Origin: Branchiostoma lanceolatum
Lineage: Eukaryota; Chordata; Leptocardii; Amphioxiformes; Branchiostomatidae
DNA length: 64,000 nt
Assembly: GCF_035083965.1 (NCBI RefSeq)
Contig: NC_089722.1
Coordinates: 27,798,642-27,862,641, forward strand
Direction: 5' to 3'
The notes beneath the pieces were generated by a model, which worked only from the letters and a program-made list of their open reading frames with translations, did not search any database and was not told the origin of the DNA. Each line of letters begins with the position of its first letter. Within the stretch, counting starts at the first letter, position 1. The translations under genes and the position numbers were made by a program. Positions 1 through 64,000 of this stretch are shown in pieces.

Positions 1-1767
1 CATCAATCCCAAAAGCATGTGTTCTGTGCAAAACTAAGTTTTCGTGGTAACTCTTTCATTGTTTCGTTCATAATTTCCAACTAATATTCCATTATGGTGA
101 CATTTTCATTTCTCAACTTGAATGTTATGAATAGCTTTATGTTTTATCATTTTGGAAGACACTGTCATTCTTTGATGGCAATATTAGAATATTCCCTTCA
201 AGTATTCTGCTACATGTAATGTATCAAATCTAACTAGTTCTACATATTGACATGTGATATTCCTTCCATTGCAAATATAAGACCCTGCGCACACAGTGAC
301 AAGAAATTGTCTAAGTGTTAGAAACTGCACAAAAGACTGCACGAGTCTCATGATAGTTTAATCTCATACTACATAGCCTTCTGTAGGGTATGTCACGTGC
401 AGTTTCCTAGAATTGTGCTTCAATAACAGAACTAGACACTTTCTCTTATACAGCTGGGGGAGTGGAGGGATCTGAGTTGAATCTAGGGCAGTCCGACGTC
501 CGGGACCTGAATGAGTGTTCACTGATTTCGAGGTTTAGTGGGTGTTCATTAAATGTTTTTATTGACTAATTTTCCAAAAACAAAACGGTAAGACACGTGG
601 CACATTTCTTAGTTTTAAACATCCAGTAACTATGTCACTGGCTGTCTGATTCCGCTCAGCGCATATGGGAAATAAATATATTCAAACACATTTAATGAAC
701 GTATTTAGGGTCATGATGGCTGCCCTGCATTTAACCGACACCTCTTTCCACTCTAGCATCGTTAAAAGAGAAAGTGTTAAAAGTTCAATAACTTTCATTA
801 TGTTAAATTCATCATGTATCTGGATATACAGATATCATGTATTTGTATATCATCTGCGATTTCAGCCTTTCTAAAAGCTGGACGTGGGTAAGGAGAACCG
901 TGATCTTCACTTCAACTACTCTCATGTCACGGCCCCCCAGCAAAACTTCTGTTGTATTATCCAGTCTAGATCTCTAAACAATAAGCTTTATTCCATACTG
1001 GATATGCAAATAACAAAAAATTTATCTCTATTTCTCTCTTTAGATATTTATCAAACTATTCTGCGATAAATAAAGTTTCAGCAGAAAAGGACATTTACTG
1101 TGTATATGTGTGTGGTCTATTCAACATGACTCATTCCAGTGCCAATGATATAGCAACAAATTTTCTTTTCAAAAGCAAGCATAGGAACTGATGTAAGTAC
1201 GGACACCAAGGTGTGACTTATCATATCAATACTAGTAGCAGTACATGTACTATGTAGACTTCTCGAGGTCAGTTTTATTGAAAAATGGGAGGAAGCCTAC
1301 TGTTCAATCTTTTGCACCCGGGAAAGAGCTATTATATAGAATATCTTTTTGTACTGAGTCGAGTCGTAGCCCAACCGAATAACGGTGAAACATGTTTTAA
1401 TTTGATATTGTTTTATTTCTTTTCCAATCTATTTTGGGGGATTGCACATATTCTTCAGAAAAAAAGGCGTGGCAGGGGCACGACTACTGCGACACGTGCT
1501 CACTTCCGGTTCTATTACGCATGTGTCAATGATCATGTCATTGGAACAAACCATTACAAAGTTTTGGCTGAAATTACACCTTACCAGCAGGCAACTTGAG
1601 TCATATTTGCGCATATAACCAAAACTGGCGAGCAGAGGTGACTTGAGATTCGGATCAGAAATGAAAGGAAAGTGATTTTTCTTCTTTCGCATTGGTTGGA
1701 CAGCCGACAGGGAAGCGTCTAGAACAATCAGCTTTATGTTTCATCCGACTTAACCAAATGTCCCTTT

Positions 1768-1851
1768 AGCCTAGTGGCCTAAGCCTTGGCTTTGATCCGC
1801 CAGCACAACCGCCGAAAGCGGGAGGTTGACGGTTCGAATCCGGCAGGCGGA
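1768..1851 (+). repeat. tRNA-derived SINE fragment
   Basis: The stretch contains a good polymerase III A-box (TAGCCTAGTGG) and a perfect B-box (GGTTCGAATCC). The two are further apart than in a normal tRNA gene, and no full cloverleaf can be folded: a 6/7-bp acceptor-like pairing closes only about 56 nt and leaves out a D-arm. It is best read as a decayed tRNA-derived short interspersed element rather than a working tRNA gene. Confidence 0.35.
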
Positions 1852-2533
1852 ACCCTCCCACTCAGTTTTCAGACTCGTCAAAAAGCTAGAGGCGTAATTA
1901 ATTTAATCGTATCTTAATTAACTTAACCTTAACAATAAGATAAATACCTAAATAGGATAGCAAAAGAAAAGACTCGCCATAGTTTCCTAAACGATGTCTT
2001 ATCCTTAAAGCCGGTTATAAGCTGTGTATAGATCTACCATGTTGCTTGTATTTGAACACGACAGTTCCCCTTTATCAATTCCACTTCCTTATCTAACGGA
2101 AAATGTGAATATTATTGCCCTAAATAGTCATTTTTGCCGTTTTTGCCGTTTGTAAAAACTTAGAATTGAAACATAATCGTTTAAATCTGTTTTAAAAACA
2201 TTTTGTTTTAGCAGTGCTGACTCATATACACTGCTCTTAAGTTTTGACGAAAGTTTATAGATTATCCCTCACAGCAAGTCAATACCATCAAGTATGAATT
2301 TTGTCTATAGCTAGTTCATAAAAGTCAATTTGAGTTTAAGGCCAAGAGATTTTTAAAAAAGAGACTTACCATGTTTGTTTAGGTGATTTGCTCCATAAAT
2401 TCTGCTTTGTCCACCGCGGAAATTCCTAAATGGAAAAAGCTGAGTTTCCGCATTTGGCCATGCATATATAAGTGCTTCTCCATTTTACTTGTGGCTGGTG
2501 TTCCTTCTTGTTACAAAGTGCCTCGCGCGTAAG

Positions 2534-2549
2534 TTCCCGCCGGCGGGAA
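2534..2549. promoter_or_regulatory. Palindromic double E2F-type site
   Basis: A perfect 16-bp palindrome, TTCCCGCCGGCGGGAA, forms two back-to-back copies of the E2F core. It lies about 65 bp downstream of a TATATAA (2465-2471). No coding exon was recognised downstream, so which gene it would serve, if any, is unknown. Confidence 0.35.
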
Positions 2550-2996
2550 AACTGCGCATTTACTATTGACGATTGATTGGTCTTAGACGGATAATGTTAC
2601 CCACCTGGCACACATGATCTGTCATTGGTTGCTATTCTTGAGCATAATAGGGTTGTGGCACTAGTAACACGAGCACGTATTGCTCCAACGTATTGATTTC
2701 CAAACGTACGGACAGGCCGAGAAGTAACACCAAGCCGTGCCAGGTGTTTAAAGGCCGGAGCAAGCATATACTTAAGTGAAGAGAAGTAGTTGTAATATGT
2801 ACGCTCTCTAATTAGTCCACAGACGGCCAAGACACAAAGTCACCACCTAAACAGTACACATTCCTCTCTTAGATCACTAAAACTAAACGTATACATAACT
2901 ACTGTCATGTAAGCCCCTAATTCACGAACATCATCTTCGACATGAAATGAATGCTCATCTATTGTCAAAATAAGTTCGTTAGCTGTTTTAACTAAC

Positions 2997-3090
2997 TAGC
3001 CTGGTTGCCATCCGATTACTACCGGGGCTCCTACAATCGCTACCCTGAAAAATCTTCAGCCTCGGTAGTAATCGGATGGCACCCAGGCTA
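2997..3090. mobile_element. 94-bp MITE, TAGCCTGG family
   Basis: Inverted terminal repeats of about 30 bp begin TAGCCTGG and end CCAGGCTA. They are flanked by an imperfect 9-bp target duplication (TTAACTAAC at 2988 and TTAACAAAC at 3091, 8 of 9 matching). It shares its terminal octamer with the element at 14739-14823. There is no coding capacity, so it is a non-autonomous DNA transposon. Confidence 0.75.
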
Positions 3091-4558
3091 TTAACAAACG
3101 AAATAGCTACTGGCATTTGCTAGTTAGCTGGCTACGTTTTGCTTGTAACCAATGACACGATTTAATCTATAATGGCTTTGATTTGTTGTTGCGTTGTTAT
3201 GGTCACACAGATATTGGCTTAACGTATTTTCAAGACGTATTTTCCTCATCACCTTCGCTACTGTTACACAAACAAGTACCACTCCTTTTGATCCCTTTGA
3301 GACTTACTTAAGAGTACTGTATCGCAAATGAAATGGCCAAGGTCTTTTCATTATGTCTTTCTGTGGCGTGTAAAGCGAGTGTACGGTCAAATGCACGTGA
3401 ATACTGACCGAGGTTTCCCTTTGAGAGTTTCCATCACGCTTTTCTCCTGAAGGAGGGACATAAGATAACGTCTACCCTTTTTTTGTCGTCAAATTTGATT
3501 ATCATATGGCCTATCCACAGGCCTTTACGGGCCTTTACTAAGCTAGAATAGATCAAGTCCAAAGGTAATGTCAGGTTGGACGAGCTAACTTTTAGCCGTC
3601 GAATTGACAAAAACGCCCTATGATGGACTTTCTTTGCAAATGACACGAAGCCAACGCGGTACTCGAAGATCCCTGCTACCATTTCATGCTCAACTTAAAC
3701 TTCTAGCGGTGCCAGCTTTTTCAAAAACATTCCTCGTTCCGTCATGCATGTATGAACGGTTTTTCTCTGGTGTGAAAAAATACATCTTAAATGTCCTACA
3801 TCACTAGCTATAGCGATTAGGAATGCAAACAAGTTAGACGTACATTGCCGTATTGTGCAGAAATCTTTATTGTACATAGATGACCCGTAAGGCGGGATAT
3901 TCAGCTTTCCAACATTCTCACATGGTCGATCAAACATTGCAATCTATAGACAAACACTACAAACAAGACTTCGATCCATAACTTTCTCCACTGTACCACG
4001 ATTTTCACATTATTCACAATCTTGTTTCATATCGTGTATTGTAGTTACTTAAAAAAATAATTGTGTCCCTGATAGACCGATTCTGGGTGTTCATCAATAC
4101 AGTTCAACGAACAATAGACAATAGATTGAATGTCGGCTATAAATGCTTTTAGATGTACCCTCACATTTGTAATATCTCCACTTCAAGGTGGCTACAACAG
4201 CATTATTACGAAGTACATATACAGAATGTTCATCTGTGTTGATAGAATTCATTCTGAACACAAAACCAGCCGTTTTGGGTACCAGGAGTTTAAAAAAAAA
4301 ACAATATACATAAGGGTTAACAAGTATCAGTCAATTGAGACGAAGGACGCCATTACCTATTTGCAACCTTTGATTCACTTACTTTACTTTGATCTGCTGC
4401 CGAGTTACGAGTTTTATCTGTTTAAAGTGACGTAATAGATGCCGTGGATCGTTCATTCCTTGACAAAGACTGGTGCTGTACAATCGAAAAGTCAAGCTTT
4501 TACTAGCGTTGGAAATTACAATTAAAAATAGATCCTGGTTAAGAGTGAGCTAATTTGT
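3091..4558. other. Spacer downstream of the ApeC gene
   Basis: This is probably 3' flank and untranslated region of the minus-strand ApeC gene. A minus-strand AATAAA lies at about 3866-3871, but no polyadenylation site can be fixed. No exon, RNA gene or clear mobile element was recognised. Confidence 0.4.
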
Positions 4559-7500
4559 TTAAGAGTAGTAGCAGTAGTGAATCCGGTGGTTCCTGCCGCC
4601 GTTACCGTACGGATAGGCGCCGTAGTACCCGTTAGCGTTGTCATCGTCTTCATCATCCCACCTGAACCACTCATCACGGACTGACATGTCTGCTACCTTT
4701 GGGAAACATGAGGGCATAGAACGGTCAAACAAGTAGCACACTTGCTGTTTCTTTTACACTCTCATAATACAAACAACATGACATCCCTTGATAGAGACGG
4801 GGGACGCCATAGACTTTCTGCAACTTATAATCCACTGCTCACCGGGCGAGGCACGTGTTTCATCTGCATATCAAACTGACGTCATAGTAGCAGTGGATTG
4901 TTTAGTCCTCGAAAAAGACTGGTGTTATTCAAACGAAAATTTGTATGACTCAATTTTCCCTTCTTAGACATTGATGACACAAAATCAGTTTCATCTTTGC
5001 CTAAAGTTCTGCACACTTATGCGTATTGCCAGATATACTTTCCAATTTTCCTATCTTATTCTTCCAACCACTACTAGATCAACTATAACTTTTTTTATTG
5101 CATTCATGCTAAGATAGCATTGATATTTCTAAACAAATTATGTTTTCATTAATTTGAACATTTTATTGTAAACTTACCCTTTGACATCCAGCTCTAAAGC
5201 GGAAGAGATAGAAGGGTCTGCGGCTGGGCAGGACGATGGGCGTGGTTGCGCTCCCGTCGCCACGGCAACAGTACTGGATCTCCGTGTTCCTGTTGTATAT
5301 CCCGTCAGGCAACACGCCGCTTGCGTGGTTCTGATTGTCGTCATCTTCGTCATCCCACTTCAGTTTGCCCCACTGGAAACCTTGGGAAAAAAAGAAGATG
5401 GTCGACACATGACGTCACAAACCGTTTTTCCACCAGCAAGTGTTGAACTAAGACACAAAATAATCGTTTTTCTTCGTGGTGCTCTCATGCAGCCTATGGT
5501 ATGGACAACATCACACATAACATAAAAATATCATTTGTCATATAGGGAAGGGATCCCTCTCAAATGTTTGAACTTTTTGATGTCGTATTGTTAGTATGAA
5601 CTGATCTAGATCTCTTCCGAAAGATACATGGACTCGTGTTTCATTTTTTTCTGATATGGAATATACATGACAGTACAACACTCACCAGCTGGGCAGTTTC
5701 CCTTCTTGAAGATACAGTAGTTACCGGCTGGCCAGTTCCCTTCTCCCATGCTGGCTTCAGTCTGAAAAATATATTTTCGTTGATATATTGTATCAAGATA
5801 TGGCTGTCGCAAATTTTAGATATGACAATAGCTATACAATTTTTTGTAAACTGTAATCAAAAGATTATGCATCACCCAAACAAAAGGAGGAAACTATTTT
5901 AATAGTTTTCTAAAAAACAAGATGGCCGACCTATGACGTCACAAAACAACATGGCGACGCCCACTGACCCAAGGGTAAAGCAACCTTCACCTTCATGCAA
6001 AACTTTTGATCCATGTTCCCTCCGTATCCGCCGTCGAAGTGAATCCCGCTGCTCCATTGGTTACTGTTGTCGTCATCTTCGGTGTCGTGGTGACGTAATC
6101 CGTCGCGCCACCTAGCGTTCGCAGCTACAGGGCAGCCGGTGTTGGTCCTGGGGAGACCGTAAGAACCCCTGGGCCACTCTAATAAAGAAATAGAGCAAAA
6201 TACAACAAGATGGTTCATTATATGTAGATGAAATATTCTAAATATTAGATGTATTGATATATAAAAATCGGATATACCTAAAGAAAAAAGATACTAGGCT
6301 ACATTTGGAACGTGTACATCCTCAAAACAAGGTCGACCCTCAGTCGGCCCATGACGTCACAAATCAATTAACACGGGTGACCTCAATACGAAACTGCCAA
6401 AACATACAAAGTGGTTGAACACACGGTGCTATCAGTGCAGTGGACTAGCCCCCTGATGTAGTATCAGTTGTTCCAAAGAAACTTCTTGGGCTAAGGAAAG
6501 TCAAACGATGATTGCATGGGCGCCCTGTGCACCATATAGTGTGTAAAGGAGTTTTGTGTTCGGCTCACCTTTAGTGTAGGGCAGCAGGAAAACTCTCTGT
6601 TCCTCGATCCTGGTGTTTGCTGTGTCGATGACGTCAGCCACCTCCTGTAGGCTCCTGTTCTTGATGTTGAGTGACGTCACCCAGGCGGCGTACCCTGCCA
6701 CCTGGATCGAGAACGTGAAATCTAGGAACTGGCGAACCTGCAAATAATGCAGAGAAAAAAATTTAATCTGTGACAGAATCTTAATCTTAGTGTAGATAAA
6801 AGCAATATTCAAAATTATTCTCAAATTGCCAGTAACAGTGCTATGTAGATATAGAAAGACAATTCAAACTCTACAACTGGATAAAATTCGGAGATCTAAT
6901 TCCGGCCGTTTCGAGTGACATCCATCACTCTTCTTCAGCGTCACTAAAAAGTGTTTTGTAGAGTTATAGTGTAACATATAGTCAGACCTATATGGAAATA
7001 ACTTACATAACCTGCGTATTGGAAGCCTATATGACACTACCGATTACACTGCCTACTTAATAATAACTTGTAAGCTAATAGCAGAGGTATTCTATATTCA
7101 GCATAATATAATTCCTCACCTTGGGCCAGTATTGGTCCGACTGCCCATCCAGCGTGCTCTCGTACAGAACGAAGAGCGAGTTTCGACCGAAGAGTCCGGA
7201 AGATCCGATGATCATTTCATGAAGATTGTGTAGAACCTATATTTGTGAAAAGAAGTGTGTTGTATTGATAACTTGTCCCCCATGGAAATATACTTATTGG
7301 ATGGCCGACACATGACGTCACTGAAACCAACATGGCGGAGCCCACTTCCTTAAAGGAAGGTAAAGCAGTTTTATCCCCCGAAAATCAAACAAAATGGGTG
7401 TCACCACATGGTGGGCTCTGGTTTGAATACAATTTTGTAAACCAGTTGTATTCTGGTAGATTAGTCCCCTATGATGTGCATTTTGCATGTAGTTCGCTAT

Positions 7501-8255
7501 ATCTTATACTATCTAGTTAAACCCAATCGTAAAAAAATCTTACCTGTCCTGCTCCATCGTCGTCCAGTGAGAGGACAGCATCGGCCCACTCGTTCGCCAG
7601 GTTGGTAGGTACCAGCTCCCCGTTGCTACCCGGACTCAAACGTCTGTCCAAGAAGTCCAGGAAATATTCCAACCTCTGAAATAACAAGCCCCAAATCATG
7701 AAAATCCATTCATCCTGGCTTCTTTGAGTCATCCTGTTTCAAAGGTTGTAACAAAAAGACGTCTGTAGTTCAAAGAAAAACCGTTTGGAGGCCAATATTG
7801 ATATCAGACACAAGCTAACAACACCTCTCCCTTTCCATATCCTTGTACATCCTTTAAAAAAGAAAGAAAGTAATGATAAATAAAGGTGTCTATACCTGAA
7901 TGTCATTGCCGTAGAGAACAGCGCCCTCTAGCCACTGCTGCCCGAACCGCAGTTGGCCGATGGCGCGCTGGAGTGCGTCGACCTTCCTGTCAAGGACGTC
8001 CAGTTTCCGCTGGATGTCTCGGAGAGCTTCGAGCTGGTCTTGCTCCAGCTGCTGCGATTTGCGCCGCCCGTACTCCTCTATCCCCTGCTGCAGTAAATTC
8101 ACCGCTATGGGGATGACTACTGCGAGGATGGACCTCCTGTTTCTGGGCCGACTCACCTCTTGGTCAGACTCAGAGGCCTTCAGCTCGGCCGGAGCGGACT
8201 GAGTTTGGCATATTATCGATAGAATGAAGACTCCGGCGAGCGGAGCGAATTTCAT
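4559..8255 (-). CDS. Secreted ApeC-domain protein with helical N-terminal half
   Basis: Eight coding exons, all with GT-AG introns and matching phases: 8255-7896, 7675-7544, 7236-7120, 6737-6569, 6178-5991, 5761-5686, 5380-5178, 4696-4559; 460 aa. Residues 1-21 look like a signal peptide. A furin-type RNRR|S at 38-42 precedes a hydrophobic stretch (43-54). Residues about 65-258 are predicted mostly helical, with a heptad region near 65-105. Residues 261-460 match the apextrin C-terminal (ApeC) domain: WPRGSYGLP start, three acidic (D)DEDDDN/TEDDDN motifs, LPDGIYN, YCCR and a final YCYY, with eight cysteines in all. ApeC proteins are invertebrate secreted or intracellular molecules; those studied in amphioxus bind bacterial cell-wall material. 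The domain call is strong. The role of this architecture is inference: extracellular microbe recognition or membrane interaction. I do not recognise the N-terminal half as a named family. Confidence 0.88.
6907..6938 (-). repeat. Hammerhead-like motif of a Penelope-type repeat
   Basis: On the minus strand the sequence reads CTGAAGAAG, a 5-bp stem closed by a short loop, then CGAAACG. This is the CTGANGA...GAAA arrangement of hammerhead ribozymes widely spread by Penelope-like retroelements. It sits in the intron between coding exons 3 and 4 of the ApeC gene, on the transcribed strand. The flanking ACTGGATAAAATT recurs at 16180, so this is a dispersed repeat. Self-cleavage is not shown. Confidence 0.4.
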
Positions 8256-8501
8256 GGTGAATCCTTTCACGTTCCTTTCTGTATAACAAAGGAAAAGATA
8301 ACAGAAAAGTTAGTAATTATCGGCTTGAGAAGGGAATATGACTGTCAGGGGCTTTTTTGTAACGATTAAATGATTCATCATTTGATGTTTTCAGATTGTA
8401 TGTCAATTCTGATTGTACAGTTTTGTTATGGCTGGGAACTTTGATAAGAATCCATTTACAATTGAAACTGCTATACAATAAGAAAATAGCCACAGACGCC
8501 C

Positions 8502-8673
8502 TACTCTCCAAGCAGAGGAGGGGTTCCGGCCGGTTTTTGACGCGAGTTTAGGCGTTTTTGTCGGACTTTCTTCTTTGTCATTTTTGTGTGTGTGTGCACA
8601 AAGTAGAAAGCCCGACAAAAACGCCTAAAACACTTCAAAAACCAGCCGAGACCTCTCCTCTGCATGGAGAGTA
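8502..8673. mobile_element. Foldback MITE, TACTCTCC family (copy 1)
   Basis: A 172-bp near-palindrome with ends TACTCTCC...GGAGAGTA, containing GGCGTTTTTGTCGGACTTTC and its reverse complement. A shortened relative lies at 21223-21350. It sits in the 5' intron of the ApeC gene and encodes nothing. Confidence 0.75.
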
Positions 8674-8865
8674 CAAACGCACAGTCTTGAAGCCTGCATG
8701 ACTAGCTAACTTCATGAATTTCTGAAATGGGACCGACACATGCTATACAAGAGATGGCGGTGTATCAAATAATTTACATTGATAACAGATGGAACGAGGG
8801 CCAAAAAAAACATGTATGTCGAATGCTTCGATTCGAAGCCTTATAGCATGGGTATACGTACTTAC

Positions 8866-8950
8866 GTTGAAGTTTTTCTGGTGCGGTGCGAACTTGGTCG
8901 TCGTCTCTTGCAGGTCTACCTGTATCACCTTTGCAAGCTCGCTTTATATA
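8866..8950 (-). promoter_or_regulatory. TATA promoter and non-coding first exon of the ApeC gene
   Basis: On the minus strand TATATAA lies at 8950-8944. About 80 nt downstream a consensus donor (AAC|GTAAGT) ends a candidate 5' exon at 8866. A matching acceptor (TATACAG|AAAGG) at 8280-8279 opens the exon containing the start codon at 8255. The transcription start should be near 8915-8920. The start codon was chosen because it begins directly with a signal peptide and is the first ATG after this acceptor. Confidence 0.6.
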
Positions 8951-8963
8951 CCATTATCTAATG

Positions 8964-9382
8964 ATTACGTGACGCCTATGCAAAAAAACAAGTCACATGC
9001 AAAAACACACTAAACAACAAGTCCGACCCTTCTGGTATATACACAGGAAACGGAGATTTTACTTTACCAAAGGTTTGAAATACAGGATGCTTATATCAGC
9101 AGTTAGGGCGATTTCCGGTGCAAGACGCTATATCAACAGTTAGGGCGATTTCCGGTGCAAGACGCGGATGTACACACGTACTCACGTGTTGATGGTTGCG
9201 TGACGCCTATGCAAAAAAACAAGCCACATGCACAAGCACACAAAAACACAAGTCCGACCATTCTGATACATACACAGGAAACGGAGATTTTTCTGCTGTC
9301 GTTTGCAATTTACTTTACCAAAGGTTTGGAATACAGTTTGCTTATATCAGCAGTTAGGGCGATTTCCGGTGCAAGACGCGGA
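8964..9382. repeat. Direct duplication of about 230 bp
   Basis: Two direct copies begin GTGACGCCTATGCAAAAAAAC at about 8968 and 9201. Each runs through a CACAGGAAACGGAGATTTT block to GTTAGGGCGATTTCCGGTG. The last motif occurs three times (about 9103, 9141 and 9354), so the first unit has also been partly duplicated internally. The second copy has a short insertion after GGAGATTTT. It lies just upstream of the ApeC promoter. Confidence 0.75.
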
Positions 9383-9410
9383 TCGATCGATGTACACACG
9401 TACTGACACG

Positions 9411-9733
9411 TTACCTCAGGTCAATGATGTTGGACTCACGTACTGACGCGTTACCTCAGGTCAATGATGTTGGACTCACGTACTGACGCGTTACCTCAGG
9501 TCAATGATGTTGGACTCACGTACTCACGCCAATCACGCGTTACCTCAGGTCAATGATGTTGGACTCACGTACTCACGCATTACCTCAGGTCAATGATGTT
9601 GGACTCACGTACTCACGCATTACCTCAGGTCAATGATGTTGGACTCACGTACTCACGCATTACCTCAGGTCAATGATGTTGGACTCACGTACTGACGCGT
9701 TACCTCAGGTCAATGATGTTGGACTCAATGTTT
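9411..9733. repeat. 40-bp minisatellite, 8 copies
   Basis: Eight tandem copies of a 40-bp unit containing TACCTCAGGTCAATGATG, nearly identical. One inter-copy segment is longer by about 9 bp. Each unit carries an AGGTCA nuclear-receptor half-site on the plus strand. The array starts about 460 bp upstream of the ApeC gene's TATA box. Confidence 0.9.
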
Positions 9734-12700
9734 ATACATGCATGTGACGCTACTCAAGTTCAGTGGTGAATGACCGGTTAGGAACTATTTGTGAACGACA
9801 ATTGTAAACGTAATCGGTTATTTCAGATAGTCTCCACCAGGCCTTCCTATGGGCGTATGGATCGTAGAACTCGGCAAAAAAGGGAATAATTGGCCAGTAG
9901 AGTCAGTCCACGATAAGGTGAAAAATTCGCCCGCGGTGCGCTTGGAAACGAAATTTAACCCTCTGGTGGCCAATTTCCCTGGCAAATATTCTCCATATAG
10001 CCCTATAGCTGGGTTAGTTAGTCTATATTTCAGCAACGATTGACCTTGATCGTTTTTCAGAGAGGCAGGGGGGGGGACGTGATTAGTCATGCAACTACTT
10101 CCTGCCTGTAACATAGAAATATACACTCATCCAAAGTCAAGTGTTTACGTGTCCAAGAGATTAAATACATATGAATAATTTACTGTGTCAGCAGTGCTCA
10201 GTCGTGCAACAGTTCAATATATAGCTAGATTTTTTCGAGAGGGACAGGCTTCTAAAATGGGCTGCTTCTTTCAAATTTGAAATTGCATCCGGATATTGAC
10301 ACAGAAGCTAAAGATTCTGCAATATTGCGCCATTGGGAAAAGCAGTTTCCACACTCCACTCCGGGAACATGAGTTTCTAGCTTTGGTTAGGGACGTCCTG
10401 TGTCTTTCTTTCTATTCGAGGAAAGCCACACCAGAAAAACGTTCAAGAACCAAACAAACATTCATTGATAAGAGCAGTGGTCGATTCCATCGAGAGTGGA
10501 TCAAAACTATCCGGTCTTACCTTGACTTATACAACCTATACTCACGTACACAACTGCTGTGTTACGCCTTAAGGCAAACAATAATCCTGTATGCAAACAA
10601 ACGGAATTCGACGTCAACCAGTATATCTATTAAAGTACTGCCGAATACTGAGAAATTCCGTGTGTTGATCTGTGGACTTACGACTCAATCGGCAAGTGGT
10701 AAATCAAAAGTAAATACGTGTCTAGATTAATGATCTTGCACACTTAATCCATCTGAAATAATCATGGGAAAGTTATGTACAACCGAATTTTTTCTCTACG
10801 GCTGTATTAGTAGTACCAAGCCGGATTAATACGCGGATTGTATCGATAGATATAAATTGTCCAATGGGCTATGACTATCCATTGTAACATATCCTGTAGT
10901 CTGTTCATCAGACGTGAGGTGTCGTTTTTATCGTTAGCATCAAGCCTATGGCATATTTACCGCTATGTTACTCTAGCCTCGGATGAAAGTTTGATGTTTG
11001 CTATTTCAGACCTTCCGGGCCGATAACAGTTACATATCGGTCGCCAGGCAAATTTGAAAAAAAGAAACAATCTTTTTGAAAATCTTAAAATGAGATTGTC
11101 CCACATGTATGTGATAGTGAAGATCTATAGAATCACTTGATTGCTAAACAACCCCGAGGAGTAACACACCAGTATATGTTAGCACGTACTTGCATCTAAT
11201 GTTACAGCTGTGGCATTATCATGATCAAGCGTACGCGCCGGCGAAAGGACGAAAGATCTTCGAGAGATCCCATTAGATGTGCGAATTTTGCAGTTCTTTT
11301 TTCCTGGACCAAATGTAAAAGTCTAATTTGACATTTTTCCTCACGTCGCTGATACATTGGAGATTGTTAACGTTGTCGAAATCACCACGTCAGTTAACAT
11401 ATTTGGTTTAAAGCACCAAACTGCAATTTGTAAAGAAGCCAACAGGAGGCGTGAGAGAGTAGGGACGATTTGTGGTGTGACGCGACATCAAGTAATGCCG
11501 GTTGTCTAAATCAAGATGAAACCATCTTGTTACCCCTAACAGACACAAAGGGAGGGATTCTGATACATTCCAGCAAACATTTTCTTTAGGTTGCTCAATA
11601 TTTGTGTCTATTTCGGCAAAGAGTCCATTCCTTAACCCGAGAGAACGGTTTTTAAGATCATTTAATAGAGTGGAGCTTGCCTCGCCAAGTTTCCTTGTCT
11701 ACCTGCCAGACATGAATTTCGTACAAGAGGTTTGAGTGAATCCAGCTTGGCAAACGTCTTATATCACGTGAAGTACTACATTTCCAGTAACAGTCTAAAC
11801 ATACCAGTCCCAATAATCGGAACTTTCAATATGTTTTGTTAAATAGAAGTCCTTAGGGGCAGAGTCCGAGACTCAAGAAAGCCCTGATAGTATCTAAATA
11901 GATTAAGCTAATCCGAGTTAATCTTGCACTCATGTCTTCTGTAAATCCCGAGGACTTAAGGCATTTCTAAAACTTCCTGTGTGTATTAATATCCAAGGAC
12001 GTAAAGAATAGAATGCGGTTGTTGGTCCTTGTCACTGTTTCAGATTTATGATGATACATTCCTGTCAAAGAACTTCTCAAAAGATTTATATTTGTAGACA
12101 GAACTGTTGAAAACCACAAACGTGGAAACACAGCCAAAATAGTCTACAGAGCTGTGCTATACGCTTTGATAATCGATCCGTCACGGAATTACGGCTTGCG
12201 TGCCAAAACTAACCCACCCCCTCCCCGATATCTCCCGATCGGTCCCCACTGAATTTAGTGTCGTCTGATTATCGGTTTGACCGCGGCGGCCACGCTGGGA
12301 GAACTCGGGGAAATGACGACCTGGTCCCCGGGTGTAAACAGACCGGTCCGGCGGGGCCAGGTAGGGGGAAGCCCGCGCAAACAATGGCCGGGGTGAACTC
12401 TCACGAGACGAGGACGTTACAGGGGGCATGAGGTCGGGAACTCTTCCTTTGATTGGATTTTGTGTAGTCGGTCACTCAGTGCTTGTGCTTACGTGTGGGT
12501 TCCGAAAGAAGAAGAGAAGAAGATCCAAGCAGCCTGGACCAAGAGGTATATACTTGAGACGTTCGCAAGAGACGCTGCTATATGTTCTTAGGTTTATTTG
12601 CTACCACCAGTTGATGAGTACACACTCACACAGGGGACAATAGAGACAGCACGGAGCCATCCATAACCGGCGCTGGGGATCTTTATTTGCGAGGCCCGCT

Positions 12701-13594
12701 CTGATCCATAAGAATGTGTGTCGTGTACAGTACGGATCATCGGAACCAGCAGGCGGCGGGCGGGTAGGAGACCGGGGGAGCCCGCTCAACAACGTCTCAG
12801 TTTGTCAACTTCGTGTCGTGACCTTTTACGGGAACTCAAGCTGGACACTGGTCATTTTCTCTCAAGTACGTCAGGGGGTGATCTTTTCTTTCTGGTTGGA
12901 TAATTGACTTCCCGGGTTTGTCTAGGAATGTTCCGGAGACCCACGGAATACATATGGTAAATGTACGACAGAATCCTGCGGACGAACCGTGCCATTTTAA
13001 CAGATGGCGATAAAGAAGTCGACTGCCACACGTTTAGGAAATGCATATGTTCTAGATCTGTTGTGTAGTTCCGACTACAAGAGAGAACACGCCAGCCATG
13101 CTTGATTAGCTGTAATAAGTGCGTGCGGAGGAAGGTTTTTATTTAATCCAACTCTTGTGTTGTTTGATCGGCAGCCGCGTTGTTCTAAAACATACGTCCT
13201 TCCGTCAGGCCAGGGCAGGCCAGGCTAGGTCATTACTGACTCGCTGTCTAAGCTTGTTAGCGGCTACAGGCAGCCGCACGAGGTCGTAGTTCACCTTCAC
13301 GTGAGTGTTTAGGATTAGGAACAGGCCGAAAACGGATGTTGAGTTTGTACTGCGCTCCGAGCCGGAGGGATAATTTGTCTACCCAACCAGGGGTAATGGC
13401 CCGTTTTGAGCGGCAAATTTAGCTGTCCAAACAAACATAACGTCTGGGACGCTATCTTCTGATCTCTTCAAATTTGCCCCCAAGCTTCCGCTGTCGACGA
13501 CAAGTGTCTTACTCGGGTCTACCTCGACTTAAGCTGTGTAGTTTTTTAATAAATAACGTGGACGTACGGGGTAAACGTGGTATGTAAGAACAAG
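9734..13594. other. Intergenic region between the two secreted-protein genes
   Basis: The two genes diverge from this region. It contains a moderately GC-rich stretch around 12180-12800 and no exon I can defend. An open frame at 10296-10730 lacks an ATG start, recognisable domain or splice context. The last few hundred bases before 13595 should hold the promoter and 5' UTR of the TNFR-like gene; an AATAAATAA at about 13547 could act as a weak TATA-like element. Confidence 0.4.
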
Positions 13595-16500
13595 ATGCGC
13601 ATCCTGGCTGTTGTTATGGCTGCTGTTAACGTTCTAGTAGCGGTCAGGAGCGGGAGGGCGTCGGACGATGTTACCGGCGAGTCGTCAGGGCAGGCCACCG
13701 GCGCGTGGACGTACTGGGGAGAGACGAGAGGGAACAGACTTTACAGTAGCGAGTCGGAACACAGCTGCGGGTACATGATCGTGGTGCCGCGGGAGGAGTC
13801 GCAGACATGCCCGAGCGTCGCGCCCGAGTGGCACGGTGTCTGGTCACGAGACGAGCCCGATAATACTAAGCCGTTAGTGGAAAGTAAAGGTCGGGAACAG
13901 CGTGAAGTACAAATGTTCGTCGCCGACGACGAAGCGTTAGAACACGGGGTTATAGAACACAGGCGAAGGCACTCCGGACGGCACGGCCGACATCACGACT
14001 ACAACGACCGTAGACGAGAACAGCCGAACATCGACGAAGACTTTTCCGACGTCGATGACAGTGACGTCGATGACAGTGACGTCGATGACAGTGACGATGA
14101 GGACAGTGACGATGAGGACAGTGAAGCTGATCAATTGCATCCTTCGGCTCACGAATACGAAGAAAACAAGCACGTGTTTTCTGGCAGTGGAGAAAGCGAG
14201 CGGATAGATTCGCGTCGGAATGAAGATGTCGTTGATAGTCTAAGGCAAGAACGCCAACTTCGTGTGAACCGGACTTTGCGTGTTCTCATCTTAGAAAACG
14301 AACTCCTCAAGGAGAGAATCCACGCAAAAGCTTTAGAGATGCAGTTACTAGACGGGAGACTACAGGCGGAGTTTCACCGGGACGAGAAGCATATCCCGAC
14401 GGGTGAACAAGGGGATGGCTCCCGAGCGGGAAGGTGGGAAAGATACGCTGGTCCACAGGAGGCCCGCGGTCGGACCAAGAAAGGTACGTGATGTCAGTCA
14501 TCTTATGTCTTCTCCAAGCAGATATTGAAAGGACAAACCCTGGGGTTTCTGACTTAAAAGATTTATCGCTAATTTCATTGTTGTAGATCTGAAAACAGGG
14601 CTGTCAGAAACGTTACGGCCTGCCCTTTAGAGCCTACAACTTACCCTTTCTATCTGTGAAGACGTTAAGCCGGTCGCGCTGTGTAGACTGCATTTGTTCT
14701 TTCGGATGGGGATGTAAAGCCGGTCGCCTCGTGCATGGTAGCCTGGAATCCAAACCTATTATAGCTCGGAGATGAGACTCGGGTGGAGACTCGGGAGCTA
14801 TGATAGGTTTGGATTCCAGGCTACGTGCATGGGGGATCGAGATTCAGGCCATTCATATACGATCCATTTTTTTCTATGCAATAATACTTTTTTTTTCAAT
14901 GCCATTGACGTATGTTGGAGGGCCACGCCCACTTTTAGGAAAAATGCGACGCCTCTTGCAAAAATACAAAATAAGATTTATGATTGACATGTATCATAGT
15001 AATTAGTAAGTGACAGTTGAACGTCCTGCGAGCCAAACACAATAAGCTCAAAATTGATAAACGCACATATATGTGCATGGTATAAAACGTGTAAAGAAAA
15101 CATCGCTGCCGTTGATATTTTGTCATACGCTAATATAAGAAAATGAAAATGAATTTTGCTGGCGCAGTTTAGAGATAATTTTAGTAAGCTCATAGCCGCA
15201 ACAAGAAGGCTATGAACCTGATTGGTTTGAATATGTGTCCATTCGGAGTGGTGGCCAGAGCAGGACTATAGTTATCGTCAGCTGCACTTCGTCCGAAGGA
15301 AGTTATTTTAAGTTCCAAGCATAAATATTTACAGCACTCTGCAACATGTCACCTGTAAACTGTTTAGTGTTCGGTACAGACGGATCAATTAACGCGCCGG
15401 GGGAATCGGGCGAAAGGAAGCCATCTTTCAACACCACACCAAACACTGATTAGGATTCTTGTGTTTTCTACAAATTAGACACGTTTTTCTGTTTACGTTT
15501 CGATAAGTTGGCATACATGTACATTCTGTGTATCAGTTTAGCAGTACACACCAAGTTATGATAAGGAATGAAATATGTAGGTCGCCGTTATATCTCCTTT
15601 TAGACCCTTTTAGGCTGAAGCGTCGACCGTAGAGCTTGACCAAAAAGCTCATTAGTAGTTCAAACGGAGTTTAGTGATGAAGAAGTGTACTTTGTAAGTT
15701 TTGTGTGCTCTGTTGTTTTTCAAGTGATACTTTAACATTTAGGGTTACATCTAATGTATACTATAAGGTCATAGGTCATACAAATCAATTTTGGTCCCCC
15801 AACGGTTGTTCAACGGTCTCCATACAATGGGAAAGTGGCCATCTTATGAAAATTGTCTGTCATCACGTACGAATACTTACTGGAGATGGGTTATGGGGTC
15901 GAACAGTTTCTGGTAACAATTTAAGAATTTCTACGCACCAGTAGCAAATGAAGTTGAGACTGCTTCCGTTGTGAAGATACTTTGACTGTTTTATATTACT
16001 CTGGCACGGAAGGTGTCAGTACGAAATGACATTGGAAAGGATCCCAGATTGTCGATTTTCTAAAGGCAGGTGGTGTACATATATATCCGTCGAGGAAGTT
16101 GGTAATGAGTTCTGAATTCGTCTTGAATCAAATTTGATGGAAAAAATATTATGTATATACGCCAAAAATAGTTACTCAAGCAACTGGATAAAATTTTGAA
16201 ACAGTCAGACGTTTCAGACAGCATCCGCTACCTCTCGTCAGTGACTAAAGAAAGATCTGGCAGAACTAGGTTTGACCTAGTTGCTATGCTGTCTGAAACG
16301 TCTGACTGTTTCAAAATTTTTATCTAGTTGCTTGAGTAACTATTTTTGGCGTATCTTATTACCTGGATCCATGGATGTCTAACATACATCAACGTATTAT
16401 GTATATACCTTACTGTAGAGCGACTAGGGCAAGCCCAGGCGGAATCTTCCTTTACAGACAGCAGATTACAAGCAGATGGGTGAAATTGTTGTAATAATCA

Positions 16501-19500
16501 CTAGCCAGCTGACATCTTGCGGCTTGTTTTTGTAAGAAAACGGAATGTTCTAAACTAAGGGCCTTGTCACGCGAAGAGTCTATTGAACTAGAATGGCCTG
16601 TATAGATTCGTCAGGTACATGTGTGATATGAATATGACGGAGGAAGGGCCACAGCAAGACTTTAGCTTTGTCTGTTTGTCTAAGACGCCACAGTTAAAAG
16701 TCATATCTTGAAAATATTTTTTCAACCTTCAAATAACGAAAATACTGTTATTGAAAATTTAAGAATATATATATACAGTCATCCGCATCCATAGTGACCA
16801 CTCAAGGGACTGGAAGATATGGACACAGTGGACAGGTGGTCATTTCAGACAGGGACAATGGGTAGATGAAAATCTAAGGAGCCACCAAAAATGACAATGG
16901 CCAGATGGTCTTAAAATCGGTGTCACCCTGTCAATGACCTTCGGCCGAGTATCAAAATCGTTTGGCGAGATGCTTGCCTGTTGTTTCACGCCGGTTCAAA
17001 GGGTTGCTGTTCTTTTTCAGTTTTAAGTACCCTTTAGTTGGGAATGTATGCGTTGTTGCGGTATCTTGTACCACTAGACAGGGACACGTTGCCGCTTTGT
17101 ACTTTGACTTTCGTCCTAAACCCGTGTCTATAATTTTCTCCAGACGTATGTTTTAACGTTCTGTGCGGATCACAAGCCTTTGATGTTGTCCTTAAGTCGG
17201 CAGTGACCCGGCATGTATGTGGTTAACATTCACTTACTAATAGGTCCCCTTTCCACCGTGGATAGAGACGGCAGAGCGACCACATTTGGATTAATTGTGT
17301 GATCTATCACATTGGATATGATGTAAAAGTATGTTTTGAAAGACAACAACACAAAACGCACAAACTACACATCTTGAAGAATTGAGTTCGTTTGAACAAG
17401 GAAGTTATCACTATATCCTCCTTGGTTTGAATTACTAATGCTATTTTGGTCGCTCAAATGTCGCCGCCCCAATATGATAGAAAGGTGGTATTACTGTTTT
17501 TTTTTCGAGCAACCTCATTGGAAAGATAGTAGACTGTACGAGCAAGTCTTATATTTCACAGAGAGCTTCGATAACTCTACCTTTGAAGTTTTAAAGGTTA
17601 ATGTTCCGCCTAGGCTTAAACCAATCATTATCAAGATTTGCGCTAATGACGTTATAATGAAAACCTTTCAACTTCCAAAAGTGATAGTATGCCTTGTCCT
17701 GGTGTTTGTAAAGACATATATTACCCACACAGCCGATTACTGTGTTTGTATAAGGATAACTGTAACCTATTGTTTGTACACACTCCCTTCTAATCCTGTC
17801 CTGTACAGTCAACCTTCATCATATCATCAACTCTTGTCTTTTTCGCGACGCTTCAGGGGCGAATGCATTTTTTATCGGTGCCACCAAATACCTGCGATGG
17901 TGAAATTAGTTGTATCGAAATAATCTAGAACTCATAGTGCAATTCTTTAGCGGAAACAGTAAAGCGACGTACTTTCCAGGCCGTTTGGAACCCTCTTTCC
18001 ATATATAACGATCACCCATTTCCAATGCCAATATATATGTCACAGTAGAGATGGCGATTCAGGACAATCGGCGATTGTCCTAGGACAGATCGCGATCGCC
18101 GTTTGTCCTAGGACAGACTGCGATCGCGATCTGTCCTTGGACAATCGCCGATTCTACTAGTAGAGATGGCGATCGCAATCTGTCCTAGGACAAACGGCGA
18201 TTCTACTTGAACAAATTCTGCGATCGCGATTTGTCCTAGGACAATCGCCGATTCTACTAGTAGAGATTGCGATCGCAATCTGTCCTAGGACAAATGGCGA
18301 TTCTACTTGAACAAATTCTGATTATATGGAAATGCTTTGGAAAATAGAATAAATCATTGCATTACATTTCAATCATGTTTAACATGCTACCTACATTTCA
18401 CAATTATTAACTATTTCAGGTGAATTAGTTCATATTTCATGATGGATAAATTTCATGTGAGTATGTTTTCTGATAAAGTAATTTCTGCTAAAGCCGAGTG
18501 ACAAAATTTTAATAACGTGTGAAAGATATCAGTTGGAAGACGGTGATCCAACAATGTTTCGAAGGAAAATTTTGAGGTGTCAACATAATACTGTGCTCAG
18601 TTTCACACCTATTGAATTCACAACCTTAGGAGAACAATAACAATTGTAAAGTGATAAAACAGGTGTCAAAATATCAATCTCAGTTTCAAGATACTACAGT
18701 TTCACACCTATATCATTTCACAGTCAGACATATACTGAATGATTTTACAACTTAGGCAGAACAATAAAAATTAGAGGGTGATCAAACATTTTTGCTGTAT
18801 ATTGCTGTTTCCTTTATCTTAGCATCAATTGAGTTTGTAAATACTAAATCAGAGTTTGTAAATATTAAATAAAATCATGGTTTATAAAAAAATATTGCTG
18901 TTTCCGTAATATCTTAGCATCATTAAGTTTGGATCGCCGTTTGTCCTAGGACAGATTGCGATCGCAATCTCTACTAGTAGAATCGGCGATTGTCCTAGGA
19001 CAGATCGCGATCGCAGTCTGTCCTAGGACAAACGGCGATCGCGATCTGTCCTAGGACAATCGCCGATTGTCCTGAATCGCCATCTCTACTGTGACATATA
19101 TATGTGCGTAACGCATTATATACATGCCTGTCCTCCTCTATATCGAACTTTCTCTCAATGGATAAAAGGACCAACTATATCTATATACATACGGTAATCT
19201 CCGCATTGTAGATATAGGACAGTGTAGAAGAAACTTAAAAGGTATTTAGTTTCATCCGATACTACACAGATCCTTTGTAGTGTAAATTCTTTAAAAATAC
19301 TTCAAAAGTCATTAAAAGTAAGAGTATTTGTCATGCGTTGTATCTATCTAAGACCATTGTTGAGCAGTAATGTTCTGAAGTATTATAAAGCGTCAGGCTT
19401 TAGTCTTAGGCGTCACACCTCTGTACGTAAAAGAACCCAGCGCACTTATCGAAGTGACTCGGTGCGTTTGGCTGAAATAGCCAGCTGTAGCGATGCCACA

Positions 19501-22500
19501 TTGTACTTCTACTAACTTTACAAAAACAAGACATCGTACTTCACCTCTTTTGAGGATGGCTGCGCGCTTTACCTTTGTATCATAATTGATGGTTTTGTAT
19601 CCCATTATGTACATGCACGATTCATCCCCGTCCAGCTTGTCAGATGCTGTTAGTGTTATCAGTAACAGAGTAGCTGTTGACATGCCGACACTGGGCGGGT
19701 GGAGCAGTGATAACAGGGGCCAGATGCACGACCCCTCCCCCTCTCAGTTAGAATCACTCCCTCTCCTGATTGTATGTGGCTCTCCCCCAAACGTGTGCGT
19801 TCTATCACCCCAAATATAGCATCTCAACAGAAGGGCAAAGTTCCTACACAAGGCGAAGCAAGCTCTCTTACTCCCTCTTCTCGGGTGACCCCTATTAGCC
19901 TTGAACATTCCCTCTCACAATCCCATCCACCCGAAAGCTTCCTGGCCCCGGCCCTATCAAAGAACCTGTTACAAATACTTCAGACGGGTACTTGATAGGA
20001 CAACGGTTATCTGGAACCCTGGGCACATACACCAAAGCGGCTTCGCGGCCCCTGGTCCAACTAAATATCCCCAAGGAAAGTTTACCTCAGTCTCCTTGGG
20101 GATGATTTCAGGCAGGGAAAATCAACGCAGGGTATGCGTTAGTTGGCCAGGCGGGGATAGAAACTTACAGTACCGAGGAAACCCAGCCTGTAGCCCTTGG
20201 AGAAACTGGTGACTGGGGTTGGAGCAATGGGCACTGGACAAATATGGATTGATGCAGGCTATATGGAACCCATACCTCAGAGATAGTACATTAGTTCACT
20301 TCTGGCAGACAAAACACCCAAAAAGAGACTTCTGTACGTCTTCAAATCTAAACCAGTTCTAGTATTCTTATCCACATCTTCCTCGGCAAATAGCAAGATA
20401 CAGGTTCCTAGCCACGGAAGGCTACAAGCAAAGAACCGATAGTCTAGACTCAGCCAGGAGTTTAAGAAATACTATATCTATTGTACAGACTCAAACAGAG
20501 TAGCCTGACTGGTCGACTATGAATGTAGTCTATGTCTGTTCATTGTCATGATAAGGACCCGTTATATTGAGGGTCAAGGGCAACGCTAGACTACGACACG
20601 AACCCTTCAAATAGGAAGGACACTCCAGAACCTTGACTGTTTAATCTAATTACTATCAAATTCCGCGGATCAATTATCCAGGGGCCAGAGGTTCGAACCC
20701 CAGCTCAGGCGTTGTGAGGGTTGCTTTCTTTGTTTCGGATTGGGACGTAAAGCCGGCGGCCCCGTATAGGGAAGATATTCAGATGGTAACCTTGGGCGTC
20801 AAACCTCTGCTCGTAAAAGAACCCAACACACTTATCGGGAAGAGTAGGGATGACCCGGTGTGCTGAAAACGCGAGCCATAGCGTACCCTCATTAATTACC
20901 TCAGATATCGAAAAATCATCACGCTTCGTCTAAAGCATTGCGAGAGAACTAGACTATCAACTCCCATGTGTTTCCAATCCTTTGATGACGCGCGGGACCT
21001 ATCAAGTCAGACAGGACGCACACGAGTGGTCCATTTCCCTACAACAAGGATCCCACACCCGCAAACATGGCGGCTAACCCGGAACAGACAACCACCTGCG
21101 GAGCGCTGACCCCAGACAGATGACTTCGTGGAATTGAAAAGTCAGGACAAAATATACGCTGGCAGAATATCACATTCCGGTAAAGAAACTTAACTAGATT
21201 TCTGAGGAGGTGACCCCCTCTCTACTCTCCAAGCAGAGGAGTGGTTCTGGCAGGTTTTTGACGTGTTTGTAGGCGTTTTTGTCGGACTTTCTACTTTGTC
21301 CTTTTTTTTCTCTATAAACCTGCCGGAACCCATCCCCTGCTTGGAGAGTATCCCCTCTCTTCATTTGAGAAGGTTGTTTTCTTGAACGGCTGTTGGCCAT
21401 CTAAGGAAATCGTTAGCCTGACGGCTATTGATTTGTATTACAACTAAACCTACTGGGCCCTACAGTTCACATAATACATAATACGTTGGCTGTTTTGTGA
21501 CGGAGATGTCGAAATTCTAGAGAAAATCTGATTATCTTATTCCTTGTTTTTGTTCTTCTCTTCTCAAAGGGTTCATTCTCACATATTGGCGAACACAAGA
21601 ACCCTCAGCGCGTATTGGTAGCCAGGTCAACCCCTTCAAGCTTTCTTAGAAATATCAAGGACGTCATAGCCACATGAAAGACAACTGTAAGGTCTTTATT
21701 AGCTATAGGTCGTCAGAATCTTTCGGCAAGGATGATTTCTTCCCTTTCCGTTTTTAGTATCTTTACCCCCATTGCTGCCTTGGGGACTGAATCAGCTGCA
21801 AGAAGATATCGGTTCGACCCGGTTGGGGCTTGATTTGGTGTTTTTTGTGGCCTTTTCTGCGTTTCTGCGTCTAAGCTTTGTAGAGGGAGGCCAGACGAAC
21901 AGAACTGTAACGTTAGAGACAGAAACACAGAGACACGGAGCTAGAAAATTGCAACAAAAGACACAAAACAAGCGCGACAGACATATCTTCCTTGCGAGTA
22001 GGGTCGTGTATTTCGGGGATTTCTCACGGCACTCGGCAGACTGCCTGATTATAGCATGTCAAGCGATAAAAAATGGTCCTTCGCGTTCCTCCATTTACAA
22101 AGGCGCCCTCTTGAAGATCGCCGACCTGTGATTAAGGTGTTTTTTTTTCAAATATTTCTTTCTTATCAATTGTGTTCATCTGACATGATACAACATGTGT
22201 CATTGTATGTAATAAAATCGACAATCAAGTACTTGTTTTTACGATGAAATATTGAAAGGAAAGACGTTAAAACGAGACAATTGTGCGTAGAATTACCTTT
22301 GGAATGAGACAGTTAAATGAAGAAGGCAAAAGACAGGAAAGAGTTCTAGAAAATGAAGAAACTAAACATTGGAGAGATCTAGGGACGACAAGGGGTGGAA
22401 AACAAAAAAGTTAAAGAAAGAGACAAGAAGGTCGGGAAAATGAGAGGAATGGGAATGAAAGAAAAGAAGAAAGACGTCCAAGATGGATACGTCTAAAGGT

Positions 22501-25500
22501 CCTTTTTGTCCCCACAGTACGCAGGCATCTGTTGCTCGGTTGTACCGTCCCGACCGGAGAGAATCCATCCGCCCGGCTCTCTCTGTCAGCTGTGCCTCTT
22601 CTCAAACACCCTCCTTTGTCATACTGCCCGGCTTAGGTCAATAGTTTTGCCCGCAGTTTGCGGACAATTTCACCATGTAATGGCCGAGCAACGACCCTGG
22701 TGAATACAGCTGATTATACACGGGGTGTTCCCGGTGCCAGGCGCACTGTTATGTACAGACAGGAACTGCCTAAGCCCTTTCAGGAATGAATGATGCTGTC
22801 AAAGTGAAGGGTTATTGTTGGGGTCCAAGGGCCGTCTGTCACAGGTTACAAACACGGGCTGCTACAGGAGAATGGGTCTGTTATGTATCGAAGTCAAGGG
22901 GACAAGACAAGTAGCTTCTCAACTTGTAAAGGCGTTTTTCTTGTCGGTCTGTCGGCTGTGTATTTCTCTGTATCCTCAGAGTCCTCTTAATTGTAGTACT
23001 CAGTAGTAGGAGGTATGGTTTTGCGTGGTATTATGAAGAAAGTTAGAGGAAATTGAATAACAAGAAGACTGTAGCAGTTATACGTGAAACTTTAATAGGG
23101 AACGGGCGAGACGTTTCTCTCGTGAAAAATCTTTGTGTAGTATATTTATAACGTATATTATTATCAGATCGTGAAAGATAAAATCATTATAATTTAGAGG
23201 AAATATCATGACATGAAATCGTAAAAGAACAATCATAGATTCCATCAAGGATTCCAATAAATACTGCAGAAAATTTTGTCGGTTTTGGCGGGAAAATTCT
23301 GATAATGCATTCATATTATTCCTCGCGTGTTATCTGATAGTATCGGATACAACATCGACAGTAGCGCCAGTATTTATATTGTATCAGTGAAGGGACTCAA
23401 CGGAGGCCGTACTGTTTTTTTCCAAAGATTCTCTTTTTCTACTTAAAATACTTGTTAATTCATTGTAAATAGTTGAGTTGATACTTTGAAGGGTTTAACA
23501 TACTATCGTGGAATTAGGGGATACTTCAACGATGCTATGATTTCCAGTAGTGCTTTGTACGTTATCTATGTTATCGCTAAAGATTAGCGCCAAGGATATC
23601 TCTCCAATCTTCTTCCTGTGCGCCCTTGTGAAACACTTTGCTGACTCCTTTGTGACAGAAAATGTATCGGGCGTGAAGAGAAGTTAACACGATTCTCAAG
23701 GGTCGCGAGGAATCGGCGACCCGCAAAAATGAACCGCCAAAAATTTACAGGTAGAACAACAATTTTGAAAACAGGTGCAACCGTTTATTTAAACCCTTTC
23801 AAAGACGATTTCAAACCCCCAGATAGATCTAATTGTAGTAACTACGTTGGAAAGTATCGAAATACATAAATAGGGATATGGTATCATCTTGTGAAAAAGA
23901 AGGACCCACTATTGCATCAGTGATGACAAGCATGTCGCTAACTCCGGACCTAAACTCTCGGTTCCAGGGTCATGAGTCTGATTATCCTGGGGCAGAGATG
24001 TAATTGATAGGTGAAAGTAATAATCTACCGGTGGCAAAAAACTATTGTCGTCTATTATTACACATGATGAGGAACAGTGGGGGGAAACGTGACGACTTGA
24101 ACCACGGGAGTTAGTTTGTCAATGTTTCTTTGCTCAACGCACCGCAACGGAATGTTGGATCCAAACCTGCGGCTAGTGTTACCCACAAGTTACTCTTCGC
24201 CAACTCAAGCTTTATATTGTCTTCCAGAATTATAATTTGGAGACGACATAGTTTGAGACTTAAGTCACGAAACGAACAGCTGTAACGGCTTCAAAGCGTA
24301 TAATTATCCCCATACCGGAATCTAAAATCTCCTTGCTTTCTTTCTGACCTCGGCCCAATGTCACAAAGTCGACAGATAGTTTGTAACCCGCGCACGCAAA
24401 TGTCACGCTATTTATTTGCAGTTGAATATTTTCTTTACAGAAAGTTCAGGAAATCTTTTGCTAAGAGTGTTGAGGGCCTATTACTGTAAACCAGATTTAA
24501 CAACATGTATCAAATTCCGCAGGATTCCTTTCTTCTCCATTGGGGAAATAATAAGGCCACCCTGTGTATAAGCCGAAGGACAAAAGACAGTCATTACGTT
24601 GGAATCTTCCCTGTAATTGCGAGAGGACGGGGCGTCTGTTTTTCGTATAACACTGGAGTGACGTTTTTCCCTTGTCGGAAGCGGTAATAGTAAGACTTGT
24701 TAACACACCTGTGAAGAAGGTGTATGCACAACAGGGTTCCGGGACGGTACAGTAATGTTAGAGGATCCCTTATACATCAGGGTCGTTCCTTTGAAAATTA
24801 TGGAGGGGTTGGGGCGATTATGTATTTTTTTTTACTTATCTGATTATTTTATCTATTGATTTGTATCAGGCAAGTGGACACTATCACTTGAACAGGCACT
24901 ATTACAAAAATAGGTTATGCTAATAAACTAAAACGAAGTGTTTATAAGCTGTATATACACATACAATATGACATAGGCCGAATTCACACCATGCCCTACA
25001 ACATCGACCATGGCTAAACATTCCTATTTGATATGTATACACAAGGTATATATATAAAAGGGAGAGAGGGAATAAAGAAATGTTATACCCACCCCTTCTC
25101 GATCTAAAAATGGAATCGGCCCGAGATAAGAACAAGATAAACACATTGTTGACGGATGTAGCGAAGTGTCAGTATTTCTCACGGGAAAGGTAGGCAGGAA
25201 GAGCTTATAGCTTCAGTTCGAATTCTTTTCTAATAATAACTAAAACCAAGGAGGTCTCCATATAACCGCCTTGCTACGACATTCTGTGAAACATGTAGAC
25301 GTAACGTAAGGCTTTCCTGACGTTATTAGCTTCACCTATATAGCAGAAAAATTAATACAAGAATCAAACAACCTAAAAATGAATGAGAAAGAACTGACAA
25401 AAAAATAATATTTTGCTTAATATAACGTTAACCAGGGATGTGTAAGAAATATTTATTACTATATTGATGTAACTGATGTGACAATAATATGACCACTTCA

Positions 25501-28500
25501 TCAGCTAAAAAGTCGAAAATTCCATGTACAGATATTCAAGTCGAGGTACTCGTAACCCAAGCAACTTAAGTTAACGGGGGGTGCCCAACCATCGGACGTT
25601 TTTTTACGCGCTGGAACTCACGGCGCTCCATTGCTGGTTGCCAGAGAGTGGTCAGGTTTTAATGAATGAATTTTGAACACATTCATCTAAAGACCATACT
25701 TGGACAAGAAATGTATTCATACTGTTCATGGGCCTTTCATGCTCCGCGTTACATGCGAAAGACGCTGTGAGACATTTTCACGAATGTACCTTCTGATTTA
25801 GTGCTACGCCAGATAGTGTGCCTAACTTAGTACGCTTTGGTAATTTTGCTCTCTTCGGAAGTTGGTGATGAAGTTAGGGAAATGTAAATAAGGCTTGAAG
25901 TCTGCTATATTCTAGGTTTCTTTTGACCGGAAAATTTTGACTGTGTGCACTTCTAACGTCATGTGAGAAGGGCTATATCTAGCGCATCCCAGCTCATGTT
26001 CCCACGGGAAATAGGCTACTACGCGGCCCGACGTACGTATTGAATGCGGCCCGACTTACGAAATCATTACGAAAAAATGACACCGCTTACATCAACAATA
26101 CTCCGTCTACTTATTGGGAAACATCTTCGCCATCTCTGTATTCAGTTTCCTTTTCATAGACGGTACCAATCACATGTTAGAGCGTAACAAAACTGTGCGT
26201 TGAATCGTCCCGCCACCATCGCGGCCCCAAAAAATGGCGGGAAAACAACGTCGTCAGACGACAGCAATGTTTACGTTGTTTTTCTTTGGTCGGTTTTCTT
26301 CTCAACAAACACTTAAAGACCCAAATTTTAAGTGTTTTATGAAATTATTTTTCTTATGTGTATGATAGCTGTGTGACTTATGTATCTGCTTGGCACATGT
26401 CGTATATTTAGGTGCCGGGCCGTCTAGCTACGCAGTGACCCTCTACTCAGCGTTGCCATCATTATTGTCAAAATACTACTTTTCGACAAAACAAGAAATA
26501 AATATATACACATATGTTTTGAATGTAAATAACAATTATGTGCATGAACTTGGGTTATTTACCTTCCTTATCAGCATAGTCATTGGACACAAACACGGCG
26601 TACTTATGCAAAATAAGATCAGTAAAAAATCCGTGCGATGTTCGGGCGCGTGCGAGGTTCGGGCGGCCCCCGTTATATCATAATCTAAATGACATTTTAT
26701 TTTACCCATAGAACCGTTGTGGCAGAAGGACACTGTTGGCGTACTGTGGACCGGGGCCAAGGCAGAGCGACTCAGCAACACCATCTTTCGACAGCGGGCG
26801 GAAATACAGGCTAAACAGTCGAAGATCTCAAAACAACAGGAGAAGTTGTCCAACATGATACAGGAGGCTGTGACGCAGGCGCAGTTACTGGCCCACAGTG
26901 ACGTGTGTAATGAGTGCACCAATACCGAGTACTGTCACATCATGCGTGATGACGCGGCCTGCGTGCCGTGCAGCGTATGTCCCAAGGGTTACGTCACCAA
27001 ATCACGGTGCACACAAACGGCTGACGTCATTTGCAGAGGTAAGATTATAAGGGACGCGTGTTTAATAAGTTTTAGTTTCAAAGACAGCAAGCGTTTGCGT
27101 CAAGACACAAAAGTATAGAATTCGTTAATACATAAACTTTCACAGTTGGATTGGTTTTTCTTCTACAAAAGAAATCACATATATCCAAACTATTAAAACA
27201 CCTTTAGTTGTTCGCCAAACATCATATATCTGCTCGGACATTATGTTCTTATGTTTGAATTCGTATATGATATGTGCATGGACATATGGTGCCATGCTTT
27301 ATTCATACGTCATGTCAGACACATTTTTTTTCTATATTTCAGATGAAGATGAGTGCACGACCCGTCCCCCTGTCTGCCCGTCTCACACCATGTGTCTGAA
27401 CCTACCCGGTTCTTTCCTCTGTGTGGCGCCGATAAAATTGTGTCCTAGTGGAAACTTCTTCAACACACAGACTCAAACATGTCAAAGGTGATTATTCATT
27501 TGCAGGTACATGCCTGACGGCTTATTATAATCAAGCAAACAAAAGTAAACAAAATACTTTCTTCTTCATACGTTCCAGAGAGGCAAACTAAACACAGAAA
27601 GAAAAGCTCATTTCTACCTCAGCTATTGGAGGGTTTAAGGTCTTTTCTGTAGGCAGTTGAATACAAAATGTCCATCGTTTTTGTAGATAAACGGGCTGGA
27701 TGATTTTAGGATTTTTTTTACCTGTAAATTGGCAAGAATTGAAAAGCTTGGAGACATTTCAAAAACTTTATGTTAGAACCTGTTTCTTTCGAAATTATTA
27801 GTATATGAGAACATTGACAAATAAATGTTATTTCATATCACACTAACTTTCTTTCTCATGCTGCCCTTTATGTTTTTGTCGCTAGGTGTCGCCGCTGTGT
27901 GGGTGCCAGTGGACCGATCGTACCTTGCACCAGCACAACCGATGTCTTGTGTTCTCCGCCGGTACTCAGCCGGCTGTCTGCCACCTGGCAAGGCACGACA
28001 GAAATCCCTCCGCCCAGAATGCTCAGGCAAGTGTAAATTTAAGCCTAAGGCTATTGGCAGGATCATCCTGTCAGCAGTGGAAAAATCTGCATTGCTGGCA
28101 GGATCATCCTGTCAGCAGTGCAATTTTTCTACTACGGACAGGATCATCCTGTCAGTACTAGTAGCCACTTCCTAAATTTAACCATCATACGTACGTTTGG
28201 GTACTGTTACTTGTATCCAGCACGACCTGATAGTGTCTGAAAATTTGTTTCAATGATCTGTGAACGTCAGTTAATGCCACAACAAATGCAGAAAAAAGAA
28301 CAGGTTGTTGGTTTAACTTACAAAGATATACTGTTAACATCGCGTATCTGAATGATTTATCTGAATGATTTAAAATGCTCTATATCTAACACTGGAGCAC
28401 AAAGTCCAAGTGGACCCCATGATGATATACAAGTAGGCTCAATAAATGCGTGAAACTCAGTGACATTTGGTGTGTGGGGTGACAACTTTGCGGGTGATAC

Positions 28501-30215
28501 TTGAATATTAACAAATAGTGCCCCAAAACACACCGAACTCTGTTGGTTGCGATTGCGAATAGAGCACTTTCAAAGACACTGTATTTTCTTCTAATATTTA
28601 CTGTCCTTCTGTTCACTATGTAGGGAGGTTTCTTCAGGGCCTGCAGTCCAGCTGCGCATGCTCCCAAGTAACCATATCAACGACAGCTCTTTCTCGGAGC
28701 CACTGGAGAAGACCATGGTGCAGACGGGGGAGAGCGGGTTCGTCTGGGCCGACTACACCTACCCGCTGCCCTACCCCTGCAAGGGACACATGGAACTGTC
28801 CCTCCAGCTGGGCGGAACCTACTTCCAATCCACCTGGTTACACGTCGGAAGAGCGGTTCCACGGGAGGGATCGACCAGACGTGTGAGCGGGGAGGCCCAG
28901 GAGGGGGCGTCCATTACTGCTGCGGGGAGGGTAGGCGCCGGTGCACCGATATCACTCAGGCTTCGGGACCGCCACGGCCTCTGTCCTCCCGTGATGCTCA
29001 GGCGACAGGCCATGTACCTTCGAGGGCGGAACGACAGGGAGATGACGTCATTCGAAGCGCCCTTGACGTCATCAAGTGTTCTATGGCTCGCTCATGCCAC
29101 CGGCGCCGTCCTACTAACCGCACGGGCGAAAGAACTCGTTCAACGGACGGGGAAAACGGAATGGCGCCTTGAATTCAAACTCACAACAGTTTCTGATTCT
29201 TACCTACTGAAAGTCGTTTACGGAGACGTGGCCGTATCGGTTGGCGGGAATGTGAAGCTATCTTTCACCCAAGCGGTATACCTGCGCGGGACTTGTCTAA
29301 ACGCGGGAATTTCAGTCTCCATCATGATCAGAAGAGACAAACAGGATATAGTCGCCGATAAACAATTTGTAGGAGGGATTCGGGGGGAATACATGTCTAT
29401 TCAGGTCCAATCCCACTTTCCCATACAGACTTCTGACAGGATATTTGTGGTCGTCCAAGCCGCAAAACGTTGTGATGTACACTTTTACAGCGCTATGCAC
29501 GGACTAAGCGCACTTAACGTGTTATGGATCCCCCATAAACACTCCTCCGTGCTGAAAGCACAGTTAGAACACGCCCGTGTCCTGGCAGGACTAGCCCAGT
29601 CTACTAGATTGAGATTTGCGGAGCAGATCAACACGCGACCACGGGACGTGACACTGTTACCAGACGGGGTGCTCAGTTTCCACTCCGCCGGGAGAGTGAG
29701 CATGGAATGCCATCTGAGAATGCTGCACTCTTGTGATTATGCTGCTATAACTGTCTTCTATAGGGTAAGACTTTCATTGCATACTTATACCTGCAGGATG
29801 CCAACATCATCGATCATGACATATTCTATCCAATCAGTGCTATGCACATGTTAAAAAGTCTATGGGCGATCTTGAAATTGTATATATATATATATGAATA
29901 GCTGTTCATCGATATCAATTTGTACGCTCTGAAACTTAATTCTACATGTTATGCCGTCTATGAATTATTCTATTCTTTACATGTACGTTTACTCTACTCC
30001 ACACCACACAGGGACTTGCGATTCGCGACACCCAGCCCGTTTTGCGGCAGGTTCAGGGTAACACCCTGTCCCGTTGGGCGGGCATGACGGTGGCGGGAAC
30101 AGTTCCTGTGGAGTCCGGGTCCAAGATCCACTTCGAGCTGTCCTGCAAGCGTGGCCGTGTGAACGGTGTGGACAGGGAGTTCGCCGGGCTCTCTCTCGTC
30201 TGGCTGCCGCCTTGA
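13595..30215 (+). CDS. Secreted TNFR-repeat/EGF/TNF-C1q-like chimeric protein
   Basis: Six-exon model: 13595-14483, 26712-27038, 27343-27487, 27886-28026, 28624-29764, 30012-30215; all phases match; 948 aa. The upstream in-frame GTG at 13577 was rejected for the ATG that starts the signal peptide. Order: signal peptide (1-22), basic His/Arg patch, Asp/Ser repeat (about 150-180), coiled coil (about 215-260), second coiled coil (about 310-345), TNFR-type cysteine repeat (about 361-404), calcium-binding EGF beginning DEDEC (406-440), second TNFR-type repeat (439-478), then about 450 beta-rich residues. These end in repeated GLS..LWIP / GLSLVWLPP motifs, suggesting two or three TNF/C1q-like jelly rolls. 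Exons 2-6 form one gene with good confidence. Joining exon 1 across 12.2 kb rests on phase (G|AA) and the coiled-coil theme. The intron after exon 4 appears to be GC-AG. Function unknown; a secreted oligomeric binding protein is inferred. Confidence 0.65.
14739..14823. mobile_element. 85-bp MITE, TAGCCTGG family, nested in a SINE
   Basis: Terminal inverted repeats begin TAGCCTGGAATCCAAACC and are nearly perfect. They are flanked by an exact 9-bp target duplication CGTGCATGG (14730-14738 and 14824-14832). The duplicated bases belong to a SINE body (CGGATGGGGATGTAAAGCCGG upstream), so the insertion interrupted an older element. Confidence 0.85.
16163..16352. mobile_element. Inverted-repeat element with hammerhead-like arm
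   Basis: Arms of about 65-70 bp (GCCAAAAATAGTTACTCAAG inward) are inverted copies of each other. The direct repeat TATTATGTATATAC occurs just left of the left arm (16149) and again at about 16394, so the whole unit may be about 230 bp. The left arm, read on the minus strand, contains CTGACGAG, a 7-bp stem with GGAT loop, then GAAAC at 16210-16241, related to the motif at 6907-6938. Confidence 0.6.
18031..19103. mobile_element. 1.07-kb inverted-repeat element built of short palindromes
   Basis: The ends are inverted copies starting ATATATATGTCACAGTAGAG. About 270 bp of the left arm and about 170 bp of the right are made of alternating palindromes, TGTCCTAGGACA (about nine exact copies) and GCGATCGC. 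The centre (18310-18930) is AT-rich, has a diverged internal duplication around TTTCACACCTAT, and shows no open frame. It is a non-autonomous transposon; target duplication cannot be fixed because the ends lie in TA-rich sequence. Confidence 0.7.
19388..19505 (+). repeat. SINE 3' fragment
   Basis: It shares GGCGTCA.ACCTCTG...CGTAAAAGAACCCA.C.CACTTATCG with the copy at 20795-20850. This is the tail of the same SINE family whose middle (GTAAAGCCGG) is seen at 14700 and 20745. Confidence 0.6.
20680..20890 (+). repeat. tRNA-derived SINE, longer copy
   Basis: It begins with a B-box-like GGTTCGAACCCC and continues through TTTCGGATTGGGACGTAAAG and the GTAAAAGAACCCA tail to GGTGTGCTGAAAAC. It is the longest of three related copies in this intron. 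No A-box end is clear, so it is 5'-truncated or diverged. Confidence 0.65.
21223..21350. mobile_element. Foldback MITE, TACTCTCC family (copy 2)
   Basis: Ends TACTCTCCAAGCAGAGGAG and its inverted copy GGAGAGTA, with the same GGCGTTTTTGTCGGACTTTC core as 8502-8673. It lacks part of the right arm's inner sequence, so it is a shorter deletion copy. Confidence 0.75.
28055..28158. repeat. Three hairpin-forming repeats in intron 4
   Basis: Three copies of CAGGATCATCCTGTCAG, spaced about 41 bp apart. The middle one lies inside a longer palindrome (GAAAAAT...GCATTGCTGGCAGGATCATCCTGTCAGCAGTGC...AATTTTTC, quoted in parts). They begin 29 bp downstream of the proposed GC donor of the TNFR-like gene's intron 4. 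Confidence 0.7.
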
Positions 30216-33200
30216 ACGTAGAAGTTGTTCGCCCAGCAAATGCAACAACAGTGTTTTCCCCTGGGATTCTCAAAGGCGTCTCTGTGTGAATTTACCGTAG
30301 GAATGTTGGAGCCAAGACATCATCCTCTTCTTGCCAGACACGCTGCCTGTATGTATCAAGCAAGGGCTAAAGCACACCAGTCTGTGATCCGCTTTTCGCT
30401 GTACATGTGTTAGTGCTGGTCAGCAGTCAGCCAATCAGATATTCCCTCCCCTTCCTGTTGTTGGAGGGAATGTTACCAGCCAATCACATCGACTCTTGGC
30501 CGTAAGCGGCGTGATTGGCTGGTAACTTTCCCTCCAACAACATGTACAGGAAGGGGAGTATCTGATTGGCTGGTAACCTTCCCTCCAACAACTGGAGGGG
30601 GAGTGTCTGATTAACGCGGCAAGAAGGACGGACCGCAGGCCGGTACGCCAGGGTCGTTCCTGGCGATACACAAGCGGCGGGCCGGGCATAATACGGGGGA
30701 ACTCTGAATAATCTCATCTGAAGCAGGCTATAACCCTGTGAAGAGATGCACGTCGTCCCTCAAGATCTTTCTTGAACTGCGGATTTCGTCAGAACAACTC
30801 AAAGACAGAAGGCATCGAACGTCATGGACAGCAACTGAGTTGCCGGTGGATGTGACGTTAACCGTAACTGTGGGACTAGTTTCCTTAGTAACCACGTCAG
30901 TCGCTGTGTTTTGGAGATAAAATAGCCTTTTCGTTCATTCGATCCAGTTAACAATATCCTTCGCCACGCCCCATGTTTAGAACAAGTTTTAAAACGTTTC
31001 ATGGTCATGACCCCAACCAGACCTTGCCAAGTTGAAATTTCCTGTTTGTAACACAATCAGATTGGAGGGAATTATGTCTTCTGTGTCAGGGTGTTGAACG
31101 GGACAAGTATCTTGCAGCTACACCAGTGTGAAGTTTCCATTTTGTCCACTTTTATGCAATACACAACGTCGTGTTTGAAATAACATGTACATCCTTACTC
31201 ACGAAGAGGTTTACAATCGACAGAATGTATACTCTTCATAGACTCTGGGTGCAAAATATAATGTCCTCGTGTTTTAACTTCAAACCAGAGCTACCTCACT
31301 CACAAGAACGGAAGCTACAATAAAATTGACAAGACTACGTTGTGACATTTATTTGCACCGAAGCACACATCCTTATAAAATCATCCCTTCTTGAATGAAG
31401 AACACGACTAAGGCTGTAACCGTCCACATTGATACACCTGCTGTTTACACTTAAAATTAACCCTTTGTAGTCTGCTAAAAGTTTTTTTCTTGGTTAAGAA
31501 TTTGTGCCTTTCTTTTTCTTTGAAATATGTTAACATGTTTGGCCAGTTGGTGAAGAATTCTCCAACATAATCACTTGATGCTCATTAACCCTTGTGCCAA
31601 TATAGTCCCACGTATCTTGTAACAAACAGTACCATCCTCTCCCGCTAGTGTGCGCTTGTGATAATTGTCTGGATGACGGCGACGATTTCGCCGTCCAAGC
31701 ACGAGCGCATCCTGGCGGGAGAGAATGGTATTACACCAATTCGTCACACCTACGTATAGAACTTTAACCTCCTTCTATAGAAGGAAACTATATCTTATTC
31801 CAAGTGCTAAGTTACAATAACCTAACAGTTCTGTTGGGAAAATATCTCAAGTCTTCAAACTGACTTATTAATATCTGCTACAAAACTCTACTCTTCAAAA
31901 TTACTGTTGTAGAACCTCTACCTTTACTTTCTGCAGCTGCCTTGACAATACTTTAATCACGCTTTCTTCAACACTTTGACCAAACCAGTACTAGTTTCTA
32001 TACACATGTTTTTGAGCTCCTCTCATTTGCACAGATCTTGGCAACTAGAGCTTTCTTCAACAGCTGTTATGATTCCTATGAAAGCTTTCTTCCCTTGTTG
32101 CAATACTTCTTAAGAATTCAAAAAAAGTCCAAACATGTATGTTGATATAAATATTGACCTGAGTGTCAAATTTCCCACAGGTGTTAACCCTTTTCCTGCT
32201 GTGAACTTCGTCATGCATCACATCTGTATTTGTAAAAACAGCTCTAAGCAGGAAGAGGGTTAATTTAACATGTCTTACGGTAGGAACTGTCCTAACAAAG
32301 GAGGAAACAAACAGAATGTAGCTTTGCAAATCAAACTGTATTGGCCACAAGTTCTAGCTGTTACCACCCAGCTAGCAACAAAATGAAGCAGCCTGAATTG
32401 GTTTAAGCTGTAGGTAGTACCCATTGATGATGGTAACTTTATTTTTGAAACAGCATAGTCTTGCATCATCAAAGGATGAAAGTGTGTTGCACTAATATCC
32501 CACAAAACTACCAAGGTTAATTCAATTTTTTATATATCGCAACGCCCATTTGCAAGCACGGATAGAAACTAACCCCAGCTCAGATGTTTCTATTTAGTGT
32601 TTGTAACGCTATACCCCAAGCTATTAACCACCATTAAGTTCACACTTTTTGTACATCAGACTAGGATCCTAACACATAACCACCCCCACCTTCTTGTCAA
32701 TGAGTACCTTTTAAGTTTTATGATTTTCACTTTTGCATGGTGCAAACATTCTTCAGACTTTAGCCAAAGAAACAATGCAAACACTTTGTGGTGTATCCAA
32801 AAACAAGTTTAAACTTAAATCAAATTAACATATCAAGTACACATGCATAGCATGAGAGTGGCTGTGCCCCAGAGGCATTGCCAAAAAGTACTGCAAAACA
32901 TGTGAAAACTTGCTTGTATCAGCTTAAGGTAACAAGTATCATTTTTATATGCAGTCCAATGATAAACTAAAATTTCTGACAGCTTATGCAGACTTAACTA
33001 TTGCATTTCCCCAAGACAACTGATACTTGCAAATACTAAAAATCTTTAGAAGGGAACCATCTGTTGAGAACATAAACAACTTCTAATGTTATTAAGAAAT
33101 TATAATCATAAACTCAAGTGGGTGATATTTTCCTCCGACATTTTATCAAACCTTTAAGAGATCAAACGATAAGATGTTTGTAGAGGGGAGGGGGGTAAAC

Positions 33201-33487
33201 TAGCTTTATCTATTGTATTACATGGCACGTGCCTAGAACATGTACATGTTCAATTACAATTGTACAGCAAAATGGTACCTTGTTGGATCATACCATTTGT
33301 CTAAGAATTTTCAAGAAAGGACATGCAGCATTTTAAACCTTTTCACACATGGCTGCAGCTCGGCCCCTAGCTGCACAATGGACTGATCCAAAATACATGC
33401 AGATGTTTATTACAATGTGGGGGAGGGGGGAGATGATTTTGAGTTTCTGATTGGTTAAGATGTATTTCCTCCTCCTGGGTGATTCCA
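30216..33487. other. Convergent 3' regions of the TNFR-like and NIPSNAP genes
   Basis: No exon is visible. A plus-strand AATAAA at 31319-31324 could end the TNFR-like transcript. A minus-strand AATAAA at 33411-33406 is 77 nt past the NIPSNAP stop and is its likely poly(A) signal. Inverted repeats lie at 30430-30571 (arms with CCAATCA and TCCCTCCAACAAC), 31630-31730 (TACCATCC ends) and 32184-32263 (TTAACCCT ends). Confidence 0.5.
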
Positions 33488-36400
33488 TTACTGCAGAGGG
33501 GAGAACGGAGCAGGGTGCATCACACGGGACTCCATCTTGCGAATCAGTGGCACTGTGGCAAAATAGAAAGTGTCGTAAAAAAGTGAACCGTGCGACTTTG
33601 AACCGATCAGAGCTTATATTCTAGGTATCAAATGCCAATTGATTGTCTATCAATTACACAAACATTACAGAAGCTACAGAAGAAGAATAGCAAGACATCC
33701 ATGTGAAAGCAAATAACAACAAAGGCACTTTCAGCACCAAGGACAGGAATTGCTACAGCAGGAAGTAGAACACCAGCAGCAGGGACAGCAATAGGTACAG
33801 CAACAAACAGCATCGAAAAAAAGTAGGGGTTCGACCTGGTATATGCACTGGCTAAAAATCTATCCATTCTGGCTACGTATAATGAGGCTTGACCACCACA
33901 TGTAGTTGGGCAACCTTAGCTTCATCAATCAAACCAATAAATGAAGCAAGGAAGAAACAGCATACATCATACCTGTAGCAGCATTAGAGGCAGTACCATG
34001 ACTAAAACAGTAGTCGAGACAGCTGCAAAAAACAACTGTTCCTACCTGTATATGATACACACTGATCCCAGCCTGGCTTCCTCCAAGCAGACTCGCGGGT
34101 TGCTTTACGTGCTTGTAAATCTTTGTACGCTGCAAAGGGAAACTTCCAAACTAAACACCAGTGCAAAATTAATCTGTAGGCATTAAACACATCAACTTTA
34201 TACTTGACTGTAAGATGTAATATGATTAAATGAAGCAATGGGAAGAGCCAGGGATGAGTCTGTTTGGCCTCTATCGTATTGCCAAAGTATGTCTGAAGGA
34301 GTTATACCAAAGACTTTAGAAAGGGTACATAGTGCTTTCTCTGCTTAGCACTTAGTCTAGGAAGAGATTCTCAGAAGAGACCAGTATAGTATGACAGCTT
34401 GGTGTCTCTGTCTCATGATCATTTTTAGGTATGATGCACTATGGATAAGGTTTCTCCTTCTAGACTATCAGCACTTGGGAAAAATTGAACGCACACTATT
34501 CTCAGTTGACTAGCCCCCCTGCCGTAGAGCATGTACACAAATGGGTGGCCTAAGGGCTATAGAAACAGCTGAACACCGCTCAATACGCTATACGGTGGAG
34601 ATAAGGACTTTAACTTACCCCAGAGATGGTGCACACAGTACAGAGGACCGATCTGGGAGAAGAATCCGCCAACAGCCTCGCTGTTCTCCTGACGATGCTG
34701 GATACCGCGAGCCCTGGGTCAAAGGTTGCAGTGTAAGTTAGTCCATCTCTTGGAAAAATAAAGCTGTACATAAATCTGAGAGGCATTTCTAATTGATTTG
34801 GAGGTTGGACCAATAGCTGCTGGCCCTTGGGGTAGTAAACCACAATTTACTAAAGTCAAAAGTGACTACTATGGACAATAGCCAATTTAGGCTCATACAA
34901 AGATGAAGGACCTTTTCAATTTCTCACCAAGATGAGCTTATTTGAATCTTTTACATATAAAATGGATAAAGTTTGACTTGAAGCAAAAACTAGTACATGT
35001 ACATGTACATTGTTGTATTCAGCACTTTGAGGAGTTATTTATGTGTTAGAAAGTAAAAAACATCTTGGGGCACTTCAACCGAAGACCTGGTACAAAGGAG
35101 AAATCAACCAACTTTCTTGGCAGGTAACATGCTAAGAAACTGTAACCAGTCATTCCAGAAAATCACATAGCAAGAAAAGAACCTTTAGTTTAAAACATTC
35201 TGAACTGAGCCCTTCACCTCCGCATTCCTGAAGTGGACAGGCCAAAGTATCACACTTGTTTGATGATACATTTGGCCTGTTCCATTATCAGGACAGGGTG
35301 GTCATATATGGAACATTGCTGTCAAGCAGTGCATGCTTCTGTGTGCTACAAGTTGAAACTTTAGGGGTAGAAAACAATTCTGAAATGGCAGGAAATATGC
35401 CGATGTGAGTAAAACATCAACTCTTGGTTGTTGGGAAAACTGCAGAACATGCAAAAAAGATCTGATGTTTCCGATTATCTTTTTCTACAGTAAATAATCT
35501 TCACAAGGCGACGCCCATTTTATTTACTAATGGTTATCGGATTTTGCACAAAATCATAGATCATAAGGTTACAGCAAATAAAAAATAAAACAAATCTTGT
35601 CCTCAACCAAGCAACAAATCCTACAACAAAGAAATTGAATTGGTTGTGTCTACATTTGCATCAAATTACAGCATGACCTGTTCTTTGGGGTTGAAGCATA
35701 GAGGCTGAGCTGTTAGCGGTATATATAAAAAATCTAAATATTGGCTCATACATTTGTGCCCAAAAGTTGATATTCTGGTTTTCTACATTCTTTGCATACT
35801 TATTCCCCCATCAAATCTTTATATGATAAATAGTATCTAATTTTCCCCACTTTGAAATAAGCAGAAACATCAGTCTATTCAAAGTCTGCAGAAACGGATG
35901 CTGGAAAAAAAACAGCAAACATGCAGGGGTTGAACACGGAGTAATGCTACGGCACTCTGTTACCAATCAGCTCCATGTTGCTTCTTCAGGTCATTGACCT
36001 CCCTTTCTGTATAACCCCTTCTAGTGGGGACGGCCTTGGCCCTGGGGGGAGAACGGTAGGTTATACTTACAGCTAAGGCTGGACAGGACAAGTCGTACTG
36101 ACGCCTCTAAACACTAGGTTTGGGGGGAGGGGACTTCTCACAGGGACATGGATTCTAATCTAGTACTTATATTTTGGTAGTTATTTTCACGTTTATTACC
36201 TCTGTGACATGGAGGTATTGTAGTGACTGCTGTTTGTTTATTACGGAGATGTCTGTCCCCAAGATAACTAAACAATGCCTGGATGAATTATCCTCATACA
36301 TGTATTTGGCATGTGCTTGATATTTGGCATGTGGATAGATATTCACAAGACCTTGAAATGCTTAGATTTTATACACCCTAACGACACATGCTGGTACTGC

Positions 36401-39400
36401 AGCTGAACTTTTGGTTTTGATATCTCGTGTTCTGGTTCTGTCTATTTTAGCCATTTTAGCTGACCTATTTAATGTGCTCGAGTTGTGGCTCTCCTGAAAC
36501 ACGAGATCTCATTTCAACGTCCTAACGGAAGCTAGCTAATCATTTTCATTTGAGTGGAGTTCGTGTAATGTCAGGGCTTGTCAGGATCTTAAACCCAGGA
36601 CCTCCAAATCAAACATGAACCGCTAGACCATCATCTATACAGGCTTTCATCTGTTCCAAGGCCAAAGTACACATAGCAGACATAAAGCCAGCAGACACAG
36701 AGCAAGAATACCAGAAAAGAAAAGATACGTTGGAATTTTTACTGATTTCCTTCTGGATATCTAATATTAATAAAATTGACTAGTATGGCATTTCTTTGGA
36801 CACCTTTCCACTGCACATCAACTACCAAGCAACGTAACTTGCTCTACTTCACGTCCTTTAAGGACTGTGACCCATTCCAGTAGTGTGCATATCACATGAT
36901 TGATAACATCCAGGATTCAAACTCGAAACCTCTTGCTTCAGAGGGCAGAGTTGTTAACTACTGGACTATGCAAGCTACTAGTCAACGGTCATGGTCTCAG
37001 TGGAAACGGGGTATAATTGAAATTCCAAAAGAAAACAGTTGCATGCATTGGTCACCTTTCAAACCTCAGGAAAGTTGTTTCCTAATTATTAATATCATGC
37101 TGGACACATTTCATTTCACCACTCAATCCTTTGGAATGGCAGTCTTCCTTGCAAAAATATTCTGTTTATCATTGTTGACAAATGACAGCCATGATCTTTC
37201 TGAACAGCCTTAATACAATGTATTTAAATTTCTGTCTGGAATGGTTAGGAACTATTTGGAGTAATTAAGGAATGTTTCTTCTACTTTTGTTCTTTTGTGG
37301 TACAGGAATCACAATGTGGAAGACAGCATTTTACTGCTTGCTTTTGTATGTTGTTTACTTTTGGTTGACACAGATGCATGCACTGCTTGCCATCGATGCT
37401 AACTTTATCCGAGGCACATAAAAGATAATATTGCATCACACATAGACCAGACAAACGTAGAAGCACACACATACACACACACACATGCAGCAACAGTCAC
37501 TCTTACTTACCAGTTATTTCCCCATTCAATCATCGTCCCTGGCTGAAAAAAAACAAATCCACTTTAATCAATACCACCAGCATTTCAATTAAATTGTTCA
37601 TGTCTTAGCACATCATAAGTTCACAATATGAATTCATTATGTAAAAAACATATACATGTAGCAACAATAGCAGCAAGTGAACTGAATTTTTCACGATACA
37701 GTGTATCAAGTTATTTTTATTTTTTACCTACAATAGCAAATTTTCTTCTGCATAATTCAGGTGGGTATTTCAAGCATATGTGGGTATATGTAAACTTAAA
37801 AATGGTAGAACGAAAGCAAATTCAGAAGAAATAGAATGAAAGAGTTACCAAATCTATAGGACACTAATACATACTTAAGGGTCTGCCCTTGAGGCGTTGC
37901 CAAAAAAGTAATTTTACCTTAAGTTGATAACTTCTCATCTCGTACACGTTGAAGCCTTCCCGCGGCTGTGGCTCCCCCCAGAAGCTGAACTCTAACAACA
38001 GCTGGTTGCTGCGAGCCCGCAGCATATTCTGACGCTTCTCGACAAATCCTCGCATCTCCTGTTTATGTTAAGTACAGAAGAATGTTAATAGCATGAAGTT
38101 TTTAAATTAGTAACTTTTATATGTCACTTATCAGTCTATTTCTCAAAATACTAGAAGTGTGTATTATAAATCATTTTAAGTTTGCAGGTATTCATGGTTG
38201 AAACAACACAGTAGTACTAACAGTAGTAAGACATTGTTTGCAGTGTGACAATTGCATATTGAGATTCAGCCTTACCAAGAGAATGCAGAGTCTGACCTAC
38301 CTTGTCACCCAATAAGGCCTCTTCACTTCTGGTGACCCCATCATAACCATCTCTGTATATCCATAGATGCACTGGTAATGGGAGAAAGTAAGTATAAGTT
38401 TCAATTGAAACTGTTCTGTTTTGCTTAAGTATGCAAGTTCTCATAGTGTCTTCCGTACTGGCCTCTTGTTAGTGCTTGATTTCTTTTGTTTAGCTTGTAA
38501 AAGGGACCATTAAGGCCACTGACAGGGAGGGTTTGTGTCCTACAGAATATGCAAAATCTTGTATTTTCAATTTCAAAACAAACAAATATAGCTTCTGACC
38601 AATCATCACCTTTATATTGCACATTGTAGCACATTTGAGTCCAGCAGGTTTTGATAAGTAATAATAATTCTCAACTATCTACCCTAATTCTGACAACAAC
38701 AAAAAAAATTGTATTGTTACAGTATTTGTATGGCATTGACTTACCTGCTTGATCCTGGTACCCAAAGGCAGTATACCAGGACCCCTTGACCTCTCCTGGG
38801 AACTCTGAGGACTCGTGTATCCTGGGGTAATACTCTTCTCTACAGGACAGATGGAAATAACACAAGTCAAACAAGAAGAGATATCAATGTACACTTTACT
38901 TCAATCTAGGCTACAATCTTCTAGTTGATAGTGTATGCAATACAATCTGATATCAAAGCTATTTATCATCATAGGTTGAAAATGATCTATCAGCAAAGCA
39001 AAAACACACGTATACACCAAATTAGATAAAGACTTGTGAAATTATGAATTACTTACGTCATTTCCTTATATTGTTCCATATACTCTGGCTTAACATCGTG
39101 GACTGAAATAAGAAGACAAAAAAGAGGTAAGAAGAGGAAGTAAAAGTAGTTATACTCGCAATGAGGAACACTCTGAACATTATTCATTACAACTAGTATT
39201 GAATTTATAATTACAAGTAACTAAATGGAAAAGCATATAGTATATGTAGTGTCATTGTTTTACAGTAGAGAGAGGTAACTGCAAAAATACAACCACAGCT
39301 AGTGCTGTGTACCTTAAACCCGTATTCAGGTTCAGGTCCGGATTTAGATCCAGAGATTCAGGTCCAGACTTATAACTTATAAGCCTGGACCTGAAACCAT

Positions 39401-40154
39401 GGCATATGTGTGCTAGAAATATTTGTTTTCCTGTTATGTGTAAAATTGTATTTTGGCATATATTTTACATGCAATTTGACAACTGTATGCAAAATTATAT
39501 ACAGTCAGTAGTAAAACAAAAATTCAGTTATAAACACAAAAACAGCAATGTTCTTATATTTTTCCAGTACAAATTTCACAATCTAAGGAAGGTTTAAGAT
39601 GATTAAAAACAAAAAAGAGAGTATAAATAAGCGAGAGATTTTTTTTCAAGTCCGAACCTAAACGAAGTTTAATAAATAAATAAATAAATAAATAAATAAA
39701 CGTTAGGTCCAGTCCGGATCAGGTCCAGGGTTTAGGTATGCAGCACTAACCACAGCAAACTTATAATCATTCAAAGATTCACAGAACTAACTTTGCATCT
39801 CGTAGACTAGGTCCTTGGCAGTGAGCAGACGTGAGTGTGCGTCTGTGGGGGCCTGGATCTTCTCAGGGAACAGCTTAGTGAACCAATTCTTGCCACCCTC
39901 CGGCTTGTCATCGTGTACGGCTGTAGATGTGAACAGGGGCCTGGAGGAAACAAGGTTCAAGTTGGCATGAAAGTTTCAGACCTGTACCTAGGCTAAACAA
40001 GGTTAGCCAAGTGTACTAGTACTGGTACACAGCCCTACTGGTTAGAGTACCCTCCAGTAGTACGTAATGTAATGTATGCATATATTAATCAGTAGGCACT
40101 CTTAATTAGTTATACACATCAAGTCAGATACTTAAGGTTGTCTATTCATTCACT

Positions 40155-40189
<35 letters not shown>

Positions 40190-41358
40190 TACATGACTTA
40201 CTAACTTATAACAGGGTCTGTACTGAACAGCAGAAAACTGAAGGACAATGTGACATTGGTCATTTCTATATACACGTATTTATTCACAGACACATAAATG
40301 TGACCTTGTCCTCAGTACAAGTACATACTACATACAGTTCTGAGGTATAAACGACTTGACACATTTCTAAAATAGGTCTCTTTTGTAACCTCAGCCCTTC
40401 AAACACGTCATCTGATACGGATATATCTCAGCTGCATTAGTGCCAGGTTGCCCTCTTACGACATATGACTGCCCTGGCATTTTGTTTACAAATCGGTTTT
40501 AGTTTAACTTAGGATTTGAGTACTGGACTACATGTACATGTAGTTAAACAAAGGTTAAACTCCCGATTTACTGTTATCTTTTGTCCATAGATAAACACTT
40601 CAAATGTGATATCATAGAATGTAAAAATATTTTTACTTGTTATAAATGTAAAACATTTTGACATTTTTTTTTGCTAAAAAAAATGTCCAGTTTTGGCACC
40701 AATATCCCACAAGTGAACTTTCAATACTCTATCCTAGCTATCTGCTTTTCTTGAGGCAAAAAAGCAGGAATAAAACAAAATGTTTCACAATGTAGAGTAT
40801 CATCATAATTTCGCTTCTTGGAAAACTGCACATTATATTTGTCAAAACATTGGCTGCCAGCCATCCAGGGAAAATGAGGGTCCCCTGGTATTTGCATTTG
40901 CGTCATGACTGAATCGACCAATCAAAAAGCAGTATTTGGACAACGCCTCCAATTAGCAAATAACTTCAGAACAACAAAACGCCCCGCAAAAATACATCCA
41001 CTTCTTACAACCCGAAGACACTACAATTCTTTTGATAAAGTAAACAATCACATTGTGGAAAGTTAAGCATTCCATCGCACCTTCATGTTTGGAATTGATT
41101 CATTTTGCATATAAACCAACGTACTATACTGTATCTATTTTTTCCGGTGGCGAGAGGAGAGGCGGTATGCCCTCTGGGAACAAAACTTGCTCAGCCAAAC
41201 AGTTCTTAAACTTGTCAAAACTGCTGAAGATTACCCCCAGAAATACCGACAGTCATTAATGACCCGCATACGCCCTGTATACGTCGTACATACCTGCAAA
41301 CTGTGGAATTTGCCTGCTGACGCAAGACACTCGTCAACCTTCCCATGGTCGCCGCCAT
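33488..41358 (-). CDS. NIPSNAP: NIPSNAP family mitochondrial protein (NIPSNAP1/2 type)
   Basis: Ten exons with matching phases: 41358-41294, 39940-39792, 39102-39057, 38839-38745, 38371-38301, 38058-37918, 37542-37511, 34713-34619, 34129-34046, 33552-33488; 280 aa, against about 284-286 for vertebrate NIPSNAP1/2. The start MAATMGRL sits in AAGATGGCGGCG and opens a basic, hydroxylated mitochondrial targeting sequence. Family hallmarks are [10 protein letters not shown], a QDQAVHLW motif, [54 protein letters not shown].....AWRKPGW and the C-terminal SPLQ. NIPSNAP1/2 are mitochondrial matrix/inner-membrane-associated proteins with two dimeric alpha-beta-barrel (NIPSNAP) domains; on depolarised mitochondria they recruit autophagy receptors. 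It is probably the pre-duplication orthologue of vertebrate NIPSNAP1 and 2. It is transcribed divergently from CFAP73. Confidence 0.95.
35960..36041 (-). CDS. NIPSNAP: Alternative last exon of NIPSNAP
   Basis: Within the 2.8-kb intron after exon 7 lies a pyrimidine tract and acceptor (CTCCCCCCAG|GG) in the right phase (TG|G, keeping Trp). It opens 26 further codons ending in a stop: [20 protein letters not shown] then QHGADW. A minus-strand AATAAA lies about 440 nt further on (35524-35519). Using it would give a 226-aa form lacking most of the second NIPSNAP domain. The peptide has coding-like composition, but I recognise no homologue. Confidence 0.45.
39671..39700. repeat. (TAAA)n microsatellite
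   Basis: About seven AATA/TAAA units in a NIPSNAP intron, set between two copies of a GGTCCAG/TTCAGG-rich repeat (39320-39390 and 39705-39735). Confidence 0.85.
40163..40190. repeat. (CA)n microsatellite
   Basis: About 13 CA units in a NIPSNAP intron. Confidence 0.9.
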
Positions 41359-41697
41359 CTTGAAAATTTTGATATGACCTTTAACCTGAGTATTCATAAC
41401 TACATTTTAGATTTCATCAACTCGGACAGATAAAACACAAAATGTTGTTTTTAACTTAAAATTTGCAACTACTATTGATACGTATAGATTGTGCAGAGTC
41501 TATGAATTGAAATATTTTTCTTGCTAAAAACAACAAAGTTATTGTCCCAGCATGCTCGTAACCAAGCAACGGCCGCCATATTTGTTACGGAAGAAAGGAT
41601 CCCCGCGGTTTGTTGTTCATATACAAAGTTTCTCCTGGCATTTTGTCCAGAATTTGTCCATTTTCCTGTCCTTACGTGGCCAATCTTAACTGCCAAG
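41359..41697. promoter_or_regulatory. Bidirectional promoter NIPSNAP / CFAP73 with X-box
   Basis: The start codons of the two head-to-head genes are 340 bp apart. A perfect RFX X-box, GTAACC-A-AGCAAC, lies at 41558-41570, about 130 bp upstream of the CFAP73 ATG. A YY1-type GCCGCCAT follows at 41572. No TATA box is apparent. RFX factors drive ciliary genes, which fits CFAP73. Confidence 0.7.
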
Positions 41698-44600
41698 ATG
41701 ACTGTGAGTCTAGAGGAATACTTCAGGACCACTTTTGAGGACAAACTCCTCGTGTAAGTAGAGTTTTCTGCTGTTTTATAAAAGAAGATGCGGCTGTTTT
41801 TCAGGTCCTTCAACTTTGCAGAAAATTTATTTAGGATATTTTTGTGTCATAAATATAGCTCCTATTACCTAGCTTATGTGTATGTGATGAAAATAGATAA
41901 TATGTAGGATACTTAAGAATCCATATTTGCAAATTTTGAGATAATCTCGTATCTGCATAAGAAGAACAGCATGCACTTCCTTGCATAATTCTTTGCAAAG
42001 TTTATGTGTGCACTTTAGATAAGAATTTAAACCTCCTTGGTGTGTGTGTGTTTAAAACAATATACTAGAATCCCAGATGTTCTTCCAAGCCATTGTAACA
42101 ACAAAATATCAAAATATTGTCACAATATATGATTTAATTGTGCTATCCAACGAAGTGGTTATGAGTTCTGAAAATATAATATTTTTTGAAACTGACCCCA
42201 CCAGGTAGCAGAATTAGATTCTCAGCTGATGGATCCATGCCAGCTGCAGACATGTCAAATGACAGTTAGTATAGTTATGTATGCAAATGCCATAATAGTG
42301 ATGGGATCGCCGCGCGCATGTGCGCGGTAGATCCCAAGTAATTGGACCTTCGAACAAGGTCCAGCTAGACCGAAGCGGCTCCTTCATTGAATACATGTCC
42401 GGGAACGAGAGAGGGTAGTCAATTATACTGTAATGTGACTGTGTATTGTTGATAGATAGCACTAAATGACAAGTTGACAGAATTTTAGGATTTCTGTAAC
42501 TTGTTTCATGTTAGTTTACATTAACGGAGATGAGTTTTAACTTACATATTTCTTGACTTTTTTACATCACAGAAAAATGCCGGAGAGGGAGGACGACCAC
42601 CTGACCCCCGCGACCCGGCTGCTGGAGAAACGGCGCGAGATGCAGGAAGTTGAGCAGGCGCTCGCAGCGCAGAAAGAGGCAAGAAATACGTTTCACATCT
42701 TAAAGCCTACATGTTTTATAAATAATTTACATTTTTGACACACTGGAACACCAGGGAAATATTGGTATCCCACCTGAGTTCTATCCTGCTTTGCTAAGTT
42801 AGTGTTTTGGTATCATACAGGAGTTCCAGATGAAGATGGAGAGCCTGCAGCAGAGACGGGAGGAACTGGAACGGAAAGAGTATCAACTCAAGGAGTCACT
42901 TCTCAAATTTGATAAATTCTTAAAGGTTTGTCAATTTCATACTATTTTTATAGAATCTGACTACTGTCATTAAATCTTAATACATTTTAAGCTTGATAGT
43001 TTTTAAACCACAATTGATTCTTTATTTCTTGTCATATTGCATGTGTTCAGGGTATTATGTGTCATACTATAACCTTTTTTTCACTTCTCCACAGGAAAAT
43101 GATGCAAAACGAGCTCGAGCAGTCAAAAAAGCAGAGGAAGAGAAAAAATTAAGTAAACAGAAAGATTCAGAAATATCAAAGTAAGTACATATTGCTTATA
43201 GTTGACCTAACATGACTGTATTCGTAATTACTAGTAGATCAACTTGCACATACATGTACATCAGGTCACCAAGACAAAAGGTTTGCTCGAAGTTGCAACG
43301 TCATATCCCACAATTCCTCTGGGCTCTGGGTACCCTAAATGTTGACTTGAAAATTCAAAGAGATGTACTAAAACTGAATGCAGCATCAGTAGTTCATTCC
43401 GTTGAATCCAAAATCACAACTTTTATGTTAATCAAAAGCATTTTCATTGGAACTGCTTTACAGGTTAGCAGAAGACGTTGGAGAGCTGAGTAAAGGGCGG
43501 GACCAGGTCCAGTCACGGCTGGAGAAGCATGTTATCTACCACCGCTACCTGGAGCGCGTCCTTGAGCAGGCCGAGGAGTTCCACGAGATACGGGAGGTCA
43601 TTGACCGTCATGGAACCCTGGTCACCACTCATGAGGTCAGCATTTGGAGGTCAAAGTGGGGTGTATATAATATAGCTGAAAGACGCAAGAAATGTTTTTT
43701 CTGTGGCATGATGTTAGGAAGGATTACAAAATTTCATTCACATTTTAGGTATAAGTAGCAATTGTCTGCCACACTGTGTTGGTGTGTAACTGTGTTTGTG
43801 TGTCAGAGTGCTTGTAAATGTGTTTGGAATGTGGTTATTACTACTTGACTCTTGACCTATGAAAAAAAAAACAATTAAATTTTTGGCCTCTTGGCGGCTT
43901 TTTTTGGGTACTGCAGTAGAGCTTTCAGCTTCTACATGTATATCTCTATTCTAAACATGCTATGGTCACGACATTTGGGTGATAGAAAGCCTTTGTGCCA
44001 AGAAAGAAGTGATATAAATTTGGCCCCCTGATCATGAGCTTTGGCCCCCAAGCAGCTTTCTTTTGGAACTGCAGGTTTTTTTAATGCAGGTAACTGAAAC
44101 ATTCTCCTTCCTCAGGACTTGCTTGAGCGTGAACAGAAGAACCAGGATGCGATGGAGAAGGAGAAGGCGAGGCTGGCCAAGTTCCTGGAGGAGAAGAACA
44201 ACGAGATCATGTCCTACAACAATGAGCTGGCCAATCTGCAGACACAGCTGGACAACGCTCAGGCCTCAGCGGTCAAATGGTCAGTCAAGACATTGGTATT
44301 TTTAGATTATATTCAAGTTATGATCTGAGTTTTCTTTCACTGTCTCAAATAAATAGCCATAACTAATTATTATATAGCACATGGGTGTTAGCTAGGTATC
44401 CACCCTCAGTCAGATTTACTGGGTCTCTTCTGTCAAGAGAGCATATACAAAACATGTAAATGCCTGGTGTTTTAGGTCTGGAAAAATGCTACCAAACTAC
44501 TAGTATTTCTGACTTAATCTAGGCATGAATCATTAGACGTCTGGACTCTGTCTATGCAAGTCAAAATCAATCCGATTGTTTTTATTTCACCTGTTTCATT

Positions 44601-46669
44601 GCCAATAGCTAAGCAATTTGTAAATCGTTGTAACCATTTTACAAGGAGAATAGTTGAAATTTCTTCCAGTTTATTTGTTGAAAGAACAAAGATGTTACTG
44701 ATAATATACAATCATTCCACTTCAGAAATATCTGTACACTTGTTGTTAAAGGATTGAGCCCATTATGCCAATAAAGTTTCAGACAAAAGATGAATGTAGG
44801 GCTGTTCTGCATTAATTTTGTTTTATTCTATAATGATTCCATATTTTTGATACATACTAACCTGTTTTATTTCATTTCTAGGGAGGCCATTTGGACCCAC
44901 ATCAAGAATACAGCTGCAAAGAAGACACTTCTGTTGGGCAGAATCAAGATGTGAGTATGCAAGGTCATAACATTGACATTGATGGCCACAAGCTGGACAT
45001 ATCTACATTACATGCATGAGCATGTGTAGCTATCATGCCGGCATGAAAGTGTCTGATTATACATCATTATTTTCGTCTTATTATTCATGTAGATAATTAT
45101 GATGTGAACTAAACATATTTGTCCCACATATCTTGCAGCCTTATCATAATTCATGACTTCTGTTTTTCATGTAAAACATGGCATCAGTAATAACACTATC
45201 TTTATGCTTGTGTAGGGCAACACATAACCTGTTCCAGTTGGTGAACAAGCACCTGAAACAGGCTGTGGAGATGGAGAACACACACGAGCAGCTGAGCAAG
45301 GTAAACATGCTTATTCTTTTTTTTTCTTTGTTTATTGAAATTGCAACAACACAATATAAATACAGCACAGTGACCATTAGCACTCTAAAGTAGCCGTTTG
45401 GCACCCAATTCCCTAATGAGTTAGGCAGCAGGAAGAAGGTTAATGAAAACCAAGAAGATACATGTAGCTTTAAAATAAATCATTAGGTTAAATGAGCATC
45501 AACTTTTTGTAGCTAGTATGGGGTTCGATGGCAACAGAATGATATTGTTACTTTTCAATTGATGTAAAGCATTATACTTAGGAGCAGGGCAAAGTAGAAA
45601 TAGCTTTTGTCGACAAGATATTTTTTCCAAACGAAAGTTCATCTGTGACGGTAATTGACATGATTATTCAAGGTTTTATATGCTATTTCTGTACACAAAT
45701 TAATTTTCTTGCAATAAAACAGGTGGTTCTGCCAGAGAAAGAATGACTGAAAAGTAAGGAAGGCATATATGGAGCTTGGCTTGGGATGTACAATTGATTG
45801 ACATTGTGCTTTTAGTAACCCATCCTACATTTCCTTTGTTACTGTCCAGATCCAGACGTTCATCTTGGATCTAACTCAGATCACACAGGAGATCAAGCGT
45901 GCCGAGACTGCTGCAGGGACGACGTCAATTTTCGGGGGTTCATCTTCGTAAAAATCCCTCTGTTCAAAGGATGTACAGACATATCTTTATAATCAAACTG
46001 AGGTTGTTTGACACTCTGAACCTTACTTTTCTTTCCCCAGCATCCACCAACTGCCTATCCCCTCCTTGGCTACCTTGTCTCCATCCAGCCTAGCACCATC
46101 TTGGCTCTCAACTCTGCATGCCTGATAATCAATTTTTCTTCCATATAGCGTTTTGCTTCCTATCTCTTTTCTCTTACTTACCTTTTAGTAGCTCTTACCC
46201 GTAGTGTGCACAATACTTTTTTCCCTGCATGACCATCCACTCTTTCTACCCTGCATGACCATCCACTCTTTCTACCATAATGATTGTATCCTTTTTCTGT
46301 AGCTCTCTCAAAACCCTCTCCCCACCCTTTCCGCCTCCTCCCCTGCAGGTCCAACAGTTTGCCCTTGACCTTAGTTCTGTGGTCAAAGACCTCAAGTCCG
46401 AGTTCCCAATCATGTACACGGCCACCGGCGCCCGCATAGCCGATATTCCCAGTGCTCCACAACAGAACAGTACAAGCGACACGGCCAAGCCCTCTCCCAG
46501 GCGGCCCAGTCAGGTGGAGGTGAAAATTCCGGGAAAACGCCGGCTGTCACAGGTGCAGATCCACGCCCGCTTCCAGGACATCCCCGGTATCGGACGGGAC
46601 AGCCCGGATCCCGCCAGGCGCCGGCCCAGCCGAGCCCAACTGACCATGCAACCGCCGGAACTTAGCTAG
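41698..46669 (+). CDS. CFAP73: Axonemal coiled-coil protein, CFAP73/CCDC42 family
   Basis: Shared exons: 41698-41753, 42573-42678, 42821-42925, 43095-43180, 43464-43635, 44116-44279, 44882-44950, 45216-45300. They are followed by one of two last exons: 45850-45951 (314-aa form) or 46349-46669 (387-aa form). The protein is nearly all coiled coil. Family features are LTPATRLLEKRREMQEVEQA near the N-terminus, a KHVIYHRYLERVLEQ block, and a C-terminal ATHNLFQLVNKHL. Vertebrate CFAP73 and CCDC42 are about 308 and 316 aa, so the shorter form matches the family. CFAP73 belongs to the modifier-of-inner-arms complex of motile cilia; CCDC42 is its sperm paralogue. The choice of CFAP73 is guided by the linkage to IQCD and TPCN1. 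The intron after exon 2 uses a GC donor (GAG|GCAAGA). A plus-strand AATAAA near 47303 may serve as poly(A) signal. Confidence 0.9.
45389..45443. repeat. Dispersed repeat shared with the window's right end
   Basis: AGTAGCC.TTTGGCACCCAATTCCCTA followed by GGCAGCAGG.AGAAGG recurs, inverted, at 63943-64000. It lies in the last intron of CFAP73. Confidence 0.7.
45850..45951 (+). CDS. CFAP73: CFAP73 last exon, canonical short form
   Basis: Acceptor CTGTCCAG|ATC, phase 0 after codon AAG. It encodes IQTFILDLTQITQEIKRAE plus a Gly/Ser tail, 33 codons then TAA. This gives a protein of usual family length. It is paralogous to the next exon (VQQFALDLSSVVKDLK), indicating an exon duplication. Confidence 0.75.
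   Translation: MQTFILDLTQITQEIKRAETAAGTTSIFGGSSS
46349..46669 (+). CDS. CFAP73: CFAP73 alternative long last exon with RRxS sites
   Basis: A very strong pyrimidine tract and acceptor (CCCCTGCAG|GTC) open 106 codons in phase 0. The first 16 residues parallel the short exon's start; the rest is a Pro/Ser/Arg-rich tail with three RRxS protein-kinase-A-type motifs (RRPS, RRLS, RRPS). Splicing from the short exon into this one would break the frame, so the two look mutually exclusive. Confidence 0.7.
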   Translation, partial: VQQFALDLSSVVKDLKSEFPIMYTATGARIADIPSAPQQNSTSDTAKPSPRRPSQVEVKIPGKRRLSQVQIHARFQDIPGIGRDSPDPARRRPSRAQLTMQPPELS

Positions 46670-47795
46670 GGGCCTTTATGGTTCTTGCAAGCAAATTTAG
46701 CTCTGACTTTCATTGACAGAATAACCAGAATTAATCGCTCTGTTTATGGAAACTTACCTGTACAGATTGTTCTGCACTTATTAGCATTCTAGTACTTAAT
46801 GTTGAAAAGGACCTCTGTTCTCAAGTATGGTCAGTGTTTCATTACTTTGTAGTCTTATTGTTAACCCAAAGGATGACCATTGTGGTGTACATAAAATTCA
46901 TTTGGGATTTGAAGAGCTGCAACATGGCTAATATGAGTTATAAGACATAGCATCAAGCCTGCAACCACTGACCTTGAGCCTTACAATGACAATTCCACAA
47001 TGCTTGACTTTGCTCTAAAAATGTTGTGTAGATTTTTAGAAAGTGCCTTATACCAACGTCTTGTCAGAAATATCAGATGTTCTACAATGCAGGGCTAAAA
47101 CTAATACTTCAACTTATATCCTTATTTTCTTACATTAAGGTGTTTCACTATAAAAAATATGAGATAACACTATATTGTAAAAAAATAAGACATGAAGATT
47201 GGTGCAGTGTATATGTGGTTTATTCAACACAGCAGATTGTATTATATCAGTTACCATATCCTGTGTTTATGAATTCTGATGTACTTTTCCCAGAATATAC
47301 TAATAAAATAATATTCTTAACCTGTGTTTCACTCATATGCTGTATGTCTACATAATTTACAAATACTGCGAATCTCTAGAGAAAATATACATGGAGATTC
47401 TATGTAAGAAGCAAAAGAATTTAAAACATTTCTGTCTCACATTAAAGCAACCATATGATTATGATTCTTTTATATATACAATGTACAAAACCGTGAACTC
47501 TTGAAACTCATTCAGATAAAAATGAACAAAAAATCAGAAATTTGTTTGGTAAAGTTTGTACAAAGCTTGGTTGAGAAAAATCTACAGGTACCATTGTGTG
47601 AAGAATTAGAATTCAAATGTGTGTTTTTCTCTATACAATAAGCAATGTTTATTCCGGATTAAAACTTAAAAATTGGATTAACTATTCACTTTGCTGCAAG
47701 CTACATGAACAGTGCAGAATTCAAAAGTAACCCATATGATTTCAAAAATGTCTAATAATCCTCCATCAAAAATAATACCAATTGATCGTTGCGTA
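46670..47795. other. Convergent 3' region of CFAP73 and DRC10
   Basis: AT-rich, no exon. A plus-strand AATAAA near 47303 and a minus-strand AATAAA at 47652-47647 are candidate poly(A) signals for CFAP73 and DRC10 respectively. The two transcripts would therefore end without overlapping. Confidence 0.5.
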
Positions 47796-50700
47796 CTACT
47801 TCTTCCCTTTCTTTCCCTTCTTGCCCTTGCCTTTGCCCTTGGTCTTCTGCTTGAGCATCTTGCGGACCTTGTAGGATCTCCAGAAGGCCTGGACCACTGT
47901 GGCAGCTCGGATGGCCATCTCGAGCTCTCTTTCTTCTTGTTCCTGTCAAGCAAAAGTGGTACCAATATTAGATACAGTAAATTCATTTAAGTTCACTGTT
48001 GAAATGATACAACATGTACATGTAGTAGAAACACAGTGACTAACAGCACAGCATGGATATTTACTGTGATGAGTTTGCAGTGAGGACTTAGAACCACATA
48101 CATGTATCTACCAGTAGATTAGTCCAAATTCTGTTAAAGTTACAAACCTTTTTCTCTGCTGCTATCCTCTTCTCTTCCATGATCTTCGTGTATTCAGCCT
48201 CCAGAGTCTTAAACTTTTCTTCCAGCTCGTTAAGTTGGGCCTTCTCCTCTGTATAAACAGCATCCACCTCTTCGTACTCGGTTTGTCGGTCGCCCATGTC
48301 TGCGTCATACTTCTGGATCCAGTTCTCTACTTCTGTCTCGATCTTGAACTTCCTCTGCGAGTAAGAAGTTTTATCTTTTAGCCAAACAGCCTAGGAACTC
48401 TATCTAGTCCATATCCCTGAGATATTTTCAAAACATCCTGAAATTTTTCAAACCATTTTGAAATTGTTAAAAAAAAATCTCAAGATTTTTCTGAAACTCC
48501 CAAGATGCTTAAAAAAATCTCAAGATGTTTTCAATAATCTCAAGATGTTAAAAGAATCTCAAGATGTTTTAAGAAATCTCAAGATGTTTTGAAAAATTTA
48601 GGATGTTTTGAAAATATTTTTCATAAAGCATATCAAGGACTCTTCCTGAGGGTTATCATAGTCTAGATCTGTCACTAGTGTGACCTACAATTCTTTTTCA
48701 AAATGTCAAAATCTTAACTTACGTGCATGCATGTCTAATCGTCGCAAGATGGGGAACAACAGACGATAAACCAGACATAAGTTCAATTTGTTAAAGGCTA
48801 CAATCATTGGTTCAAAGTACTCTTCTCAGTCTAAAATCAATCAGTTCAGTGTAAAGTACCTTTCTGAGAGCCAGCTCACTCTCCCTGTGCTCTGCTGTCA
48901 GGTTGGCCAGCTGCTGTTTCAGCTGGTTGATCTCCTGCTGAAGTTTGCCCTTCTTAGATTCCGAGTTGCGATTGTCGGCTTGTTCCTCCTTATCTGCGTC
49001 CATCTTGGTCCTGCGGATGTGGTCCTCCGAGAACTTCTCGATCGTGTGCAGCTGGTTTTTAAGCTTGCGAATGTGGTCATTTCTTTTGCTGATCTAATGG
49101 AAGAAATCATTAAAACTTAAACTTAAAGCGAGACTAACAGTGCTGCAAATTTTAGTCTCAACTATCATTGAGACTTTTCTGGTGCTTATTATTTCTAAGA
49201 AATTGATAATCAAATCTTACTCCGTGACCCCTCCCTCCTCCACTTCGACCTTGTTGAATAGTGGCCATGTGGCCGAATGAGCACTTCAAAGAAAAATAAA
49301 GGCCTTGGCTTGACCAACAGATTTCAAGAGTTTCAGCAAGATGTAGGGGAAGTTTGCATCGACTTTCCTTACTTGTGCCAACCCCTAACCCCCTTCCTAT
49401 AATAATCCCATTAGGTTTGACATTGATAGGTGCACACCTCCATGTCCCTCTCGTCCTCTGCCTCCTGTAGCTCTGCCTCCAGTTTCTCGATGACTTGTGC
49501 ATTTTTCCTGTCCCTGATGGTGATGCTATCCACATAGTCCGCCCGCTGTCTCTCCTCCAGCGGGGTCATCAACAGACGCTCCACGCAGATCTCCTTCAAT
49601 TCTGCTAGACCCTGTACAACACAAAAATAAGATCATTACATGCTCCTAACTGTAAGGAGTATCCAAGATCTAAGGTTAACGAAAACTTATAATTTTGCAG
49701 TTATCCAGGGCTGTTAAAAACATTACAAGCAGTATTACAGTCACAGTGAGTCACTCAAGAAAAAGTACTGTCACAGTAGCTTTTGTTATACAAAATAAGA
49801 ATGAGAATTGGAGTAAAGGGTTTGCGGAAAAAGCTGGGCTGTCTACCTGGCCTGGCTAGCTGGCCTGTCTACCTGGCCTGTCTACCACGTCAGGCTAGCA
49901 ACCCAGAAACTCAGAAGCTCAGAAACCCCCATTCATATCCCCACAAATTGTGAGGCCCCAGTGCAGTCGCGCCCCCTAGCGGAACGTTTCCAAAGCACAC
50001 CCGTTACGCTGGGCGCGGCACAGCACACGCCGATCGTCATTCGAAACCGCGATTTTCGTCCCCTCTTCTTGATTCCTACGAAGTTTACATGAATTGCTTC
50101 ATCGTCTGAAAACGAACCTGTTGTTCCCATCTCATGATTCTATCGCCCTTTGTTTATGTTATCCAAAGGAACTCTCGAACACTGCATTTAGCGAAGTCAC
50201 AGACGTCGCTGATCGCCATCTTACTTCACGTGACCATGTTCTTCAAGCTTGCTTCACTGGAGGGCGCTGTTTCAGAGTAGAGTAGAGTTGCCTCTGAATA
50301 CATCGTTGTTGACAGGTTGTATCAATATCTAACTTGGAGCCACCATTTTACGTCTCTTCCGGCTCCAGCGTAGACACCCTTCCCTAACCGGTGTCTCCCA
50401 GTTTACAGGGGCATCCCGGAATTGAGTATCAAACCCAACTTGTGTGAATCTCAATGCGTAAGTTGTGGGACAGGGTGAAGTTGCGAACACAACGATACTA
50501 ACAGTTTAGATAAACAAAGGAACCATGTGTCTTACGGTTGGGCCGGCTGTAGGCGGGACGCGGACCGGAATATGTAACGTTCATACCACGTGGCTGTCGG
50601 CGGACGTTGACAGACTAAAAATTCATACATTTCCGGTTCATGTTTACCGTCTGCTTTGAAACAAGGCTATCTAAACAAACTATCTTAACACAAATACCCA

Positions 50701-53700
50701 AATAGGTATCTTAACACGCACGTTTTAATAAACAAGAAGGCTAAGTTTTTGGAAAATAAACATGCCTTGCAACGATTATGGTGTATCTATGGTATATCTT
50801 TTTATTGATAAATTGATATTTGATACAATGTTACACTATAATACGTTCTGTTTCTTTATTTTTTCTTGAAATAAGGTGAATGCAGAGTTGTTGAACCTAC
50901 AAGCACGACAAAACAATGTCTGGACGCTGAGATGACAATGACCTTGATCCTTGATACGGCCGTATCTGTCCTGCCCTGTCCAGAAAGTGGCCACGATCGG
51001 TGTATATTTCACAGTGTGCTGATTACACGGAACATAACGTAAACGGACAGTGAACAGGCCTAGGGTTCCTTGTTTTATCTAATACATAGAAGAAATCTTT
51101 ATTGACACGACAAAAGTACAGCGGCTTTCGTATGGTCTTCTACAACTATACATGCAAAACAAGAAACAATGGTATACAAAATGATTAACCTCAGTACATG
51201 TATATGGATACTTCACTACTAGGGGGGGGGGGGGGGGGGGTCGAATTCAGAGTTGATGTATGTAAGTCTGCTTACACTTTCATGTCCATTTCATACCAGT
51301 CTCAGGCACGAGTGCCATGTTTATTATCAGCTTCTGCCACAAGGTGATAATAAACATGGCACTCGTGCCTGAAACGGACGTGTCTGTCTGTGCGTGCGTG
51401 CGTGCGTGCGTGTAACTTTGCTGTGATGGAGATATAATCCGTTGTGTTGGTTGACAGATGGTTCAGGCGCCTGTCAACATTCCCATGTCTTCAAATTACA
51501 CGGGTAATCATTTACAGGGGCAAAGAGTAGACCGTTGTATACTGCCAGTCTGTACCTTACCTGGCATGTGGTAACTTGGCGCCACTATAATCCCAAGTAC
51601 GTAGAAACCTGACCCCAACCCTGTGCGTTTATTTCATAACAGCTTGTGGGCCGGTTGAACGAATAAACAAAAAAGATGGGAGACTTTCGTCAGAAGTAGA
51701 CCAGAATGACAATGAGAGACGTACGTCAGAAGTTGACAAAATTGACGATATCTTTCTAGCATGTACCATGTATACATATATGTTTCTATAAAACGTTTTG
51801 ACAGTCCGACGTATCCACGTTATCATAAGTAGCGCAGGCATTAAAAGCCTGGAGTTTTCGTTCAGAATTCAAAGTCAAATTAAACCAAACAGGAAAGATA
51901 TTTGCTGTGATAATCACTAACAATATTGCAAAGACCGCAAGGGAAGATTGTGCCCCGATTTCTTTTCAGCAAACTGCAGGAGACTCATACGGTATTTGTG
52001 TACGGCAATTTACGAAATTGCTCCATGCAACAGATGAGAACACACAGAGCGCAAAGGTAATAGTTAGGCCATGTGAGACCTGGGTCACAGTGTCAGCTAA
52101 CTGCCAGGGGGGTAGGGAGGGTTCATTATTTGATTCACATAAGGACATTGTTATCTTACAGCCACAAAAGTATCAAACTGAATCAAATCTTTAAAGACTA
52201 ACAGGCACAAATTCAAGCAATCGTTACAATGAAATGGAAAGTCAAGTTTATAAACAGTTGGGAAACTGGGAATCAGAATCACATTTTTTAGATTTTTGAA
52301 AAGAACACACATAATGCTCTCAACTCAAACAGTTCCAGTACTACAATGAAAAGGAAAATAACATTTTAGTACCAGTACATTGTAGTCCCACGGGGATGAA
52401 TTGTAAAAGAGAAACTTCGTGGTAGTGGCCAGGTTCTGAAAACAGATAGGACATGTACGAAGCTTGTTTACAGGTCATTCTGCTTCAATATAATACTTTT
52501 TATCTTTTTTATAATACTAGTATGATGTGCTGAAAACAATATCTTTGATTCATTAATTGATAGAAAGAGGATCTTCGGGGATGTGACCATGTTCTAAAAC
52601 AGTTAGGCCATGGCTGAGGCCTTTCTATGCGAAAATAGTGAAGCTCCCCCACTCGGAGTCTAGAAAGCCCCTTGTGGGAGAAGCTTCCCTATTTTCTCAT
52701 AGAAAGGCCTCAGCCATGGCCTAACTATTACAAAGCATACAGGTTTGCGGGTCTGCGTTATAATGCTGGATATTGGCGCAGACGTTATAGAGGAACTTCT
52801 TGCTTCGTAACTGGGATTGATTTCAGTTCAGTGACAAGAAGGCGGGGCCTCGCCCAAGCTTTCTGGCGTGGTGACCGTGGGGTGACCTGGTGCACATCCT
52901 GGGACAGCTGTCCTGGGACGTCCCCGGCGGACGTACTAATTGGAACAACATACGGCCTGCAGTTCACAGCGCCCTGCCTGGGTTAAACTTTGCTACAAAA
53001 AAAGCTGTTGTTTCAAAGCAGACGGTAAACATGAACCGGAAGTATCAGTAATTTTTAATCTGTCAGCCATGTGGTACATACGCCGGTCCGCGTTCAGAGG
53101 CAACTGAAACGGCGCCCTCCAGTGAAGCAAGCTTGAAGAACATGGTCACGTGAAGTAAGATGGCGATCGGCGACGTCTGTGACTTCGCTAAATGCAGTTT
53201 TCGAGAGTTCCTTTGGATAACATAAAAAAAAGGGCGATAGAATCATGAGATGGGAACAACAGGTTCGTTTTCAGACGATGAAGCAATTCATGTAAACTTC
53301 GTAGGAATCAAGAAGAGGGGACGAAAATCGCGGTTTCGAATGACGATCGGTGTGTGCTGTGCCGCGCCCAGAGTAACGGGTGTGCTTTGGAAACGTTCCG
53401 CTAGGGGGCGCGACTGCACTGGGGCCTCACAATTTGTGGGGATATGAATGGGGGTTTCTGAGTTTCCGAGTTTCTGGGTTGCTAGCCTGACGTGGTAGAC
53501 AGGCCAGGTAGACAGGCCAGCTAGCCAGGCCAGGTAGACAGCCCGGCTTTTTCCGCAAACCCTTGGAGTAAAGACTGAATACAAACCAGAAAGAAAGTCA
53601 ATATTCAGCAATTATGCAATTTTAATCCATTGACGTAACAATTAAAAAAAATTCCTTTAAAAAAATCAACCTTTGCTGCTCCATAGCCATACCTGGCTTG

Positions 53701-54758
53701 ACAATGATTTATAATATACAATGTATGCATAAGTGTTTGATTATGATGCCATACCCCCAACAACTCTTTCTCCTGTGCTGTGAGCACGTGGTTCTCTGCC
53801 CTGACAGCACTGACAGCTGCTGGGTTGATGCTGAACAGCCGTAAGATGTTCCTTGTGGAGTGGGACAGCTGCTGCTGTACCATCTGCAGCTTGCGAGTCT
53901 GCTGTTCACTGACCATGCTGTACATGTCGCTGTAATCTCCCGCTGTCTTGGAGGTGGTGGCGCTGCCCTTTCTGCTGCCTAGGGGTGAACAGCAACAAGA
54001 TGTAAAATGACTAAGTGATCATCAATTTGAATCGCTGGTGTACAGTAAGTAGAAGTAAAATATCATGACATTGCATATTGACTGAAGTTTGTGGGACTTA
54101 TTTTGAAATTTACCATGAAGCAAGGGGAAAGGGGCCAGTAGAACATCTAGAAGACCAAACATGATTTTGCCATGAGAGGTCATCCTTCCAAGAAATATGA
54201 ACTTGAATGTTTTATGGACATTCTGACAGTAACATTTAGGGTAAGGTTTTACTTCAAAAGACAAATTCGAGATAGACTTATAAAACATCAAATATTGAAT
54301 AAAACACAAAAAACATTTGTCTCCTATATCTCTGAAGTCAGACCATTGACACAAACTTTCAAAGTCAAGTTTTTACCTGCAGATCCCGTTCTGGTACTCC
54401 CAGCCGACGACCCCCTCTCTCCGGTCGATTCCTTGGGCATCAGGAGTCCGTTGAAGGTCCTCTGCAGTTCGCAGTGATGTTCCACCTCTCTCTTCAGTTC
54501 CACCCCGAGGACCACGCTAAATCTGTCCATGTTCTTGTTGATGTGAGGCAACAGAGCCAAAAGTTCTCCCCTCTTGATGGCATCCTCCAAAACAGCCACG
54601 ATACGCTGGGACTCCACCGCTGTTAGCTTCTTCCTGGCCGGGTCTAAAACCCTCAAGGCGTCCGGCTGATTTCTCTTACTCGTGCCGCCCAGGGAACCCA
54701 TGATCGGAGTCCTGCTGTGGGTCTGTTTAGAAGCTGCGGCCAAAGCAACGTCCGCCAT
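47796..54758 (-). CDS. DRC10: Dynein regulatory complex subunit 10 (IQ-domain protein D)
   Basis: Six exons: 54758-54377, 53978-53755, 49611-49438, 49093-48860, 48354-48148, 47942-47796; phases match; 455 aa, close to about 449 in human IQCD. The N-terminal part carries the conserved block KLTAVESQRIVAVLEDAIKR and a helical region (TFNGLL). The middle is coiled coil (LEAELQEAEDERDME; TLEAEYTKIMEEKRIAAEKK). The C-terminus has one IQ motif, VVQAFWRSYKVRKML, followed by a Lys/Gly-rich tail (KGKGKGKKGKK). DRC10 is a linker-forming subunit of the nexin-dynein regulatory complex that ties neighbouring doublets in motile cilia; the IQ motif is expected to bind calmodulin or a calmodulin-like partner. 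The 4.1-kb intron 2 contains a 3.7-kb transposon. The gene is head-to-head with TPCN1. Confidence 0.94.
48470..48615. repeat. Degenerate tandem repeat in a DRC10 intron
   Basis: About seven imperfect copies of a roughly 20-bp unit centred on AATCTCAAGATGTTTT, with unit lengths varying by a few bases. It lies between exons 4 and 5 of the DRC10 model. Confidence 0.7.
51302..51372. mobile_element. Nested 71-bp palindromic MITE
   Basis: Arms TCAGGCACGAGTGCCATG and continuing TTTATTATCA are perfect inverted copies around a short loop. It lies inside the long-TIR transposon. Confidence 0.65.
52601..52726. mobile_element. Nested 126-bp palindromic MITE
   Basis: Arms beginning AGTTAGGCCATGGCTGAGGC are perfect inverted copies for about 27 bp and then imperfect towards the centre. 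It lies inside the long-TIR transposon and has no coding capacity. Confidence 0.7.
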
Positions 54759-55532
54759 GTTTTCTGTGATCTAGACGTTTCCAACAACCAAAAATAAAAC
54801 AAACTCTTGCGGCGTTAATCTGAGTCTTAACAATCCTTGAATGTGTATTCCCGCCTCTCCTTGGAGTCTGTATGTAGAAGATCCTCCCAAGAACACTGTC
54901 AAAGAGACGAAGGACTCACGATATCCAACTGTTCAAAACACGCACCTTCTTCGTAGTTCTGCAGACTTGATTGTTGTTTCACGTTGTTTGGCTTGATGAC
55001 TGCGCTTGTATAAAGTAGTTCCTGGATAACTGATCAATATTCTATCATTTTCGTTATATTCTATAAATCTGAAAATCCATATAATAAACTACGAATGTCA
55101 TAAAAAGTTATTTTGGGCTACAAAATAGAAAGCATAAAGCCAAATTCTTTACCTTTTAGCGCAATGATACTAATTCTCTAAAAGGGATCAGTCCCTTGTG
55201 AGTCTGTCGTTGCCATGGCAAAATAGGTCACTGACCTCTTCCTCCCACATCTCGCGAGATCTTGTCGTCTGCGAGATTTTGCGAGACAATAATATGGAAA
55301 CGTCAGCAAGTCAGCACCTTGTCAGGCGCTCAACAGTTGCATGATTTAGAGCATCAAAACTTCAGTGAATTCTGACGCAAATCGCCCGTTTTTCCCTCCA
55401 TAACTTTACTGATGTACGTATGAAGAAGCAGATGTTTCACAGATGCTGTTGTAGCATCTTTTGTGAAGTTATCGTAGATAGATCACCACTGAAACTACAA
55501 TCCAGCATCTTAGACTTGGTAAAGTAATAAAA
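54759..55532. promoter_or_regulatory. Bidirectional promoter DRC10 / TPCN1
   Basis: This is 774 bp between divergent start codons, without a TATA box. An RFX X-box-like GTTGCC-AT-GGCAAA lies at 55209-55222 (one mismatch to the palindromic consensus at its last base). A perfect TCTCGCGAGA lies at 55250-55259, a motif known from TATA-less, often bidirectional vertebrate promoters. The X-box suits the ciliary gene DRC10. Confidence 0.7.
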
Positions 55533-57348
55533 ATGTCTGTCGACGACGACTTGGATCTGCCTTTCTACGACGATTATTTTGGGCCTAACAAACCTCTCGC
55601 CCTGAGTGACATCGACACAGCATCTATCAACAGTCTAGGTAAGATAATCTGTTATGTTTTGTACATACTGTGACGATTAGGAGATGCTTTTCTTACGCTT
55701 TATCGACTGTCTTTTCCAACACCTTAGTGCTGCAGCTGTTGTATGTACTGAAAAGGTTATTAAATGGCGTCCATCCAACTGGTTCGCCAAGTTCGACACC
55801 GGAAGTTTATTAGTCTACAAAATCCCCTCCTGTATGTATGTTTATAAAAAGTATAATATTATCACCGGTTAATACGTCTGACTCAGTGAAAACATCAACA
55901 ACACTCAGCATAGACATAGAAATAATAGTAGCAGAATCTTCGTAGACAAGGCAATCAGAGATGGCAGACTTCACCCCTTAAATTAATTAGATACCATTCC
56001 AGAACCACAGATAAAGATAGCATATGCAATGAGTGATCATGGTGATGTGACGCAGTGGTAAGGCACAAGATTAATTTACATGTAAATCAGTAATCTGATC
56101 TCCCAATTTAATTTGATTAGTGATGTAATCTAATGACCTTTTGCATACCAGTCATAACTCCTATACCTGGATGTTAACAAAAAGAGCTGTCACTCATATT
56201 GAGGGTGTTTATTGGGAATTGCAGAAACACACACACACACGCACGCACGCACGCGCTGACAGATACCGTGACACAGGCACAGACACATAGATCATTGATA
56301 AGCACTAAACAGTCACCAAGCCAAAAACAAATTATGTCGTAAGTAAAATATGATTCAATCATGTCATTTAGCTAAAAATGTTGCACAGGTTACTCAAGTT
56401 ATGATACAGCAGGTGTTTCAAATGCTCTTACAACTTTATGTTACAGTTACTATAATATAATATCTATGAAGATTAGTCATTGAGGAATTCAATCTATACA
56501 GCTGAATTACAACATGAGAATACCAGACGCTTCAGATGCATTATTTAATGACAATGGAACAATGGCACGATTCTAGCGACCTACTTATTTTGTGGTCTGA
56601 ACAAATAATACAGGTAAACATTTACTCTTTGAGACTAGCACACGACTGCAGTGCAATGAGTGTGCCGTTAGAACTTACTGGACAAAGTGCAAATATACAT
56701 GTAAAACCACTGCGAATATATCACGACTTGCCTTGAAACACTGACCATGCCACAAGGTTTTTATCTCACCAAATTCTACTAGGGTCCCCACGCTGTTGTT
56801 TCCTCTTCCTGTGGTTTGATCAGATCAAAAACCTTATCTTTATTTTCACAACAACAGTGTGCTGTACAGTAAGTTTTGAAATTGTAACTGTGTAATTTTC
56901 AATTCACAGTTAAAAACATCGTCTTCCATAGTGTTACCACCATATGATTGTGTCAAGGTACTGCACAGTTTTTTTTTTTTTCTATTGTGTTGCAAAATTT
57001 AAGAGCAGTAAAATTTGGATGGATTTGCAGTAATTGGAATGATCATGTTCTCCCTGTTTTATTCCAGATTCAGCAGGATCTGACAACAATCTGATCAGAC
57101 AGCGAAATGCTCCCAGCAGAGTTGACCAGGCACGGCGACTCTGGAAGTTTAACTACCAGGAGGCATCCATATATCTACAGGTACAGTACGCAATTTTGTA
57201 CATTGGAATTTGGATCATGAGGTAACATATACTATAGGAATATATATGCTTGGTTTTCCAAGCAGATCAGATATAAAATTGATCAGGGGCTTTAGTATTA
57301 TTTTTTGGCATGTCTGTCTTTGTGTCTGTCTGTCTGTGTCTGTTGGTT

Positions 57349-57380
<32 letters not shown>

Positions 57381-60300
57381 CATGTGTAGTTCTAAAATTC
57401 TTATCTACACCAAGTCTGCAATCTGTGATAGTCTTATGTTCTATTAAAGAACATACAGCTGCAATATTAATTCACTGAGCTTTCTACAGCCTGCGTCAGA
57501 AATAAAGGCTCGGTATCATAAATCTGATATATTGCAGGAAGCATTAAAAATGTTTATCAAGCCGTTTGTTATCATACAGTTTGAGGACAATTCATGAACC
57601 TGTAACAATTACAAAATACAAAAATCTCCTTTAACAGTATTTACGGAGTATGACATGTTCTATACAAGGGATACAGACTCGACTACTTTGTGTAAAATTA
57701 TGATCATTTGCTTCTCTTTATCTGACTGCTTGCAGGAAGGAGGAAACAATGACAAGTTTGACACCCATCCCCACAGTCACAAGGCCCTGCCTGCCTATCT
57801 ACTGGTACATCAGACGTGGTTCTATGTCATGGACCTGGCTGTCTCCCTGCTTCTGCTTGGTTTAGCAGTGTTTGAGCCCCCTGCTTTTTATACAGTCAAT
57901 ATTGCAGTAAGTATTCACTCATGTTGCTATGGTAGTACCTTAAATAGATATGGGTATTTCATGGACAAATTTGGCTAAGTGGCCTTGTCTTTAGTTGCTG
58001 ACTTAGAATCTAAAGTAAAGGTTCTGGGTACGTTTGAGTATGTAGCTAGTAATGATTGGCTTCTCGGATGTGTGATCTTAAGATTCTTAGACTTCTGTTG
58101 TTACTAAGTTTTTTGAGTTATCTTATTTCAGATTCATGGGTCCCTGGAACTATTTGCACTGGTGCTACTGGGTGTGGAACTTGGACTGAAGATGAGGTGG
58201 CTTGGTCCAAAGGCTTTTGCCACTCACAAGAGAACCATGATAAAGGTAAATGTGGGAAGTCTGTTCCAGGTATTGTCATGTTGAACAGCAAAAAATGATT
58301 TCAGTTTGACTTTTTTTCATGATTTCATATGCTTTTTTTTCAAAGTATTGTGTTTTTAAAGAGTTTGGCAATTTCAATGGCTGTTATAAACTAAGTTTTT
58401 TTTGTTAATTTTTGGACACAAATAGAAAAATTCAAATACATGTAAAAGCAGACTGAATGAAACTTTTAGTGTACTCAGTAATATGTTTTCTAATATGTTC
58501 AGTCTTAAATTTGATGGTGCTTTTCTGTGTTATTGTTTGAATAAAAAAAATTTGATATAGTATAATACGATTGTACAATGATACATTATATGTTATGATT
58601 TTTTTTGTGCAATAACATTTACTTACGCTGTGACTATGACATTATCTTTACACAGTCAGTCACACTAGTTGTCATGTTTGCTGAAGCCATCATTGTACTG
58701 ATACGTCAGAAGAGCCATATACGCGTTACGCGAGCTCTCCGCCCGATATTCCTTATCGACTCACACTACTGTGGAGGGGTCAGAAGGTGAGAATAAACGC
58801 TTTCACACTTCCGAGTTTCCATGCGTGGAGACAGGAATTGTGGGTAATATGTCAAAGGTGAAGGCCCCTTGCTTGTAAACAGTTCTCGTCTCAACCATTG
58901 TTACGATTTGCATAACAATGTTCAAGACCCTGTAGCTTTATCAAAAAGTTAAACCATAACAATATCATATATGGTATCTGAGTGATGATGATGTATGACT
59001 GTGCTACTTTTTAGTAGTCACTTGGAGTCACCATTTGATCTGTTTTGTTACTTGGAATGGAAAGAAAATTGAAGACCTTGAATTTTTGGATTTTATTGGA
59101 ATTGCAAAAGTGCAATACACGTGGGACACAAGCAGCTATTGCTGATGTCATGACCCACACACATGCATGATATTGCCGTTTTTTACACTTATAGCTGGAG
59201 TGGCGAATGTCATGTTTAAGTGCCATTTTCTCAAGGGCACAAGATCGGTGGCGTCAGGGGATTCGAACCCGGGACCCTTGGGTTCTGGGCTGAAAACCCT
59301 GTCATTACGCCACACGACCCCCTTTATTGACCTTGAAGATTTAGAAGCATCACACCTTGAAACTACAATTATTGATATGTATTCTGTGCATTTCAACAGA
59401 ACGTTGCGTCAGATTCTCCAGTCACTACCCCCCATTGTGGACATGCTGGTTCTCCTTCTGTTCTTCATGCTCATCTTTGCTATACTTGGTGAGTTCACAG
59501 ATTGTTTCTGAAATCAGTTCATATAACATTGTAGAAATATTGAGGTAAAAGTAGTTTTGCTTATTCAATTATTGATTTTTAGTTAGTTTGTTAATGGAAT
59601 GATTTTATATTCAAATAGATAATTACAAAATAGAATAATGTATTTAACAAATTAATCAATGTCTCAATAAATCAATTAGAAATCAGTAAATGAAATTAGA
59701 TTCATGAGGTAGTTATTGAGCTAGTACTTAGACAAAGTATTTCATCTGGATTTTAGATTAGGCCCCAGTATACATGTGTCTGATCATGATAGTTTACACG
59801 GTGCTATTCAAATCCTTAAACCTTTCATTCTCTCGTCCTATCTAGGATTCTACTTTTTCTCCCAGAACCCAGACGACCCTGTAAGTAGTACTAACTCTAC
59901 CCACCTTTAAGTAGATTTTTTGCTTTCTCCAGATCTGATATATCAAACCTTAAGTGTAGTTGGATTATTTATTTTCTATAAAGGAAAACATTTTGTATAC
60001 TGCACTTGCATGGATTATACTTCTTCAGCTCAGCTTGTTAATAATGCCACACTAATAACATTTAATATTATGCTCTTGATTGATTTATTCAATGTGTACA
60101 AACATGTTTGATTAGCGTTACCAGAACCTCATCCTTAAATTGTATCTTTTTGTTTAAAACTTTTCAAACAAAGTAATGAAATATCAAATTTAATCTGATG
60201 TATTGAAAAAAACAACTGATTACTGTTATTACATTTAATTTTAATTTATATATGATATTAATCTCCTACAGTATTTCCAAACCTTGGAAGACTCTTTCAT

Positions 60301-63300
60301 CAACTTATTTGTGCTCCTAACAACAGCAAAGTGAGTAATTTGTAATTAGTGCACATATTTGTGAAGGTTCATTGTTCACTAGCGGTTTGCTTAGTCTAAC
60401 TAAATTACTTGTCCCCTTCTGTCACAGTAGTATTTACAATGTACAAATATAAGTAACATTTTTAAGAGAAATACATTGCATGGAATAGACAGAAAGGTAC
60501 CATTCAATGACTAACTACATTCTAGTTATAAACTATTCAGAATTCAACTCCAAACAACCCCAATGCCACCTTTTACTGCTTGCTTTGAATGTAGACTGTT
60601 AAAGGTGTTTGACTGTAGATGAAACTGAATGCTTTTGCCTGTACGCATAGCTACCTGATGTGAATGTAGACTGTTATTAAGTGTTAAAGCTGTTTGACTG
60701 TAGATGAGACTGAATGCCTTTGCCTGTATGTATAGCTACCCGGATGTGATGATGCCTGCGTACAAACAGTCTCGCTGGTCCAGCATGTTCTTCATCCTCT
60801 ACCTGTCCCTGGTGCTGTACTTCCTCATGAATCTGGTCAGGACATGTGTTTCATTCCATGTACAAATATGAATGTTACAATCAAATGTAAATTACCTGCA
60901 AACTTAAGTCTGTGCATTTTGAATGTTGTATAGTGTCAATTAAGGCTTGAAAAGTTTTAAGAAATAAAAACAGAAAAGTTAGCAATGCTCTTAGTTTTAT
61001 TGAAATGCCTCGGGTTTATTTTCTATCTTGGGAATATCTCAAGATCCTATTATATTTGATTTGCTGAAAACACACAAGTAGCAACTGTCTTAATTCTACC
61101 AGGTTTCCTAAAACCACCCCATTGAAGAAAAAACGTGTTACCGACACCATCTCTAGTGTGTCTTAAATGCCTGGATATCTGAAATGTGCATACCCCGGGG
61201 ACTATACTTCTGATGCATTGATAGATCTCTTTATTCACCGTTGTTTAGATGTGGTAGTCTTAGGGGACCCAGGGGAATTATGACAGTTGACCTTAGATCA
61301 CCTAGCACTTGAAATTCTAGAAACTTTCTAAAATTCAGAGCACACTCAAAAGAAATTCATGGTTTTACATAACTTGATGAAGTTTGACATACTTATTCTT
61401 GTGATCTGTTGTAGTTGCTGGCTGTGGTGTATGACACTTTCCTGGGTATAGAGAAGAGTAAGTTCTGTAAGCTGTTCCTACATAAGCGAGAGGCAGCAGA
61501 GAGGGCCTTCAGGCTACTGGTTAGTCGAAGGGTAAGGGTACTTTTACTATCAATTCTTTGTTTTGCTCAATCAGTGGTTTATTCTTTGGCAGCTGTTATA
61601 GTTGACATTTGCCAGGCATTATATCACCGAGTGAAATAAAGCATACATGTATCAGTAATGTTATTACCATATATCCAATTCAAACTGACACTGACATTGC
61701 TTAAACCAATCTGACTGATTTTGTCTGTTCGTACAGAACCCCAGTTTTGTGAGCTGGACTCACTTCCATGGGTTGATGACCCACTACCGACCCAACAAGA
61801 GTGAGAGGGATGTGTACCTGGCCTTCAAGGCCATCAACACTAGTGGTGATGGGAAATTAAGGTGACAAACAATAGTCTTCTTTTCCTAAGTTAACATAAC
61901 ATAAGGCCACAGCAAGTAATTTTTATGGATGACATCAGCGCGCTCATTAATTTTCGCCTGATTTCGAAATAAAAAGCAAGAAATTTCATTGCCCTCCGAC
62001 GGTGGTCAACATGCCAAAAATGGGCAAATATGTCGTAAACGTTGACAGTCTAAGGTGTTTCATTGCATATGAATACCCAGTGTAGTTCCTGCCCATGATG
62101 GTATGACAAGCTGTTTTCTGCGTTTGTTCAAGTTAATTGAGCTGTATAACATCTTCAAGAACAGTTTAAGGTGTTTCGTTGCATATAAATGGCCTAATAC
62201 AAAATAATGATACATCTGTGCCAAAAAGTGTATAATATAGAATGACAATAACTTTGAATATACACTTTAATTTTGTCATCCAGAATATTTTTAGTAGATT
62301 GAATACATTGAATACTTTTAAATTGAGTAGATCATGTGGTATTTTAAAAGACCGAATGTGACCCTTAACACATTTAACTCTTTGAATCACACCATTTCGT
62401 TTCAACTTCAGTCTGTTATTGCTCTATATGACCCATTCTGACAATTGTGTGACCCAGGTTCGGTTTTTGATGAAGAGTCTAGTTAGATCTAGATGAATAA
62501 AAAAAAAAATTCAATGAGTTTTGAAGGAGTCTATTTTAGATTTTAGTACATGTAATATGAGATCCTTTCACTCTTTCTATGTTCCAGTTAATATTTGGGG
62601 TATTTCCAATGATGTATTTTAAGCCAATGTCATCACTTGTCTAAGGATTTTTTTTCATCATAGTACACAAGATGTAAGATTCATTTAGCCTTGGTTTTCT
62701 TTTCTTAGCTTGGAGGAATTTTACCGTGTCTATGAAGGAGCTAGATTCAGCTGGAAGGTAAGTTGTTACCTCCATCATCAGGGAGGTATCGTTTTTGGTG
62801 TGTCTGTTTGTTGGTGTGTTTCTACACTTATTTCCACATGCTAGGCACGTCAGTGACACTGACATGCAGGAAGGTCAAAGGCCACAGAAAGGTTACAAGA
62901 AATTAACAATATAGATATTTCACTGAGGTTACATATGCGATCTTTGATTTCTTGTTTAATCAATTTGCAATAGGCCAATCGATTGAACAAACACTGTTAA
63001 CCAATCACAGCTTCCAAAGTCGCTTGACGCAATTATAGACCTGTTAAACACAAGCTGATTGGATAGATGTGAGTAGATGATCTCTGTTGAATCTTGAACA
63101 TCCCCATGTTTGAAGTTTTCTTGATAATTGATACATTTTCCTGTATTCCAGCATGAGTCAGCTGGAGCTTGGTTTGAGACTTGGAAGCTTCCCACACCAC
63201 TCTTTATTGTTGCCAAAGGTACATCAGTGTCAATTGTTTTGTACTATTATACTGTAAATCTTAAGATTTTGCCAGTATCTTTAAGTCTTTGGTTTTCGCA

Positions 63301-63730
63301 GTCGCTACACAATGAGCAGACACTCATTGTGTTCCTACTGTTGTTTCAGCCAAACAATACTGCAGTTCTTGAGTTTCACTATCCGCTAAATTCATGTTCT
63401 TTAAACTACAACAAGCTTTAAGTGTATGAGATTACTTGACAATAACTCATTTGCTGATACTCTTCAGAATGATGCAAGAACTTGAACAGAAAGTCAAATC
63501 AATCCCTTGCATTTCTTCTTCTTCTTCTTCGATACTGCTGAGCCCGCCTTTCGGTGGATTATTAGCAGCAAGACATTTATGTTTCGATTTGGTCTATTGT
63601 TGCTCATGATAGACAATCATAATTTGAAATCAGATCCGGACGCAACATGATCATGAATTTAAAATGATACTTTCTTCATTACCAGGAACCTACAGGCTGG
63701 TGACACACAAATTCTTTGAGTACTTCATTT
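55533..63730 (+). CDS. TPCN1: Two-pore channel 1, N-terminal part (runs off window)
   Basis: Fourteen exons, all phases matching: 55533-55638, 57068-57180, 57736-57906, 58132-58245, 58656-58786, 59400-59488, 59846-59880, 60272-60330, 60736-60835, 61415-61531, 61737-61861, 62709-62757, 63152-63218, 63686-63730, then continuing; 440 codons seen. Domain I is complete: [12 protein letters not shown] before S1 (101-120), S2 (133-150), S3 (169-185), S4 with [12 protein letters not shown] (189-200), S5 (222-245), pore loop with TTANYPDVMMP (270-280), S6 ending [14 protein letters not shown]. The I-II linker follows, then the start of domain II ([14 protein letters not shown]). TPC1 is an endo-lysosomal cation channel gated by PI(3,5)P2, voltage and, through adaptors, NAADP. 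Residues 379-390 resemble an EF-hand loop. Domain II lies outside the window. Confidence 0.97.
57351..57380. repeat. (TG)n microsatellite
   Basis: About 14 TG units, preceded by TGTCTGTC repeats, in a TPCN1 intron. Confidence 0.9.
59190..59313 (-). repeat. tRNA-derived SINE in a TPCN1 intron
   Basis: Read on the minus strand, the tRNA-like head (59313-59248) has a perfect 7-bp acceptor pairing GTGGCGT/ACGCCAC and a B-box GGGTTCGAATCCC. The T-stem has decayed. The body continues TTGTGCCCTTGAGAAAATGG. It sits between TPCN1 exons 5 and 6, antisense to the gene. Confidence 0.7.
60587..60748 (+). repeat. TPCN1: Tandem duplication covering a TPCN1 splice acceptor
   Basis: Two copies of a 75-85-bp unit starting GAATGTAGACTGTTA. 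Each runs to a GCCTGTA.G.ATAG|CTACC acceptor. The second copy is the real start of exon 9 (60736). The first gives an acceptor at 60650 whose reading frame meets a TGA after three codons (TAC CTG ATG TGA). Confidence 0.8.
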
Positions 63731-63942
63731 GTAAGTATTAGTTATGTTACTTTGGATGATACTTCATTTATATCTTAATCATAAAATGCAGTTTGGTGCA
63801 ATATGAAATATTTTCATTCCAGGCATTGCAAATTTAAGAACAAGTCATTGAACATTTGTTGTTTTAATCATTCATTCATCAAAATCGGTAAATATGTTTT
63901 TGATGCTTGAAAGCATGCAACTGTTATTGTTTATGGTATTCA

Positions 63943-64000
63943 CCTTCTCCCTGCTGCCAAACTATATATAAAATAGGGAATTGGGTGCCAAATGGCTACT
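63943..64000. repeat. Dispersed repeat, inverted copy of 45389-45443
   Basis: CCTTCTCCCTGCTGCC ... GGGAATTGGGTGCCAAATGG, the reverse complement of the repeat in the CFAP73 intron. It is cut by the window end and lies in a TPCN1 intron. Confidence 0.7.

What the first reader, a model, noticed from the sequence alone, without database searches (positions are those of the whole stretch)
13595..30215. A secreted protein joining TNF-receptor cysteine repeats, EGF and TNF/C1q-like modules
Seen: two C..C..C...C patterns of TNFR type flank a DEDEC calcium-binding EGF, followed by about 450 beta-rich residues with repeated GLS..LWIP/GLSLVWLPP endings. Known: TNFR repeats bind TNF jelly rolls, and ligand and receptor modules are normally on separate proteins. 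Inference: one polypeptide holds receptor-type and ligand-type folds behind coiled coils, possibly a self-assembling or decoy immune molecule. I know no named family with this order.
Basis: partly seen in the sequence, partly recalled or inferred. Interest (0 to 1): 0.8.

Follow-up and report, generated by a model that had tools for sequence, protein, structure and literature searches.

The report
Amphioxus secreted TNFR–EGF coiled-coil protein
An uncharacterised amphioxus gene encodes a probably secreted coiled-coil protein carrying two TNF-receptor cysteine repeats around a calcium-binding EGF module and ending in a well-conserved beta-rich region that matched no known family by sequence; calling that end TNF/C1q-like is possible but not proven.

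Summary
The gene is real. Six exons with consistent phases (window 13595-30215, +) encode 948 residues. Three uncharacterised Branchiostoma proteins match it (88-94% over residues 360-950), two of them lacking one segment each. Pfam confirms TNFR_c6, EGF_CA, TNFR_c6 in that order; the EGF and second TNFR matches overlap and share two cysteines.

The TNF/C1q claim for the C-terminal half is only weakly supported. Pfam, PDB sequences and hhalign give nothing significant, and no relative outside Branchiostoma was found. AlphaFold gave pLDDT 31 for orthologue P0001 and 49 for module 2, a beta-sandwich-like model whose Foldseek matches mix TNF ligands, carbohydrate-binding modules and others, none at E 0.001 or better. 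Module 3 alone resembles C1q about as much as TNF does in my own test.

The C-terminal exons are strongly conserved (last exon 98.5%) and no paralogue was found, so a decoy immune receptor is not favoured. Likeliest: a multivalent secreted ligand or matrix protein built like angiopoietins or multimerins.

The parts
13595..14483 (+). Exon 1: start codon, hydrophobic N-terminus (probable signal peptide), Cys motif, acidic stretch, first helical region
   Evidence: ATG, donor AAAG|gtacgt; tblastn to P0001 1-286 at 77%
13766..13810 (+). N-terminal motif CGYMIVVPREESQTC (residues 58-72), resembling the start of angiopoietins (comparison recalled)
   Evidence: 7 of 3000 shuffles reach the score vs a recalled ANG1 peptide, 24 of 3000 vs ANG2, 118 of 3000 vs myocilin; present in all 4 proteins with 3 of 15 positions varying
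14030..14194 (+). Acidic stretch (26 D/E of 55 residues), partly a 15-bp tandem repeat, variable between the proteins
   Evidence: TRF 14048-14124
14228..14380 (+). Probable coiled coil 1 (residues about 212-262)
   Evidence: AlphaFold helix P0001 202-255 at low confidence; own heptad scan 0.50 here, barely above 0.475 in the C-terminal half
26712..27038 (+). Exon 2: probable coiled coil 2 (about 26738-26896) and first TNFR repeat (26915-27034)
   Evidence: Splice sites; TNFR_c6 31.5 bits; AlphaFold helix P0001 295-347 at low confidence; heptad scan 0.65
27343..27487 (+). Exon 3: calcium-binding EGF module DEDEC...; its last two cysteines are also Cys1-Cys2 of the second TNFR repeat
   Evidence: EGF_CA 34.4 bits over residues 406-452, TNFR_c6 from residue 439, overlapping; splice sites
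27886..28026 (+). Exon 4: remaining four Cys of the second TNFR repeat; 141 nt, phase 2-2, so skipping keeps frame; GC-AG donor (alternative GT donor at 28032)
   Evidence: P0003 (B. floridae) lacks exactly this exon
28624..29764 (+). Exon 5: beta-rich module 1 (28625-29092), module 2 (29096-29533), helix linker (about 29534-29605), first half of module 3; module borders set by eye
   Evidence: Splice sites; 93.4, 93.4 and 96.1% identity to P0001-P0003; secondary structure
30012..30215 (+). Exon 6: second half of module 3, ending FAGLSLVWLPP, stop
   Evidence: Splice sites; 98.5% identity to P0001-P0003; C1q glocal score of module 3

Best explanation
A secreted, apparently single-copy amphioxus protein that assembles into oligomers through an N-terminal cysteine motif and two coiled coils. 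It carries a TNFR-cbEGF-TNFR cysteine stalk and displays clusters of a C-terminal beta-sandwich head of about three modules. The head, multiplied by oligomerisation, would bind a cell-surface or matrix partner, as in angiopoietins (fibrinogen heads) and multimerins/EMILINs (C1q heads). Shown: gene structure, TNFR/EGF/TNFR order, strong conservation. Inferred: secretion (hydrophobic N-terminus, no other membrane span), oligomerisation, head function, and jelly-roll nature of the head (most likely for modules 2 and 3).
For: Consistent six-exon model, three related proteins. TNFR_c6 and EGF_CA matches. Only the N-terminus reaches a membrane-like hydropathy (1.84 at residue 1; best elsewhere 1.34 at residue 421). 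Helices in both coiled-coil regions (low confidence). Angiopoietin-like N-terminal motif (comparison peptides recalled). Conservation by exon: exon 1 81-84%, exon 2 95-96%, exon 3 79-92%, exon 4 96% (2 proteins), exon 5 93-96%, exon 6 98.5%. Module 2 modelled as strand-rich, pTM 0.51. Module 3 vs C1q: z 3.17, 10 of 3000 shuffles; a TNF chain on the same profile z 3.07; 78 natural control segments, highest z 2.9.
Confidence: 0.5

Rival explanations
1. One reading: TNFR-type receptor modules and TNF/C1q-type ligand modules in one chain, so that the protein can self-assemble or act as a decoy by receptor-ligand contacts within the oligomer.
For: TNFR repeats confirmed; module 3 as C1q-like as TNF is in one test; CD40L, FasL and TNF chains in 6 of the 50 Foldseek rows shown for module 2 (ranks 1, 4, 15, 33, 41, 42; 7sgm, 5l36 and 7kp9 are grouped with CD40 ligand, FasL and TNF).
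Against: No sequence-level TNF or C1q match. Foldseek hits not significant (none with E at or below 0.001; TM about 0.3, rmsd about 9-11) and mixed with enzymes and carbohydrate-binding modules. Only two TNFR repeats, interrupted by EGF. High conservation and no paralogue found do not suggest a decoy.
Confidence: 0.17
2. An extracellular-matrix or basement-membrane structural protein in which TNFR and EGF modules are mere spacers and the beta-rich head is a carbohydrate- or matrix-binding sandwich unrelated to C1q/TNF.
Confidence: 0.25
3. A mis-joined gene model: the cysteine-rich part and the beta-rich part belong to different genes.
For: 12.2-kb first intron; two of three public models drop one segment each (P0002 lacks about residues 93-198, P0003 lacks exon 4). 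P0001 and P0002 are 99% identical, so not fully independent. No transcript evidence was available here.
Against: All internal phases fit, and all three models join exon 1, exon 2, exon 3 and exons 5-6 in the same order.
Confidence: 0.05

Closest known systems
Branchiostoma relatives: LOC144915524 (P0001), Bbelb_173340 (P0002), C3Z9B3 (P0003)
   Same: Same protein and same order of modules
   Different: P0002 lacks the acidic segment, P0003 lacks the second TNFR half; none is characterised: the sources' names are 'uncharacterized protein', 'hypothetical protein' and 'TNFR-Cys domain-containing protein'
Angiopoietins
   Same: N-terminal superclustering region, then coiled coil, then a C-terminal binding head; clustering controls signalling (PMC8261516, passages seen). 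Cysteine motif similarity from recalled peptides
   Different: Head is fibrinogen-like in angiopoietins, no such Pfam match here; angiopoietins have no TNFR or EGF (recalled)
Multimerin/EMILIN family
   Same: Coiled-coil oligomers, multimerin-1 with an EGF-like domain and a C-terminal gC1q head (PMC8881648, passages seen)
   Different: No EMI domain and no Pfam C1q here; no TNFR repeats in the family domains listed in those passages
TNF receptor superfamily
   Same: Two TNFR_c6 cysteine repeats
   Different: No membrane span, no death domain match; EGF inserted between repeats; large beta-rich C-terminus
Amphioxus TNFR hybrid genes (TNFR-caspase)
   Same: Amphioxus domain shuffling involving TNFR repeats (PMC2575513, passages seen)
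   Different: The one described there is a predicted membrane protein with an intracellular caspase

Membership tests
TNF receptor superfamily | TNFR cysteine-rich repeats (PF00020) | tested here: met
   39.3 bits vs 29.4, two stretches; single repeats 31.5 and 28.5 bits
TNF receptor superfamily | Membrane span and cytoplasmic signalling part (absent only in soluble members) | tested here: not met
   Kyte-Doolittle 19-residue maximum outside the N-terminus is 1.34; no Pfam death domain
Calcium-binding EGF | PF07645 match | tested here: met
   28.4 bits vs 27 in the window protein and 29.5 in P0003, but below cut-off in P0001 (24.9) and P0002 (20.2)
Calcium-binding EGF | Six cysteines of its own with the usual CxC between cysteines 4 and 5 (recalled) | tested here: inconclusive
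   Six residues lie between cysteines 4 and 5 (C432, C439), and cysteines 5-6 (C439, C452) also belong to the TNFR_c6 match
C1q-domain proteins (PF00386) / TNF ligands (PF00229) | Pfam C1q or TNF match in the C-terminal part | tested here: not met
   No family at E up to 10 for pieces of exon 5, exon 5 whole, exon 6, or modules 2+3 of three proteins
C1q-domain proteins (PF00386) / TNF ligands (PF00229) | Jelly-roll fold with C1q/TNF topology | tested here: inconclusive
   Module 2 model pLDDT 48.6; mixed, not significant hits; module 3 vs C1q z 3.17, other five module-profile pairs no signal
EMILIN/multimerin | N-terminal EMI domain and C-terminal gC1q | tested here: not met
   Neither in Pfam scans
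Angiopoietins | N-terminal cysteine motif before a coiled coil | tested here: inconclusive
   Motif present; comparison made with recalled peptides only
Angiopoietins | C-terminal fibrinogen-like domain | tested here: not met
   No Pfam match
Secreted coiled-coil oligomers | Actual oligomerisation and secretion | not testable with these tools
   Sequence features only

The most novel reading that the evidence does not exclude
A cephalochordate-specific chain that unites TNF-receptor repeats, in an EGF/TNFR hybrid knot sharing one disulphide, with two or three highly diverged C1q/TNF-type jelly rolls behind coiled coils: receptor and ligand folds in one self-assembling secreted molecule, conserved within Branchiostoma but unrecognisable at sequence level as a C1q or TNF family member.
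Probability: 0.25. Interest if true: 0.65.

Novelty: new variant of a known kind. Interest (0 to 1): 0.42.

Why it matters
If the head is C1q/TNF-like, receptor and ligand folds of one signalling system would sit in one secreted chordate protein, which could be tested for self-contact and would bear on how TNF/C1q and TNFR modules were combined. If it is not, a strongly conserved beta-rich region with no recognised relative still needs a name. In both cases it is an uncharacterised and constrained amphioxus gene with an unusual domain order.

Tried and rejected
Whole-protein AlphaFold was run on P0001, not on the window protein (3-row alignment): pLDDT 31.3, no usable fold. Module 2 AlphaFold (window piece, 4 rows): pLDDT 48.6, only a coarse strand-rich model. 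Foldseek: 0 of 1220 matches with E at or below 0.001. VIA-align second look: no TNF/C1q rows among the 50 shown; by that tool's note this excludes nothing. hhalign of modules 1-3 with C1q, TNF and mixed profiles: in each of 9 comparisons at least 6 of 60 shuffles reached the score. hhalign between modules: Prob at most 1.7%, best P 0.029 over 9 columns. Glocal PSSM test (own script): one search tried 12 module-profile pairs (full profiles, and profiles without their first 30 columns) with 200 shuffles each. Module 3 vs C1q gave 0 of 200 in both forms, module 2 vs the shortened C1q profile 14 of 200, and the others at least 24 of 200. One search repeated the 6 full-profile pairs with more shuffles; one of six stands out. 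The profiles were chosen after seeing the sequence and each includes a consensus recalled from memory. Module-to-module alignments: 2 vs 3 global 5 and local 12 of 1000 shuffles; 1 vs 3 global 10 but local 206 of 1000; 1 vs 2 global 73 and local 108 of 1000. Heptad scan: coiled coil 1 0.50 and coiled coil 2 0.65 against 0.475 in the C-terminal half. N-terminal motif: my regular expression was loosened to fit, occurs in 1 of 20000 shuffles, and does not match the recalled myocilin peptide. No relatives beyond Branchiostoma: three database searches, each scoring only the roughly 8000 candidates sharing most words, with length limits (about 160-510 aa). N-terminal pieces and coiled-coil pieces: no Pfam match above cut-off. 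Paper searches for this order or these names showed no description among the listed titles and abstract starts (one search listed 20 of 36 papers, 12 of 45). PMC11788884 on domain shuffling: passages seen, about vertebrates and cyclostomes. PMC2493400, on amphioxus immune genes, is not held. No second copy in the window.
Full report
What is there. The window comes from a Branchiostoma: its protein matches P0001 (B. floridae x B. belcheri LOC144915524, 938 aa), P0002 (B. belcheri Bbelb_173340, 843 aa) and P0003 (B. floridae C3Z9B3, 888 aa) at 90-92% over the full alignment and 88-94% over residues 360-950. These were the only hits in three protein searches: 3 proteins, the same 3, none, where the length limit excludes these three. 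P0001 is 99% identical to P0002, so the three stand for two lineages. The species of the window is probably neither B. floridae nor B. belcheri (inference from the identities).

Gene model. Exons 13595-14483, 26712-27038, 27343-27487, 27886-28026, 28624-29764, 30012-30215. Residue numbers below follow that 950-aa model; after exon 4 subtract 2 for the 948-aa form. tblastn with P0001 recovers every exon in order. Two of three public models leave out one segment each: P0002 the acidic stretch, P0003 exon 4. Exon 4 is 141 nt and phase 2-2, so it could be a cassette exon or an annotation miss; nothing here decides.

N-terminal half. Hydrophobic start (hydropathy 1.84, the only membrane-like stretch), then CGYMIVVPREESQTC, an acidic stretch (26 of 55 D/E), and two helical regions (P0001 202-255 and 295-347, low confidence). 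My heptad scan gives 0.50 and 0.65 for them against 0.475 in the C-terminal half, so the second is the better coiled-coil candidate. The cysteine motif resembles the start of angiopoietin-1 and -2 (7 and 24 of 3000 shuffles reach the score), less so myocilin (118 of 3000); the comparison peptides are recalled, not fetched. In angiopoietins this region is the superclustering domain in front of the coiled coil (PMC8261516, passages seen). No Pfam match above cut-off for exon 1.

Cysteine-rich part. TNFR_c6 at residues 365-404, EGF_CA at 406-452, TNFR_c6 at 439-476. The EGF and second TNFR matches overlap by 14 residues: C439 and C452 serve as EGF cysteines 5-6 and as TNFR cysteines 1-2, giving ten cysteines for what would be twelve. 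Exon 3 encodes all six EGF cysteines and exon 4 the other four TNFR cysteines. The gap of six residues between EGF cysteines 4 and 5 is wider than the usual one (recalled), so a shortened four-cysteine EGF in front of a complete TNFR repeat is the alternative. That the two modules share one disulphide is my inference from matches and spacing. P0001 and P0002 keep all ten cysteines.

C-terminal half. Residues 503-950 have no Pfam family at E up to 10, no significant PDB sequence and no hit outside Branchiostoma. I divide it by eye into three modules, each ending in a hydrophobic LW strand and each with two or three cysteines (positions): module 1 about 504-659, module 2 about 661-806, a helix, module 3 about 831-950. 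Modules 2 and 3 align better than most shuffles (global 5 and local 12 of 1000), modules 1 and 3 only globally (10 of 1000; local 206 of 1000), modules 1 and 2 not (global 73, local 108 of 1000). Against 78 E. coli segments, modules 1 and 2 never exceed z 3, but one segment reaches z 4.1 with module 3; of 297 control pairs 2 reach z 3.3. The repeat reading stays tentative.

What it does. Conservation is uneven (gapped positions left out): exon 1 81-84%, exon 2 95-96%, exon 3 79-92%, exon 4 96% (P0003 lacks it), exon 5 93-96%, exon 6 98.5%. A decoy or pathogen-recognition molecule would be expected to change fast and to duplicate; amphioxus is said to have 50 C1q-domain genes (PMC5519582, passage seen), yet no paralogue of this one appeared in my limited searches. 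The order - cysteine motif, coiled coils, cysteine-rich stalk, beta-rich head - fits a multivalent secreted ligand or matrix protein of the angiopoietin or multimerin style (multimerin-1: EMI, EGF-like, coiled coil, gC1q; PMC8881648, passages seen). It is a member of neither: no fibrinogen, EMI or C1q match. Amphioxus is known to shuffle TNFR repeats into new proteins (TNFR-caspase; PMC2575513, passages seen), and 10 TNFRs, 4 with death domain, were counted in B. floridae (PMC4979521, passages seen); I could not see whether this gene was among them.

Verdict. The ligand-fold half remains a hypothesis with weak positive evidence in one of three modules. A new variant of a known kind, of moderate interest.

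Noticed in passing
window 5934-8309, minus strand: Neighbouring gene with an apextrin C-terminal domain (ApeC, PF16977, E 1.9e-18 within the ORF 5934-6293); an ORF with a hydrophobic start and, by eye, coiled-coil-like heptads at 7893-8309 (no Pfam match) may be its first exon.
   Followed up: partly
window 27886-28026: Exon 4 has a GC-AG donor and is a phase 2-2, 141-nt exon absent from the B. floridae model: candidate cassette exon that would convert the TNFR/EGF hybrid into a plain EGF.
   Followed up: partly
window 18067-18320 and 18933-19067: Two arrays of related 28/49/100-bp repeats containing TGTCCTAGGACA inside the 12-kb first intron, in opposite orientation as judged from their translations.
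   Followed up: no
window 59146-59508, plus strand: Weak ion-channel match (Ion_trans, E 0.0027, 17.4 bits, below cut-off 25) suggesting an exon of a channel gene.
   Followed up: no
window 48815-49093, minus strand: ORF with sub-threshold matches to coiled-coil and spectrin-like models, perhaps an exon of a coiled-coil gene.
   Followed up: no
window 49817-50089 (+) and 53291-53611 (-): Nearly identical translated stretches (VCGKS.AVYLAWLAGLSTWPVYHVRLATQK...) in opposite orientation: an inverted pair about 3.2 kb apart, possibly the ends of a mobile element.
   Followed up: no
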